NCBI RefSeq assembly: GCF_020379485.1
Contig: NC_063442.1
Span: 17,804,732-17,868,731, forward strand
Source of the DNA: Brassica napus
Lineage: Eukaryota; Streptophyta; Magnoliopsida; Brassicales; Brassicaceae
Direction: 5' to 3'
DNA: 64,000 bases
Shown: positions 1-64,000 of the stretch, in pieces
How positions within the stretch are numbered: the first letter of the stretch is position 1
Layout: each line of letters opens with the position of its first letter
The notes under the pieces: generated by a model
What the model saw: the letters and a program-made list of their open reading frames with translations, nothing else
The model's database searches: none
Told to the model about the DNA's origin: nothing
Position numbers and translations under genes: made by a program

Positions 1-2831
1 TCATGGTTTCTCATATTTGATCGACTTGGTAGTACATAAATCATGAACATCACCTTTTTGCCTTTCCAAAGTTTCTTCACACAACTATTTGGCATGTTAA
101 GCTCTATGAGGTTCTTTGGATCAAAACATTGCGGCAATGAGCTTATAGGATAGCATTCCCAGTGCAGAAGCCTTAGCTTGCTCGGCAAATATTCAAGGCC
201 TTGAGGTAAAGATACTCCATGGTTCTCTACCACTTTAGAGAAATAAAACTTTAACAGTCTAAGGTTACACATTTTGTCGAATACATTGGCATTGGCATCA
301 CATTTCAGCTGTGACATGTCCAGAAAAATCCCCTCAATAGCTGCTGTGCCCTGAAAACCAAGTGAAAATAATTTAGCGAGAACAAACATAACTGACTGAA
401 CATTAGAAGACAAAAGATTGTCATGATGACTTACAGTGTTATCTATGAATACATCCCTAATATCTTCAGCATTCCACAACCTGCTGCGGTCTCCTGGCCT
501 GTCAATTGATTCTTGGCGAACAATTTCTCGACCTGTTGCCTGGAGGAACCAGAGCATGTCCACCATATTGTGTGATATGGTTAACAGTGATTTGTTAACA
601 AGGTTTTTAAACCCAATATGTGCAGAGAAACCACATCCATCAAGCAACATTGCGACATCGTCTTTATCCATCCTTCTAAAGAAACATGCAACGTCTAAAA
701 ATATACTCTTTTCGTTGTCATCAAGCCCACAGCAGCTTCTTTCGAATATACCTGGAATGTAAATGGCAGAAGATTTCCGAATTTCTTTTGATAAGCATTC
801 TCTGCTCGACCTGCTTAAGAACTGAAGAACCATGGGATTTCCATTTGAGAATTTGACCAGCTGTGGTGAGTATGTCCTTGTAGGCTTGAGTGAGAAAAAA
901 CTCGGACGTGCCCCGAGATTGAGAAGTCGTAGAGCCTTATAACTTTCTAATGGCTTGACTTTATAGACATGATTGATTTTGCATAGCACGAAAACACGTC
1001 TGTTCCTCGAGGTTATGATTATTCTGCTTCCTGGACCAAAATAGCTAAGCTTTCCCAAAAAGGTTTCAACATCTCTGAAATCATTCACATCGTCGAGAAC
1101 TACCAGGACCTTTTTACATTGAAGCCTATTCCTCAAGAAACTTGTTTTCCTGCCGGAAATTCGAATAACACGTGGTTCTACCTCTAAAACTTCCGATAAT
1201 AACTTCTCTCTCACAGCATCAGGACCTTTTAATTCTACTTCTTGATGAAGGTCCTTCAGGAAGACACAAGTCACAAATTGGACAGAGATTCTACGAAAGA
1301 TTTCTTCAGCAATGGCTGTTTTTCCTATACCAACCGTTCCCCATATACCTACGCTGCGAACATCTGGGGATTCAATGCATAGCAGTGACAAAATATCCTT
1401 TATCTGCGTACCCATCCCAATCATTTTCTTATCATCATAGGAACATAGCACCTTCAGAGCGTCTCTAACAATCTCAGCTATAAGTTCAGACTCGGACCTG
1501 CAAGATCTGTAGACGAGACAATCGTTAAGAGAATGTTAAAAGTGAAATATCAAAGTTATATAACAAAAGAATTCCTACAATTAGAAGCTGAGGATCACGC
1601 ACTTATCTGTCAATATGTAGCCAGGCATCTGAGTTATTTCCCTCAAAGCAGCATGACATCGTTCAGGCTCATCTTGAAGCAAAAGTCCCTCATAATACTT
1701 GCTGTTACTGATCAAATCAGATGGTGATATTCCATAAAAAATCGGATAAACCACTTGAGGCTCTTTTCGTTGTTGTTCAACAATGCTTAAGAGATTCGGA
1801 GGGACGTATGTGCTGGTTAATAAGATGATCAAAACCTTACATTCCTGCACTGAATCCACTTCATCAAAGTCTCCATAGACAGAAATCCTTCTACGGGAGA
1901 GGGCAGCAAGAAGATGGCTAATGAAATCCTCGTTGTTTACGTCCCCTCTCCTGTACCTAATTACAACATCATAATCTTTAGGGGCAGATGATCCACTTAG
2001 AAGCTGAGGCTGAGAGGCAATTCTGCTTCTTGTAGCGTCTGGAAATTCCAGATTATCTAAGTAATCTGATGTAAAGCCTGTAAGTGATAATGGATCCAAA
2101 TTCTTATACGAAAACAAATCAATGTCTGAAATCCCGCGGGGTGGATAGACAATGTTCGACAGCGAGACAGCTTTCTTAATCCTCTTCTCTTGAGAAGTGT
2201 TGGGCGGCTCGTAGTCCCCAAAGCTTCTGCGATGATGATCATAGATCCACAAGTCGGAACGCGGCTTTGGTAGACTCCAAATCCCAGATCCGGGATAAAC
2301 TGCATAACCAAAAACATACAGAGTGATTTACCAAATGCGGTTGCGAATGAAATCAAACTGATAATCTAATAATAACTCACATCCTTGTCGATGAGCTAAG
2401 CACGCGAAGGCGTTAGTTACCGCCTCCACAACTCCTCCTTCTGTCGCTCTAGCACCTAATCGGAACTTACCATCCTTCAACCAGCTCGAATCATCCGTGA
2501 ACGATATCTCCCCGCTGATCACTCCGGTCCCGTCTTTAAGTATCACGATCAGATCTCCGACCAGCAATGATCGTTTCCCTTCCCGTGACCACAGTAGATT
2601 CCGGTTGAACACCTCCGTTGTCCAACTTTCTTCAGTGAGGTCGGCGTCTAGGGCGACTATCTCGACACGCGAAGACGAAAGCGGCCCTGAGGTAATTCGA
2701 GTGTTTGAGACGGCGTCAACAAGCTCGATTGCTATCGGAGAACCGTCTTCCGCCTCAATCCTTGAAGCCGTGAATATCGTCGGTGACGGCGAATTTATGA
2801 AACGTAGCTTAAACCATGGTTGCTGCAGCAT
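1..2831 (-). CDS. CBP60-TIR-NB-ARC-LRR immune receptor, WRKY19-type (5' part, runs off left edge)
   Basis: Intracellular immune receptor. Exons on the minus strand: 2831-2381, 2299-1603, 1497-435 and 350 to about 54 or beyond; phases agree at every junction. Exon 1 (residues 1-150) is a CBP60-family domain: it opens MLQQPWFKLRF, then IFTASRIEAEDGSPI, SGPLSSSRVE, and ends FTDDSSW and KFRLGAR. The middle and C-terminal CBP60 parts are absent. Exon 2 carries a linker and a TIR domain (about 259-382) starting YDVVIRYRRGD. Exon 3 is NB-ARC: P-loop GTVGIGKT (about 436-443), kinase-2 VVLDDVND, RNBS-B SRIIITSRN, a degenerate GLPL (GNPM) and VDM where MHD is usual. Exon 4 starts the LRR part. From memory the TIR and NB-ARC match Arabidopsis At4g12020 (WRKY19), which has a WRKY domain N-terminally and a MAP3K-like kinase C-terminally; here CBP60 occupies the N-terminus and the C-terminus is not visible. 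The Met at 2831 is the only in-frame ATG after the upstream stop. No stop interrupts the coding exons. Confidence 0.85.
351..434 (-). other. 84-nt intron without stop codons
   Basis: Donor GTAAGT and acceptor TTTTCAG bound an intron in the WRKY19-type receptor. It is 28 codons long, in phase 0, and has no stop codon, so retention would keep the reading frame and insert 28 residues between the NB-ARC and LRR parts. Confidence 0.7.
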
Positions 2832-3048
2832 CTCTGGAAGCGTTCGTAAGACTGAATCACTAGAGAGGTGTACGATCCGGATCTTGGTTCTATTTCGATT
2901 TAGTTTTCCATTTTTGTTATATCGATTTGTAGAAAATAGCTACGACATTCAAACCATATCTATTTCCGTTTAAGTAGGAGTTAATCCATGCTGCGCGAGA
3001 CTATTTTATTTTCTTGAATGTTGTATTCTTTACAACAATAAATTCCAA
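2832..3048. promoter_or_regulatory. Upstream region of the WRKY19-type receptor
   Basis: About 215 bp lie between the receptor start codon and the left end of the Helitron-like element. It should hold the minus-strand 5' UTR and proximal promoter. I see no diagnostic motif. If the pair was originally divergent and close, this is what is left of a shared promoter on this side. Confidence 0.4.
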
Positions 3049-3966
3049 CTAGATTTTAATCCGCACACCCGTGCGGATAACATTTTATTTATAAATATAA
3101 AATTTTATATTATTTTTTATATAATAATTTTTGATAATATATTCCTGTCATTTTAAAAATAACTAAATAGATGATATATAGTTCTAAATATTAAAAATTA
3201 AACATATGTTAACAATTTTATTTTTTTGTAAAAATTATTACATAATTTATAAATATTAATCATTTTAAAAGGTGAATGATATTTTAGTCACTTTAAACGG
3301 TGAATGATATTTTTTTTATTTATCTTAATGAAAATAGTTTTTTCAAAATATATTTGTTTACCAATTCAAAATAATTTTAATATGTTTGCACAAAAAAATA
3401 ATTCTAATATGTAATTCAATAATTACTTCTATTTTAATATAATGTATAATATACTTCTAAAATTTATAAAATTAGCAAATAATTTCATTATTTTATTTAT
3501 AATAAAAATGTAATTAAAATTAATTTATAAAAACATTATACTACTAATTGCAAAATTAATCAGTGCATTAATTAAAATAATATTTAAAATTTAAAAAAGA
3601 TTTTGTTAAATTTTTTCTCAACAGATTTTGTTATTCCAAACTAAAATTTAAATTTATAGTTAAAATTGATTTGTTATTAATATCCTTATAATTATTTAGA
3701 AATGTTATATATTAAATAAACTAATGTAAACAATAAAAATATTATTTGAATATGTGGACCTAGACTTCTAATATGACTATTTTGTAGTAGATAAAAATGG
3801 TACTTCTCTTTTAATAGAGAAGATAAATTCTGAATTAAATGTTTGGGTGAATACATATTTCCTTACGAAAAATTAGAAAATTATACATTTTTTAAATAGA
3901 TGTTTGATATAGTTTTTTCTTTCTTATACTGTATATTTACTTATTATTTTATTTTTTATATTATAT

Positions 3967-4271
3967 GACAATTCTCTCAAATAGATCTTTTAAATTTTCA
4001 TCATAAATAGCATTCAATAAGGAAAATGATCAAAATATCCCTTTTTATTTTGAAAATTTTAATTTTTAATTTTAATTTTTAAAAATTTGAAACCATATCA
4101 TCAAAACCCCACCCCTTAACTCTAAACTATAAGTCTATGTTAGTTAACCATAAGGTATAAATGTATTTTTACTTTTTAATAAGACTTATTTTGGTCATTT
4201 TTCTCATTTATAGCTATTTTGTAACAAAAAATTAAAAAAAAAAGCTATCCTAGGAAATTTTTCAATATTGT
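3967..4271. mobile_element. MULE-type MITE (diverged copy)
   Basis: Starts GACAATTCTCTCAAATAGATC and ends near TAGGAAATTTTTC. It shares end and internal sequence, including the CTTAACTCTAAAC block, with the better preserved copy at 10343-10643. The flanks are too AT-rich to define a target duplication. Confidence 0.45.
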
Positions 4272-4931
4272 ATATTTATTTATTCTCATTTTCTTGCTTT
4301 TATATCAAATGATAATATTAAGATCGATGTTTAATGTAATAATTATATTTCTTATATTGTATATTTACTTATTATTTATTTAAATAAACATTTTCCATTT
4401 AACTATATATTTTTCAGATAAATATTTAATTTTGTTTTTCTATTTTTTATATTATATATTTACTCACTGTTTATCTTTTCTTATTTTTATATTTACTTAT
4501 TCTAAATTTCTTACTTTTATATCAATGATAATATTACGATATATATTTAATGTAATATTTTTATTTCTTATATATTATATTTACTTATTATTTATTCTTT
4601 CTTATATTTCATATTTACTTATTATAATATTTAACAATTATATTTACTTATTGTATTTTTAAATAATAAAAATGTAAAACAATATATTTTTCAAATAGAT
4701 GTATAATGTAATTTTTGCATTTCTTAATTGTATTTTACCTATTTTTTATTTTTCTTATATTGTATATTGTATATTTACTTATTCTATTTTTCAACTTTTA
4801 CATCAAATGGTAATATTATTTATAAATTTTTAATGTAATATTGATATTTCTTATATTGTATATTTACTTATAATTTATTTTACTGTATGTTTCTCAGATT
4901 TGTTTTTATTTTCCTTATATATTATATTTAC

Positions 4932-5280
4932 CTCTTCATGCGGAATTGGAGGCTCTAATTTGGGCAATGGAGTGTATGAAGAACTTACGACAGTATCAGG
5001 TCACGTTTGCAACAGATTGTTCTCAATTGGTGAAGATGGTTTCGGAACCAGAAAAATGGCAAGCATTTGAAAGCTACGTGGATGACATTAAGTTTTTGAG
5101 AAGAAGCTTTACCAACTCAGAGATTGTTCATGTTCCAAGGACGGAAAACATAAAGGCGGATCGCTGGACACGTAATGCTCGGACACAACCGTCTTTAGTC
5201 GTACACATGGATGCGGAGTTACCACATTGGTTTACAGAGTCATATGAGTCTGTAAATTTGTCTTGCTGTCAAAAAAAAAA
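4932..5280 (+). mobile_element. 5'-truncated LINE fragment (RNase H region)
   Basis: Encodes the C-terminal RNase H-like part of a plant LINE: EALIWAMECMKNLRQYQ, ATDCSQLVKM, IVHVPRTENIKAD. It ends in a 10-A tail at 5271-5280. An 11-bp target duplication, ATTATATTTAC, flanks it at 4921-4931 and 5281-5291. It is a dead fragment with no reverse transcriptase. Confidence 0.75.
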
Positions 5281-6744
5281 ATTATATTTACTTATTCTAA
5301 TATTACGATAGATGTTTAATATAAGATTTTTATTTATTATATTGTATATTTACTTATTATTTATTTTACTATACATTTTTGAGAAAGATGTTTAATTTAG
5401 TTTTTCATTTATTAATTGTATTAGACCTATTGTTTATTTTTTTTATTGTATATTTACTTATTCTAATTTCTTTCATTTATATCAAATGATAATATTATAA
5501 TATATGTTTCATGTAAAATTTATATTTCTTATATTGTATGCTTATTTTTCTTATATTGTACACTTACTTATAAAAATATTTGGAAATAATAAAAATGTAA
5601 AACTCTACATTTTTCAAATAGATGTTTAATGTAGTTGTTCCATTTCTAATATTGTATATTTACTTATCTACCTATTTTTCTTTTATATCAAATTGTAATA
5701 TTACGGTACATGTTTAATGTAACATTTTTATTTCTTATATTTTATATTTACTTATTATTTATTTTATTATAGATTTTATAGATAGATGTCTAATGTATTT
5801 TTTGTATTTCTTATATTATATATTTACTATATTATTCATTTTTCTTATATTTTATATTTAATTATTCTAATATTATAATATACTTGTAATCTAATATTCT
5901 TAAGTTGGATATTTAGTTATTATTTATTTAACTATACATTTTTCAGATATATGTTTACTTTAGTTTTTCTATTTTTTATATTGTATATTTACTTATTGTT
6001 TATCGTTCTTATTTTGTATATTTATTTATTCTAAATTTTTTGCTTTTATATAAATGTTAATATTATGATATATATTTAATGTAATGTTTTTATTTCTTAT
6101 ATACTATATTTACTTAATATTTATTTTTTCTTATATTACGATAATTGTATAATATAATATTTATATTTTGTATGTTGTGTATTTAGTTGTTAGTTATTTA
6201 ACTATACTTTTTTCAGATAGATGTTTAATTAGGTTTCTTAATTGTATATTTACTTATTCTAATTTTCTTGCTTTTATATCAAATGATAAATTATGAAAGA
6301 TGTTTAATGTAATATTTCTATTTCTTATATTATATATTTACTTTTTATTTATTTTTCCTTATATTGTGTAATTACTTATTATTTTGTTTTTCTTTATATG
6401 TATATATTTTTTGTTTTATTAATGTCACGAGTCATCTTTTAGAAGAAGTTTTTTTTTTGGTCATGTGCACGCTACCTCAAAAGCTCCATTTTATTAGTAT
6501 AGATTCGTATATTTTATATTTAGTTATTCTAATATTATAATAGATGTTTAATCTAATATTTTTATGTTGTATATTTACTTATTATTTATTTAACTATACA
6601 TTTTTCAGATATATGGTTAATTTAGTTTTTCAATTTTTTATACTGTATATTTAATTACTGTTTATCTTTTTATTTTGTTTATTTTTTATTCGAAATTTCT
6701 TGCTTTTATATCAATGATAATACTACAATATATATTTTTTTGAC

Positions 6745-7400
6745 AGGAAAAAACATTCACAGACTCATATAGACTCTGTAAACCAAGGTGGTAACTCTGA
6801 ATCCATGTGTACAACGAAAGACGGTTGTTGCCGAGCACTACGTGCCAAACTATCCGCCCTTGTGTTCTCCGCCCTAGGTACATGAACAATATCTGAGTTG
6901 ACGAAACTTCTTCTCAAAAGCTTAATATCTTCCAGGTAGCTTTCAAATGCTGGCCATTCTTCTGGTTCTGAAACCATCTTCACCAATTGAGAACAATCCG
7001 TTGCAAACGTAACCTAAAACTGTCTTAAATTTCTCATGCATTCCATTGCCCAAATTAATGTCTCCATCTCCGAATGAAGCGATGAAATACATGTCCTTAC
7101 ATTCTTTTCCCCTAGTAAACCATCATACCCTGGTAATGTACATAGCCAACCTTTCCCTGAAAATAGATCCTTATCTTTCCATGAACCATCTGTGAAGCAC
7201 CATCTTCATGTGGTTCCTAAGTTAGGCATGACATGTACTTCATGTGCACACTCGTTGTTACTAACCTGTGTCTCCGCCCAAAGTGTTGATTCTACTTCTG
7301 CTAGTCGAAGTGTTTCCCTGGGATCAATATCAAGATTACTAAATACTTTATTGTTCGGACCATTCCAAATATACCATAATATCCATGCAAACTGATGATC
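6745..7400 (-). mobile_element. 5'-truncated LINE fragment (RNase H region), opposite orientation
   Basis: Minus-strand relative of the 4932-5280 copy, with a longer 5' part: WNGPNNKVF, CFTDGSWKDKDL, EMETLIWAMECMRN, ATDCSQLVKMVSEPE, VPRAENTRADSLA. At least two in-frame stops interrupt it, one before WCFTDGSW and one in LRQF*VTFAT. It sits inside the AT-rich array. Target duplications cannot be separated from the surrounding AT repeats. Confidence 0.7.
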
Positions 7401-7451
7401 CTTGTATAATATATTATATTTAATGTAATATTTTTATTTCTTATATACTAT

Positions 7452-8675
7452 GGGGGGCTTATTGTATTAGGGATTTCAAAGAATTTTGGAATTTTGTCAA
7501 ATCCTCCCTTATTGAATAAGGTATTTACAAAAATTTATACAAATCCAAGGTTATTGGATATAGCATTTGTAAAACTACTATCAAATCTCTCCTTATTGGA
7601 AAATATGGATTTCATTAGTGAGATTCATAAAAAATTATTTTGGATTATTAGAAAGTATCATTTACCCTTTAAATCCATTAAGAAAGAATACCATCTAAAG
7701 AGATGGAATTTGAAAAAAAAAATTACGAGAAAAAGATGATTAACGTGTGTCACTTCTCGACCCTCCTTTGCCTCCTTTCTTCCCCATATGGCCATTAGGG
7801 ACTTCTCTCTGTTGATTTTAGGCCAAGATTATTCGAACTCTCTTTTTCTTATTTTAATCTGCTATCCTTCCATGGAAGAAGCAGCTTGAGTTTTTTTTTT
7901 TTGTCTGAGCATGACTATGGGTGGCTTGATTTCAAACAGGAACTTGGGTTCCTTGATCGGATAGCTATTATCATCAGCGTCAAGCTCCTCCCTCATCTTC
8001 TCTGATCGCCAACTGTTAATGACTAAGAGTTATCCTCTTCACTTTCAGATCTTTGCTTGCGTTCCCAATGTTCGAACTAGAATGCGTATTGCTAACTTGA
8101 ATTTATCATTAAATTGCTTGGTTTCAGGACTAGACTTCAGCTGAAGATCCAGAACATCTGGCGTGTTTTCAGTCTCACCAAAAGAGATGATGGAGATGCA
8201 AGAGCCAAAAACTGAAGGAAAAAGAGAGATTATTCTACAAACCAAAAGAAGATATTTTTTGGGACTGCTTGTTGCTTATATTTGGAGGACTTACCAACTG
8301 ATGAACAACACATAATCATAGGGATCAACTTGGTATGTTAGTTAAAAGATCTAAGGACTGTTGATAAACTCATAATCATAGGGATCATCAACTCATAATA
8401 GTTGTAACGTGTTTGAGATTTTCTTTCTAGAAAAATATATTTCCAGCTTATCTATTATATGTTAGTTTTGATATTGATAATCATTTGAAATATACAGATA
8501 TGATATTCGTTGCTTTGATAAGGAGGATTTTAGATTATCTTTTAATTAGTTAAATCCAACCAAATTCCCTTTCTAAATCTCAATATAAATCCTTGAATTC
8601 AACAAAACCCTCTGAATTCCATCAAAACTTAAAATCTCCAAAACCTTCTCAAACACCAAATACAATAAGCCCCCC
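7452..8675. mobile_element. PIF/Harbinger-like element with 17-bp terminal inverted repeats
   Basis: Left end GGGGGGCTTATTGTATT and right end AATACAATAAGCCCCCC are perfect inverted repeats. A 3-bp TAT flanks each side, and removing one copy restores the CTATATTTACTTA motif of the host array. No transposase is recognisable. The middle (about 7740-8300) is less AT-rich and may be captured sequence. Confidence 0.65.
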
Positions 8676-10342
8676 TATATTTACTTAATATTTTTTTATA
8701 TATTTTATATTTATTTATTCAAATATTACGATAATTGTATAATATAATATTTCTATTTTTTATATTGTGTACTTAGTTATTTTTTATTTTACTATACATT
8801 TTTCAGATAGATTTTTAATTTAGTTTTTTTTCATTTCTTAATTGTATCAAATGATAAATTATGATTGATGTTTAATGTAATTATGATAGATGTTTAATGT
8901 AATTTTTATATTTTCTATATTATATATTTACTTTTTTATTTATTTTTCCTTATATTGTATATTTACTTATTATTGTTTAGTGTAATATTTTTATTTATTA
9001 TAATGTATATTTATTTATTATTTTATTTTTTTATATGTATATTTATTTTTATTTTTTATTAATGACACTTGTCATCTTTCAGAAGAAGTTTTTTTTTGCT
9101 GATGTGGACGCTCTATGGAGCCTCAAAAACTCCCTTTTATTAGTCTAGATAGATACATTTTCGAGATAGATGTTTAATTTAGTTTTTTATTTTTTTATTA
9201 TATATTTACTTATTCTAATTTTCTTGCTTTTAGATCAGATGATAAATTATGATGAATGTTTAATGTAATATTTCTATTTCTTATATTGTATATTTACTTT
9301 CTATTTATTTTCCTTATATTGTATATTATTGTTTAATGTAATATTTCTATTTCTTATATTGTATATTTACCTATTATTTATTTTTTTATATGTATATTTA
9401 TTTTTTATTTTTTGTTAATGTCATGTGTCATCATTTAGAAGAAGTTTTTTCCACTGATGTGGACGCCCTATGGAGCCTCAAAAGCTTTCTTTTATTAGTA
9501 TAGATAGATACATTTTTCAGATAGATGTTTAATTTAGTTTTTTCATTTTTTTAATTATATATTTACTTATTCTAATTTTCTTGTTTTTATATTAGATGGT
9601 AAATTATGATAGATGTTTAATGTAATATTTATATTTCTTATATTGTATATTTACTTTTCATTTATTTTCCTTATATTGTATATTTACTTATTATTGTTTA
9701 ATGTAATATTTCTATTTCTTATATTATATATTTACTTCTTATTTATTTTTTTATATGTATATTTATTTTTTATTTTTTGTTAATACCACGTGTCATCATT
9801 TAGAAGAAGTGTTTTCTGCTGATGTGGATGCCCTATGGAGCCTCAAAAACTCCATTTTATTAGTATATAGTATAGATAGATACTTTTTCACATAGATGTT
9901 TAATTTTTTTTTTTCATTTTTTAATTATATATTTACTTATTCTAATTTTTTTGCTTTTATATCAGATGAAAAATTATGATAGATGTTTAATGTAATATTT
10001 ATATTTCTTATATTTTATATTTACATTTTATTTATTTTTCTTATATTGTATATTTACTTATTATTGTTTAATGTAATATTTCTATTTCTTGTATTGTATA
10101 TTTACTTATTATTTTCTTATATGTATATTTATTTTTTATTTTATGTTAATGACACGTGTCATCATTTAGAAGAAGTTTTTTCTGGTGATGTGAACGCTCT
10201 ATGGAGCCTCAAAAGCTCCTTTTTATTGGTATAGATTCGATCATATATATTTATTTTTATAATATTTTGTGAATTTTAGATTACTATTTAAAATAGTTAA
10301 TAAATATTTTCTTTATGTGCTAAAGAATAACATTAAGTTAAT

Positions 10343-10643
10343 GACAATTCTTTCAAATATCATCTTTTTAAGCTTTTGTCACAAAAATAGTTTTTAATTA
10401 AAAAAATGACTAAAACAGCCCTATTTTATTTTGAAATTTTTCAATATTTATTTCTATTTTTTATAACTTGAAACTCTATCCCCAAAACTACACTCCTTAA
10501 CTCTAAACCCTAAGTCTATATTAGTTAACTCTAGAATAAAAAATACATTTTTACTCTTTAATAAAACTTATTTTGCTTATTTTCTTTATTGAGAGCTATT
10601 TTTATGACGAAAACTTAAAATTGATTATCTTAGAAAATTTCTC
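10343..10643. mobile_element. MULE-type MITE
   Basis: A 301-bp element between exact 10-bp duplications TTAAGTTAAT (10333-10342 and 10644-10653). Ends GACAATTCTTTC and GAAAATTTCTC are imperfect inverted repeats. A CTTAACTCTAAACCCTAAG block in the middle is typical of this family. No coding capacity. Confidence 0.65.
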
Positions 10644-10667
10644 TTAAGTTAATACTAACTAGAGCTG

Positions 10668-10702
10668 GACCCAGCCGGGCGGGTGTTTTTTTTGGTTACT
10701 TA
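10668..10702 (-). other. Possible degenerate Helitron 3' terminus
   Basis: ACTAGAGCTGGACCCAGCC followed by GGGCGGGTG resembles, on the minus strand, a GC-rich hairpin followed by CTAGT. The stem is imperfect and no matching 5' end was found. The rest of 10654-11492 is AT-rich with no gene seen. Confidence 0.3.
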
Positions 10703-11510
10703 ATGTAACTAAATATTTTTTTACACCATTATATAATCTATAAAAATTATAATAAAATGGTGACAAAAATACATCACATAATACATATATTGATGTTACA
10801 TAATTCCACTAATAGTAAAAATAAATGATTTATATAACTGTAAATGTTAATATCACGCGAATATTTATTTTCATTTAACCAATATCATTTTTATTTATCC
10901 GATATCGAGTTGGCTAGTGGTGAAGAAAATGCTAGTAACCTTTCATTGGTTGGGTTTGATAGGCGTTAGAAAAAATTATTAACAACATTTGGGTTCCCAG
11001 TATAAAAGAGAAACCAAATTTTCATTTTTTAGGAATATACTTTTGTCTTCTATAAATAATATAATATTTATTTATTTATTCACGTATTATGTATTTTTTA
11101 TTATGACATTACACATAATAATTAAAATATATTTTTTAGTTTATGTGTGTGTTTTCCATAAACTAACATATATATGCGAAAATAATATTTGAGATATGTT
11201 TTGATTGGTTTTTGGTCATAAATGATAACTATATTAAATTTTCAACCCGTTATATAAGTAGTCTTAATGTTTAGTTTCTCAACCTGATATATAAATATTC
11301 GTATGCATTTTTAGTAAAATATTTATATTATACTTATTAAAATGAGTAATTTTTTAGAATGAGTAATTGCATTTCTTGTATTTATATTATTATCAAATTA
11401 ATTTTATTTTAACTTATTGAATTTAACATTTTATTATATATAGGATTTTTATTTTATTTGAACCTTTTTTTTTCTTAGAACATTGTTATATTGTCTAAAT
11501 GTTTTTCTTT

Positions 11511-14117
11511 TTTGAGCAAACTACGATTCATTCAATTAAGAAAACAGAGTCACCCTTCGACTAGGGGGGTAGAGTTTACAGATGCCAGGGCTGCCTTAGC
11601 CACTTTATCAGCAGCCACATTACATAAGCGAGGAATGAAGTGAAAGGAAATATCCTCAAAAGATAAGCTAAAATGATAGATGTCAAACAAGATGCCAAAC
11701 AGTTCCGGGCGTGATTCCTTAGCTCTAATCATGTTGATAAGAACCTGGGAATCCGAAAGAACTATCAGCGATCGGACGTTAGACGAGGAGGCGGTCATCA
11801 CCGCCAAACGAACAGCAAGAGCTTCTCCCATGAGAGCTGATGAAACAAAAGAACGAGAAACCTTAAGGGGCTGGATCCTAGTGTCTTCCAGTCCCGAAAA
11901 CAGACCCCCTATGCCACAGTTACCAGTACGAAGATCCCAAGCTGCATCCACATGGCACAGAACTTGGCCAGGAGATGGTTGGGGAATGATCGGAGGAGAA
12001 CCTTGTCGATTGGTAGCGTGGTTATGTTCTTCAGTGAGCAGTTGAGCAGCAGCCCATTCCTTCGCATCAATAACGCTTTTGTTCACAACTTCCCACTCCG
12101 TGAAGGTTTTGTTTTCAAAGCACAACTTATTTCGAGCTTTCCAAAGGTTTCATAAGAGCCAGGGCCAGACAGGGGTATCACACCCCACCGGAGGCAGATT
12201 GGTGTACTTCTTACCATTTGCAAATAAACTCGCCATGGAGCTATTTGAACCATCCGGAATTTCATAAACTGGTAATAGGCTCCATGATTGAGAAGCAAAG
12301 GGGCAGAGAAGGAAGACGTGGAGATCATCTTCAACTCCTCCACATTTCGCGCAAGGAAACGGAGCCATACCTCTGGTCGCTAGATTGGAACTAACTGGGA
12401 TTGCTTTTCTTTTGACTTTCCATAGAAAATCCTTGATCTTGGGTGAAGTATTCAGGTTCCATATGTTCTTTAGCCAATCAAAAGTCTGCTCATTTGTGTG
12501 AGGAGGGATCAAGCCAACACGTTCCACTCCATATCCCGTTTTCACAGTGTACTCTCCTGATTTCTCAGCTAGCCTGGCGAGGGAGTCGCGAGCAGGGGCA
12601 GAGCTTGTGATAATCCTATTAATAATGCCTTCATACTGAGGAAGATAGTTCCTGATCTTTTGGATGTCCCAGGCGTTAGTGAGAGGGCATAGAAGCTCAC
12701 TAACTGTCATCGATACTGCATTCTCAGTTGGTGGACCCATAGGGGCTGTAGGAAAGGAGGAGGAGAGCCAAGGATCCCCCCACACCTTGATGTTTTCTCC
12801 ATTCCCAACCACCCAACCGAGTCCTTTTCTTAGAACCTCCCGACCTGCCAAGATACTTCTCCATCCGTGGGAGGCTGATGATGGGCTTTCACACTCCATG
12901 AAAGAGGAAGCTTTAGCATATTTTCCGAGCAGCACTTGTTCCAGCAACGAGTCTGGAAACTGTATAAGGCGCCAGCCAATTTTAGCGAGCATGGCATCAT
13001 TAAAAGTCTCAATGTCTTTGAAACCTAAGCCACCAGCATATTTGGGCAGTGTGAGAGTAGACCATGCAACCCAACACATCTTTTTCTTTTCCGGGTTTGC
13101 ATCCCACCAAAATCGAGTAAGGAGGGATTGTATTTGTTTGCATAGAGAGATAGGCAACTTGAAACATGACATCGTATAGCACGGTATTGCAGCAAGGACA
13201 GATTTGAGGAGGACTTGTTTACCGGCGCCTGATAAGAACCGAGATGTCCAGCTATGCGCCTTCTGTCTGATGCGATCAAGAATTGCCGCAAATATGTCTC
13301 TCTTCTTGCGGCCAAAGTTTTCGGGGAGGCCCAAATATTTGCCAATCCCTCCCTCTGCCGGGATAGACAGCTCAGTCTTCACTCGAGCTTTAACCTCACC
13401 AGGGGTCTTAGCCGAGAAAGTGATAGACGACTTCAGCAGGTTGATCCGTTGTCCAGATACCTTTTCATAACTCTCTAAGATCGTCTTCAGAGTAGTGACA
13501 CAGGCGGGTGTTGATTTGCAAAAAAACATTGTATCGTCCGCGAACAATAGATGATTAATCGGAGGACAGTTCCGTGCTACCTTCACCCCCGCCATAGTAC
13601 CGTTTAGTTGCGCCTTAGTACACATCGCTGAGAGGACTTCTGTACACATGATGAACAAGTATGGTGAGAGCGGATCACCTTGCCGTATTCCACGCGATGG
13701 AGTAACATGACCGGAAGGTGAACCATTGAGCAGAAAAGAGTACGATACTGATTCAACACACGCCAAGATCCAAGAGACCCATATCGGGTCAAAACCAAGC
13801 TGGGCCAGGACTGCTCTAATAAAACCCCACTCTATGCGATCATAAGCCTTGCTCATATCGGTTTTCACCGCCATGGAGCAATACTTTTTCGCCTCTGAAG
13901 TTCGGAGATAATGTAAGGTTTCATGCGTAATGAGGACGTTGTCCGAGATAGCTCGTCCCGCTACAAAAGCCGATTGCGTCTTGGAGATAAGATCTGGCAG
14001 CAGAGGCTTGAGGCGTCGAGTAAGGATTTTGGCAATGATCTTGTAATGAGTGTTACAGAGAGCTATCGGTCGATAGTCCGCAACCTTTCGCGGTCCCGAA
14101 CAATGATCTTGTAATGA
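11511..14117 (-). mobile_element. LINE retrotransposon, 5'-truncated, with 18-bp target duplication
   Basis: Non-LTR element read right to left, bounded by exact duplications GTCTAAATGTTTTTCTTT (11493-11510 and 14118-14135). It starts inside the reverse transcriptase at KVADYRPIALCN and ends after the RNase H domain, with a short A-rich tail. The endonuclease and ORF1 are missing through 5' truncation, so it cannot move by itself. Confidence 0.85.
11550..14099 (-). pseudogene. LINE reverse transcriptase-RNase H polyprotein, one nonsense codon
   Basis: One continuous frame from about 14099 to 11550. Reverse transcriptase motifs: AVKTDMSKAYDR, RGIRQGDPLSPYLF and the catalytic FADD in LLFADDTMFF. 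Then come a zinc-binding-like FPCAKCGGVEDDLHVFLLC and an RNase H domain (VDAAWD, GEALAVRLAV, LSDSQ, NVAADKVAKA). The only break is a TGA at 12150-12152, where the family usually has Trp (WLL*NLWKARNK); both sides are in the same frame. It is silent debris unless read through. Confidence 0.85.
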
Positions 14118-14135
14118 GTCTAAATGTTTTTCTTT

Positions 14136-15003
14136 ACGTACAAAACTTGAAGAATATTCTTTTGAAACTTTCCCTATTACAATTTTCTCATAAGAAAAAT
14201 CTTAGGTGTTTTTAATTTTTTTAGTACTAATATTTAAATGTACATGTTATTACCAAATCTAATATTTCAAATCCTTATTAAAGAAAAATAATTTAAGGTA
14301 AAATTCAATTGAACATATGTAATATCATACATAATTTAAATGTACATGTTATTAATTGTACTTCTATTTATCATGAATTTGTCTTAGGGTTATTTCTTAT
14401 TTGTACTTCTATTTTAATAAAGTAGATAATTTTTATAGAATAAAATAAGAGAAATTGGTAATCTAAAATATTACTAAATAACTACATACTAGCATACATA
14501 TTTGATAAATATGAAACAATAAATTTTTGACTCAAAATAAATATAAAATTACTAAAATCAACATTTTAATTACAAAATTCATATCAATAAAATAAATTGT
14601 GTATAATTTAATTATATTATATAATTTAAGTAATTTAATTAATCAGTTTAAATCTCAAATCATATCAGTAAGTTATTTGGATATGTTCGGTATTAATAAA
14701 TCCAAACTATTTTTTCTATTCTGATTCAGTTCAGTTTTATTGGGTTGAACGCTCCTTGACTGTATCGGAGGATGTTAATCTCAGATACCCTAATGACTTC
14801 TTATAAATTGATATATACCACGTTGTTTTCATTTTATCAATCAAAAGGTGGAGTAAGAGACTTATAAAGGGTTTTAATGAATTTGCATTATTACAGATTC
14901 AACAATGCTTCAATGAATTATCCAGGTATCCAGATCCAAAATATATATCTGAGCTTCAAAATCATTGATTATTTATGCATCAAAGGTATCATACAATGGT
15001 AGC
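14136..15003. other. AT-rich intergenic stretch
   Basis: No gene, tRNA or clear mobile element ends seen. The last 15 bases run into the target duplication of the next retroelement. Confidence 0.5.
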
Positions 15004-15018
15004 AACCTTAAACGAATT

Positions 15019-16491
15019 ATTTATGCATCAACGGTCTTTAGCAGGTGGTTAATAGTTAGTTTGGCACTCGGGCTTCTTACTAGTTCGAAGGTTGCTTCTT
15101 TCAGAGGAAGTGTTTCCCCCTGCTCTGTGTGTGCGGTGGGTTAAATGGGTGTATACGGTCCCGAGATTGGAGGGTTGGTAAAAGCAATCTCCAGTTCTCC
15201 GTCTTGAACGACGACACCGCTTGTCAGTGGACTCCTCTTCGTGCTGTCGGTGAGGCGATTTTGATTGAGATGGTTGGTCTGTGATGTGTTTCCTGGTGAA
15301 GATATTGATGTTTGAGGTTGTAGGTTTTACTCGTTGCTTCAAGGTTTGAGCCGCCTTTCTCTCCGGGTGCTCGCGGCAACTGGGCTCTCAGTCCGCTCAT
15401 ACCTTTCCCTTGGGCCATCGACGATACCCTTACTCCAATCTGCCTCTAGGACTAGGGCTGTTCAATATGGTAAAACCGAACCGTACCGAACCAAACCGAA
15501 CCGAAATAGACAATATGGTTTGGTTTTGGTATATACCATATAAACCGAATGCATATAATTTTATAAAAACCGTAGGATTTGGATATTGTTTGGTATATAA
15601 CCGATTAAACCGAATAAACCGAACAAAACCGATTAAAAGTAGAAACATGTAAATATGTATCTATTTTATAACAATACATGAAAATATATTTGTTACATAA
15701 GTTAAATTTGTGTTAATAACTATTACCATAATTTTATAGTAATAAAAAACCTTAATTTGTAAAACATTTGAACTATAACTAAATAACAATACATCGCAAT
15801 TCAAACATCTTATTTTCTAAGTCTTTTTTTGATCTTTTTGCTTTTTTTAGTCTTCACTAAATTAATATGAAAATTATAAATTTGATGGACAATAATTAAT
15901 GGAAAACTTTCAATTGAAAAAGCATGACTTTAATGAACATTAAATATGAAAGAGTGGAAAAACTTTTCTTTCATGTTTTTGTTTTGTTTCATATTTTTAT
16001 TTTCAAAATTTCAAGCTTTGATTTTAGTTATAGATTTGATTATTTTATTTGATGGTAGAAGCATTTTTAATTTTTTGTTCATTTATTTGAACATGTAATA
16101 TATTTTTAATAAATAACGGTGTTGACAATATGACTCTAAAATTCATATAATATGATCTCAAACAAAATAATTATGTTTTTTGGTATAAAACCGAATAAAC
16201 CGAAAACCGACGGTATATAAACCGAACCGAACCGAAGTAAATATGGATTTAGAATGGTAGTTATATTTTACTAACCGAAATACCGAAAACCGAAAAAAAC
16301 CGAACCGAAACCGAACCGATATCCGGATTGAACACCCCTATCTAGGACCATAGTCTGTCGTAATAGAGTTTGCTTGTCTCTAGATGCTTTGTTTAGTTTT
16401 ATTTATGCATTCTGCTTCTTGTTTTTTCTATGTGCTTCTGTAAAAAATTTAAAACTTGGTATAATAATTTAACATTTTACCAAAAAAAAAA
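15019..16491 (+). mobile_element. Non-LTR retroelement 3' fragment interrupted by a hAT element
   Basis: About 577 bp of retroelement once the hAT insertion is removed. It is bounded by exact 15-bp duplications AACCTTAAACGAATT (15004-15018 and 16492-16506) and ends in a run of 12 A (16482-16493, overlapping the duplication) after GGTATAATAATTTAAC. It has no usable ORF; it looks like the 3' UTR end of a LINE. Confidence 0.75.
15453..16340. mobile_element. Non-autonomous hAT element with 8-bp target duplication
   Basis: An 888-bp element between exact 8-bp duplications TCTAGGAC (15445-15452 and 16341-16348). Terminal inverted repeats TAGGGCTGTTCAAT and TAGGGGTGTTCAAT differ at one base. AACCGA-rich tracts lie just inside both ends, in the same orientation. 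No transposase is encoded. It sits inside the 15019-16491 retroelement, so it arrived later. Confidence 0.88.
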
Positions 16492-16506
16492 AACCTTAAA
16501 CGAATT

Positions 16507-17070
16507 GAAATATTTAAAATTAGGTATCTGGTCTGCACTTGCGGGCTTAATAATTTTACAAAAATGTGAATAGATATTTTATCATTTCAAAAACCATTAA
16601 AACAAATTATTTTCATGCTTTTGAAATATTTAATAATTAATTAAATATTAATTTTTTATACATGATAAATATATTTTAGTAAAATATATGTAATTACATA
16701 AAATAAACTTGAAAGCATTCATATATACATAAAACTAAACATAGATTTATATTTAGTTCAAAAATATTATGATGTAAAATATTTTTGGGCAACTATATAC
16801 ATAGATTTATATAATCTAATTATTTATTAAGAATAATAAAGACTTTAAACATTCTAATTTTTAACGTGAGCGCGAATAAAACACTTCACAAATAATGATA
16901 TAAATATTTTTGATTTCTTTGTCTAATTTTTCAGAAATTATCATTGAGTGATTTTGATTGTCCTAAGGAATACTTAAAAGATAGATGGTTCATCTATCTT
17001 ATGTGATATATATTATAAAATAGAGTCGGTTTAATATTACTAAGCCAAATATAATAATATATATATATAA
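16507..17070. other. AT-rich intergenic stretch
   Basis: No gene or element boundaries recognised apart from the left target-duplication candidate AATATATATATATAA (17056-17070) of the next element. Confidence 0.45.
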
Positions 17071-18807
17071 CGCAGCAGCGCGCTAGCCGCATAGAAGCTC
17101 CCGGACACAGCTCCATAGACACATCTCAAAACCAAGGTTTCCGGTGCCGGCATAGCTCTCCCTCGCCGGCATCGGGACTCCTCTTCATCGGCTCTCCTCT
17201 CCTTCTTCGTCTACAAATTCTCGTTATACCTCTGCATCTGTTTCATACCGTGTCCTCTGTTTTTTCCGTCCGCAAGAAACCATAGCAGCTCCATCGACGA
17301 ACACAAGTGAATCGAGCTCTAGAACCAAACCTAGCGACATATCTCTCCATCTGGTTGCTCCTTTCAACGGTTCATCACTGCAGGATCTCTTATCCCACCG
17401 CCGCTCAGTGCCTCTTGGACTGCAAATCCGCCGCGTCTCTCGTCGTCACCGTCGTCACTGCCGCCACATCTGCTCTTCCAACCGTCGTTCCCCCTCCTGT
17501 TACACTCCTCGTTACTGCTCATCCTCTCGAGACGTGTGGCTTTTTTGGATCTGTGTGTGGCTTCACTGGAGTTAGCCTCGATTCTCTTGTTGAGCATCCG
17601 ACGTTGCCTAAGAGTACTCCTATGTTTCGCATTTCTTCCTCGCCGGATCTAGTCACCATCTACAGCCATCGCCACTCTCCAACCCTCACTAGCTGCATCA
17701 CCGGTCTTTTTGCCACCGCTTATACACCCGACATCGAGGCAGCCCCATCTCGCCAAGGATTCTATGGAGCTAAGCTACATCGATTAAATCTCTTACTCCT
17801 AGTGACCGCCAGATTTACTGTGCAAGAGTGTGGTTACACCAAATTTACTCGCTACTATTTCACTGCTGCGTCTCCATCACACTACGCCGTCTCAAGCATT
17901 GATGGTTCTTCACATAATCGGCTTTGTGGCTCTCCGATCCATTTCCTCCTCACCGGAACTACTGTGCAAGAGTGTGGTTTCGCCAGATCTGTTTGATATC
18001 ACGTTACCATTGCATCTCCTTCATATTACGCTGTCTCAAGCATCGATGGTTCTTCACAGAATCAACTATACAACCTTCATATTGGAGCTATACTATCTTT
18101 AACGGAGGCTCTTGGATGTCTTGCTCAAGCCATACCTCTACTCATCGAGTCTTCATTGGCGCGTTGAGACCCTTGTTCATCAGAGCCAGGATCTCATGTC
18201 TGCAGAAGCGTTAACAAAGAGTTACCGACTACTACACATGACTCCGTTGCCGCCCCTTTTTCGAGTCAGGCTCGTGTCTCCGTCGTATCATCTCTACGTG
18301 GCCCGATCCTCATCTTTGCAAGCCACCACCATCGCCCCTCAAGCTGCCGTGACGACCTCCATTTTCCGACTGGAGAGGTTTTCCACTTTCTCCGGCGAAC
18401 TCTTAGAGTCCAGTCCACGACTGCCCCAGGTCCCCGTTCTTTTGAGGATGCTCCCTAACTCCAATGGCCTCCGACTCACCTAGTCTTTTACAAGGAGTGA
18501 CCATGGAAAGTCAACCAACACCTCTTCCCCCAGCGATCCATGCATTTTCAGAGACATGGTTCAACTGTTCTCAAAGCTCTATGGTTGGATTCTACAAAGT
18601 CGATTTTGACGTATGCGCGTTCCTAGGCTCTAGGATTACAAGTGAAGCTTCTCTTTGAGTCTCTTCTCTCCTTAGCCACATCTATCTTTCATCTTGTTTT
18701 AGTTATTTTCGTTTATCAGCTTACCGTCGAGAATCACTCCGGTTATAACCGACTTAGCCTATTAGGCTTTTAATTTAACATAAACATTTGTTGTCCAACA
18801 AAAAAAA
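17071..18807 (+). mobile_element. Poly(A)-tailed retroelement of unclear family
   Basis: A GC-richer block, abruptly different from its AT-rich flanks, ending AATTTAACATAAACATTTG, TTGTCCAAC and about 10 A. Candidate target duplications AATATATATATATAA and AATATATCTATATAA differ at one base. Open frames at 17307-17996, 18112-18483 and nearby encode Ser/Pro/His-rich sequence that I do not recognise, with no reverse transcriptase. It contains an internal duplication (see repeat). It could be the 5' or gag-like part of a LINE joined to its tail by internal deletion, or a retrogene-like insertion. Confidence 0.5.
17817..18062 (+). repeat. Two tandem diverged copies of about 145 bp
   Basis: TGTGCAAGAGTGTGGTT and GTCTCAAGCATTGATGGTTC occur in order in copy one (from about 17820). 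They recur, with CATCGATGG for CATTGATGG, in copy two (from about 17963). Internal duplication within the unidentified retroelement. Confidence 0.65.
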
Positions 18808-18809
18808 AA

Positions 18810-19146
18810 TATATCTATATAATATTGATATCACTAAAATAAATATAATATAAATTTAACTATGACATTATCCTTAGAGTTTTTTTAATTATTCTCAAGA
18901 TAATGATAAATTATCAGTTAAATTACTAAAATTATTTATTAAAATTAATAATTAAATTAAAAATATGACTGAACCTATAATTACGGGAAGCATGACAAAT
19001 CAGCAAATTTACTTTTCAAATTTGCGATATAAACAAAATTACGGGGAACATGATAGATTTGTTAACCTATACATTTAGGTGTTAATTTACAATATAAACA
19101 ATTAGACTTTATCACAAATATTAAACAGTGTATTGTATAATTAGCA
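18810..19146. other. AT-rich intergenic stretch
   Basis: Nothing recognisable between the poly(A) tail of the upstream element and the target duplication of the foldback element. Confidence 0.4.
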
Positions 19147-19155
19147 AATATTTTG

Positions 19156-20546
19156 GGGAAATTGCCAAAAATACTATTTTCAAAGTATCACTTTTCATGT
19201 TTACACTAACCACATTTACCTTCATCTTGAAGGGTAAAAGACAGTTATGATCCTTTGATTAGCTTTGACAAAAAAACATATGGTTAACTAATCTCAATTT
19301 AAAACATCAACTCTAAACCTTAAATCATCAACTCTAAACCCTAAACCATGAAACATCAACTCTAAACCCTAAACTCCGAAACATCAACTCTAAACCCTAA
19401 ACCCTGAAACATCACTTTTCATGTTTACACTAACCACATTTACCTTCATCTTGAAGGGTAAAAGACAGTTATAACCATTTGATTAACTTTAACAAAAAAA
19501 CATATGGTTAACTAATCTAAATTTAAAACATCAACCCTAAAGTATGAAACATCAACTCTAAACCCTAAACCCCGAAACATCAACTCTAAACCCTAAACTT
19601 TCAAATCTAAACCCTAAAACATCAACTCTAAACCCTAAACGTAAACCCTAAATCCTATATCTAAACTTAAAACATCAACTCTAAACCCTAAATCATCAAC
19701 TCTAAACATTAAACTCTGAAACATCAACTCTAAACCCTAAACCCTAAACCTTTAAATCTAAACACTAAAACATCAACTCTAAACCCTAAACCCTATTTTC
19801 TGAAATTGAAACCCTAAAACCTTAAACCTTCAAATCTAAACCCTAAAACATCAACTCTAAACCCTACACGTAAACCTTAAACCCTAAAACTCTAAACCCC
19901 AACCCTTCAAATCTAAATCCTAAAACATCAACTCTAGGGTTTAGAGTTTAGAATTGATGTTTTAGGGTTTAGAGTTAATTTTTAGGGTTTAGAATTTACT
20001 TTTTTGGGTTTAGTGTTGATAGTTTAAGGTTTAATGTTGATTTTTTTTTAAGGTTTAGAGTTGAAGTTTATGGTTTAGGGTTTAGAAGTTATGGTTTAGG
20101 GTTTAGATGTTATGTTTTAGGGTTTAGAGTTAACGGTTTAGGGTTTAGGGTTTAAAGTTAATATTTCGAGATTTATGGTTTAGAGTTGATGTTTCAGGAT
20201 TTATGGTTCGTATTTCAAAAAAAAAGGTTTAGGATTGATGGTTTAGGATTTAGGGTTCGTATTTCAAACAAAATAATATAGGGTTTATGATTGATGGTTT
20301 AAGGTTTAGAGTTGAGTTTTAGGGTTTAGGGTTTAAATTTCGAAATAGTATAATTTGAAAAAAAATTAAAATTTTTTTTAATTTTTTTAGATTTTTTATT
20401 TAATTAAATATTTATTTATTATATATATAAAAACAAGGATATAAAAATCTTTTGTCAATTAATAGAAAATATATTTTTGAAAATATTCTTTAGTGGTAAT
20501 AAAGATAAAAATGGTAGTACGAAGGTGGTAAATTTAAAATTTCCGC
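19156..20546. mobile_element. MULE-like foldback element carrying telomere-like repeats
   Basis: Bounded by exact 9-bp duplications AATATTTTG (19147-19155 and 20547-20555). Left end GGGAAATTGCC and right end AATTTCCGC are inverted. The inside is mostly degenerate CCCTAAA repeats with ATCAACTCTAAACCCTAAAC spacers from about 19300 to 19935. From about 19935 to 20340 the opposite orientation (TTTAGGG) takes over, so the element can fold back on itself. It has no coding capacity. Its right end is about 215 bp upstream of the DSC1 start codon. Confidence 0.7.
19189..19530 (+). repeat. Direct duplication of about 120 bp inside the foldback element
   Basis: The block from CACTTTTCATGTTTACACT through CCTTCATCTTGAAGGGTAAA to AAACATATGGTTAACTAATC occurs at about 19189-19310 and again at about 19410-19530 with few changes, spaced about 220 bp. 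Confidence 0.75.
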
Positions 20547-20770
20547 AATATTTTGTCCCAAGTGTGGACAAACAGCTAGTTAAAAATATAATCAGAAATA
20601 TGTGATTAAGCTTTCATTTCTCTCAATTCTCGATTCTCATCCTCTTTTTTTTTTACCTAAATCCATCCATTTTCAGACCTTAACAAAGATCAGTCAACAC
20701 TTGACTCTTGTAGTCTGCTTCCGATCCAAAGCTTATCGTTGTTATTAGCATTATCAAAACGATATCTCCC

Positions 20771-23700
20771 ATGGTGTCTCATCTTTACGATGTCTTTCTC
20801 AGTTTCAGAGGCTTTGACACACGTTATAACTTCACCGGCCATCTTGATAACGCGCTCAAGCGGAGAGGAATCGACTCTTTCATCGACGACAAACTCCGTC
20901 GAGGAGACGATATCACTGCGCTCTTCGACAAAATCGAGCAATCGAAGATAGCAATCATCGTCTTCTCGAAAAATTACGCGAATTCCGCGTGGTGTCTCCG
21001 AGAGCTTGTGAAGATCCTCGAGTGCAGGGAGAGAAACAAGCTGGTGGTGGTGCCTATCTTCTACAAAGTCGACAAGTCGGAGCTGGTGAAGGTCCTTAAA
21101 GAGAGTTTTACTGAAGTTACTGAGGATGAGATTGTATCCTGGGAAGCTGCACTGACCACAGCAGTCAACATCTCCGGCTATGTAGTCAATGAGTTCAGGT
21201 ATGCTCTCTATAAAGGATCTGCATTGATGTCGTGGTTTGTCCTGAATCAAGCTTCATCTTCTTGTTTGATAGCACGCCTGAGGCCAAACTTGTGGATGAT
21301 ATTGCTGTTGACACATTCAATGAGCTAAGTGAATTGGCTCCTTTTGAGAGCGAAGGTCTCGTGGGAGTGGAATCTCGTCTAGAGACTCTTGCAAAGCTTT
21401 TAGCTTGCGATGAGTTGGACTCTGTTTATATCCTTGGCATTATTGGAATGGGCGGGATTGGTAAAACTACTCTTGCTGAATGCTTGCATGAACGGATGCG
21501 AGTTCAATTCGACGGAAGCTGCTTTCTTACAAACATCCGTGAAAAGTCAAGTAAAAGCGGATTAGAGTCTTTGCTGCAGGAACTCTTCTCTGAATTACTT
21601 AATGATAAGCATATTAAAATCGGAGCTCCTGGAAATGCACATGAAAGATTTGAGCGCAGGCTCAAGAGCAAGAGGCTGCTTATTGTGCTTGATGATGTGA
21701 ACGATGAGAAGCAGATTAGATATCTTATGGGGCACTGCAGATGGTATCAAGGAGGAAGTAGGATTATCATAACTACTAGAGATAGTCAACTAGTCGAGGC
21801 AGTCAAGGGTCGAAAGTATGTGCTCCCTAAACTGAATGATAGAGAAGCCTTGAAGCTCTTCAGCTTGAATGCATTTAATGCCTCTTGCCCTTCGAGTGAG
21901 TTTGTGAGGTTGGCAAACATGGTTCTGGATTATGCTAAAGGTCACCCTTTGGCTCTTAAGGTGTTAGGGTCTGATCTTTTTGAGGAGAATACTCTGTACT
22001 GGGAAGCTAAATTGAGTAGACTGACAAGTAAATCACATGGACAGATCTATGAAGTTCTGGAAACAAGCTATGAGGAGCTTAGCTTTGACCAGAAGAATGT
22101 TTTTCTGGATATTGCATGTTTCTTCAGATCAGAGAAGGTGGACTACGTGAAAAGCCTTCTCAACAGTCATGGTGTGGACGTGTCTAGCGTGATAGAGGAT
22201 CTACTTGACAAATGTTTGATTACTCTTTCTGATAATCGCATCGAGATGCATGACATGTTGCAGACTATGGGCAAAGAGATTAGCCTAAAACCAGAAACCA
22301 TAGGAATAAGGGACTTTAGGCGACTATGGGACAGTGATTATATTTGTTACCTTCTGACCAAAGGCTTGGTAATGGCAACTATCATTGATTCTATCCTTTA
22401 CAACTTTGTATTATACTTTAGCCTCTTGCTTTAAATTAACTATGGTTTATCTACCTCTTGGTTGCTAGGGAACTGACATGATAAGAGGAATTTTCCTGGA
22501 CACATCAAAACAAGGAACAATGCGTCTAAGCGCCAAAGCATTCAAAGGGATGTGCAATCTCAAATACCTGAAAATTTATGATTCGCGTTGCTCACGTGGA
22601 TGTGAAGTGGATTGTAAACTGCTCCTACGTAAGGGGCTTGATTTCCTTTCTGATGAGCTTACATATCTACACTGGTATGGATGCCCTCTACAGAGTCTCC
22701 TTCTGAACTTTGACCCCAAGAACCTTGTAGACCTTAAGCTTCCATATAGTGAGTTAGAAGACATTTGGGACAAAGACAAGGTATATTTCTATGTGTAGTT
22801 TTATCACTCATAAGCTAAAATCTTGAATGCTAGGAATGTCATATGAGCTTGAGCTCATGAGCTAACTCGCTTGCTCGGTTTTGCATGAGCATGAGCTATA
22901 TTTTTCTAGGTTAAATGACTTTAATGATCGAGTTTGATTTAGTTCATGAGTTATAGTATAAATGAGCATTAATGAACATGAGGTAGCTTTAACTTAATCT
23001 TTTAGAGTTAAATATATATATTAGAAATATTTTGTTTTACATTTTAACTATGGAAGAGGAATATAAGTAATTTATATATTTTAAAAAGGTATCTAAGACT
23101 TTTGTATACACATTATCACATTTAAAACTTATGTAAAACATCTTATATAAACTCATATTAAAGTCGAGCTTATCATGAGCTAAGCTGAGTTGTGCGAGTT
23201 AACTCATTTTAACACCCTATTTAATACCGAGTTATAACAAGAACTGTTGTTACAGGATGCTGGAATGCTCAAATGGGTGGATCTCAGTCACTCGTTGAGA
23301 TTAAGCCGATGTTCAGGTTTGGCTAATGCTCAAAATCTTGAGAGGTTGAATCTAGAAGGATGTACAAGTTTGAAGAAGTTGCCATCATCCATGAAATGTT
23401 TGGAGAAGCTTATTTACCTAAATCTCAGGGAGTGCACAAGTCTCAAGAATTTTCCAAAAGGACTCAAAACTCAATCCTTGGAAACTCTTATTCTCAGTGG
23501 CTGCTCCAGTTTCAGGAAATTCCCAATGATCTCAGAAAATGTTGAAGTTCTACTTTTAGATGGCACAGCTATCAAGAGTCTTCCTGAATCCATTGAAAGC
23601 TTGAGAAAACTTGGTATGCTGAATTTGAAAAACTGCAAAAAGCTGAAGCATCTTTCTTCTGATCTTTATGAGCTGAAATGTCTCCAAGAGCTAACACTCT

Positions 23701-25049
23701 CAGGATGCTTACAGCTAGAAGTTTTTCCGGAAATCAAGGAAGCCATGGAATCTTTGGAGATTTTACTTCTGGATGATACAGCCATCACTGAGATGCCAAA
23801 CATGATGCATCTAAGAAATATCAAGACATTTTCTTTGTGTGGAACAAACAGTCAAGTTTCTGTTAGTATATTCTTCTTGCCACCTCCATTGGGCTGCTCT
23901 CAGTTAACGGATCTTTACCTCTCACGATGCGGTCTGGACAAACTACCAGATGATATAAGTGGCCTATCCTTGTTGCAGTCTTTATGCTTAAGCGGAAACA
24001 ACATCGAGAATCTGCCTGAGAGCTTCAACCAGCTTCACAATCTGAAATGGTTTGATCTTAAGTATTGCAAAATGCTCAAGTCTCTACCAACCCTTCCACA
24101 GAATCTGCAATATCTGGACGCTCATGAGTGCGAGTCACTTGAAACTCTGGCAAATCCATTGACTCCTTTGACAGTAGGAGAGAGGATACATTCTATGTTC
24201 ATCTTTACCAACTGTCAGAAGCTGAACCAAGATGCTCAAGAGTGTCTTGTAGGTCATGCTCGGGTCAAGAGTCAGTTGATGGCTAATGCTTCTGTGAAAC
24301 GTTATTACCGGGTAATCCTCTCCTCTCCTCCTTCCACGTTATTGTAATAAGCAAAATGCTTATTGTTTTTTCTTTCGCAGGGATTTATACCAGAACCTCT
24401 GGTTGGAATCTGTTACCCGGCGAATGAAATACCAAGCTGGTTCTGCCACCAAAGACTAGGACATTCACTAGAAATCCCATTGCCTCCTCATTGGTGTGAC
24501 ACTAACTTTGTTGGACTTGCCTTATCTGTAGTTGTCTCATTCAAAGACTATGAAGACCGTGCTAAGCGTTTCTCGGTTAAGTGCTCCGGCAAATTCGATA
24601 ACCAAGACGGTTCCTTCACAGGATTTGACTTTACTCTGGCCGGCTGGAACGAACCCTGTGGATCGCTTAGCCATGAACCAAGAAAGCTTACTTCTGACCA
24701 TGTTTTCATGGGATACAACAGTTGTTTCCACGTCAAGAAACTCCATGGAGAGAGTAGCAGCTGCTGTTACACAAAGGCTTCTTTCGAATTCTATGCAACG
24801 GATGATGAAAGGAACAAGAAGCTCGAGACTTGTGAGGTGGTCAAATGTGGGATGAGTTTAGTGTATGTTCCTGATGATCATACTTGTATGTTGTTGAAGA
24901 AGACGAATCTGGTTCAGTTGTGTACGAATACCGAACCAAGCTGTTCCTACGGTCTTGATGATGTCAGACTCAAGAGAGGACGATGCCAGGTTGGTGGTGG
25001 TGATGAAGAAGCAGATTGTAAGAGAACGAAAGAGAAGATTTTGGTGTGA
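20771..25049 (+). CDS. DSC1: TIR-NB-ARC-LRR immune receptor, DSC1 ortholog
   Basis: Cytoplasmic or nuclear TNL receptor. Exons 20771-21198, 21273-22368, 22469-22780, 23256-24311 and 24381-25049 join in phase into about 1186 residues with no break. TIR (about 6-140) starts DVFLSFRGFDTR and keeps the catalytic Glu (about E78) in AWCLREL. NB-ARC: P-loop GMGGIGKTT (201-209), LLIVLDDVND, GGSRIIITTRD, GHPLAL (365-370) and MHD (468-470, IEMHDML). LRRs follow (LERLNLEGC, LETLILSGCS, GTAIKSLPESI). Exon 5 is the post-LRR jelly-roll domain (YPANEIPSWFCHQ) with a basic tail, KRGRCQ and CKRTKEK. From memory it is close throughout to Arabidopsis At4g12010 (DSC1). In Arabidopsis DSC1 is divergently paired with WRKY19, and the WRKY19-type receptor at 1-2831 faces it here too. 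DSC1 is known genetically to mediate autoimmunity in camta3 mutants. Confidence 0.95.
22781..23255. other. DSC1 intron 3 with a possible MITE
   Basis: At 475 bp, the longest DSC1 intron. GAGCTAACTCGC near its start (about 22858) is matched in inverted orientation by GCGAGTTAACTC near its end (about 23196), with AGCTCATG words around both. This suggests a roughly 400-bp MITE. Exact ends and target duplications could not be fixed. Confidence 0.35.
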
Positions 25050-26240
25050 TAAAAATTTATAATTCAGATATTTAACATATATTTGTTTATATATTGTAAG
25101 CAAGTAACCAAATCTACGTCTTGTATTTGTATTTTTGTATATATCAATTTCAAATCAACAAGTTTCTTTATTAACTGCAAGCAGAAAATAGAAAACCCGA
25201 ATAGTTTTGATTCAAGTTTATTTTTAGTTGATGTAAATACAACACAATACAAGAGTAGAAAGGTACTTTAATCTGCTTTCAATTAGAATATTTTTATAAA
25301 GAGGTTCCAATGAGAGTATTGCATAATGAAAAGTTAAGAAAAATCATAATATTTTATAGAGAAAATGACTTCAATAACACAAAAAGATATAAATATAAGG
25401 AGAATTTTTTTTCAAAATAACAATTTTTATTCTAAAAATAATTTTATGACAAAATATAAAATATAAAGAGAAAATTCAATATAACAAAACTCTTATTCTA
25501 ATTGTATTCTCTAAATTCTAAATCGTAAACAAAAATTGAAACCTAATAAAAATTAATTAATGATATTTTGGAATTTTTTCTTCTTCTATGCTAATTTTAG
25601 AACAAATAGATATTTTAGTGATATGCGAGGCCATTTTTCTTTTTTTTTATAAACTGAATTACATTTTAAATACAATTTAAATTATTAAATTATTTAAAAC
25701 ATTAATATTTATTTGAAATATTCTTGACATGTTATGTGGACTAGGAAATTCTAAAACTGGTGGTCCACACGGAAACGGGATGTCGGCCAGAGTGGACTAT
25801 GTGCTGCTGGCAAGGATATATGGATGGATGGTCTATAAAAAAATGTGAATGAAGCTCGCGCCGAACTAACAACAAGAAAAACGTCTCCCATTTTCGCCAC
25901 AATTTTCTAATTGCCACAATTTGTTGAGTCCTTTAAAAATAATTACGTTGTACTAGTTCACAAAATAATCACATAAATATACTTTTAAAATCTCCATCAT
26001 CAAAATAACGTGTTAATTGTCATCACAAATTTAAACCAGCACTCTTTTTGTCATTTCTTGATAACATCAACCTCAAAAACTATTTTGATCTGCTGGATAT
26101 TTTATTGTTTTGATTCAAGCGGTCGGTCAGATATTTTATTTACATATATTTTGTTTGAAAATAGAATAAAATAACTAAAAAGAAAGTAACAACTAAATAA
26201 GCGACGGAATAGATCAATAAATAATATATAAATTAAAAAG
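25050..26240. other. Intergenic region between DSC1 and the VTT-domain gene
   Basis: DSC1 3' UTR, then AT-rich DNA. 25360-25640 resembles the MULE-type MITE family seen at 10343 (ends like GAGAAAATGAC, a CTCTAAATTC block in the middle). The last few hundred bases should hold the promoter of the next gene. No other gene seen. Confidence 0.4.
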
Positions 26241-28145
26241 ATGGAACAAGCGTCAAGCAAAGGATACAATACAACAAGCAACGTAAAAGGGAGGAAGAAG
26301 AAGATGACTTATCGCGAGGAAGACGATGCAGTTCCTGAACTGCATCTGAGAGTTGAAGAAGATGGAGTTGAGAAATTAGGTCACTATATTAAACTTATTG
26401 AAGAATCAGAGAGAGAAGAAGAGCAGGGAGAGGAACAAGATTCATCACCTTCTTCATCTTCTTCTTCTTCTTCTTGTGGAGGGAAAAGATCTCTTTGGTT
26501 CTGGATCAAGCTTGCTCTTCTCCTCGCCTTTCTATCTGGTTTGGCTCTCGCTGCTTACAAATGGCTCGTTCCTTTAATCATGGACAAGGTTCGATTCTTC
26601 CTTCATCTTAAAACATAATGACACTAGAAGGTTTCTTGACAGGTTTCAACACTAAGTTCTGGACACAAGTCTCTATGGTTCTTTCTTGTCACTTGGAACT
26701 CTGTATAGCTGCTACTTGATCAATCTCTTGGAGAGTGAATGTCAAGCAGAACTGAGATTTGTAGATAATGTTCAATGATTGCCTGTTTCGTCTTAAATGA
26801 TTCAATCAGTAACAATCTTTAGCTCTGTTACTAATCATGGCAATATCATTTTTTTTCAACCATGTTGTTGGCAGGAGCTTATCCCTATCATAAAATGGGA
26901 GATGAGGACATTCACACACCCTGTGATAGGTCTTCTTGTATTCACAACCGTGGCACTACTCCCTGTAATACTTTTTCTGTCACTGCCGTCAATGTGGGTG
27001 GCTGGGATTACATTTGGTTTTGGATATGGCCTTCTCCTCACTTACCCAGCTATAGCTATCGGTGTATCTCTTCCGTACTTCATCAGCTATCTCTTCTGCG
27101 ACAAAATCCAAGTATGTGTCTCATTATGTCCTCAATAACAACTATAGAATCAAGATTCAACAAAAACAAAAGGCACAAATTAATTTTGAGAACACATATC
27201 TCTTTTATTAGAATTTTTTTAACAATCTCTTACACACTTGTTTGATCCGAATGAATTACAGGACACACATGATTCGACCAAAATTGCTTCCTAATTTACA
27301 CACGTGGCATGACTCGATAAATGTTGTTATGTCTCTCAATTCACTGAAATTTCAAAACCCTTTGTGTTTTCTCTGAGATTTACAAGTCAAAAGCGCTCAA
27401 TCTTAATTAAAAGCACATCATCTTTGCATATGATCCAAAATATTATTTCCTAAATTCTAGCAACACTAAATCTCCCCATTTGTGATTTTAAGATCTTTTT
27501 GTTAGCTTGTCACACATGTTTTGAAGACTTTTTCATTCTTCCAAAGTGTGTGTTATGGCATACATTAACCAAAATTCTATCACCGCACCAACCTATCGAC
27601 CTCCTATTTCTTGAGCTCATTATATTACTGAAACTAAAATTTATGTTTTGCAGGGTTGGTTAGAAAGATATCCGGACCAAGCTGCCATGCTGAGAGCTGC
27701 TGGTGGAGGCACTTGGTTTCACCAGTTTCGAGCAGTTACGTTAATCCGGATTTCACCATTCCCTTACGTTATTTATAACTATTGCGCTGTTGCGACTGGC
27801 GTGCAGTACGGTCCTTACATGGCTGGTTCTCTCTTGGGAATGGTGCCAGATAACTTTGTAGCTATTTATACGTGAGTTTGTGACATTAATGTCTGCGCAG
27901 TCTTGCTGATGATTGATGATTTAGTGTTCTGATATTTTGTTTTGGTGTGTGTTTTCAGAGGGACACTCATAAGGAAATTGGCAGATGCATCCACCGAGGA
28001 AGAGAAGGGGATGTCGGTTCTTCAGATTGTTCTCAACATTCTTGGGTTTGTAGCTACTGTGTTGACAACGGTTCTGATCATGAAGTATGCGAAAAGACAG
28101 CTTGAAGCTATGAGGAAGGAAGAGGAAGCTTTATTGTTGCAGTAG
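26241..28145 (+). CDS. TVP38/TMEM64 (VTT-domain, SNARE-associated Golgi) family membrane protein
   Basis: Four exons, 26241-26588, 26875-27111, 27654-27871 and 27959-28145, join in phase into about 329 residues. The N-terminus is cytosolic and acidic, with a Ser run (SSSSSSSS). A first membrane segment follows (FWIKLALLLAFLSGLALAAY). Then come hydrophobic segments in exon 2 (VIGLLVFTTVALLPVILFL, GITFGFGYGLLLTYPAIAIG), the conserved VTT core in exon 3 (FHQFRAVTLIRISPFPYVIY, VQYGPYMAGSLLGMVP), and a last segment plus a charged tail in exon 4. The family works at endomembranes and some members have lipid scramblase activity; the exact role of this one is unknown. From memory it matches Arabidopsis At4g12000, the expected neighbour of DSC1. 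Confidence 0.93.
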
Positions 28146-28436
28146 TGACGACAACAACCTTGGAAGCTTTTGTGTCTGCCTCTTCTTCCCAACGTACAGG
28201 TTCGGTCCAAGTTGTGAAAGAACTTCGGTTTTTTGGTCTTGGTTCTTTTACTTCTTTTTGTCTGATAGAGATATATATATATAAATATAGTGACTAATTA
28301 ACACAGAATATTTGAATTTCTAACACAATCTAATGTTATATATGCTTTGTGTTATTTTTTCTTCTCTTTTTTTTTTATGTTTTGAAAAAGTATAGATTGG
28401 AGAAAATTGGTTATTCTTAAAAAGTTTCGGTAGTTA
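28146..28436. other. 3' flank of the VTT-domain gene
   Basis: Probable 3' UTR and terminator, ending at the TTA target duplication of the Harbinger-like element. Confidence 0.4.
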
Positions 28437-30191
28437 GAGCATCTCCAATGTATTAATCCATTTTTACACTCCAAAATGGAGTTAAGTTTTACTTCAGTGT
28501 ATTATTCTATTTTCCACTCCAAAATAGAATATTTTAATATATTGTATTTTATATTTATTTAAAAATTAGTAATATCATCTTTCATTTATACTATTTGCAA
28601 AAAAATCCATTTTCAGACTGTAACAATTATATTAAATACAGTATTAACCACAATTAAATTTTTATTATATAAATAAAATTACTAGACAAGGTTTAAAAAG
28701 AAAACATTTATTAAAAAATTATGCATTGAAAGAACTGATGGAGGAAAACAAAATGTTATTTTTGGACAAGATCCAAATATCCAAGCATATATTCAAGTTC
28801 AACAAGCACAAATTTTACAAAATCGAAGTCTTCAACAACAAGCTCATCAAGCTTCTCCTCCATCTACATCGTTTGGACAATATTTTAATAACTTTAATGG
28901 ACCTGGACGTGATTTACTGGATTAGTAAGCAATTATCTTTGTTGTAAGATTTATAGGTCTGGGCATTCGGGATCCCAATCGGGTTTCGGTTTTATCCAAT
29001 CGGGTTTCGGTTTTTCGGGTTTATCAAAATCAGCCCCATTCGGATTATATGAAAGTTTGGTTCGGGACTGGTTCGGGTTCTATCGGATTCGGGTCGGGAT
29101 TAGTAAATCTTCAAAGAACTGGTACAACCCAATATACTTTCGGGTTCGGGTCCCAATCGGTTTTTTGGTTTAAAAGTACATGACTTTTATCTATTTTATA
29201 ACCAAAACATAAGTAAAATCGGTTTTTCAGTTTTAAAATACCTGATTTATACCTATTTTGTAACCAAAACTTAAGTAAAATCGATTCAAAAATAAGGAAC
29301 ATCAACCGTGATCATTCAAAATCAAACGAAAAGTAAACATATTTACTGATAAAAAGAAAACCAAATAAATAAAAGCATAAAACGAAAACCAAGTTCTCAT
29401 GAAATGAAACATTGTTTAACGAAAACAAAGTCTAAATCTAAATATTTCAAGATTAAACGGCCATCTTCAACCATCAACCTTCATGTAATAGAACCACCAA
29501 CCTTCATGTAATAGATAAGCATTTTAGATGTTCAATATTTCTTAGTGTATTTTGGATACATATTAGGAATTGAGATCATGTTTGGTACAAGATCTTTTCG
29601 AGGTTTCTTTCGGGTTTTATCGGATATCCATTTAGATTCGGGTTCGGTTCGGATAATACTCATAACCCGAAATACCACAAAACAAGATCCATTCGGTATT
29701 TACGTCGGGTTCGGAGCGGTTCAGATTCATTTTAATCGGATCGGATTCGGCTAGGGTTTTCGGGTCCGGTTTATTTGCCCAGCCCTTAAAATTTATTTTA
29801 TGTTATTTCTTTTGTATGGTGCATATCTTTTATTTTTTATATGTATGATCTGTTATGTTTTATATTATGTTTTATATTATATATATTTTGTTGCATAAAA
29901 TATTAACAGTAAATTTTATAATATATATAGTAAAATGATATTAATATACTTATTTATAACAATTTTATTGAAAATGAAGATATTTAAATGTGGAGTACCA
30001 TTTTATAAATAAAAAAATTAATTTCATTTTGGAATAATGAGTTAGTTTATTTCATATGTGGAGTAATCATGTCTATTATTTTATTTTAGAGTGGGGTTGG
30101 ACATAATTTTACTGTCTGTGACAAAAAAAAAAGATAATTTTACTGTAAATTGAAGTTTGGAATGGATTTTAAAGTGAGGTAGGAGATACTC
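28437..30191. mobile_element. PIF/Harbinger-type element with a hAT-like element inside
   Basis: Ends GAGCATCTCC and GGAGATACTC (reverse complement GAGTATCTCC) are inverted repeats with TTA on both sides (28434-28436 and 30192-30194), the 3-bp duplication of this superfamily. About 28750-28925 can be read as a Gln-rich tail (IQAYIQVQQAQILQNRSLQQ, then FGQYFNNF) that looks like the C-terminus of an element-encoded protein ending at a stop. Without the inner insertion the element is about 920 bp. Confidence 0.7.
28954..29787. mobile_element. hAT-like non-autonomous element with TCGGGTTCGG tracts
   Basis: Left end TAGGTCTGGGCATTCGGG and right end TTTGCCCAGCCCTT are near-inverted. Flanks AAGATTTA and AAAATTTA differ at one of 8 bases. 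Arrays of CGGGTTCGG and ATCGGGTTTCGG lie inside both ends. No coding capacity. Nested in the Harbinger-type element. Confidence 0.55.
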
Positions 30192-30233
30192 TTATTTATT
30201 AATGATATCTTTTTTGAACAGTGTTGTGTTACA

Positions 30234-30605
30234 CTTGCTTCAGATAACCCTTTCAATCACACTTGATGCTTCTGACCACGTCTTGAAATCCACACAGCTC
30301 TGTTAATTGTGTCCTGGATATCGGTCATTTATATTTTGAAAGAGATTCTCATTTCTCATTTTTTTCATATTCTCCATCCAATGGAACAAACTATATTCTC
30401 TTGAAAAGTTTTACTAAGAGTCATATCTTCTTTGGTGAACAAAAAAAAAAAAATCATATCTTCTTTGAAAAGAATAATCTTACAAATGCATCAGATAACC
30501 CTTTTCAATCACACTTAATGCTTCTGACCACATTTTGAAATCCACATAGCTCTGTTAATTGTGTCTTCGATATTCACCATTTCTTATTTTTATATAAGCT
30601 TTACA
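30234..30605 (+). repeat. Direct duplication of about 120 bp, 250 bp apart
   Basis: CATCAGATAACCCTTTTCAA, CTTCTGACCAC, TTGAAATCCACA and AGCTCTGTTAATTGTGTC appear in order at about 30240-30315 and again at about 30488-30565 with scattered differences. Confidence 0.65.
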
Positions 30606-31307
30606 TTAGGAGGCTATATTCTCATCGAGAGAGTTTGTTAAGAGAGACCTAGTTGGATTTGAGAATGAAAACATTATTTGATTAATCCTCTTCACTTAAT
30701 GATATTTTTGTTTTTGTTTTCTTTAAAAAGAAAGCTTATCGAGAAGTTGCTTGGCTTCATAGGTGAGGGATTTGGATAAATTACGAGCTAGGTGCAACAT
30801 CTAATAGCCATTCACCTAATGATTCTACTGAAACTCTTAATAATCATACAAACTTCGTGGTACTTAACCCACTCCGGTAAGTTCACTAAGCAATTGACAT
30901 ATGTTTATCGTATATCTTTAAATAAGATATCTCTAGAAATTGGTAAACAAAAATTGTGAATCTTAACATTTTGTTAGTATCGTTGTTATATGACCATTGC
31001 ATTGTAGGTCGTTGACATCAACTAAAATTCTTATACCATGTGATTGTTTATATGTTTGCAAAAATATAATATGTTTTCTCTCGAAAATAGAATAGAGGAG
31101 AAGCGCACTTTATTCATTTTCTCTCGAAACTAAATGTCAAACAAGTCTGAGATTTTGTAAATGCTTTCGACATATTAAATGGTGGAATTGAAGACGAAAC
31201 CTTAACTATGAGTTTTCAAGTAGCTGCCCCATACTGCGCATGTGAGCTCAATTCAATGAATTATGTCAACTACCAAACAACATAACAAGACCATTCAGTA
31301 TTTATTA

Positions 31308-31499
31308 CTCCATCTGTTTTAATATATAGGTAGTTTTAGCCAAAAAAATTGTTTCACAATATGAAGTGTTTACATAATCCAAAGCATTTTTTAATTTATT
31401 GATTAAATTTATATATTAAATACTACCTTTTCAAAAGTAATAACTTTCTTGATATTAATACTTTTAACTAGATCTAATTACAGATTGAAATAGTGGGAG
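31308..31499. mobile_element. Stowaway-type MITE
   Basis: Ends CTCCATCTGTTTTAATAT and (reverse complement) CTCCCACTATTTCAATCT, flanked by TA on both sides. 192 bp. Confidence 0.65.
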
Positions 31500-33677
31500 T
31501 AATAATTTTCTGCTGTTTTTATTTATTTATTCATATCTGAAAAATTGAAACTGAAAATTGTATCAGATGCATCAATAAGTCCATTTCGTACGGATTATTG
31601 TATCTGTGCATTTGAACCTCCCCCAACACACTAAACCGAGCAACAAATCTTGCTCAACAACCCTCATCCCCAAATAAATGTTGTCTTTGTACCCTTCAAA
31701 AGTATCTTTGGTACGAAACCCCAAAAAACCTTTTAGAGTTTATATAATTTATCTAGAAGTGCATTTTAAGCATCGGTGTTACAACAAAAGCATATAAATA
31801 TTTCCTATAACTCTTTTTTGTTGTATTAAATCTTTTTTTATGTGTTCTGATTTACATCGGTTTAATCGCTTTGTTCTATTTAAGCTAACTAAGCCAAATT
31901 AATAAATTTTAACTTGATGCTAAATATGAATTTAACCGGAATTAGATACATTGGTAGACTTTAGTTTTTTTCCATCCCTCGTATGACAATAACCTTTTTT
32001 TCTTATCGGTTATACGCTCTATAATATGAAAGACTGTCATTTTAGTGTTTTTTTTTGTTACAAAAGAATGTTATTTTAGTGTTTTTTTGTTACACCAAAA
32101 TTCTTATTTAAGAATTTTAATGCATTATATATAAACGCATTGATTTTATAAATAATTTTAGCTCAAATATTATTGGTTGAAAAAGTGTAATTTATAAAAA
32201 TATAAATGCTTTTCAATTATTTTGCAATCTGTTTGAAAATATCAGAAGGATACTATTTGCGAAACAGGGGGAGATATATCAATTTTAGGCTAAAATATTT
32301 ATTCCGATGGCAATGAATTTACATGCCAAATCTAATTGATACGCAGTTTTATTCTTAACATAATGTTTTAAATTCAAGTGCATTATTATAAATTAATAAT
32401 ATGCTTCTGAGTTTCTTATTTTTTTAGTCATGAAAATGCTTCAGACTTGTTGGTGGTTGGTACCACTTTCAACAGCGAGTCTATGTGTCTTTCATGCGAA
32501 TAAAATCCATTACTCATAAATGTCTATCAATGTCATTTTGTTATTTGCTGAAACACATGCTCTCACAGAGGAAGGAATAATAACACATTCAAATTCAGAT
32601 TGCAAGAATTGAAATAATTTAAAATACTGTAAAGCGTTATTATACATATCCATTTACTATAATATCATTTGATAAGTCAGTTTCATACGTATCGCGTTCA
32701 CGTTAATTCTAACGATGGTTTATTACCGAGATATTCTTAATGAATTAAAAATATTCTATTTAAATATTATTATTAATTTTTTTATATTTAGTTTCCTTTT
32801 AAAAAAATTCCTAATAACATATATAATAAAAAGAAAGCATTTATAAAGTTTAAAAACGAAAATATATGTATTTATAATATGTTTTCATTAAAAAGGAAAG
32901 TTTACAAAATAGTAATATTCCATTTAAGACATATTTTTAAATAACATACAGTATAATTTGAATTATTAAAATACTTTCTTTATATATGTATATATATTTT
33001 TTTCTTAGATGAAAAAAATATATTTTTATATAATGTGATCTCATAAAAAAAACTTCACACAGATAATCTTGACACTAGAAAAATAAGTACTATTTCTTTT
33101 AAAACATAATTTTAAACAATACAATAATATTATTCTTTTAAAACATAATTTTAAAAAATACAATAATATTATTCTTTTAAAACATACTTTCAAACAGTCA
33201 TAGATTTAACTACAATAAGAATATATAATTTTAGAATAATAATTTATTTATTTTATAAATATAAATTATAGGTTGAGTCAAAACAAATTAATAAATGAAA
33301 ATAAAAATATTATTACAATTTAGTTCTTTTGTAAAATTTATGCATATGCATGAAACTTCAGAATATTATCTTATATTAATTTTTGTAATTTAGAATCACA
33401 AACTTTAGTTTATTTTTTATTTCATTCCAAGCACAATATATCTTAAGGCATACATAATCTTATTAAAATGTATTTACATATCTAAGACAACAACCAACTT
33501 AAATGCAAATAAGAAAATTAATCAAAATTTTAATATATTTAGAATAACAAATATTATAGTTAAATTCATATAAATAGATGTAATCCAATATATCCAAATG
33601 ATAACTAAATCGACTGTAAAATAACAAAAATGACTAAATATAACATATCTAAAATCATATGTCTAATTAAATTAATA

Positions 33678-33926
33678 CTCCCTCTCTTTCATAAAGTTAT
33701 ATATTCTAGAGAAATTGTTTTTTTTTTCAAAAAGATCTATTGCATTTTCAATGCATGTTTTATTAACTAATTGCAAACTCCAAAAAAACTTAATTGCACT
33801 TATTAGATTTTTATTGGCTTAAAATTATAGGAAAAAAAGATAATCACAAAAAATTATGCGAATTTAATGTGTTTTATTAAAATGTGTGAAAAATCTAAAA
33901 TATGTAACATTTTGAAACGAAGGGAG
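33678..33926. mobile_element. Stowaway-type MITE
   Basis: Ends CTCCCTCTCTTTCATAAAG and (reverse complement) CTCCCTTCGTTTCAAAATG, flanked by TA. 249 bp. Confidence 0.7.
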
Positions 33927-34035
33927 TATAGTATTATTAATATAAATTATATATACAAATTATAAATTTATTTAAAACTAAAACTAAATATCAATCAATT
34001 GTTATAGTGTATTTACTTTATAAATATTTATACAT

Positions 34036-34062
34036 GTGCTTGAGCACGGAAAAATCATCTAG
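34036..34062 (+). other. Helitron-type 3' terminus
   Basis: Perfect 5-bp stem GTGCT-TG-AGCAC, 11 bases, then CTAG followed by T. The matching 5' TC end was not located upstream, so the element length is unknown. Confidence 0.4.
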
Positions 34063-36834
34063 TATAAAAATATATTACATAACATATTGAGTTGTTCAAG
34101 TGTATTTTGAATCTTCTTGAAGTTGAAGTATAGCTCTTTTTTTTTTTTAGATTTTATTTTAAAGAAGTATAGCTCGAATTTAGAAAGTTTCATACGTACA
34201 TTATTTGTGTTTAGTTCGAACGACCTCTGCAGAGAAAACAATACATGTGTTATCAAATAAAAAACAAAAATTAAATTAATATTTATACAATTTAATGAAG
34301 AAGATTTGTAGAACTTAGAAGTGTTTAATTCATAATTAACAAAAATATGGAAAAGTTTACAACATTTGCATAGTTTACAAATAAATTTTACAATATAATC
34401 ACATACACTAAATACAAATGGTAGTTTTATTTTTTGTAGTTTCGATTAGAACCGACAAATAATTTATTTATTACCACCAAATTATAACAAATATCATGAA
34501 AGGAGATTAATTTTACCTTTCAACAAGAACAAAATATTGAATTAATAATTTAAATAAAATCACTATTAATTTTGATGATAAAATATGTCTTTTGTATCAG
34601 TGTCTAGTTGCTTCAAATCTTTATAATGTATGATTTTGTTTTTTTTTGACAAACTGTAATGCATGTTGTTCCTGATTAAAATGATGAATATGAAATTTAT
34701 TGTTAATTATGGAAATAGTGTATGTACATATATACTATTTTAAACAAAACAGAGTGTGACCAATATAAATAAAAAAACTACTTTAAAGTTGATAATATGG
34801 CTTAAAACTACACAAAATTGAAATCATCTAGCCTAAATCCTCTGAACGTACCTTGGCGAGTCATGGTATATCAACAAGATTATTATTACACTTTTAATGA
34901 TATTTGCTGATGTCAATTTAACTAACCATGATCCTACATTATAAATCTACTTTTGATTTTTTTTTTTCTAATTCGAATGTACCCTACAATCACATTATAG
35001 AAGATAAAAATTTTAATGTAAAAACTCCTCAACTAAGTTTGTTTCGGATAGAAACCCATAAATTAGAGATTCAACATAAAATTCCACAACCTCATTAATT
35101 GTAATGAGTTATAGTCTGCTTCCGTTACTTGGGCCGGAAAGTCTTAAAGCAACATGATTTGTTATTAAAACATCACGATGTTTAAGTAAAATGTCATGAT
35201 GTTACCATTTTACTCTAAAGTGTCTTAACAATCCCCAAATTGCTGTGAGATTAGAACGATGAACCCTAATTAGCGAAAGAGAAGAGTTCTGAGTTTCATT
35301 TGGTGATTGTGAGAGTTCGAGAGAGGCTGAGTTATAGTCTGGTGACAAAGTTGAAACCGAGAAGCTGAATCGAGTTTGGTGGGAGAGTTGAAACTGAGAA
35401 CCTGATTTCGAGAGAGACTGAGTTCGAGCTGTTAGGAAGATGATTAGGTAAGTTTTATTTGTTTATATCTCGATTTATCTGTGTTTTGTGATTTTCATTG
35501 ATTTGATTATGTGTTTTAATTGTCGCGAAACTGGACACAAACAAACGCAAATGTACGATACCTTCTGTGTCCAAGTGATGCAGCAAGATATTTGGAAATT
35601 ATCCAAACATCTTTATTATTCATAGTTTCAATTGATAATTACTTTTTATTTGTATTTTCTATATTTTAATAGTTTTCCTATTTTAATTAAGATTAGGGTT
35701 TTTTAGATTTAAGGTTTTATTATAAATAGGCATTAAGCCTGTTGTATTCAGTTTGATTTGATTAATAAAAGAGCTTTGGCTTTTGGAAGAATTGTATTTT
35801 CTATCCCTTGTATTGATTTGATTAGATTCATCAATCACGAAGCAGCTCCTAAGTAAAGATTTCTTAGAATCCCTTGGTTGAGCTGGCGGTCCCAAGCGTG
35901 GTTCCATAACCTCTTGGTTGAGTTGTTTATCGTTGCTTCCGCTCCATCACCAAGCCACCAAATATGCGAGCAGGAAAATCATCTAAAAATAGAAGACAAC
36001 CTCTCAACCCGGTGAATCAACAATTGAAGTAGGAGAAACAGTCACTGAACTCGCTTCACCTTAGCACACTAGAGTTGGCTCATCGAAAAACTTGCTTTTT
36101 AATTTTTTTTTGTAACTCGACTTTAAAATCCATGTTTTGGTGTTTCGGAATAACTAGGCTTAAACTCATTTGAACCATGTTTTTACCATGTTTTGGTGTT
36201 TTGTTGTAACTCATAGTATGGTCGTTAGAACCATTAAAATGAAGTGAACAATGTTCCTTGTTGCTATGTGTCTTCAAGGGTCATGTTATTTGTTTCCTAC
36301 AACGACAAGTGCAAGAAATATTATATCTTTAAGGGTCATGTTATGCATCAACTCTTCAAACACAACAATAGTCATAAAATTTTTTTTAAAAAAAACACTT
36401 GAAACACTATCAAATGTCATACAAAAAAGCTTAAAACATCACTTAAACTACAATGATGATAGTCTTAGAACAAGCTACAGCCACAAATGACAGTCCTAAA
36501 TACTATTTCACATACGAAAACAAAACAAAAATCAATTGAAACCAACACCTTACGAATTTTATTATTAAAACAAAAAAAATAATTAGGAAGAGGAACCATT
36601 TCACATTCGAATGAATTACCTAATTTCTATTTCAGAATATTCCCAAGTCAGATATGAAGAAGAAAGTCGGGTCGTTTTTGTGTTGTCATTAAACGCTGTG
36701 TTATAACTTATCGGGGGATTTCAAATATTAAACGGTCCAAGTAATGGAGGGGTCAATTCATTACGATTAGTGAGGCTGGGTTTTTTTATGTTGAATTTTT
36801 AATTTAGGGATTTATACCCAAAAAAAACTTGATT

Positions 36835-36850
36835 GGGGGGGGGGGGGGGG
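36835..36850 (+). repeat. Homopolymer of 16 G
   Basis: Sixteen consecutive G between TTGATT and TCTACATT in otherwise AT-rich DNA. Confidence 0.95.
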
Positions 36851-37080
36851 TCTACATTAAAACCCCTAGAAGATACAACGAACAAAATGACATGCACCTC
36901 TATTTCATCTCTATATTTTCCTCTAAAATAAAAAAAAAACTATATTATAGAGGTGAATTTGCTCCAATGTATGCCTCTTAATAGGTTTATCTATTTATAG
37001 GGGAAAATATAGAAAATTGTTATTTCCAATCTGATCATTTACATAAATTAGAATATACTTTTTATTGTTATTTTTTATTG

Positions 37081-37270
37081 CAAAACAAGCAATCACATTC
37101 GAAGATACAAAGAACAAAAATATACGACATACAGAGAGAGAGAAAGTTCTAATTTGTTTCTAACAAAACATAGTAATTTAGCTAATCATCATTTTCTTAA
37201 ATTAAAATCTACTTTTTTTTATTGTTTTTACTTCTTTTTGCAAAAAGACAATCACATTCGAAGATACAAA
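37081..37270 (+). repeat. Tandem repeat unit (first full copy); further copies at 37255-37270 plus 40286-40400 and at 40385-40470
   Basis: A unit of about 165 bp contains CAATCACATTCGAAGATACA, AAGAACAA, GACATACA, GAGAGAAAGTTCTAATTTG and TTTCTAACAAA. The second copy is split by a hAT-like element and a LINE. A third, partial copy begins at about 40385, and a diverged fragment lies near 36865. Confidence 0.7.
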
Positions 37271-37808
37271 TAGGGGTGAACAAAATATCTATAAATTTTG
37301 ATTCAATTTGTTTTCCGTTTTGATTTGAACTGAAAAATCTGGATATTCGTAACTATACGATGAAAACAAATATTAAGATCTAATATCCGTAAGAAACGAA
37401 GAAAATTACAAATAATAATATTTATAGGATTTGGTATTCGATTCAGTTCGTTATATGAATATAAATACATATATTAAAGAATTATATATGTACATTATAT
37501 AATTATTATCTATTTATGTAAGTTTTACAATACTTTATTTATGAAATTGACAATTTTAGTTTTAGAATTATAGAAAGTAAATAAATGTTTACTCTCATAA
37601 AATATTACTAGTTATATTATTTTGGATTATTTAATTTATCTGTACGGATTGAATCGGATGATATCTGGTTAAAAATATAAATTTTGTGGATATTCAGATA
37701 TCCGGATACTACAAATCGAATCATATCGGATAACTGATTATTCGGACGAAATGGATCAGATAACAAACACTTTTAAAACTCCGGATATTTGATTTGTGTC
37801 TACCCTGA
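37271..37808. mobile_element. hAT-like non-autonomous element
   Basis: Left end TAGGGGTGAACAAAATATC and right end (reverse complement) TCAGGGTAGACACAAATC are similar. Flanks GATACAAA and AATACAAT share ATACAA, the expected sequence at this point of the interrupted tandem unit. Ends are degenerate, so this is an old insertion. Confidence 0.5.
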
Positions 37809-37831
37809 ATACAATGAACAACAATGTATGA

Positions 37832-40257
37832 TTAAAGCTAGGAAACGACAGGCTACTTCCTACATGGCAGTTAAAACGGATATCACAAAGGCATATGACA
37901 GACTTGAATGGAGGTTTTTGGCAGAGACGATGAAGGCTATGGGTTTTGATCAGAAGTGGATTGGTTAGATTATGGAATGCATTTCATCAGTGAGATATTC
38001 AGTGTTGATTAATGGAAAGCCTGAAGGATATATCACACCAGAAAGAGGATTAAGACAAGGTGATCCACTATCACCCTATCTGTTTATATTGTGTGCGGAG
38101 GTACTCTCACATCAGATGCAACAAGCAATGGTAGATAGATCTTTAATGGGAGTCAAGATTTCGAACAATGCCCCTGCAGTGAATCACCTTTTATTTGCTG
38201 ATGATTCCTTATTCTTCTCTCTGGCTAATCTTAAAGCTGCAAGGAAACTCAAGAACATCTTCAAGTTATATGAGGAAGTCTCGGGACAAGCTATCAATCT
38301 TAGCAAATCAGCGATCACTTTTGGAGCTGAGGTTAATCTCAGAGTGAAAACTTTAATGAGGAATACTCTTGGGATTCATAATGATGGAGGTATTGGAAAA
38401 TATTTGGGATTGCCAGAGCAATTTGGAACAAAGAAGAGTGAGATGTTTGTGTATATTGTGGAGAAAGTGAAGGCAATAACTCAAAGCTGGAAACAGAAGC
38501 ACTTATCCCATGGGGGAAAGGAAGTTCTGTTGAAAGCAGTGGCTCTGGCAATGCCTATTTACTCTATGAATATCTTTCGATTGCCAAAAGAAATCTGTGA
38601 AGAAATCAACTCCATATTGGCTAGATTTTGGTGGGGATCAGGAGAACGTAAAGGGCTTCACTGGTATGCCTGGAAAAGAGTTAGCGTTCCTAAAAGTGAA
38701 GGAGGACTTGGATTTAGAGATTTGGAAGTTTTTAACCAAGCATTACTGAGTAAACAGGTATGGCGGATAATACAGAATCCTAATTGTCTCATGGCTCGTA
38801 TTCTAAAAGCAAGATATTTCTCTGATGGGGATATATTAAAAGCTAAGTTGAAGAAGAAGGCTTCTTATGCTTGGAAATCTATCTTGTATGGTCGGGATCT
38901 ATTGATAAAAGGAATGCGATATATTGTGGGAGATGGATCTCAAGTAAATATGTGGACGGACCCTTGGATACCTGATCATCCACCGAGGCCACCAAGAGCA
39001 GTTAGAAAAGTTCCTCTTGGGGAGCAAGTCAAACTTTACTTGGATCCAAATACTAATCAATGGAATGAACAGATGTTAAGACAGTTTGTGATTGAGGAAG
39101 ATGTTCAGAAGATTATGGCTTTGAAAATTAGTCCACTGGGTCAACAAGATCTTTTAGGATGGCATTATAATGAAGATGGTCTGTATACGGTCAGATCTGG
39201 CTATTGGTTAGGATCTCATCTACCGGAGAATAATCAAATTTTACCAACATTTGGTAATGTGGAGCTTAAGAAAAAGATTTGGAGAACCAAAGCCCCATCT
39301 AAACTGAAGCACTTCATGTGGAGACTACTAACCCGCAGTCTAGCAACTGGAAACAACTTGAAAAGAAGACATATTATCAGAGATGCATAATGCAGACGTT
39401 GTTGTAGTGCTGAAGAAACAGAGGATCATCTATTCTTTGAATGTCTATACGCTAAACGTATCTGGCGAGCTTCGGGTATTTCAAATATGATAATTAATAG
39501 CTCCTCCTCATCGTTGGAAGATAAAGTATCTGAATGTCTCGAAAGCTGCCTCTCCTCACAATTACACCATTTTCAAGATCTTCCTCTATGGATCTTATGG
39601 AGGCTTTGGAAGAGTAGAAATATTCTCATATTTCAAAATAAAGATACAAATTGGGGCTCCCTACTATGATTTGCAAAGAATGATGCTATGGAATGGAGAC
39701 AAAATGGGCAAGGTGATATGCACGGGAGAGGATCACAATACTCTCAGAAGAATCCAATAGGAGTGCATAATTGGAAACAACCGCAATACGGGTGGAGTAA
39801 ATGCAACACTGATGGATCATTCATCAATACAGAAATAGCTAGCTCGGCAGGTTGGATCATTAGAGATAGTGATGGAGTTTATAAAGGATCAGTACAAGCA
39901 ACTGGTAGAAGAACGCATAGTGCTTTGGAAAGTGAATTACAAGCAATACTAATGGCGCTACAACACTGTTGGAGTTTAGGCATCAATCAGCTTATAATTG
40001 AAAGTGATTGTTAGAAAGCAGTAAATATTATCAACAGCAAACAGCTTCATTTCTCTTATTACAACTGGACAAGAGAGATCAGAGCATGGATGGGTAAATT
40101 TCAAAGGATTAAATGCCAATGGATAGGAAGAGATGCAAATAAGGTGGCTGATAAGTTAGCAAAAAACAGAATGGAAGATGTCTCTTTTCGTTTTCATACA
40201 TATGTCCCAAGAACAATAACTAATTTGCTTCATGTAGATTATTTACATTCTAACTAA
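37832..40257 (+). pseudogene. LINE reverse transcriptase-RNase H polyprotein with four nonsense codons
   Basis: One frame throughout: RGLRQGDPLSPYLF, LLFADDSLFF (catalytic DD kept), NLSKSAITFGAE, GGIGKYLGLPEQFG, then RNase H (KCNTDGSF, ESELQAILMAL, ESDC, GRDANKVADKLAK). Stops at 37966-37968 (TAG), 39388-39390 (TAA), 39667-39669 (TGA) and 40012-40014 (TAG); no frameshifts. Each stop is one transition away from a Trp or Gln codon. Confidence 0.87.
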
Positions 40258-40285
40258 GTAATAAAGTGATGTTATAAAAAAAAAA
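37832..40285 (+). mobile_element. LINE retrotransposon, 5'-truncated, with 16-bp target duplication
   Basis: Bounded by exact duplications GAACAACAATGTATGA (37816-37831 and 40286-40301) with a 10-A tail at 40276-40285. It starts just before the reverse transcriptase motif KTDITKAYDR, so ORF1, the endonuclease and the N-terminal RT are missing. It is a different LINE subfamily from the 11511-14117 copy. Confidence 0.88.
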
Positions 40286-40469
40286 GAACAACAATGTATG
40301 ACATCCATAAAGAGAGAAAGTTCTAATTTGTTTCTAACAAACATAGCAATTTAGATAATAATCATTTGCCTAAATTTTTGTAAAACAAACAATCACATTG
40401 GAAGGTACAAAGAACAAGAAAATATATGACATGCACAAAGAGAGAAAGTTTGAAATTGTTTTTAATGAA

Positions 40470-41101
40470 AAAAGAAACAAATAATCAAAGACTAGATTAT
40501 TACCATATTTATAACAACAATAATTGGAAAATAGAGATTTTATTTTATTTACACAAAGGATGGAGACAAGTCAAACGGGACAAAGGTGACGGAATCGAAG
40601 TTTTATCCACAAATCGAAATTCCCCGCCGAAAATTTCAGACACAACAAAGAAACTCGTAGCCCGAAGCCTGACGTCATGTCTTCGGAAACTACGAAAAGA
40701 CCCCTAGATACTCCGTGTTGATAAAGGGGTACTCTAGTCTTTGTACACGATTCCCTCTCAACAGTCCAATCAAATTCAAAACCTCTGTTACATAATAATC
40801 CGAAGACACGACGTAAGGGAAGCTGCACGCTTATGCAACGATGTCGTTTTGTGCGAAAACTTAAAATAAAAATTTATGCCGTTTTGTCTCTTTATAATTA
40901 AAACAGTGAAAAGAAAAAAAATTGTGACGTTTATTTCCTTTCTCTGCAATTCTTCTCTTCACATCTCTCAAAAATCTTTGGCTTAACTCATCAAAAACCG
41001 ATTGTGAAATCTCTGAGTTTCCGAACATAAACTAGGGTTTTGTCTGAACGGGGTTCGTGTCGTGAGTTCACGTGAAGTAGAGTCTAGCACAAACAGTGAC
41101 T
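40470..41101 (+). promoter_or_regulatory. Promoter and 5' UTR region of the TPX2-like gene
   Basis: No separate gene seen. TTTATAATTAAAAC near 40890 could be the TATA region. A pyrimidine-rich leader (TTTCCTTTCTCTGCAATTC) and CTAGGGTTTTG (telo-box-like) precede the ATG. AACGG motifs occur but none forms a convincing mitosis-specific activator site. Confidence 0.4.
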
Positions 41102-44100
41102 ATGATGGAGGTTATAGAGAGAGATATGGGGACGGGGACGGAGACAGAGACGGATACGGATGAAGATATGGAGACAGATGAGCCAATGGTGTTCGAAGTA
41201 ACTGAAATCGATCTGGAGTATGAGTTTGATGCTGCTCGCTGGTGCGATTTCACTCGAGAGGAGTCTCCGTTGGAGTCTCGTGTTGCCGAACTCTGGTTCG
41301 AGACCGCTGAGTCTTACCCACCTTCTCGTGAGTACCGTTGAACTCCAAAGTTTAGGACTTTAATTGAAATCTAAACATCAATGTGATTGTTAATTGTGTT
41401 TAGTAGCAATCAATGACGTATTAAGATCAAAGTTTAATTTTTTCTTCTTTTTTTCTTCTAATTGATTGTGTGTGACTGTGTGTTTATTAGCTTTTGCAAT
41501 AAAACTGTTAATGATGAGAGAGGAGGTTTCTGATGAAAAGACGGAGCCTTTGTCAAAATCAGAAGATGTCCGGGACCGGGAGAGCGACATAGATATCTCC
41601 CAGGACCAGCATTGTCTAGCCACAGATGTGAATGAAACAGGTGAATTTTAATATTATGCTTGCATTACCTTTTTTTAAACTGGTTTTGTTGAAGTCCTTA
41701 CAAGTTAATGCTTTGATGTGACATTTTCAGCAAATGAAATGAAGTCTGGAGTTTTTAACTTCATTCAAAGGGGTGGTGAATTAAAGAATGTTCCAAATGA
41801 GTCTTTGCTTAAAGGTGGTCACTTTTACCATCATATCATCATGTCTATTGTTACAATCTTATTTTGTATTTTACTTCATTGATCAATACATAGTTATAGC
41901 TGCTACTTTTTTATTGTTTAGTCCTTTTTGCCTTTCTGTCCAAAATCTCACGTCCTCTACCTTTTAACCAGGACCAACGATTAGCAATCACGTACACAAT
42001 GATAAAGTAAAATGCAGAACGAAGTCAAGTGCTAGGCAGATACCAAGAGGTTCAACATTGATGAAGCCCACTGCTAGCCAATTGGCAAAACTAGATACTT
42101 CCAGGTGATTACTATTATTATGAGAATCATATATCTCTCTTGCTATTTTTCTCCTGTCAAATTTATTTTTGTTGATCTTCTAGAGTCCGTATGCAAGTGG
42201 ATAAAACTAAGGAGAAAGGCTTGTTTTCTTCATCTGGATCTGAAGCACAGGCTTCTAAAAGACAGAAGCTCGATGGAGGTCTACTTCGCAAGGTAGAGTG
42301 TTTAGTAGTTCTAAGTTTTTGTTGTGCGGAGTTGAAGTGTTTCACTAGACGCAGTAAAAAATTCTTTTTACTCAGCTTTGACATAAAATAAGCTCTTTTC
42401 ACTTTTCAGGTTGCTGAAAAGACACAGGAGATGAATTTTGTCCACAAGGCAGTCAAGAAGGTTGGCTATCTGTTTCCTGAAAACATATGAATAATTTAAA
42501 CTTGTTGTTGTGAATCGCTTAATCGAGTTGCTATGCTGTTTTACAGGACAGAACTCTTGAGAGGAACGTACAACATGGGAGGACAAAGACTACTGTCCCA
42601 CAGGAGCCTGATTTTGCAACATCACGTAGAGCAAATAGAATACGGTAAGTGCCTATAATAGATTTTGGCCTGGCTGACAGTAAATATAGTTATAGGAAAG
42701 TTCTCACCTTACAGGTTCTTGCACCAATGATTAATTTCAGGCAAAAGGACGATGCTAAGTTGGACCAGGACGCAACATCAGTATATAGATTCAAAGCACG
42801 CCCCTTCAACCGAAAAGTTAGTAGTACTATATATTTGTAGAAGCTGATTACCAAAAAAAAAAACATGGAAATCATTTTAGTTATTTTGTCCGTAGATCTT
42901 TGAGGCTCCATCGTTGCCTATTCGGAAGAAGAGCACTCCTAAACTACCAGAGTTTCAAGTAAGCATTAGAAACTAAAATAGATTTTACAGGCTTATCAGT
43001 TAATACATTTAGATTTTTATATCTTATCAGGAATTTCACTTGAAGACCTCAGAAAGAGCTATGCAACATTCATCAGCAGTATCAACGGGGAATAATTATC
43101 ATAAGGTTATGCATCAACTGAAACTTTACTAATTTTTATCAAGTTATTCACCTTACTAAATCTTTCTTTTTGACAGGGGTCGTATAAGCCTGATACGAAA
43201 GCTTTTCTTGATGGTGTTAACAGGGAACCAAGAAGGTACTACCTATATAGTATCAAAGGGTTTCTTGCTTTCTTACTCTTTTAACTCTTGTATGAAACAA
43301 TTATTTATTATTCTGTGGCCTTGAAATTCTAACAGACCGAGAGCTGCTGATATAGCTAAAGATGATGACAGAAAACACATTTTCAAAGCTCGTCCTCTTG
43401 ACAATAAGGTATACTGTTTTTATTTCCTAACGTTGTATCTGCTTTTGCTTCAAAAAATTTCATACTAATAGGTACACACACTCATATAGGATTTGTTTCT
43501 TATTAACAGATAGTTTCAAGTAGACGAGACATTGGCATTTTCAGAAAAAGCAAGCGAGAAACCACAGTTTCCTTGGTAAGAGTCAGTCCATAGATTAATC
43601 TTTACACTTGGTGTGTCTATATATATTTCAGTTTGGAGTTTCATTTGTTTCTTTCAATTGGCTCAAACTGTGTGTATTAGACACAAACTCGGGAGTTTAG
43701 TTTTCGCTCACAAAAGAAGGTTCAACAAGATTTGCCAACAGACCTTTTCAGTAAGGTAAAACTCACAGCTTTCATGATCAATTTGCTCCAAAAACATTGC
43801 TTTAACAATGGCTTAAACAAACTTACAGCTCTCTATAAAACCGGAGCTCCAGCCAAATAATGGATCTCGGTTAAGATCCCCTCAGCCTGAACAAGTAAAG
43901 GTTGCCTGCAACTTGTGAATAATCTTCATTTCATTTTACTTTCTGTCCTAACCTTATAAAATCATATTGAGTTTTTACTATCTTTGTTTCTTGGCGTAAG
44001 GGCTCCAAGGAAAATAGACTGAACTCCTTTCAAGCAGGGAATGAAGTAAGCTAATTGATTCAAGCCTCTACTACTACCATAGCCACAATAATAATATCTT

Positions 44101-44172
44101 TGATCATTTTGACTAATACTTTAGTACGTCGCAGAGAACAAGGACGGTACAAGGTGGTATATGGACCACTAG
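41102..44172 (+). CDS. TPX2-like microtubule-associated protein
   Basis: Seventeen small exons, all joining in phase: 41102-41327, 41491-41640, 41731-41814, 41972-42104, 42184-42292, 42410-42460, 42547-42644, 42741-42816, 42896-42958, 43031-43105, 43177-43235, 43336-43408, 43510-43575, 43681-43755, 43829-43900 (or 43894), 44001-44045 and 44125-44172. Acidic N-terminus (TETETDTDEDMETDE), then basic Ser/Lys-rich sequence (ASKRQKLDGG). Two TPX2-type motifs are seen, YRFKARPFNRKV and HIFKARPLDNKI, with KKSTPKLPEFQEFHLKTSER between them. This family targets Aurora kinase and nucleates spindle microtubules; this member likely acts on microtubules or the spindle. From memory it matches Arabidopsis At4g11990. 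The start is the first ATG of a tandem ATGATG. Exon 15 has two possible donors 6 nt apart (GTAAAG or GTTGCC). Confidence 0.9.
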
Positions 44173-44547
44173 GAGGTAAAGCTAGAAGCAGCTGGTGCAA
44201 CTAAACTAACAAAACAAAACATGGTTTCCTTAGGGGTTACAAGTATTACCCAAAACGAAGGCTAACATATTATGAAGAAGTCAAATCAGGGGATGTGGTG
44301 TGTGACATTATATGGTCGGCTTCATTTTGTTTTTTTGGGCAAATGAAATGTATATTGGTGGGATATTCTCCGTTCTTGACATGAATGAAATACAAAAATA
44401 GAGGTTCTAAACATCTCCTACTGCGTCTGTCAAAAAAAAAAAAAAAACATCTCCCTACTGCGTAACCAAAATATTAAAAAAATGTAGACGTATGGCCCAG
44501 TGATCTACGTGATGGAGGTAATAAATTAAGGCTTACAAAAAAGGATG
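44173..44547. other. 3' flank of the TPX2-like gene
   Basis: Probable 3' UTR and spacer, with a run of 15 A (44433-44447). No gene seen. Confidence 0.4.
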
Positions 44548-44621
44548 TGGCTTCGTCCAGGTTCGAACTGGAGACCTTCAGTGTGTTAGACTGACGTGAT
44601 AACCAACTACACCACGAAACC
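44548..44621 (-). tRNA. tRNA-Val (anticodon AAC)
   Basis: Minus-strand 74-nt cloverleaf with no intron. Acceptor stem GGTTTCG pairs with CGAAGCC (one G-T). D-loop region TGTAGTTGGTTATCA, anticodon loop CTAACAC, T-loop GGTTCGAACC shape (CCAGTTCGAACCTGG). A T run sits beyond the 3' end, as expected for a Pol III terminator. Confidence 0.93.
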
Positions 44622-44784
44622 TTGTTGTACATAAGTTTTGTTTAAAATATATAAATTGAGTTTGTTTGTTTTGTTATAAATTTATGGCCTAACAAAAAAG
44701 CCCATAAAGGCCTTACACGTACAATTTCGACATGTGGAAGTCTTATTTACTTTCCATCATCTTCCCTTTCGTGTCGTGTCATCG

Positions 44785-46256
44785 ATGTCTGGCTTTACCC
44801 TCCCCGCACGGTTGTTTCTCGCGTATCCCTCACGCGCTCTCCATCGTCTTCACCACTCAAAGCTTATGCTATACTGCAAAATGTCATCATCATCTTCTTC
44901 CTCCTCTCTCACACACTCCATCACGCTTCCGAGCCAACCCACGGAGCCTGTCAATGTCGCCGCAGCCGCGGGAGTCTCTGCCTCTGATTTCAGGCGAGTT
45001 GAGTGTTTGATCTTTCTCTCTAGACTCTCTGGTGAAAATGTTTTGTTGTAGGAACGCGATAGATTCGTCCTTGTTCAAGAATTGGCTAAGGAACTTAGAA
45101 TCAGAGACTGGAATTTTAGCTGATGGGACAATGACATTGAAGGAAGTTATCATTCAGGTATAGTTTTAATCAGATAAAAGGCCTCACACAATTAAATGTT
45201 GTAATGTAAACAGCGCTTGTCTCTTTGATTAGGGTGTTGATATGTTTGGAGAAAGAATTGGCTTTCTCAAATTCAAAGCAGATATTTTGGACAAGGAGTC
45301 TGGTCACAAGGTATCTTATCATCTTCTTGTATCTGTATTCAACCATTGTTCTACTCTTGTTTATTTCTAAGCTCAGACGCCGTTAGGTTCCAGGTATTGT
45401 GTTTGCAAGAGGACCAGCCGTAGCTGTGCTCATTCTCTTGGAGTCTGATGATGGTGAGACTTACGCGGTTCTCACTGAGCAGGTATTCATTTTTTTTTTG
45501 TGTGTGAATTGATTTATGTCGAAGTTAGTTAGTAAGATGATGTGTGTGTGTGGTATGGTTTGTTTTGTGAAGGTTAGGGTTCCTACTGGGAAGGTTGTTC
45601 TGGAATTACCTGCTGGGATGTTGGATGATGATGAAGGTGATTTTGTTGGTACTGCAGTTCGTGAGGTATGCCGATAATTCAATATCTTGAGAAGTTTAGA
45701 GTTGGAAAACTGCAAACGCAAATGATATGGCCTGCTAAACGCTTGCTTACGAACTTTGGTTGTTTTACCCGAGGTTGACAGTCTATTGGACTATGTGTTG
45801 GTTGTTTTTACATGACTGACACTTTTGCTTCGTTAGGTGGAAGAGGAGATTGGTATAAAACTAAAAAAGGAGGACATGGTTGATCTCACTGCTTTCCTTG
45901 ACCCATCTACAGGCCACCGGATCTTCCCTTCTCCCGTAATTAAAGCCATCTTTTCCTCCATGTCTTACAATGTGTGTGTAATATGGTTGGTTGTCGCTTT
46001 CTCACTTGGCGTTTCTCTGGTTCAGGGTGGCTGTGATGAAGAGATGAGCGTGTTTCTCTACAGACTTCAAGTGGAACAAGAGACAATCAAACAGCTACAA
46101 GGCAAAGAGACAGGGCTCCGCGAACATGGCGAGTTTATCAAAGTCCGACTAGTGCCGTACAGAGAGCTCTGGCGCAAAACAGCTGATGCTAAGGTTCTTA
46201 TGAGCATTGGTCTCTACGAAATGGCGCAGAGAGTGGGTCTCGTCCCCATGCACTGA
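44785..46256 (+). CDS. NUDT14: Nudix hydrolase 14, ADP-sugar pyrophosphatase, chloroplast
   Basis: Hydrolyses ADP-sugars such as ADP-glucose in plastids. Exons 44785-44993, 45052-45157, 45233-45310, 45387-45482, 45573-45665, 45837-45935 and 46026-46256 give about 303 residues. The N-terminus (MSGFTLPARLFLAYPSRALH) is basic and hydroxylated, like a transit peptide. Nudix box about GMLDDDEGDFVGTAVREVEEE then IGI. C-terminal GGCDEEMSVFLYR and AKVLMSIGLYEMAQR. Exon 1 to exon 2 uses a GC donor (CAG|GCGAGT); only this junction keeps the conserved SDFRNAIDSS. The last intron (45936-46025) is 90 nt, in phase 0 and without stops. The start was chosen at the ATG at 44785; an open frame upstream begins only with GTG. 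Matches Arabidopsis At4g11980 from memory. Confidence 0.95.
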
Positions 46257-47476
46257 AACTAAACTCTGTAATTTGCTCTGTTTCTTCATTTTTAAACAAA
46301 TCAAATATAAGCTGTTTGTCATTTTGCTCTGTTTATTCATTTTTCCTCTTGCTGACGTGGAACACTTCACCGCTCTCACTAGAAAAGGATAAATAGAATC
46401 AGGAAAAATAGGACAACAAATTATATATATTTGTTATGTAGTCTTGTGTGTATCATAATTTGCATAGAAAATATATTTCTAACTAGTCCTAGTGGAATTG
46501 TATTATCATATATGATCTTGTAGGTGATAATAGTCAGGGCCGGTCCAAGACTTAATTGTTGTATTTCTTTTATTCATTGAAGTATGATTTCTATTGTGAT
46601 AAGATGAAAGATAAATAATATGGTGGAATATGTAAATATGAGTTGGGGATTGTTAGTTCTTAAGACAATACACAGAAGGAAAAGTCATACAAACATTATA
46701 GCATGCCAATCTCTGTCTTTTTAACAAGAGAAAAGAGCAATGATTATCATCATCTTCTCATGCCCCCCATCATCATCATTTACCCATTTTCTCTCACCAT
46801 TAGACTTAGCTTCCATTGCTCCACATGATTTCATTAAGATCTAAACTAATACTTGACCCATGTAAATTTCCATTTGTCAATTTCTTGATTTATATATATT
46901 ACTAGAAGGGGTGCTTTTCATCTTATGATTTGTTGTGTAGTAAAATGTGTCGTATCATTTGTCCGGATTTTAATCATGGTTGGATTTAAAAGCTTCTTCA
47001 TGTTTACTTATATTTGGTATTGGTGGAAAGATGACATTTTTAGCAAAAGTTTCTAGTAAACCTTTCTCTCTTGGATAGTTTCTGATGCCAACAAAGACAG
47101 ACTTTTATTTAAGACTGTGGGGGCAAAAAAATATTGCAAATGAATCAAATGATCAAAGAATATAATCAAATCTTTCAGCTAATAAACTAATATAGGCAAT
47201 GATGTAACAAGACTACAAAGAGTAAAGTAATGTCACGAGGCTAGCAAAAAGTAGGATAATATTGTAGATGCATTATAAACATCGGCCATGCTTATTCATT
47301 ATTATGTCTTAAACAATACATAGTATATACTATATACTGATCATGTCTGTTCCCATAACACATGCCAAGAAAGTAACACACAATCAATCTCTTGCTCTCT
47401 CTCTTCCTGGCCATTTCTCTCTTCCAACCCTTAAATAAACTTAAAATCTTCTCAGAATCTTGTGGATCCTGCTCAC
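46257..47476. other. Intergenic region
   Basis: No gene supported. CAGGGCCGGTCC near 46536 resembles a transposon terminus but no partner was found. CCTTAAATAAAC just before 47440 may be the TATA region of the next gene. Confidence 0.4.
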
Positions 47477-48418
47477 ATGGGCTCCATACCATTTATCTTC
47501 ATCATCCTTCTCTTCCATTTACAGAAATCAAAACCTCAGACGATCCAATCAGCACATCTCCTTGATCTAATGATCAGAGATTACACCATCAGAAACTTCA
47601 ACATACATGTCAAGACAGGCACGGTCCAGAAAATTCATCTTCCAGCAAATTTCTCATCCATTGATATCGATACGGCTAAGTTTAGATGCGGGAGTTTGAA
47701 GAGACACGGTGCAAGAATAGGAGAGTTTCACTTTGGTCCGGGCTTGAGTGTGCAGCCATGTGTTGAGAGAGTGATTCTGGTGAGACAGAACTTGGGTCTT
47801 AACTGGTCTTCTTCTATTTACTCAACCGGTTATAACTTAACCGGTTACAATTACCAGCTCGTGACTCCGGTTCTCGGTTTATTGGCTTACAATTCTAACC
47901 CGGACGGTGTGGCTGTGAACCCTTATGAAGTAAACTTAATGGGCACAGAGAAAGACCATATTCTGATAGATTTCTTGAGCATCAAGTCAAGTGGTAGCCC
48001 TAGGAGTGTAAATTCCTCTCTATTGTGTGCGTGCTTCACAAGTAACGGTAACATAACGTTCAAAGAGCAAGTTTCAGCCTATGTTTGCTTGGGAACAGCA
48101 CAGGGGCATTATGCGCTCGTGGCTAAACATCATGATGGTAGTGGTGGTGGTGGGGTGATAACGCCGTCGTCTTCACCTGGTGTAAATAACGGGGGAGGTG
48201 GGAAGTTGAGCCGGTGGAAAGTGGCGGTAGGGAGTGTGATTGGGTCAGTGATTGGAGCGTTGCTGCTAGGGTTATTGGTGGTGGCGATGTTAGTGAAAGG
48301 TAAGAAGAAAGCGATGAGAGAAGAGATAGAGCAGAGAGCTTATGAAGAAGAAGCACTTCAGGTTTCAATGGTGGGTCACGTTAGGGCTAATCCCAATAAT
48401 AGGTACAGTAGCAAGTAA
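47477..48418 (+). CDS. DUF1191 single-pass membrane protein
   Basis: Intronless, 313 residues. Signal peptide MGSIPFIFIILLFHLQ, then an extracytoplasmic DUF1191 domain with AHLLDLMIRDYTIRNF and GEFHFGPGLSVQPCVERVIL near its start. Possible N-glycosylation sites include NFSS, NWSS, NLTG and NSSL. A Gly/Ser-rich linker (GSGGGGVITPSSS) precedes the membrane segment (VGSVIGSVIGALLLGLLVVA). A short basic and acidic cytosolic tail follows (KGKKKAMREEIEQRAYEEE). The plant-specific family has no established biochemical function. The ATG at 47477 is used rather than an upstream GTG because it leads straight into a signal peptide. Matches Arabidopsis At4g11950 from memory. Confidence 0.92.
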   Translation: MGSIPFIFIILLFHLQKSKPQTIQSAHLLDLMIRDYTIRNFNIHVKTGTVQKIHLPANFSSIDIDTAKFRCGSLKRHGARIGEFHFGPGLSVQPCVERVILVRQNLGLNWSSSIYSTGYNLTGYNYQLVTPVLGLLAYNSNPDGVAVNPYEVNLMGTEKDHILIDFLSIKSSGSPRSVNSSLLCACFTSNGNITFKEQVSAYVCLGTAQGHYALVAKHHDGSGGGGVITPSSSPGVNNGGGGKLSRWKVAVGSVIGSVIGALLLGLLVVAMLVKGKKKAMREEIEQRAYEEEALQVSMVGHVRANPNNRYSSK

Positions 48419-49092
48419 CAACATAACTTAATAGTTAGATCCTCCTTAATCATCATTTGTTTTCCATTTTTAGTGTTATTTGAGCTTCTTATAAATGTTG
48501 TAGTGTGATTTGTAAGATCTATTTCTTTCTTTTTTTGAATGACATGTTAAATTTAGATGTAAGATCTGTCTCACTATCTAGGAGATATAATATATGCATG
48601 GAATTAACTGTTCAGAAAATGAGTAACTTTTTTTTTTTTTTTTTGAACATTTTCTTCAGAAAATGAGTAATTGATCAAGGTATTGTTACTTCAACCTGTT
48701 TTGGGTCAGTTAATTAATTTAAGAGCATATTAATAGAATATGTAATCTTTATTTATACGTTTTAAGTATAAACACTTATGAATTGGATGAAAACTCGAGG
48801 AATTTATAGCGAAAAGATTCTTTTGACTAGAGTTTTCTTTTAAATTTGTATTGACAGTGGTTAGATGAATTTTATAGTTACAAGTTTTTTTGGACCACCA
48901 CAATGTTTTACAGCGACTTCAGTTCTAAACCCCGCCCTGTAATATTAGTTTCGTCTAAAACATTATAAATCATGTGATTTCTTAATTTTGTTTTGGTTAT
49001 TTTTTCCCAGTCGAACTAGTAACAACACTTTGTATTATTTTTTATACAAGGCTTAAAACCCACGTATTTAGCAGGTAGACAATAGCTCCTCC
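48419..49092. other. Intergenic region
   Basis: 3' flank of the DUF1191 gene, a T18 run near 48630, and AT-rich DNA with a short direct repeat (AGAAAATGAGTAA at about 48614 and 48658). No gene seen. Confidence 0.4.
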
Positions 49093-50113
49093 TAGAGATG
49101 TCAACTGGTTTACCCATCTCGTCCTGTTCCGTACCGCGTCGGACTAGTCATCGAGCGAGTCACAGCAGATATGTTCCGCACGGACTGTGGTCTTCAAAAT
49201 GCCGGCTCAAATCCGTACAGCAAAACATATAGGTCTTTGCGGGCCATCCCGCGGGATGTCTCCTTATCAAACTACCTACTACAACTTCTTTCATGAAAGT
49301 TCAAGTGGAAGAGTTGTGGAAGAGTTGTGTAAGAGAGTTGAAGAGAGTTCATTAAGCTTCATTAAAACCTTATCAAAATCAACACCATAAAGCTTTGTTT
49401 GTGCTTGCGTTCTTGAGTTAAAAGCTTTTTTTTTTGATATCAGCATAAGATTTTATTAAGTTTGAATCTGATTGACTTGTTGTCTTTATAATAACTTGGC
49501 TCAAGTATTGTATGTCTTCATCAAACCATCTCTCTTTGTAATTCTTTGGATTTCCAAAAAAAAATTGTGAATCACTTTGTCAAATTTTACAAATGATAAA
49601 ATATTCAACTAACTTTTCTCCTAAACAACATCATTGTAACCAAATTTAATTTAAGAAAAACACAATTTCATAGTACTGAAAACAAAACCAATCAACTTAA
49701 ACAAGAAATCCCACATTGTAATAATGCAATTCATAGTTGTGTATAATAAAAAGAAAAAGCCAAATCAAAACACCACTAGAGCTCGAATCATCATCAATGG
49801 AGCTTGAGTCGCCGGATCTCGAATCATTATCGCCGGAACTCTATATGTTTTCTGGGAGAAAAGTCACAAGAATCACTTTTTTTTCTCACTCTTTCTCTCT
49901 TTCGTTTTTTCAGGTAAAATAAGAAAAAAAAATGTGAGTCCATGTAATCCTGCATGACCAGTTTCGGCCCATCCTGCAAAAGACCTAGTCCCGCAAAGAC
50001 TTGTCCCGCGAGGCATGCAAATTTACAGACCTAGAAAACCTCATCCTAATACCGTTCCGCGACAATTCTTAACGAGACAGGCCCGCGGTCCAAATCCACA
50101 ATTGCCATCTCTA
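49093..50113. mobile_element. hAT-like non-autonomous element (degenerate)
   Basis: Ends TAGAGATGTCAACTGG and (reverse complement) TAGAGATGGCAATTGTGG are inverted repeats. Flanks GCTCCTCC and GCTCTGCA match at only five positions, so the insertion is old or one boundary is off. GC-rich blocks (TCCCGCGGGATG, GGCCCGCGGTCC) lie inside both ends. The small open frames are not convincing genes. Confidence 0.5.
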
Positions 50114-50589
50114 GCTCTGCAGACCTGTATGGAACCATTCAAATTCAAATTTTAGTAATAAGATACTTGACCTACTAGTTATTGTATATATGTTTTGTCT
50201 TTGCTATCATAAATAAATTTTAGGAAAACTACTTTCATTTGATCTCTGCAGAATTTATTAATTACAAATTATTTTGCAAAGACTAGGAATTCAAGTATTG
50301 GACACCACGAAAACAAAAGTACTTAATTGGGCTGCACAGAAACATTTATTGGGCCGTATACCTACCACGGTAGACAGACTTACATGCCCAATAAAACGGT
50401 TCAGAAATACATAACAGTACACCGTACCACAGCTGATCACGCCTCCGTTTTCGCACCAAATTTCCCATTCTGTTGCCCTCAAGAATTTCCCGGGAAACAA
50501 AAAAAAAAAAAAGAGAATCCAAAGAGAAGCGCAAATCCAAATCTGAAAACCTGGCGGAGGAAAGAAGCAGCAAGAGAATCAAATCAACC
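50114..50589 (+). promoter_or_regulatory. Promoter and 5' UTR region of CCS52A2
   Basis: No separate gene seen. Contains the palindrome TTTCCCGGGAAA (see next entry) about 90 bp before the start codon, and a purine-rich leader. Confidence 0.45.
50486..50497. promoter_or_regulatory. E2F-type site (palindrome) upstream of CCS52A2
   Basis: TTTCCCGGGAAA fits the plant E2F consensus TTTSSCGS on both strands. In Arabidopsis the atypical E2F DEL1/E2Fe represses CCS52A2 through an E2F site, so a site here makes sense; binding is inferred only. Confidence 0.45.
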
Positions 50590-53132
50590 ATGGAGGTTGA
50601 CGGAGAAGATCCTCCCAAGAAGCCATCTTCTTCCTCTCAGCTCAACCTCCCACCGTCAATGAATCGACCGACGGTCTCACTCGAGACCCAACGAATCAAC
50701 CGTTTAATCGACTCCAACCACTACCACTCCCCCTCCAAACCCATCTACTCCGACCGCTTTATCCCCAGCAGATCCGGTTCCAACTTCGCCCTCTTCGGCC
50801 TCGAACCCTCGCCTGGCAAAGAAGACGGGCCCGGTTCTTACGCCGGCATGCTCCGGGCCGCGATGTTCGAACCGGATACGCCGGAGAAGGGAGACGTCGT
50901 TACTGGGTTCTCTCCGTCCAGGAAGATGTTTCGGTATAAGACGGAGACGCAGAGGCCGGTTAACTCGTTCTCGCCGCTTGGTGGGGCGGGTGATGATGAG
51001 GCTCCTGGTGTTAGCCGTAGTCCCGTTAAGCCGACGAGGAACATTCTTAAGTCGGCTTACAAGGTTTGGGTTTGTGTGTTTTCTTGGATTGGGTTTGTGT
51101 TTTGTTGGTTTTTGAGCCTCCTGATCCTGAAATGTTGTCTCTTTGAGTGTGTTTATGTGTGAAAGGTGAGGCCTTTGTTGAAGTCTCTGCTAGTGTTCTG
51201 TGTTTTCTAGGATGGTTTCGTGTATTGTTGGTGTTTGAGACATTTAATTATTGATTATGTTGGTCAAATTTCATCCTTTTGAATGTATTTATCTGTGGAT
51301 GTTTGTCAAGTCTTTGCTAGTGTTGTAGGGGATTGTTTTTGAAGAGTGTTGTAATGGCCACTCTTTGTTCAATGATTACAAATGTAGATTATTCCTGATA
51401 TTGCATTTTGTCCTGTAGATGATTTGTTGTTAGATATATTGTGTGATTTTGTGCTTTCTTGGATGGTTCCATGTATATTTTGTGTTTTAGACTGTGTTCC
51501 TGAAAATTCACCTCTCTGAGTGTATTAATATTGTGAAAGTTGTGAGATGTTTGTGAAGTCTCTGTTAGTGAAGAATGTGTGTAATAATGTCTACTCTTTA
51601 TCCAATGATTACAAATGTTGATCTGTCCTGTGAATGTTGTTGTTAGGTATTGGATGCGCCGGCTCTGCAAGATGATTTTTACTTGAATCTAGTAGATTGG
51701 TCGGCACAAAATGTTCTGGCAGTGGGATTAGCCAACTGCGTTTATTTGTGGAATGCTTGTACTAGCAAGGTGAGTTTCTTCTTCTTCCCGACTCTATTTC
51801 TTGTCTTAGAAGAGTGTTCAAGAGTTTTAGACTTGGAATGCATTGCTGCTATTTGCAGGTAACTAAGTTATGCGATATCGGAGTCGATGAGAGCGTCTGC
51901 TCAGTCAGCTGGGCACTACGTGGAACACATTTGGCTATTGGAACTAGTAGCGGAACTGTAGAGGTTAGTTAGAAACAAGAGATACATTTTTTCTCTTGGA
52001 GTCTTCTATGATAATAATTGTCTTGTGTAGAACCTTACTCGTGCTGTTTTCTTTTTTGCTTTCCACTAGATTTGGGATGCGTTGCGCTGCAAGAGGATAA
52101 GAACGATGGAAGGTCATCGACTACGAGTTGGAGCATTAGCATGGAGCTCATCGGTTTTGTCTTCTGGTAGCAGAGACAAGAGCATACTTCAGAGAGACAT
52201 ACGGTGTCAAGAAGATCATGTCAGTAAACTAACTGGTCACAAATCCGAAGTCTGTGGACTCAAATGGTCTTATGACAACCGCGAGCTAGCATCAGGCGGA
52301 AACGACAATAAGGTATAACATATAATCTTCATTTTGGTTCTGAGAATACTTAGTGATTATAGTTTGATGTTGCAGCTTCTTGTGTGGAACCAACATTCAA
52401 CACAGCCGGTTTTGAGATACTGTGAGCACACAGCAGCGGTGAAAGCCATTGCGTGGTCACCGCATCTCCACGGACTTCTTGCCTCCGGTGGTGGCACTGC
52501 TGATAGATGTATCCGTTTCTGGAACACCACGACAAACACTTCTTTAAATTGCGTGGACACCACTAGTCAGGTGTGTAATTTGGCTTGGTCTAAGAACGTG
52601 AATGAGCTTGTGAGCACGCACGGATACTCCCAAAACCAAATCATCGTTTGGAAGTACCCAACCATGTCTAAAGTAAAGAGTTACTGTCTTCTTTTATTTT
52701 CAGTTTCTTGCTGAGTTTTGCGGAGTTTTAAAGAACTGAAATTTGTAATTTTTCTCTTACACAGTTGGCAACTCTCACGGGACACACGTTCCGTGTTCTG
52801 TATCTTGCTGTTTCACCAGATGGACAGGTTAGTCTTTGCCATTTACATAATACGTATATATTCTCATAATCACAATCTAAAAACTTATACTTGCTTACGT
52901 TAACATACTTCTCTTGTGTGATCTTAGACGATCGTGACAGGAGCAGGAGATGAAACTTTAAGGTTCTGGAATATCTTCCCTTCCCCGAAGTCTCAGGTAA
53001 AGAAAGAGCCTCAAGATGCTTTATTCTCTGTTTCTTAACCCTTAAATCAATCACACCATTCTCTGTTTGAATTCTCAGAGCAGGGAGAGCAAAATAGGGG
53101 CGTTGTCTTTTGGTAGAACAACAATCCGGTGA
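50590..53132 (+). CDS. FZR1: CCS52A2/FZR1, CDH1-type activator of the anaphase-promoting complex
   Basis: WD40 adaptor that recruits substrates to APC/C and drives the switch to endoreduplication; nuclear. Exons 50590-51063, 51647-51769, 51859-51963, 52070-52312, 52376-52672, 52765-52827, 52928-52996 and 53079-53132 give about 475 residues, the usual length. The N-terminal C-box is [15 protein letters not shown], followed by the CDK-type SPSRK and SPVKP sites. WD repeats: [93 protein letters not shown] and [17 protein letters not shown]. It ends in the APC/C-binding Ile-Arg tail (GRTTIR). The start ATG lies in a good context, ACCATGG. Matches Arabidopsis At4g11920 from memory. Confidence 0.96.
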
Positions 53133-53599
53133 AGAAGAAGGCAAACACATCCGTGTGTTAGTTAGTTGGTCGTCCTAACCAAACCTCCCATAGATTTCTG
53201 TAGTATTTTTATCATGCGGATGCAGTATTATATTTGTGGAGAGTGGAATCTGATTTAAATTGAAGTTTTTTTAGTGTGTTCTGGGGCTCTTTTAGATTTG
53301 TTTAGATTTGCATTTTATCTGTGTATATATATGAATGATCATTTTCTTATTACACCAAAGAGTGTAGAATGGAGTTTTTCTTCTTGCCCTGGGTTTGTGT
53401 AACTTGTAAGCTTTAAGATGATTTTTTATGGTTTTCCATCATTTTGCACCACGCCAAGGTATTGACCAGGTTTCCAGTAACAGAAGCAGAACGAGTTGGA
53501 TTTTATTACTAACAAAATCACCTCAGACATAGAGACATCTGGTATTATGGTTTGTTGCTCAAAATATTCAAACTGAAGTTGTAGCAGTTCGAGAAATTC

Positions 53600-53800
53600 G
53601 CTCTGCTTCCAAATCTTGGCAACGTCCTCCTCTCTCTTGTGGCTAAAATGCAATATTGGAGTATTATGGGACAAGAATAAAAACGTTCCTAGTGGTTCTT
53701 GTGTCCTTAAGAATGGTGTTGGAACCGTCTTGCTCCATAGTCGGAGATCTTCAGGTAATGCGTGTGGCTTTTGCAGTAGAAGACTCTTTCCTTTGTAGGT
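53600..53800 (+). pseudogene. LINE RNase H-like remnant
   Basis: An open stretch reads WLKCNIGVLWDKNKNVPSGS then CVLKNGVGTVLLHSRRSS, matching the start of LINE RNase H domains (usual WVKCN.GASW, SGASWVLR, VLLHSRR). It decays into stops downstream. The edges of the element are not visible. 53133-53600 is otherwise 3' flank of CCS52A2. Confidence 0.5.
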
Positions 53801-56548
53801 GCTGTCATTAGTCCTCCTGCTTTGCCCTCCTTCAAATACTATTCCAAACTCATCCTTAATTTTTTTGTCTAAGCTTCCTCATTAGAGACTTGAGCATGCT
53901 CTTAGATCCTCTAACTTAGGAGTTCATCTCATTGCTATAAGTGACTAGGGAGGATTGATGGCGATCATATATCGCTTCAAGCTTCCCATCTTGGCTTAAA
54001 GATCTCTTTGTCCGTGAAGGTGGCTAAGCCACTCTGTATTTTTTTGGAGTGGTTTCATGCATCTTTAACTCTTTTTATATCTTTGAACCCTTGTGGATGT
54101 TCATGTTAATATATATTCTTCAGATGAAAAAGGAAGCTAATGTTCACGGGAGTTTAATGACCGTGGGGCCTTTAACTCTCCACCATTATGAGAATTTTGT
54201 TTCTGGTTAGATAAATGAGTGAGCTAGTTAACAAAACTTAAGAATAATATAAGATTTTCACTTGAAAAAAGTATGTAACATAAGGTAAGTGTAGATACAA
54301 TGTTAGAAATTGTTTGGAGTTTTTTGTGGGTTCACCCTAAGTTCACCAACCTATAGTTGCCACCTCATATTTAGTTTTTTTTTAAAACAAAAAAATAAAA
54401 TAACAAGAATTTGTATTCTCTTTTTGAAATAAAAAATAAAAAAATAGCAGTAGCTGTAAAAAGAGATTTTTTTCTAGTATAGTTAAAGTCGTCACCAAAA
54501 TCCTAAACACTAAATTATAAATCATTTGGTAAATTCTAAAATTTTGGATAAATCTTGAACTCTAAATCCTAAACGCTGTCATCAAAACTCTAAACCTAGA
54601 TCCTAAATCCTAAGGTTTAGGATTTACCCAACGGTTTAAGGGTTTATCCACCGATTTATGGTTTAGTGTTTAACATTTAGTGTTTTGCTTACGATGTTAA
54701 CAATGTTAAAAAAAGTTCTGGCAGCTAGTACTATTTTATATATTTTTACCTTTCTATTTTGAAAATATAACTTGACAAATTTTTATTATTTTGTTTCTTT
54801 TTTTAAAAAATGAATATAAACTGGCAAACTATTATTGGTTAGAGGGTTTGAATCCAAGAAAACTCAAGTTTTGTGAGTGTAATTCTTTCTTTAAAATTTG
54901 GATGTGTAATAAATTTAAAATATGCTAGAGCTTGAACTCTGCATCCATACGGGTGTCTGTTTTAATAAAATAGGCAGATAAATTCTTCACAATACAAAAA
55001 TGTAATGGTTGCACAAACATGCATTTATACGGTGTTTGTTTGATTTGTAATATATAATATTTGTGATTGATCAATGATTTTTAATTGTGTGTAATTCGTT
55101 GACTTCTCATATTGCGGTTGAATACAAAACAAATCAAATAATATGTTATACAACATATTTGTCAATTAATATTTTTAACTATATTAACCATTTTTGATGT
55201 ATTTATTTATAAGTTAAAGCGCTAATTATTATGTTTATGTATGCTAATATATATATTTACAAAATTAAATGTATTTATGCTTAATAATATAGACATGTCT
55301 CTAAATTTTTAATATGCCAGATAAATTTCACTTCTATGTTTATTTTTTGAGAAAATATTAAATTAAAATCTAGTTGTAATTTAAATAATCTAACCAAATA
55401 GATTATTTATGTTAATTAATTAAGTTTGGTAAGTTAGATAGAGAAGAATCTAACAAAATAAATTATTTATGGTTGATTAATTAATAATTATTAATTTATT
55501 GGCACAAATTGTAATTATTGTGATGAAATAAAGGTTGTTTCTAAAAAGTACTTCAATTTTAATAATATAGACTAGAGATTGACCCGTACACCCGCGAAGA
55601 TATTTATTCTTACATTTTTATACATTGATATTTTTTTCATAATTAGTGTTATATATTTTAGATGAGTCGTAATATAACTAATTGTATTCAAAAGATCTGA
55701 ACCAAATAGGATAATATAGTTATTTTTGGTACAAATATCTGAACTCGTTTCAGATGCATTTGTTATTTAGATATTTTTAGGTTCCTATACATCAGAACCG
55801 AACTCATCCAAACCCAGAAGGACCCAACTCAAAACCCATACATAAATTATAATATTCAAGTGGATCTAATTTCAGAAAAAAACGATATCCGAAAAGAACA
55901 ATCCGTACCTAAATGGATAGGCAATGTTCATGCCAAACTGATTTTATAAACTAATAAAAATGACTTTTTCTATGTGTTTGACTAAATTAAGTGAAATAGA
56001 AAGAATTTTTTATTTAGTAAAATAATTATATGGAGTAAAAAATTAATTGTCAATAAATATAATAAATTTTTATTATTATGGTAATATAATTAATGATGTG
56101 ATATATTGGTAATGTAATATAATTAATGAAATCGAACCGAGTGAAATATGGAAAGACAATTAATGAAATTCATATAAGAACTCTATACTTTCTTTATACT
56201 GCTATAGTTCTCATTTATACTACTATTTATGTTTTCAAATAGTACTAAAAAAACTATTTCAGTTTTAATAATATATATATATATTTAGTCAACTGGTCTG
56301 GTATTATGATGCATTAAGATGTTTTACGAATGAACAAACTGATAAAATATTATCCAAATGTAGTACCCATGCAAAAACTGAATTTATAAACATATAGAAT
56401 GTAGATATTGAATCAAATATCTAGATATGGATTCTATTTGTTTTATAAGAGTAAGCCATATATCAATTTCATTATAAACTCTCAACAAAGAAATAAAAAG
56501 AGAATTCATCAAGTAGAGCTAAATTCATTCCACGACACTTAAGTCTCC
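53801..56548. other. AT-rich intergenic region
   Basis: No gene seen. Contains an inverted telomere-like block (54485-54690: CTAAATCCTAAACG on one side, GGTTTAAGGGTTTATCC on the other, centre about 54612). A possible degenerate Helitron 3' end lies at 55568-55600 (ACTAGAGATTGACCCGTACA then CCCGCG). Confidence 0.4.
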
Positions 56549-56990
56549 TTAACGTGGAGACACGGGTGACATAGGAGAGCCATATCCGGGAGATGGCGAC
56601 AATAACCAATTTGTTTCTCTCTCTTCAAGAGACATATTATCAATTGTTTCTCCCTCTACAAGAGACTGATCACCAATTCTTGGTTCAGGTAAAGGAGTAG
56701 AGAAATAGCTAAACCAATGAAGAACTTCATCTAAACTCGGCCTTGTATTGAGATCGACACAGAGCAGAGCAATGTGAATGTATCTCAATATTTCGCTTAC
56801 TGAATCTTCTCTTTCTTCTTTTATCATGACTTCATCGATCATATTGATGGCTTCTCCTCTGGTCCAGCATCTCAGAGCCTATAAGACCAAAACAAATACG
56901 TTTAAGGGAGCATTTAACAACCATATACACGTTTGCTTTGTTATAAACTCACATATTGGATTAGAGTTTCTTCGTTCGAACTATGAATGC

Positions 56991-57371
56991 TGTTAGATTC
57001 GGGTTTATTATGGGCTTCCAACTTAAAACCAATTGGCAATTAGTAGATTGGTCCTAACCCTTTATATAGTAGTAGATTAATTCTTATATATCCGATGTGG
57101 GATGTTTCTCATCAATACCCTCCCTCACGCTCAGACATCTAGGTCTGAAGCGTGGACAATGTGGGAATAACATCCACAGAGGGTCCAACATCGGTACAGT
57201 AGTAGTAGTAAATTAGGTCAAAGGATCTTATCGCTCTGATACCATGTTAGATTCGGGTTTATTATGGGCTTCCAACTCAAAACCAATTGGCAATTAGTGG
57301 ATTGGTCCTAACCCTTTATATAGTAGTAGATTAATTCTTATATATCCGGTGTGGGATGTTTCTCATCAATA
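56991..57371 (-). mobile_element. TRIM retrotransposon (miniature LTR element) in a kinase exon
   Basis: 381 bp with two direct 127-bp LTRs (56991-57117 and 57245-57371) that differ at about 3 positions. On the minus strand the first LTR ends TCTAACA and is followed at once by TGGTATCAGAGC (57244-57233), complementary to initiator tRNA-Met. A purine tract, GAGGGAGGG, precedes the other LTR. A 5-bp duplication, AATGC, flanks it (56986-56990 and 57372-57376). No coding capacity, as usual for TRIMs. Confidence 0.88.
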
Positions 57372-58091
57372 AATGCTTCTTCTGGCTATGATCGTCAAGA
57401 TGGTAACCCCAAAGGTATAGACATCAGTTATGGTAGAAAAACGCAAGGTTTGGTGGAAATGTAGATCTATATATCCACTGTGAACATTTCCAAAATATAT
57501 CCACTGTCAACTATTTTGAGAGATTTGTTCCTTAAAATATGTTAATCAACAAACACTTACGCAGCATCGAAAAGTCTAGTTGATTTTGCTTCGTTTTGGC
57601 CATCTTGAATCAGCCTCGCCACTTCAAACCCTGTGATTTTTGGTTGAAAATCTTCATCCAAAAGAATGTTACTAGGTTTAATGTCGAGGTGAACAATCTG
57701 CAATCCAGATTCTTCATGAAGGTAGTGTAACCCTCGAGCTACGCCTACGACAATGTTTCTACGCACATCCCAACTTAGCTGAGAAGCTCTAAATGGGTCT
57801 GAAACAATTTAAAAAAAAAAAAGAGTAATGATTCGCTGGTGGTTGAAAGTTTGAAACTATCCAAGATTGGGCGTATAAGATGGAAAAGATAGTTCAGTTG
57901 TGACTAACCGAATATAAAATGATCAAGGCTTGAATTAGGCATGAACTCATAAACAAGAAAATGTTGGTCTTTTTTAGAGCAGAAACCAAGAAGATGGATC
58001 AGATTCTTGTGCCTGAGCTTTCGCAAAAGATTGATTTCATTAAGAAACTCTCTGTCATTTCTAGTGCAAGGTATCTTGACTGCTATTTCTT

Positions 58092-59606
58092 GGGAAAAGT
58101 GCCAATTTCGACCCCAACTATTTCAGTCGTGCCAAATACGACCCGAACAATTGATCAGTGCCAAATACGATCTCAACTCAATTATAATTCAAAAAAACTA
58201 CCCAAACTTCTTAAAACGTGCCTAAATCTACATTGACTCTAACAGAAGTTAGTCAACCGTTAACAAAATAAAACGACGTCGTTTTGATATACGAGGAAAA
58301 GTGCCAATTTCGACCCCAACACTCTAAGTCGTGCCAAATAAGACCCGAACAAATGGTCAGTGCAAAAAACGACCTCAACTCAATTATAATTTAAGAAAAA
58401 ATATCCAATTTTTCTAAAACGTGTCTAAATCTACATTAACTCTAACAGAAGTTAATTAACCTTTAACAAAGATAAGACGACGTTGTTTTGATATATGTAT
58501 TTTTTAAAAAAAATATGTTCATTTCGGGACTCAAATCCGTGTTGGGATATCCTTTCAAAAGGGCACACTAACAACTAGACTAAAATAAAATTTTGAAATA
58601 TTATCACAAATTGAAATTTTCCATTATATAAAATACTATTCTTCTTCATCTTATCCAATTTAAAACTTTGGTGATTGCTTTATATATTTTAGTTATTGTT
58701 TAATTTGTCTAATATTTTGTACAACATATCTTAGTGAAAGAAAGGTAAAAGGCCTCTTAATATTTTTGAACAAAATATCAAAATATATAATATCAACTTT
58801 GGAAACTAAAAAAATTCCCACTTAATTTTAAAAATTAAAAATAATTTATATAAGAAAATTGTATAAATAAATTCAAAGTTTTAAGCATATTTAAGATCGT
58901 ATAATAATAAATATTTTATTATTTATATTTTAGTAAGATATAATTTTATTAAAGATATGATAAATAAGAAAAACATGTTAATGTATTTATATAAATCCGA
59001 AAAAATTGTCACCAAAATTTTAAATTGGATAAGATGAAGAATAATAGTAGTTTATATAATTTCAAATTTGTAATAGTATTTAAAAAAATTACTTTTATCT
59101 AGTTGTTAGTGTGCCCATTTAAAAAGGTATCACAACATGGTTTGAGTTCAGGAATGAACATATTTTTTTAAAAAAAAAAGATATATATATATTTATATAT
59201 ATGTATATATAAACAATGTCTTCTTATCTTGTTAACGGTTGAATAACTTCTGTTAGAGTCAATGTAGATTTATGCACCTTTTAAGAAGTTCAGGTAGTTT
59301 TTCTTAAATTATACTTAAGTTGAGGCCGGTTTTGGCACTGCCCATTTGTTCGGGTCCTATTTAGCACGACTGAGAGTGTTGGGGTCGAAATTGACACTTT
59401 TCCTCGTATATCAAAACGACGTCGTTTTATCTTGTTAACGATTGACTAACTTTTGTTAGAGTCAATGTAAATTTAAGCACGTTTTAAGAAGTTCGGGTAG
59501 TTTTTTCAAATTATAATTGAGTTGAGGTCGTATTTGACACTGATCAATTGTTCGGGTCGTATTTGGCACGATTGAAATAGTTGGGGTCGAAATTAGCACT
59601 TTTCCC
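58092..59606. mobile_element. MULE-type foldback element, nearly palindromic, in a kinase exon
   Basis: 1515 bp between exact 10-bp duplications GCTATTTCTT (58082-58091 and 59607-59616). The ends start GGGAAAAGTGC on both strands. The first about 190 bp of each arm match at roughly nine positions in ten, and each arm contains a second copy of the terminus (GGAAAAGTGCCAATTTCGAC at about 58286; inverted partner ending near 59402). These are separated by AAAACGACGTCGTTTTGAT. Inverted similarity continues towards the middle (near 58850). No ORF. Confidence 0.85.
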
Positions 59607-60080
59607 GCTATTTCTTGTCCGCTTTGAAGCTTACCCTGAAAATTTTAAAATTAAATTTTCCCATGTTTTTTATTTATTATTATATAACTCATGTGGAAGG
59701 ATCTATTAAAGATTAGGGACACAACCTTGTAAAGAGAGCCACAACGGCTACGACCAATCAGGTCCGAGAACTCATTAGTTGCACCTCTAATGGTGTCAAA
59801 GTCGTATTCGAAAACTGCAGAATTTAGCAGAGTTAAAGTAAGAATAAATATCTATGGGGTTTTTGAGTCAGATTTGAGGAGGATAAATTGAGAAGAAACT
59901 GAAGACTTACTGCTTATGGAATCTGTATACTTTTTCTTTCTTCTTCTGAAAAGGGTATCAAGAAAAGAAGTAACAGCCATGGAGAAGAAGAAGGCGAAGA
60001 GGACGACAGTGTTTGTCTGGAGCTTCTCAGCAAACAAGCTATGGAAAACTTATTGGAGGGGATTTTTTTTTTCTTAACGG

Positions 60081-60099
60081 TTGACTTTGACTGTTGACT
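60081..60099 (+). promoter_or_regulatory. Cluster of three W-boxes upstream of the kinase gene
   Basis: TTGACT occurs three times within 19 bp (60081, 60087, 60094), about 100-120 bp upstream of the kinase start codon, in opposite orientation to the gene. TTGAC[C/T] is the WRKY factor core. The match suggests stress or defence control of the formerly active kinase. Confidence 0.55.
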
Positions 60100-60118
60100 T
60101 CTGTTGTTCATTTTAGCT

Positions 60119-60731
60119 TATCTTCTTTATTTGATTTGTCGTACCAACTAGAATTTTAAGACATTGTTGGTTTAGTTAGTCATTATATGGCATTTTGTTT
60201 CTCTTAAACAGATATATATACCTTGTTCTATAGTGTTGGGATCTATTTTAGTCTTTTTAGAAAAATTAGTTTGCAGAACTATATCATCCAGAATTCTTTT
60301 TTTCTTTCTATACTTGTGCTATTAGTTTTTTTTTTGGGTAAGAGTTTCAGCAAAATATTAGAAAAGAGGACGAAAGTTACATAAAAATAAAGGATGTTTC
60401 GGAGGTCTTTCCATATGGGGAATGAGGGAGCTGGGAAGTCAATCAGTGAATCAACTGTAATGTATATTTTCGTGGCCAATGGGACAAGAACAAAGATTAT
60501 CTTTCTTTGTTTGCCCATACATTTTCCTGGTTTATAAAGTTACCAAATTAAAAGCAATTTAATTTAATTTCGATTTATATGATTGAGGATCATCTTTTAT
60601 TTTATTAGTGAAATATATAACATGTTTTAGAGGAATTTTTTGTGTGTGTCAACTAATGTAGAGGAGTTTAAAAGGATTCAAACCGATATTTTAAATCTAA
60701 CACTCCATATTAATCTTATGCCATCATATGC
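60119..60731. other. Intergenic region upstream of the kinase pseudogene
   Basis: AT-rich, no gene or repeat boundary recognised. Confidence 0.4.
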
Positions 60732-60881
60732 TCAATCTCCATAACGTGAAGAAGTGGGCAACATAACAGAGCTATATCCGGAAGATAGAGACGGCGATCA
60801 GGACATATTTGTTTCTGCCTCTGCAAGAGATCGATCACCAATTGTTGGTTCAGGTAAAGGAGTAGAGAGACTAAACCAATG
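60732..60881 (-). pseudogene. Kinase C-terminal tail fragment, tandem duplicate remnant
   Basis: Minus-strand reading HWFSLSTPLPEPTIGDRSLA then EAETNMS, a TGA, SPSLSSGYSSVMLP. It parallels the tail of the kinase at 56549 (HWFSYFSTPLPEPRIGDQSL and LLSPSPGYGSPMSPVSPR). Nothing of the upstream kinase domain remains here. It is a relic of a second kinase gene between CRK45 and AGL14. Confidence 0.75.
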
Positions 60882-61205
60882 AAACTTTTATTCAGCGGTT
60901 TGAATTTGTCTACTTTGACCGTCGACCATGTCCAATTAGTTGACATTTGTCTTCTACGATATCGCAGTGGCGTGGCTTACCAATCAGAACCATTATATAC
61001 CATATATAACATTACTTTTATATAAAAATAGAAGAACTATAAAGGAAGACATTCAGAAGTTGTTTGGATTTTCAAAGATGTTATTGGATACAAAAGAAGA
61101 AAAAAAAACTATTACATTAACCTCATTTTTCTTCTAGAAAGGAGAAGACATCATGTTTAAAGTAGTGTGATCATATATTTTTTGAGGTGAATGTATAAAC
61201 ATGTA

Positions 61206-62502
61206 TTAATTTGGAGGAAACTTTTTGGAGTGTCGGATCGGAGGAGGTCCAATCAACAAATCAGTCACCACTTCCATTTCACTCTCCTCTGTGTCCAAGT
61301 CTTCTGATGTTGTTGTTGATGATGTTCTTGGTATTATTCCTCCTCTTCCCATCTCATACTTTTTTTTAATTCAATTTCAAATTAATACTCTCGTATAAAA
61401 AGAGTAGATAATTTCATAATGATAGAGCAATAGAGAACAAATCAATCCGTTGTAAAATATAGAGAAGCCATGTGTTAGAATCAATTTATACCTTCTCCGT
61501 CAGCATTTTGTTTTCTGCAGTAAGGTTCCTCTCCTAAAATATTGAAAAGGAACCAGAAAATGGTTAAATTAGAAGACACAACTAGTACCTGATTTTTTTT
61601 ATCAAAATGAAAAAAAAAGCTAGAGGTTTATGAGTTTTACCTTTTCTTTCAACTTGTCCAGTTCTTCACGCAGTAATTGGTACTGCAATTAAGAAATAAA
61701 ATAGCTGGATAAATTCCTTAAACAGTTTATAAGAATATGGTCATCTTCTAAATATGGTCCTATGGTTATTACCTTGAATATATGTAATCAATCGACCCAA
61801 CCACAACGTCATACTCTTAAATGTCGACAAAGTAACAATAACTCTCTTTTTTTGTGTGTCTAAAGTAACAATAACTCTTATTCATCTTCATCTGTCAAAG
61901 TAAATGATCAGAGATATATAAGTTACCTTTTTGGCTCTTATTTTGGTTAAGCTTCGCTCCAACTGGTTTTCCAATTGTTGTAACTCCTCAATAGAAGATG
62001 CGTCAAGTCCTTCTCCCAGAAATTTTCTGTAATTGTTTTTTTTTAACAAACATGACAATGTTAAATATTTTGCAAATAGACAGTTACAATGTCTAATTTT
62101 TCATTGAAGAAAACTAAATATTTAGGATTCAAAAACCGTTTTGAAATCTCAAGTTGTTCGATCTTTCTCGCTAAGCCATAGGTTTCGCCTTTTGCTTGCT
62201 GTAAACAGGTTTGGTCATGTCAATATAACACACATAAAATCTATAAGAAAAAAGAGAAGATTTTATTAAATAAAACAATCTTTGAGCCAAAATTGTAAGA
62301 ATATAATGATACAAATTTACGACTCACGTTAATAGGTAAAGAATATAATTAAAAAAAGAATATAAGTTTTAGATTTTTCTTTTTTGCCAAGCAAGTACAT
62401 ACACGATAACGGCGGTAAACTACCTGTGAATTATCCTCTCTCTTATGGTTAGAGCCAAGATCATGTACTCGTTTTTGATATCGTTCTACTGTTTTTGTTA
62501 TA
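61206..62502 (-). CDS. AGL14: AGL14 (XAL2) MADS-box factor, exons 2 to 7 (MADS exon outside window)
   Basis: SOC1-clade MIKC MADS factor acting in root development and flowering; nuclear. Minus-strand exons: 62502-62424 (79 nt), 62198-62137 (62), 62026-61927 (100), 61682-61641 (42), 61533-61492 (42) and 61358-61206. These lengths are the MIKC pattern. Exon 2 gives the I region (TKTVERYQKRVHDLGSNHKR). The K-box follows: ETYGLARKIEQLEISKR, LGEGLDASSIEELQQLENQL, ERSLTKIRAKKYQLLREEL and AENKMLTEK. The C-terminus ends SEMEVVTDLLIGPPPIRHSK then KFPPN. From memory this is Arabidopsis At4g11880. The acceptor of the last exon is preceded by an A run rather than pyrimidines. The first intron is at least 1.5 kb and runs off the right edge. 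Confidence 0.93.
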
Positions 62503-64000
62503 CTGAAATTTCAAAAAGTCAAAATTCAATTCAATCTTACAAACAAAAGAAATCAAATCAAAGCGAATTAATGAGAACCAAAAAGATGAGGTATAGGTTT
62601 TTCAGCAAACGCAAATAAAATGTACAATTATATCTGTCATTTATATATATATTTTTTAAGAAACATCACCACTTACACTTATATATAGACTAATATCTGA
62701 GCTAATAAAATTTGTTATCAGTCACCTGCTAAAATTCTAGAATAATGAAAAAAAATCCTCAATAGTTATATAAATGATAAAATAAGAAAATATAATTACC
62801 GATATTTAGTCATGTGAATATGGCCTAATTATGTAATAAAAAAAATGTTAACTATATATGTACGTGGTTAAGCACCTAGTTAATTGTGATTACCCATCTC
62901 GGCTTTATTATATAGAAACACTTATCAATTGTTTTTTGTCTAACAAAGTACGAACACATCATTAAGATAACACACATAATTAGCACACAGTATCATTTCC
63001 TATAATTTATAAGTACGCAAAAATAAAAAAAAATAGAAGAAGCATGGAAAGAATCAACGTATTCTGATCTAGTCACATGCCGATGACTCCTTCAGTATCT
63101 GTCATCACTGAGATAAAGGCCTTTGTACTATGTGGGTTAAAAGTGTAGCAAATGCCTCTTTCTTGCCAGCATATACGTTATATGATACATGCATCTACTA
63201 TATGCACACACAATCAAAACTAGTGTACCATACAAATAGTTATATTAGAGCATCTCTAACATTACTATATTTTTACTCTTAAATAAAATTTAGAATAAAA
63301 ATTTTCCAAATTCTATTTTATTTTTTTATTTTATAATAAGGTAAAAATAAATTTATTCTATAAATAGAGTAATTCATTTATTTATTTTTCATCACTCAAT
63401 TTTTTTAATTTAAAATAGAGTATCATTGAGTATAACTCAACTTTATTATAAAATTAATTTATTTTAAAGAAAAAGATAGAATAATTCATTGGAAATGGTG
63501 TTATAAATCTAACTGATGACGGTGGACGTTAGAGCTATGTGTCTACCTGTAACTATAGTCCGAGAAAATAAATCGGCCGTATGATGATTATTTCTATGAA
63601 AAGAATGTTGTTTTGGAATTTCAAATCTCAAATTGTCAAGCCTAAAAAAAAAACAGTATTTATCAGCTATTTTTCTTAATATATAAAAGTTTCCTTAAAA
63701 CATTAGCCGTTTTTTATCAGTTACGTACCATTTGATACTTTGTATTTACATAATGTAATCAAGCATCAATCGATATATACATCCATGATCATTCTTAGCT
63801 GTTTATCAAATTATGTACACAGATGAGTTTAGAAAGAAATTGTTTCAAAATGTATATACAGTCACTCACGTAATATGTGCACATACGTGATAATTCGTAG
63901 TGCAATACTCTTTGTGTTTCATGAAGAGTGTCATTTTGATATTTTTACATAAATTTAAAAAATAACTAAAATGCATTTATGTATTTATTAATTGCATCTA
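62503..64000 (-). other. Start of the large AGL14 first intron
   Basis: No MADS-domain exon is found on the minus strand up to the window end. Large first intron, normal for this clade and often regulatory. Contains a Harbinger-type MITE. Confidence 0.6.
63248..63500. mobile_element. Tourist/Harbinger-type MITE in the AGL14 intron
   Basis: 253 bp. Ends GAGCATCTCTAACATTAC and (reverse complement) CACCATTTCCAATG are diverged inverted repeats with TTA on both sides. Same end type as the element at 28437. Confidence 0.6.

Follow-up and report, generated by a model that had tools for sequence, protein, structure and literature searches.

The DNA analysed here (the window) is a 64,000-nucleotide stretch of the Brassica napus genome, G000:C211:17804732-17868731. 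Its left end carries a receptor gene on the reverse strand, called the sensor below, with the following parts in window coordinates:

2381-2831, reverse strand: sensor exon 1, start codon and CBP60 N-terminal domain (PF07887), the same residues as in NCBI protein P0002
2300-2380, reverse strand: intron 1, GTGAGT...TGCAG, 81 nt, 67% A+T
1603-2299, reverse strand: sensor exon 2, linker and degenerate TIR (TIR profile match), WCLxE block missing
435-1506, reverse strand: sensor exon 3, NB-ARC and winged-helix domain, P-loop present, MHD place reading MLW
54-350, reverse strand: sensor exon 4, first LRR exon; the gene runs past the left window edge to about C211:17803978

Further LRR exons lie beyond the left edge, and all sensor introns in the window are GT-AG. 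In a profile search, exon 1 matches PF07887 (Calmodulin_bind) with an E value of 2.1e-43, residues 7-144 aligning with positions 1-144 of the 147-position profile, and its length of 451 nt makes it end in phase 1, in frame with the linker-TIR, NB-ARC, and LRR exons. Over its 839 window-encoded residues, the spliced model is 100% identical to P0002, a B. napus protein of 1079 aa. A first-pass annotation had held that exon 1 encodes a CBP60-family domain, that its donor joins in phase 1 to the linker-TIR exon and then to NB-ARC, and that the domain is thereby fused to a WRKY19-type TNL; the profile match, the agreement with P0002, and the occurrence of a PF07887 exon with an NB-LRR in the WRKY19 clade (see below) bear this out.

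P0002 is named "probable WRKY transcription factor 19 [Brassica napus]" by NCBI. The protein is a TNL, with a TIR at 27.4 bits (cut-off, 21.3), an NB-ARC domain at an E value of 4.4e-14, and LRRs; taken alone, the TIR of exon 2 scores 21.0 bits, under the same cut-off. A Pfam profile search at an E value of 0.05 found no WRKY, PAH, or kinase domain in P0002, and the CBP60 middle (PF20451) and C-terminal (PF20452) domains are not found in it either. The window gene is thus a relative of WRKY19 and not a WRKY protein, and a carrier of the CBP60 N domain and not a CBP60 protein. On the gene model, the CBP60 domain is a noncanonical integrated domain in the same reading frame as the TNL. Read from the sequence, the first Met of exon 2 comes only near the TIR end, so that a protein with the whole TIR requires an upstream start, which exon 1 supplies. 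The domain stops at an exon edge, as the first-pass annotation had noticed, and this edge matches CBP60g's own phase-1 donor: the exon-1 donor (GGA T/GTGAGT, the slash marking the splice site) agrees in place and phase with that of CBP60g (GGA GAA T/GTAAGT), and the fusions keep the donor and phase of the CBP60g exon. The closest free-standing relative of the exon-1 domain is CBP60g, with 57% and 64% identity to the A. thaliana protein in two comparisons. The domain (2381-2831) is predicted to adopt a Rel-homology/velvet-like fold; among the 8 of 213 matches listed, no literature pairing CBP60 with Rel-homology or velvet terms deals with such a fold, and a sequence search found no solved CBP60g structure. 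Of the 40 other relatives compared, only the Eruca protein matches the stretch that links CBP60 to the TIR.

Head-to-head with the sensor lies an intact TNL on the opposite strand, called the executor below:

20714-21328, forward strand: executor (DSC1-like) TIR, open reading frame containing the exon, PF01582, E value 4.8e-38, WCLRE present
21214-22434, forward strand: executor NB-ARC and winged helix, open reading frame containing the exon, PF00931, E value 8.4e-31, MHD present
22469-22780, forward strand: executor first LRR exon, extent of the tblastn match
23238-24347, forward strand: executor LRR exon (open reading frame), PF23598, E value 1.3e-19
24351-25049, forward strand: executor C-JID domain (open reading frame), PF20160, E value 2.6e-16

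The DSC1-like partner named in the first-pass annotation is therefore present. The sensor TIR is without the WCLxE block, which we take to be the site of the catalytic glutamate, and its MHD place, located by an ungapped count back from GREI, reads MLW; the executor keeps both WCLRE and MHD. The TIR block is absent from all nine other relatives aligned, which carry CBP60, AP2, or WRKY modules, and none of the nine has the MHD aspartate, the histidine being kept in P0029, P0054, and P0025. These features identify the window gene as the putative degenerate sensor of a WRKY19/DSC1-type head-to-head pair, and joint action of the two proteins is predicted.

The neighbourhood points to the same locus. 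A bile-acid symporter gene (PF01758, E value 1.4e-39) stands to the left of the pairs on C211, and DUF1191 and CDC20/Fizzy genes stand to the right of the window pair, neighbours which presumably fit the Arabidopsis WRKY19/DSC1 neighbourhood. In Arabidopsis, the available text on this pair places BAT5 next to WRKY19 and DSC1 (PMC7020509). Together, the symporter, the DSC1-like executor, and the right-hand neighbours indicate that this is the WRKY19/DSC1 locus. The gap between sensor and executor (2832-20713) measures 17.9 kb with 70% A+T (67% for the window) and contains a LINE-type reverse transcriptase at 12150-14201 on the reverse strand; a second such fragment (PF00078) lies at 37969-39390 on the forward strand.

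Two head-to-head pairs stand in tandem on C211, and the one preceding the window pair consists of:

C211:17781475-17789115, reverse strand: second sensor (sensor2)
C211:17794964-17803175, forward strand: second executor (executor2, L010/L011), DSC1-like

A sensor with a CBP60 exon thus faces a DSC1-like executor twice on C211, and the arrangement occurs once on C116, where the gap is about 7.3 kb. The main LRR exon of executor2 is 97.8% identical to that of the window executor, with TIR and NB-ARC at only 76% and 82%, which suggests gene conversion in its 3' half. Identity to the window gene is 92% over one third of the sensor2 NB-ARC (L023/L009, C211:17782684-17783739) and 72% over the remainder, which is possibly the mark of another conversion tract.

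Across the same genome, with the best candidates scored, at least seven places show 67% identity or more to the sensor NB-ARC; four of the seven (two on C211, one each on C485 and C116) have an upstream CBP60 exon, and the other three have a VQ-type N-terminus without CBP60. The NCBI proteins P0004 (C485) and P0009 (C116) carry CBP60 and receptor parts together. In sensor2, 3.7 kb separate the CBP60 exon from the next coding match; the matches listed include no fused protein above 97% identity to it. No executor was found in the 11 kb upstream of the C485 CBP60 exon. Two near-identical CBP60 exons of the fused type, L015 (C348:19294168-19294581) and L016 (C262:29794960-29795373), have no receptor in the 14 kb downstream; both have an in-frame stop upstream, and behind both comes a stretch found after CBP60 in P0004 as well. 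About 200 kb from the window pair, a VQ-type sensor (L032, C211:17588500-17598400) has on its opposite strand three tandem DSC1-like TIR matches, two of them with NB-ARC matches.

The WRKY19 sensor clade was assembled as 41 protein clusters (P0002-P0039, P0054, P0056, and P0058) from one search with 52 matches (7995 candidates scored) and the best 120 of 365 matches of another; the clusters include partial gene models and isoforms, and their modules were read from Pfam listings. PF07887 occurs together with NB-ARC in 11 of the 52 matches, in the genera Brassica, Hirschfeldia, Eruca, Eutrema, and Microthlaspi. CBP60 pieces are present in 12 of the 41 clusters, 11 with PF07887 and one, P0054 from Noccaea, with the middle and C domains; P0054 is presumably a transcriptome-derived UniRef entry. 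The other N-termini are a VQ motif alone (11 clusters), WRKY (6), AP2 (3), kinase plus VQ (1), or no extra domain (8). In P0011, a WRKY19-clade receptor of B. carinata, a protein kinase (E value 4.8e-61), which we take to be SnRK2-like, and a VQ motif precede the TIR. In an NB-LRR tree built by a quick method, with P0039 left out for too little NB-ARC, the 40 clade rows, including P0056 and P0058, fall on one side of a 100% branch and three outgroup rows on the other; the window NB-LRR falls on the side of Arabidopsis WRKY19 and not with RRS1 and others. On this tree the label changes number 6 for CBP60, 4 for VQ, 4 for WRKY, and 3 for AP2, and several changes per module indicate that the N-terminal modules turn over.

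The age of the CBP60 module was read from a tree of the N domain (54 rows; P0036 left out as partial and similar to P0009), in which, as in the placement tests, 12 CBP60 proteins come from outside Brassicaceae. The 10 fused rows form one group (support, 72/5), which rises to 97/83 for the nine without the long-branched P0029. The 32 Brassicaceae CBP60g proteins form a clade at 100/99 with the fused domains outside all of them, and Tarenaya lies outside the fused domains plus Brassicaceae CBP60g (94/85). A recent capture from Brassica CBP60g was rejected in five placements (p-AU, 0.003 to 0.00009), with clades named after the tree was seen: the 10 fused rows joined with 20 Brassiceae CBP60g rows (0.0005), the fused rows with the 22-row clade around Brassiceae CBP60g (0.003), and the fused rows with any of three Brassiceae subclades (0.0003, 0.0001, and 0.00009). 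Because the best tree does not unite the 20 Brassiceae rows as a clade of their own, a control was needed; forcing these rows alone into a clade was not rejected (p, 0.24). Grouping the fused N domains with Tarenaya was not rejected either (p, 0.12), but in a tree with 11 CBP60 proteins from outside Brassicaceae, P0029 and P0054 join Brassicaceae CBP60g by their middle and C domains, with Tarenaya separate (96/84). Measured against two CBP60g-type genes of its own genome, the window domain has a dS of 1.22-1.31; between diverged CBP60g-type copies it is 0.35-0.47 (three comparisons). The first-pass annotation had proposed a swap or gain in this lineage, a proposal contradicted by fusions in five genera, by a Noccaea relative with the CBP60 middle and C domains, and by fused domains that lie outside all 32 Brassicaceae CBP60g proteins.

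Its second proposal was exon capture. All three CBP60 domains (N, middle, and C) occur in P0029 from B. rapa, and the last two of them in P0054; P0008 and P0014 retain sequence resembling the beginning of the middle domain, whose score none of 1000 shuffles reached. Capture of a lone exon is disfavoured by these four proteins, and a larger CBP60 piece was probably captured and later trimmed. Similar remnants seen by eye in P0003-P0005 and P0009 were discarded, with about 300 of 1000 shuffles scoring as high, and the same test bore out no remnant in the window linker (74 of 1000). Most simply read, these comparisons suggest that a CBP60g-like gene was captured early, likely in a single event, and was later cut down to its N-domain exon; a single origin that takes in P0029 has weak support (72/5).

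The captured domain is under purifying selection. Compared with three other fusion loci, the window domain has a dN/dS of 0.29-0.47, and compared with the receptor-less C348 copy one of 0.26, with every upper 95% bound below 1; close pairs such as L009/L012 (0.83, with bounds of 0.23-3.58) are uninformative in either direction. This selection could be partly older than the capture, if there were several captures. Between the window and Eruca proteins, identity is 92% for the domain (120 residues), 55% for the linker, 75% for the TIR, 76% for NB-ARC, and 89% for the LRR. At 30 conserved columns, where 95% or more of 88 CBP60 proteins from outside Brassicaceae agree, the 10 fused domains depart on average at 19% and the 32 CBP60g proteins at 10%, a comparison among related rows that makes its p-value too small; with an earlier set of up to 28 columns, chosen with CBP60g included, fused domains had 3-6 changes and CBP60g 0-2. 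Values of dN/dS below 1 with more departures at conserved columns point to a domain that has been kept under altered constraint.

In the RRS1/RPS4 pair, an integrated domain acts as bait and the executor signals. By analogy, we suggest, at roughly 60%, that the window gene serves as the sensor in a head-to-head TNL pair and carries a bait CBP60 domain from one old capture. The CBP60 domain would be a bait for pathogen proteins: one binding or modifying the DNA-binding part of CBP60g would also hit the sensor's copy, the degenerate sensor would then release the intact DSC1-like executor, and the executor TIR would signal defence. The capture of a CBP60g-like gene would have occurred once, early in Brassicaceae, with the middle and C-terminal parts lost later, in a sensor clade whose N-terminal modules (CBP60, VQ, WRKY, AP2, and kinase) would have been exchanged recurrently. 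Of the decoy postulated by the first-pass annotation, an integrated domain of the bait kind stands, its bait role being proposed by analogy, and the recent swap falls away.

Three other readings have to be weighed against the bait. The CBP60 domain may be a working module that still binds DNA or partners and recruits the receptor to CBP60g promoters or to CBP60g partners, or else acts as a regulator of the pair, which we consider unlikely: the fused domains are more changed than CBP60g at conserved CBP60 columns, the window gene is without the middle and C domains, and the net charge is negative in 8 of 10 fused domains (window, -6) but positive in most of the 32 CBP60g proteins, although the 88 other CBP60 proteins are also mostly near zero or negative. 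A lost DNA-binding basic patch was considered and set aside, the change being only mild and the window copy keeping most basic residues of the conserved RSRKF stretch. The exon could instead be a passenger, the relic of an old fusion kept mainly for its start codon and N-terminus, and exon 2 without a start codon before the TIR end, the loss of the middle and C domains in some relatives, and the two CBP60 exons without a nearby receptor on C348 and C262 would all suit it; given dN/dS upper bounds below 1 and a domain 92% identical to the Eruca protein next to a linker at 55%, we think it decidedly improbable. That exon 1 is a separate CBP60 fragment beside a receptor gene, joined to it by an annotation artefact, is very hard to credit, for the same architecture recurs in five genera and several annotation sources, the phase-1 donor is conserved, and exon 2 has no start codon for the whole TIR; in its favour, if intron 1 were retained, the product would be a short protein with CBP60 alone, its frame stopping 17 codons on.

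CAMTA3 represses CBP60g. Because of this repression, and because DSC1 is described as a dominant suppressor of camta3 in the text available (PMC7020509), the first-pass annotation linked the pair to CAMTA3; a CAMTA3 tie of the window sensor is conjectural. Extending the bait reading, one could picture the sensor N-terminus as an old exchange socket for modules of the defence network (CBP60g, WRKY, VQ, AP2/ERF, and kinase) served by one DSC1-like executor. In its CBP60 form, the socket would watch over the Rel-like DNA-binding domain of CBP60g, a domain that the pathogen proteins in question are not known at present to attack, and would thereby keep salicylic acid control safe where CAMTA3 also acts. 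This is a tentative picture that we would rather doubt than endorse.

If the domain is a bait, the N-terminal DNA-binding region of CBP60g would be a target of pathogens of the cabbage family. In the portions of the report at hand, VdSCP41 binds CBP60g 211-440 and not 1-361 (PMC5993538), elsewhere than the region a bait domain would mark; detection of VdSCP41 through the exon-1 domain is unlikely, since the region it binds is absent from this domain. On the capture reading, the sensor clade would also present one captured gene in graded trimming, from N, middle, and C domains to the N domain alone, with the N domain under selection, a series useful for asking how integrated domains mature.

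Among known systems, CBP60g itself, a master regulator of plant defence, is a transcription factor with an N-terminal extension, a middle, and a C-terminal domain, whereas the window protein is a receptor. Sarris et al. recorded VQ-bearing NLRs from B. napus, B. rapa, Capsella, and Eutrema; the available main text of that study has no occurrence of calmodulin or CBP60 (PMC4759884). The B. napus genes ZS11A09.DSC1 and ZS11A09.WRKY19 form the same type of pair and were placed in executor and sensor clades (PMC7955885); neither CBP60 nor calmodulin occurs in the main text as available. A literature search over titles and abstract openings found nothing on a CBP60 form at the WRKY19 locus in Brassica. 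Closest in receptor type is Arabidopsis WRKY19 (At4g12020) with DSC1, which, in the accessible parts of the reports, shares the receptor clade, the head-to-head pairing, and the symporter neighbour but has WRKY, PAH, and kinase domains where the window protein has CBP60 (PMC7020509 and PMC9528084). Closest in module are the CBP60-derived integrated domains of RRS1-class sensors in the 2019 A. thaliana pan-NLRome (PMC6709784): the same CBP60-derived domain in a TNL sensor, grouped by the authors with TCP and WRKY domains. The available part of that report gives no locus, domain extent, or position; the window has the WRKY19 locus, the N-terminal domain only, and a putatively old capture. CBP60 integrated domains were thus already known in A. 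thaliana and a WRKY19/DSC1-type pair of B. napus was already in print, and what appears to be new here, on the titles and abstract openings searched, is the CBP60 form at the Brassica WRKY19 locus, with an unusually readable history.
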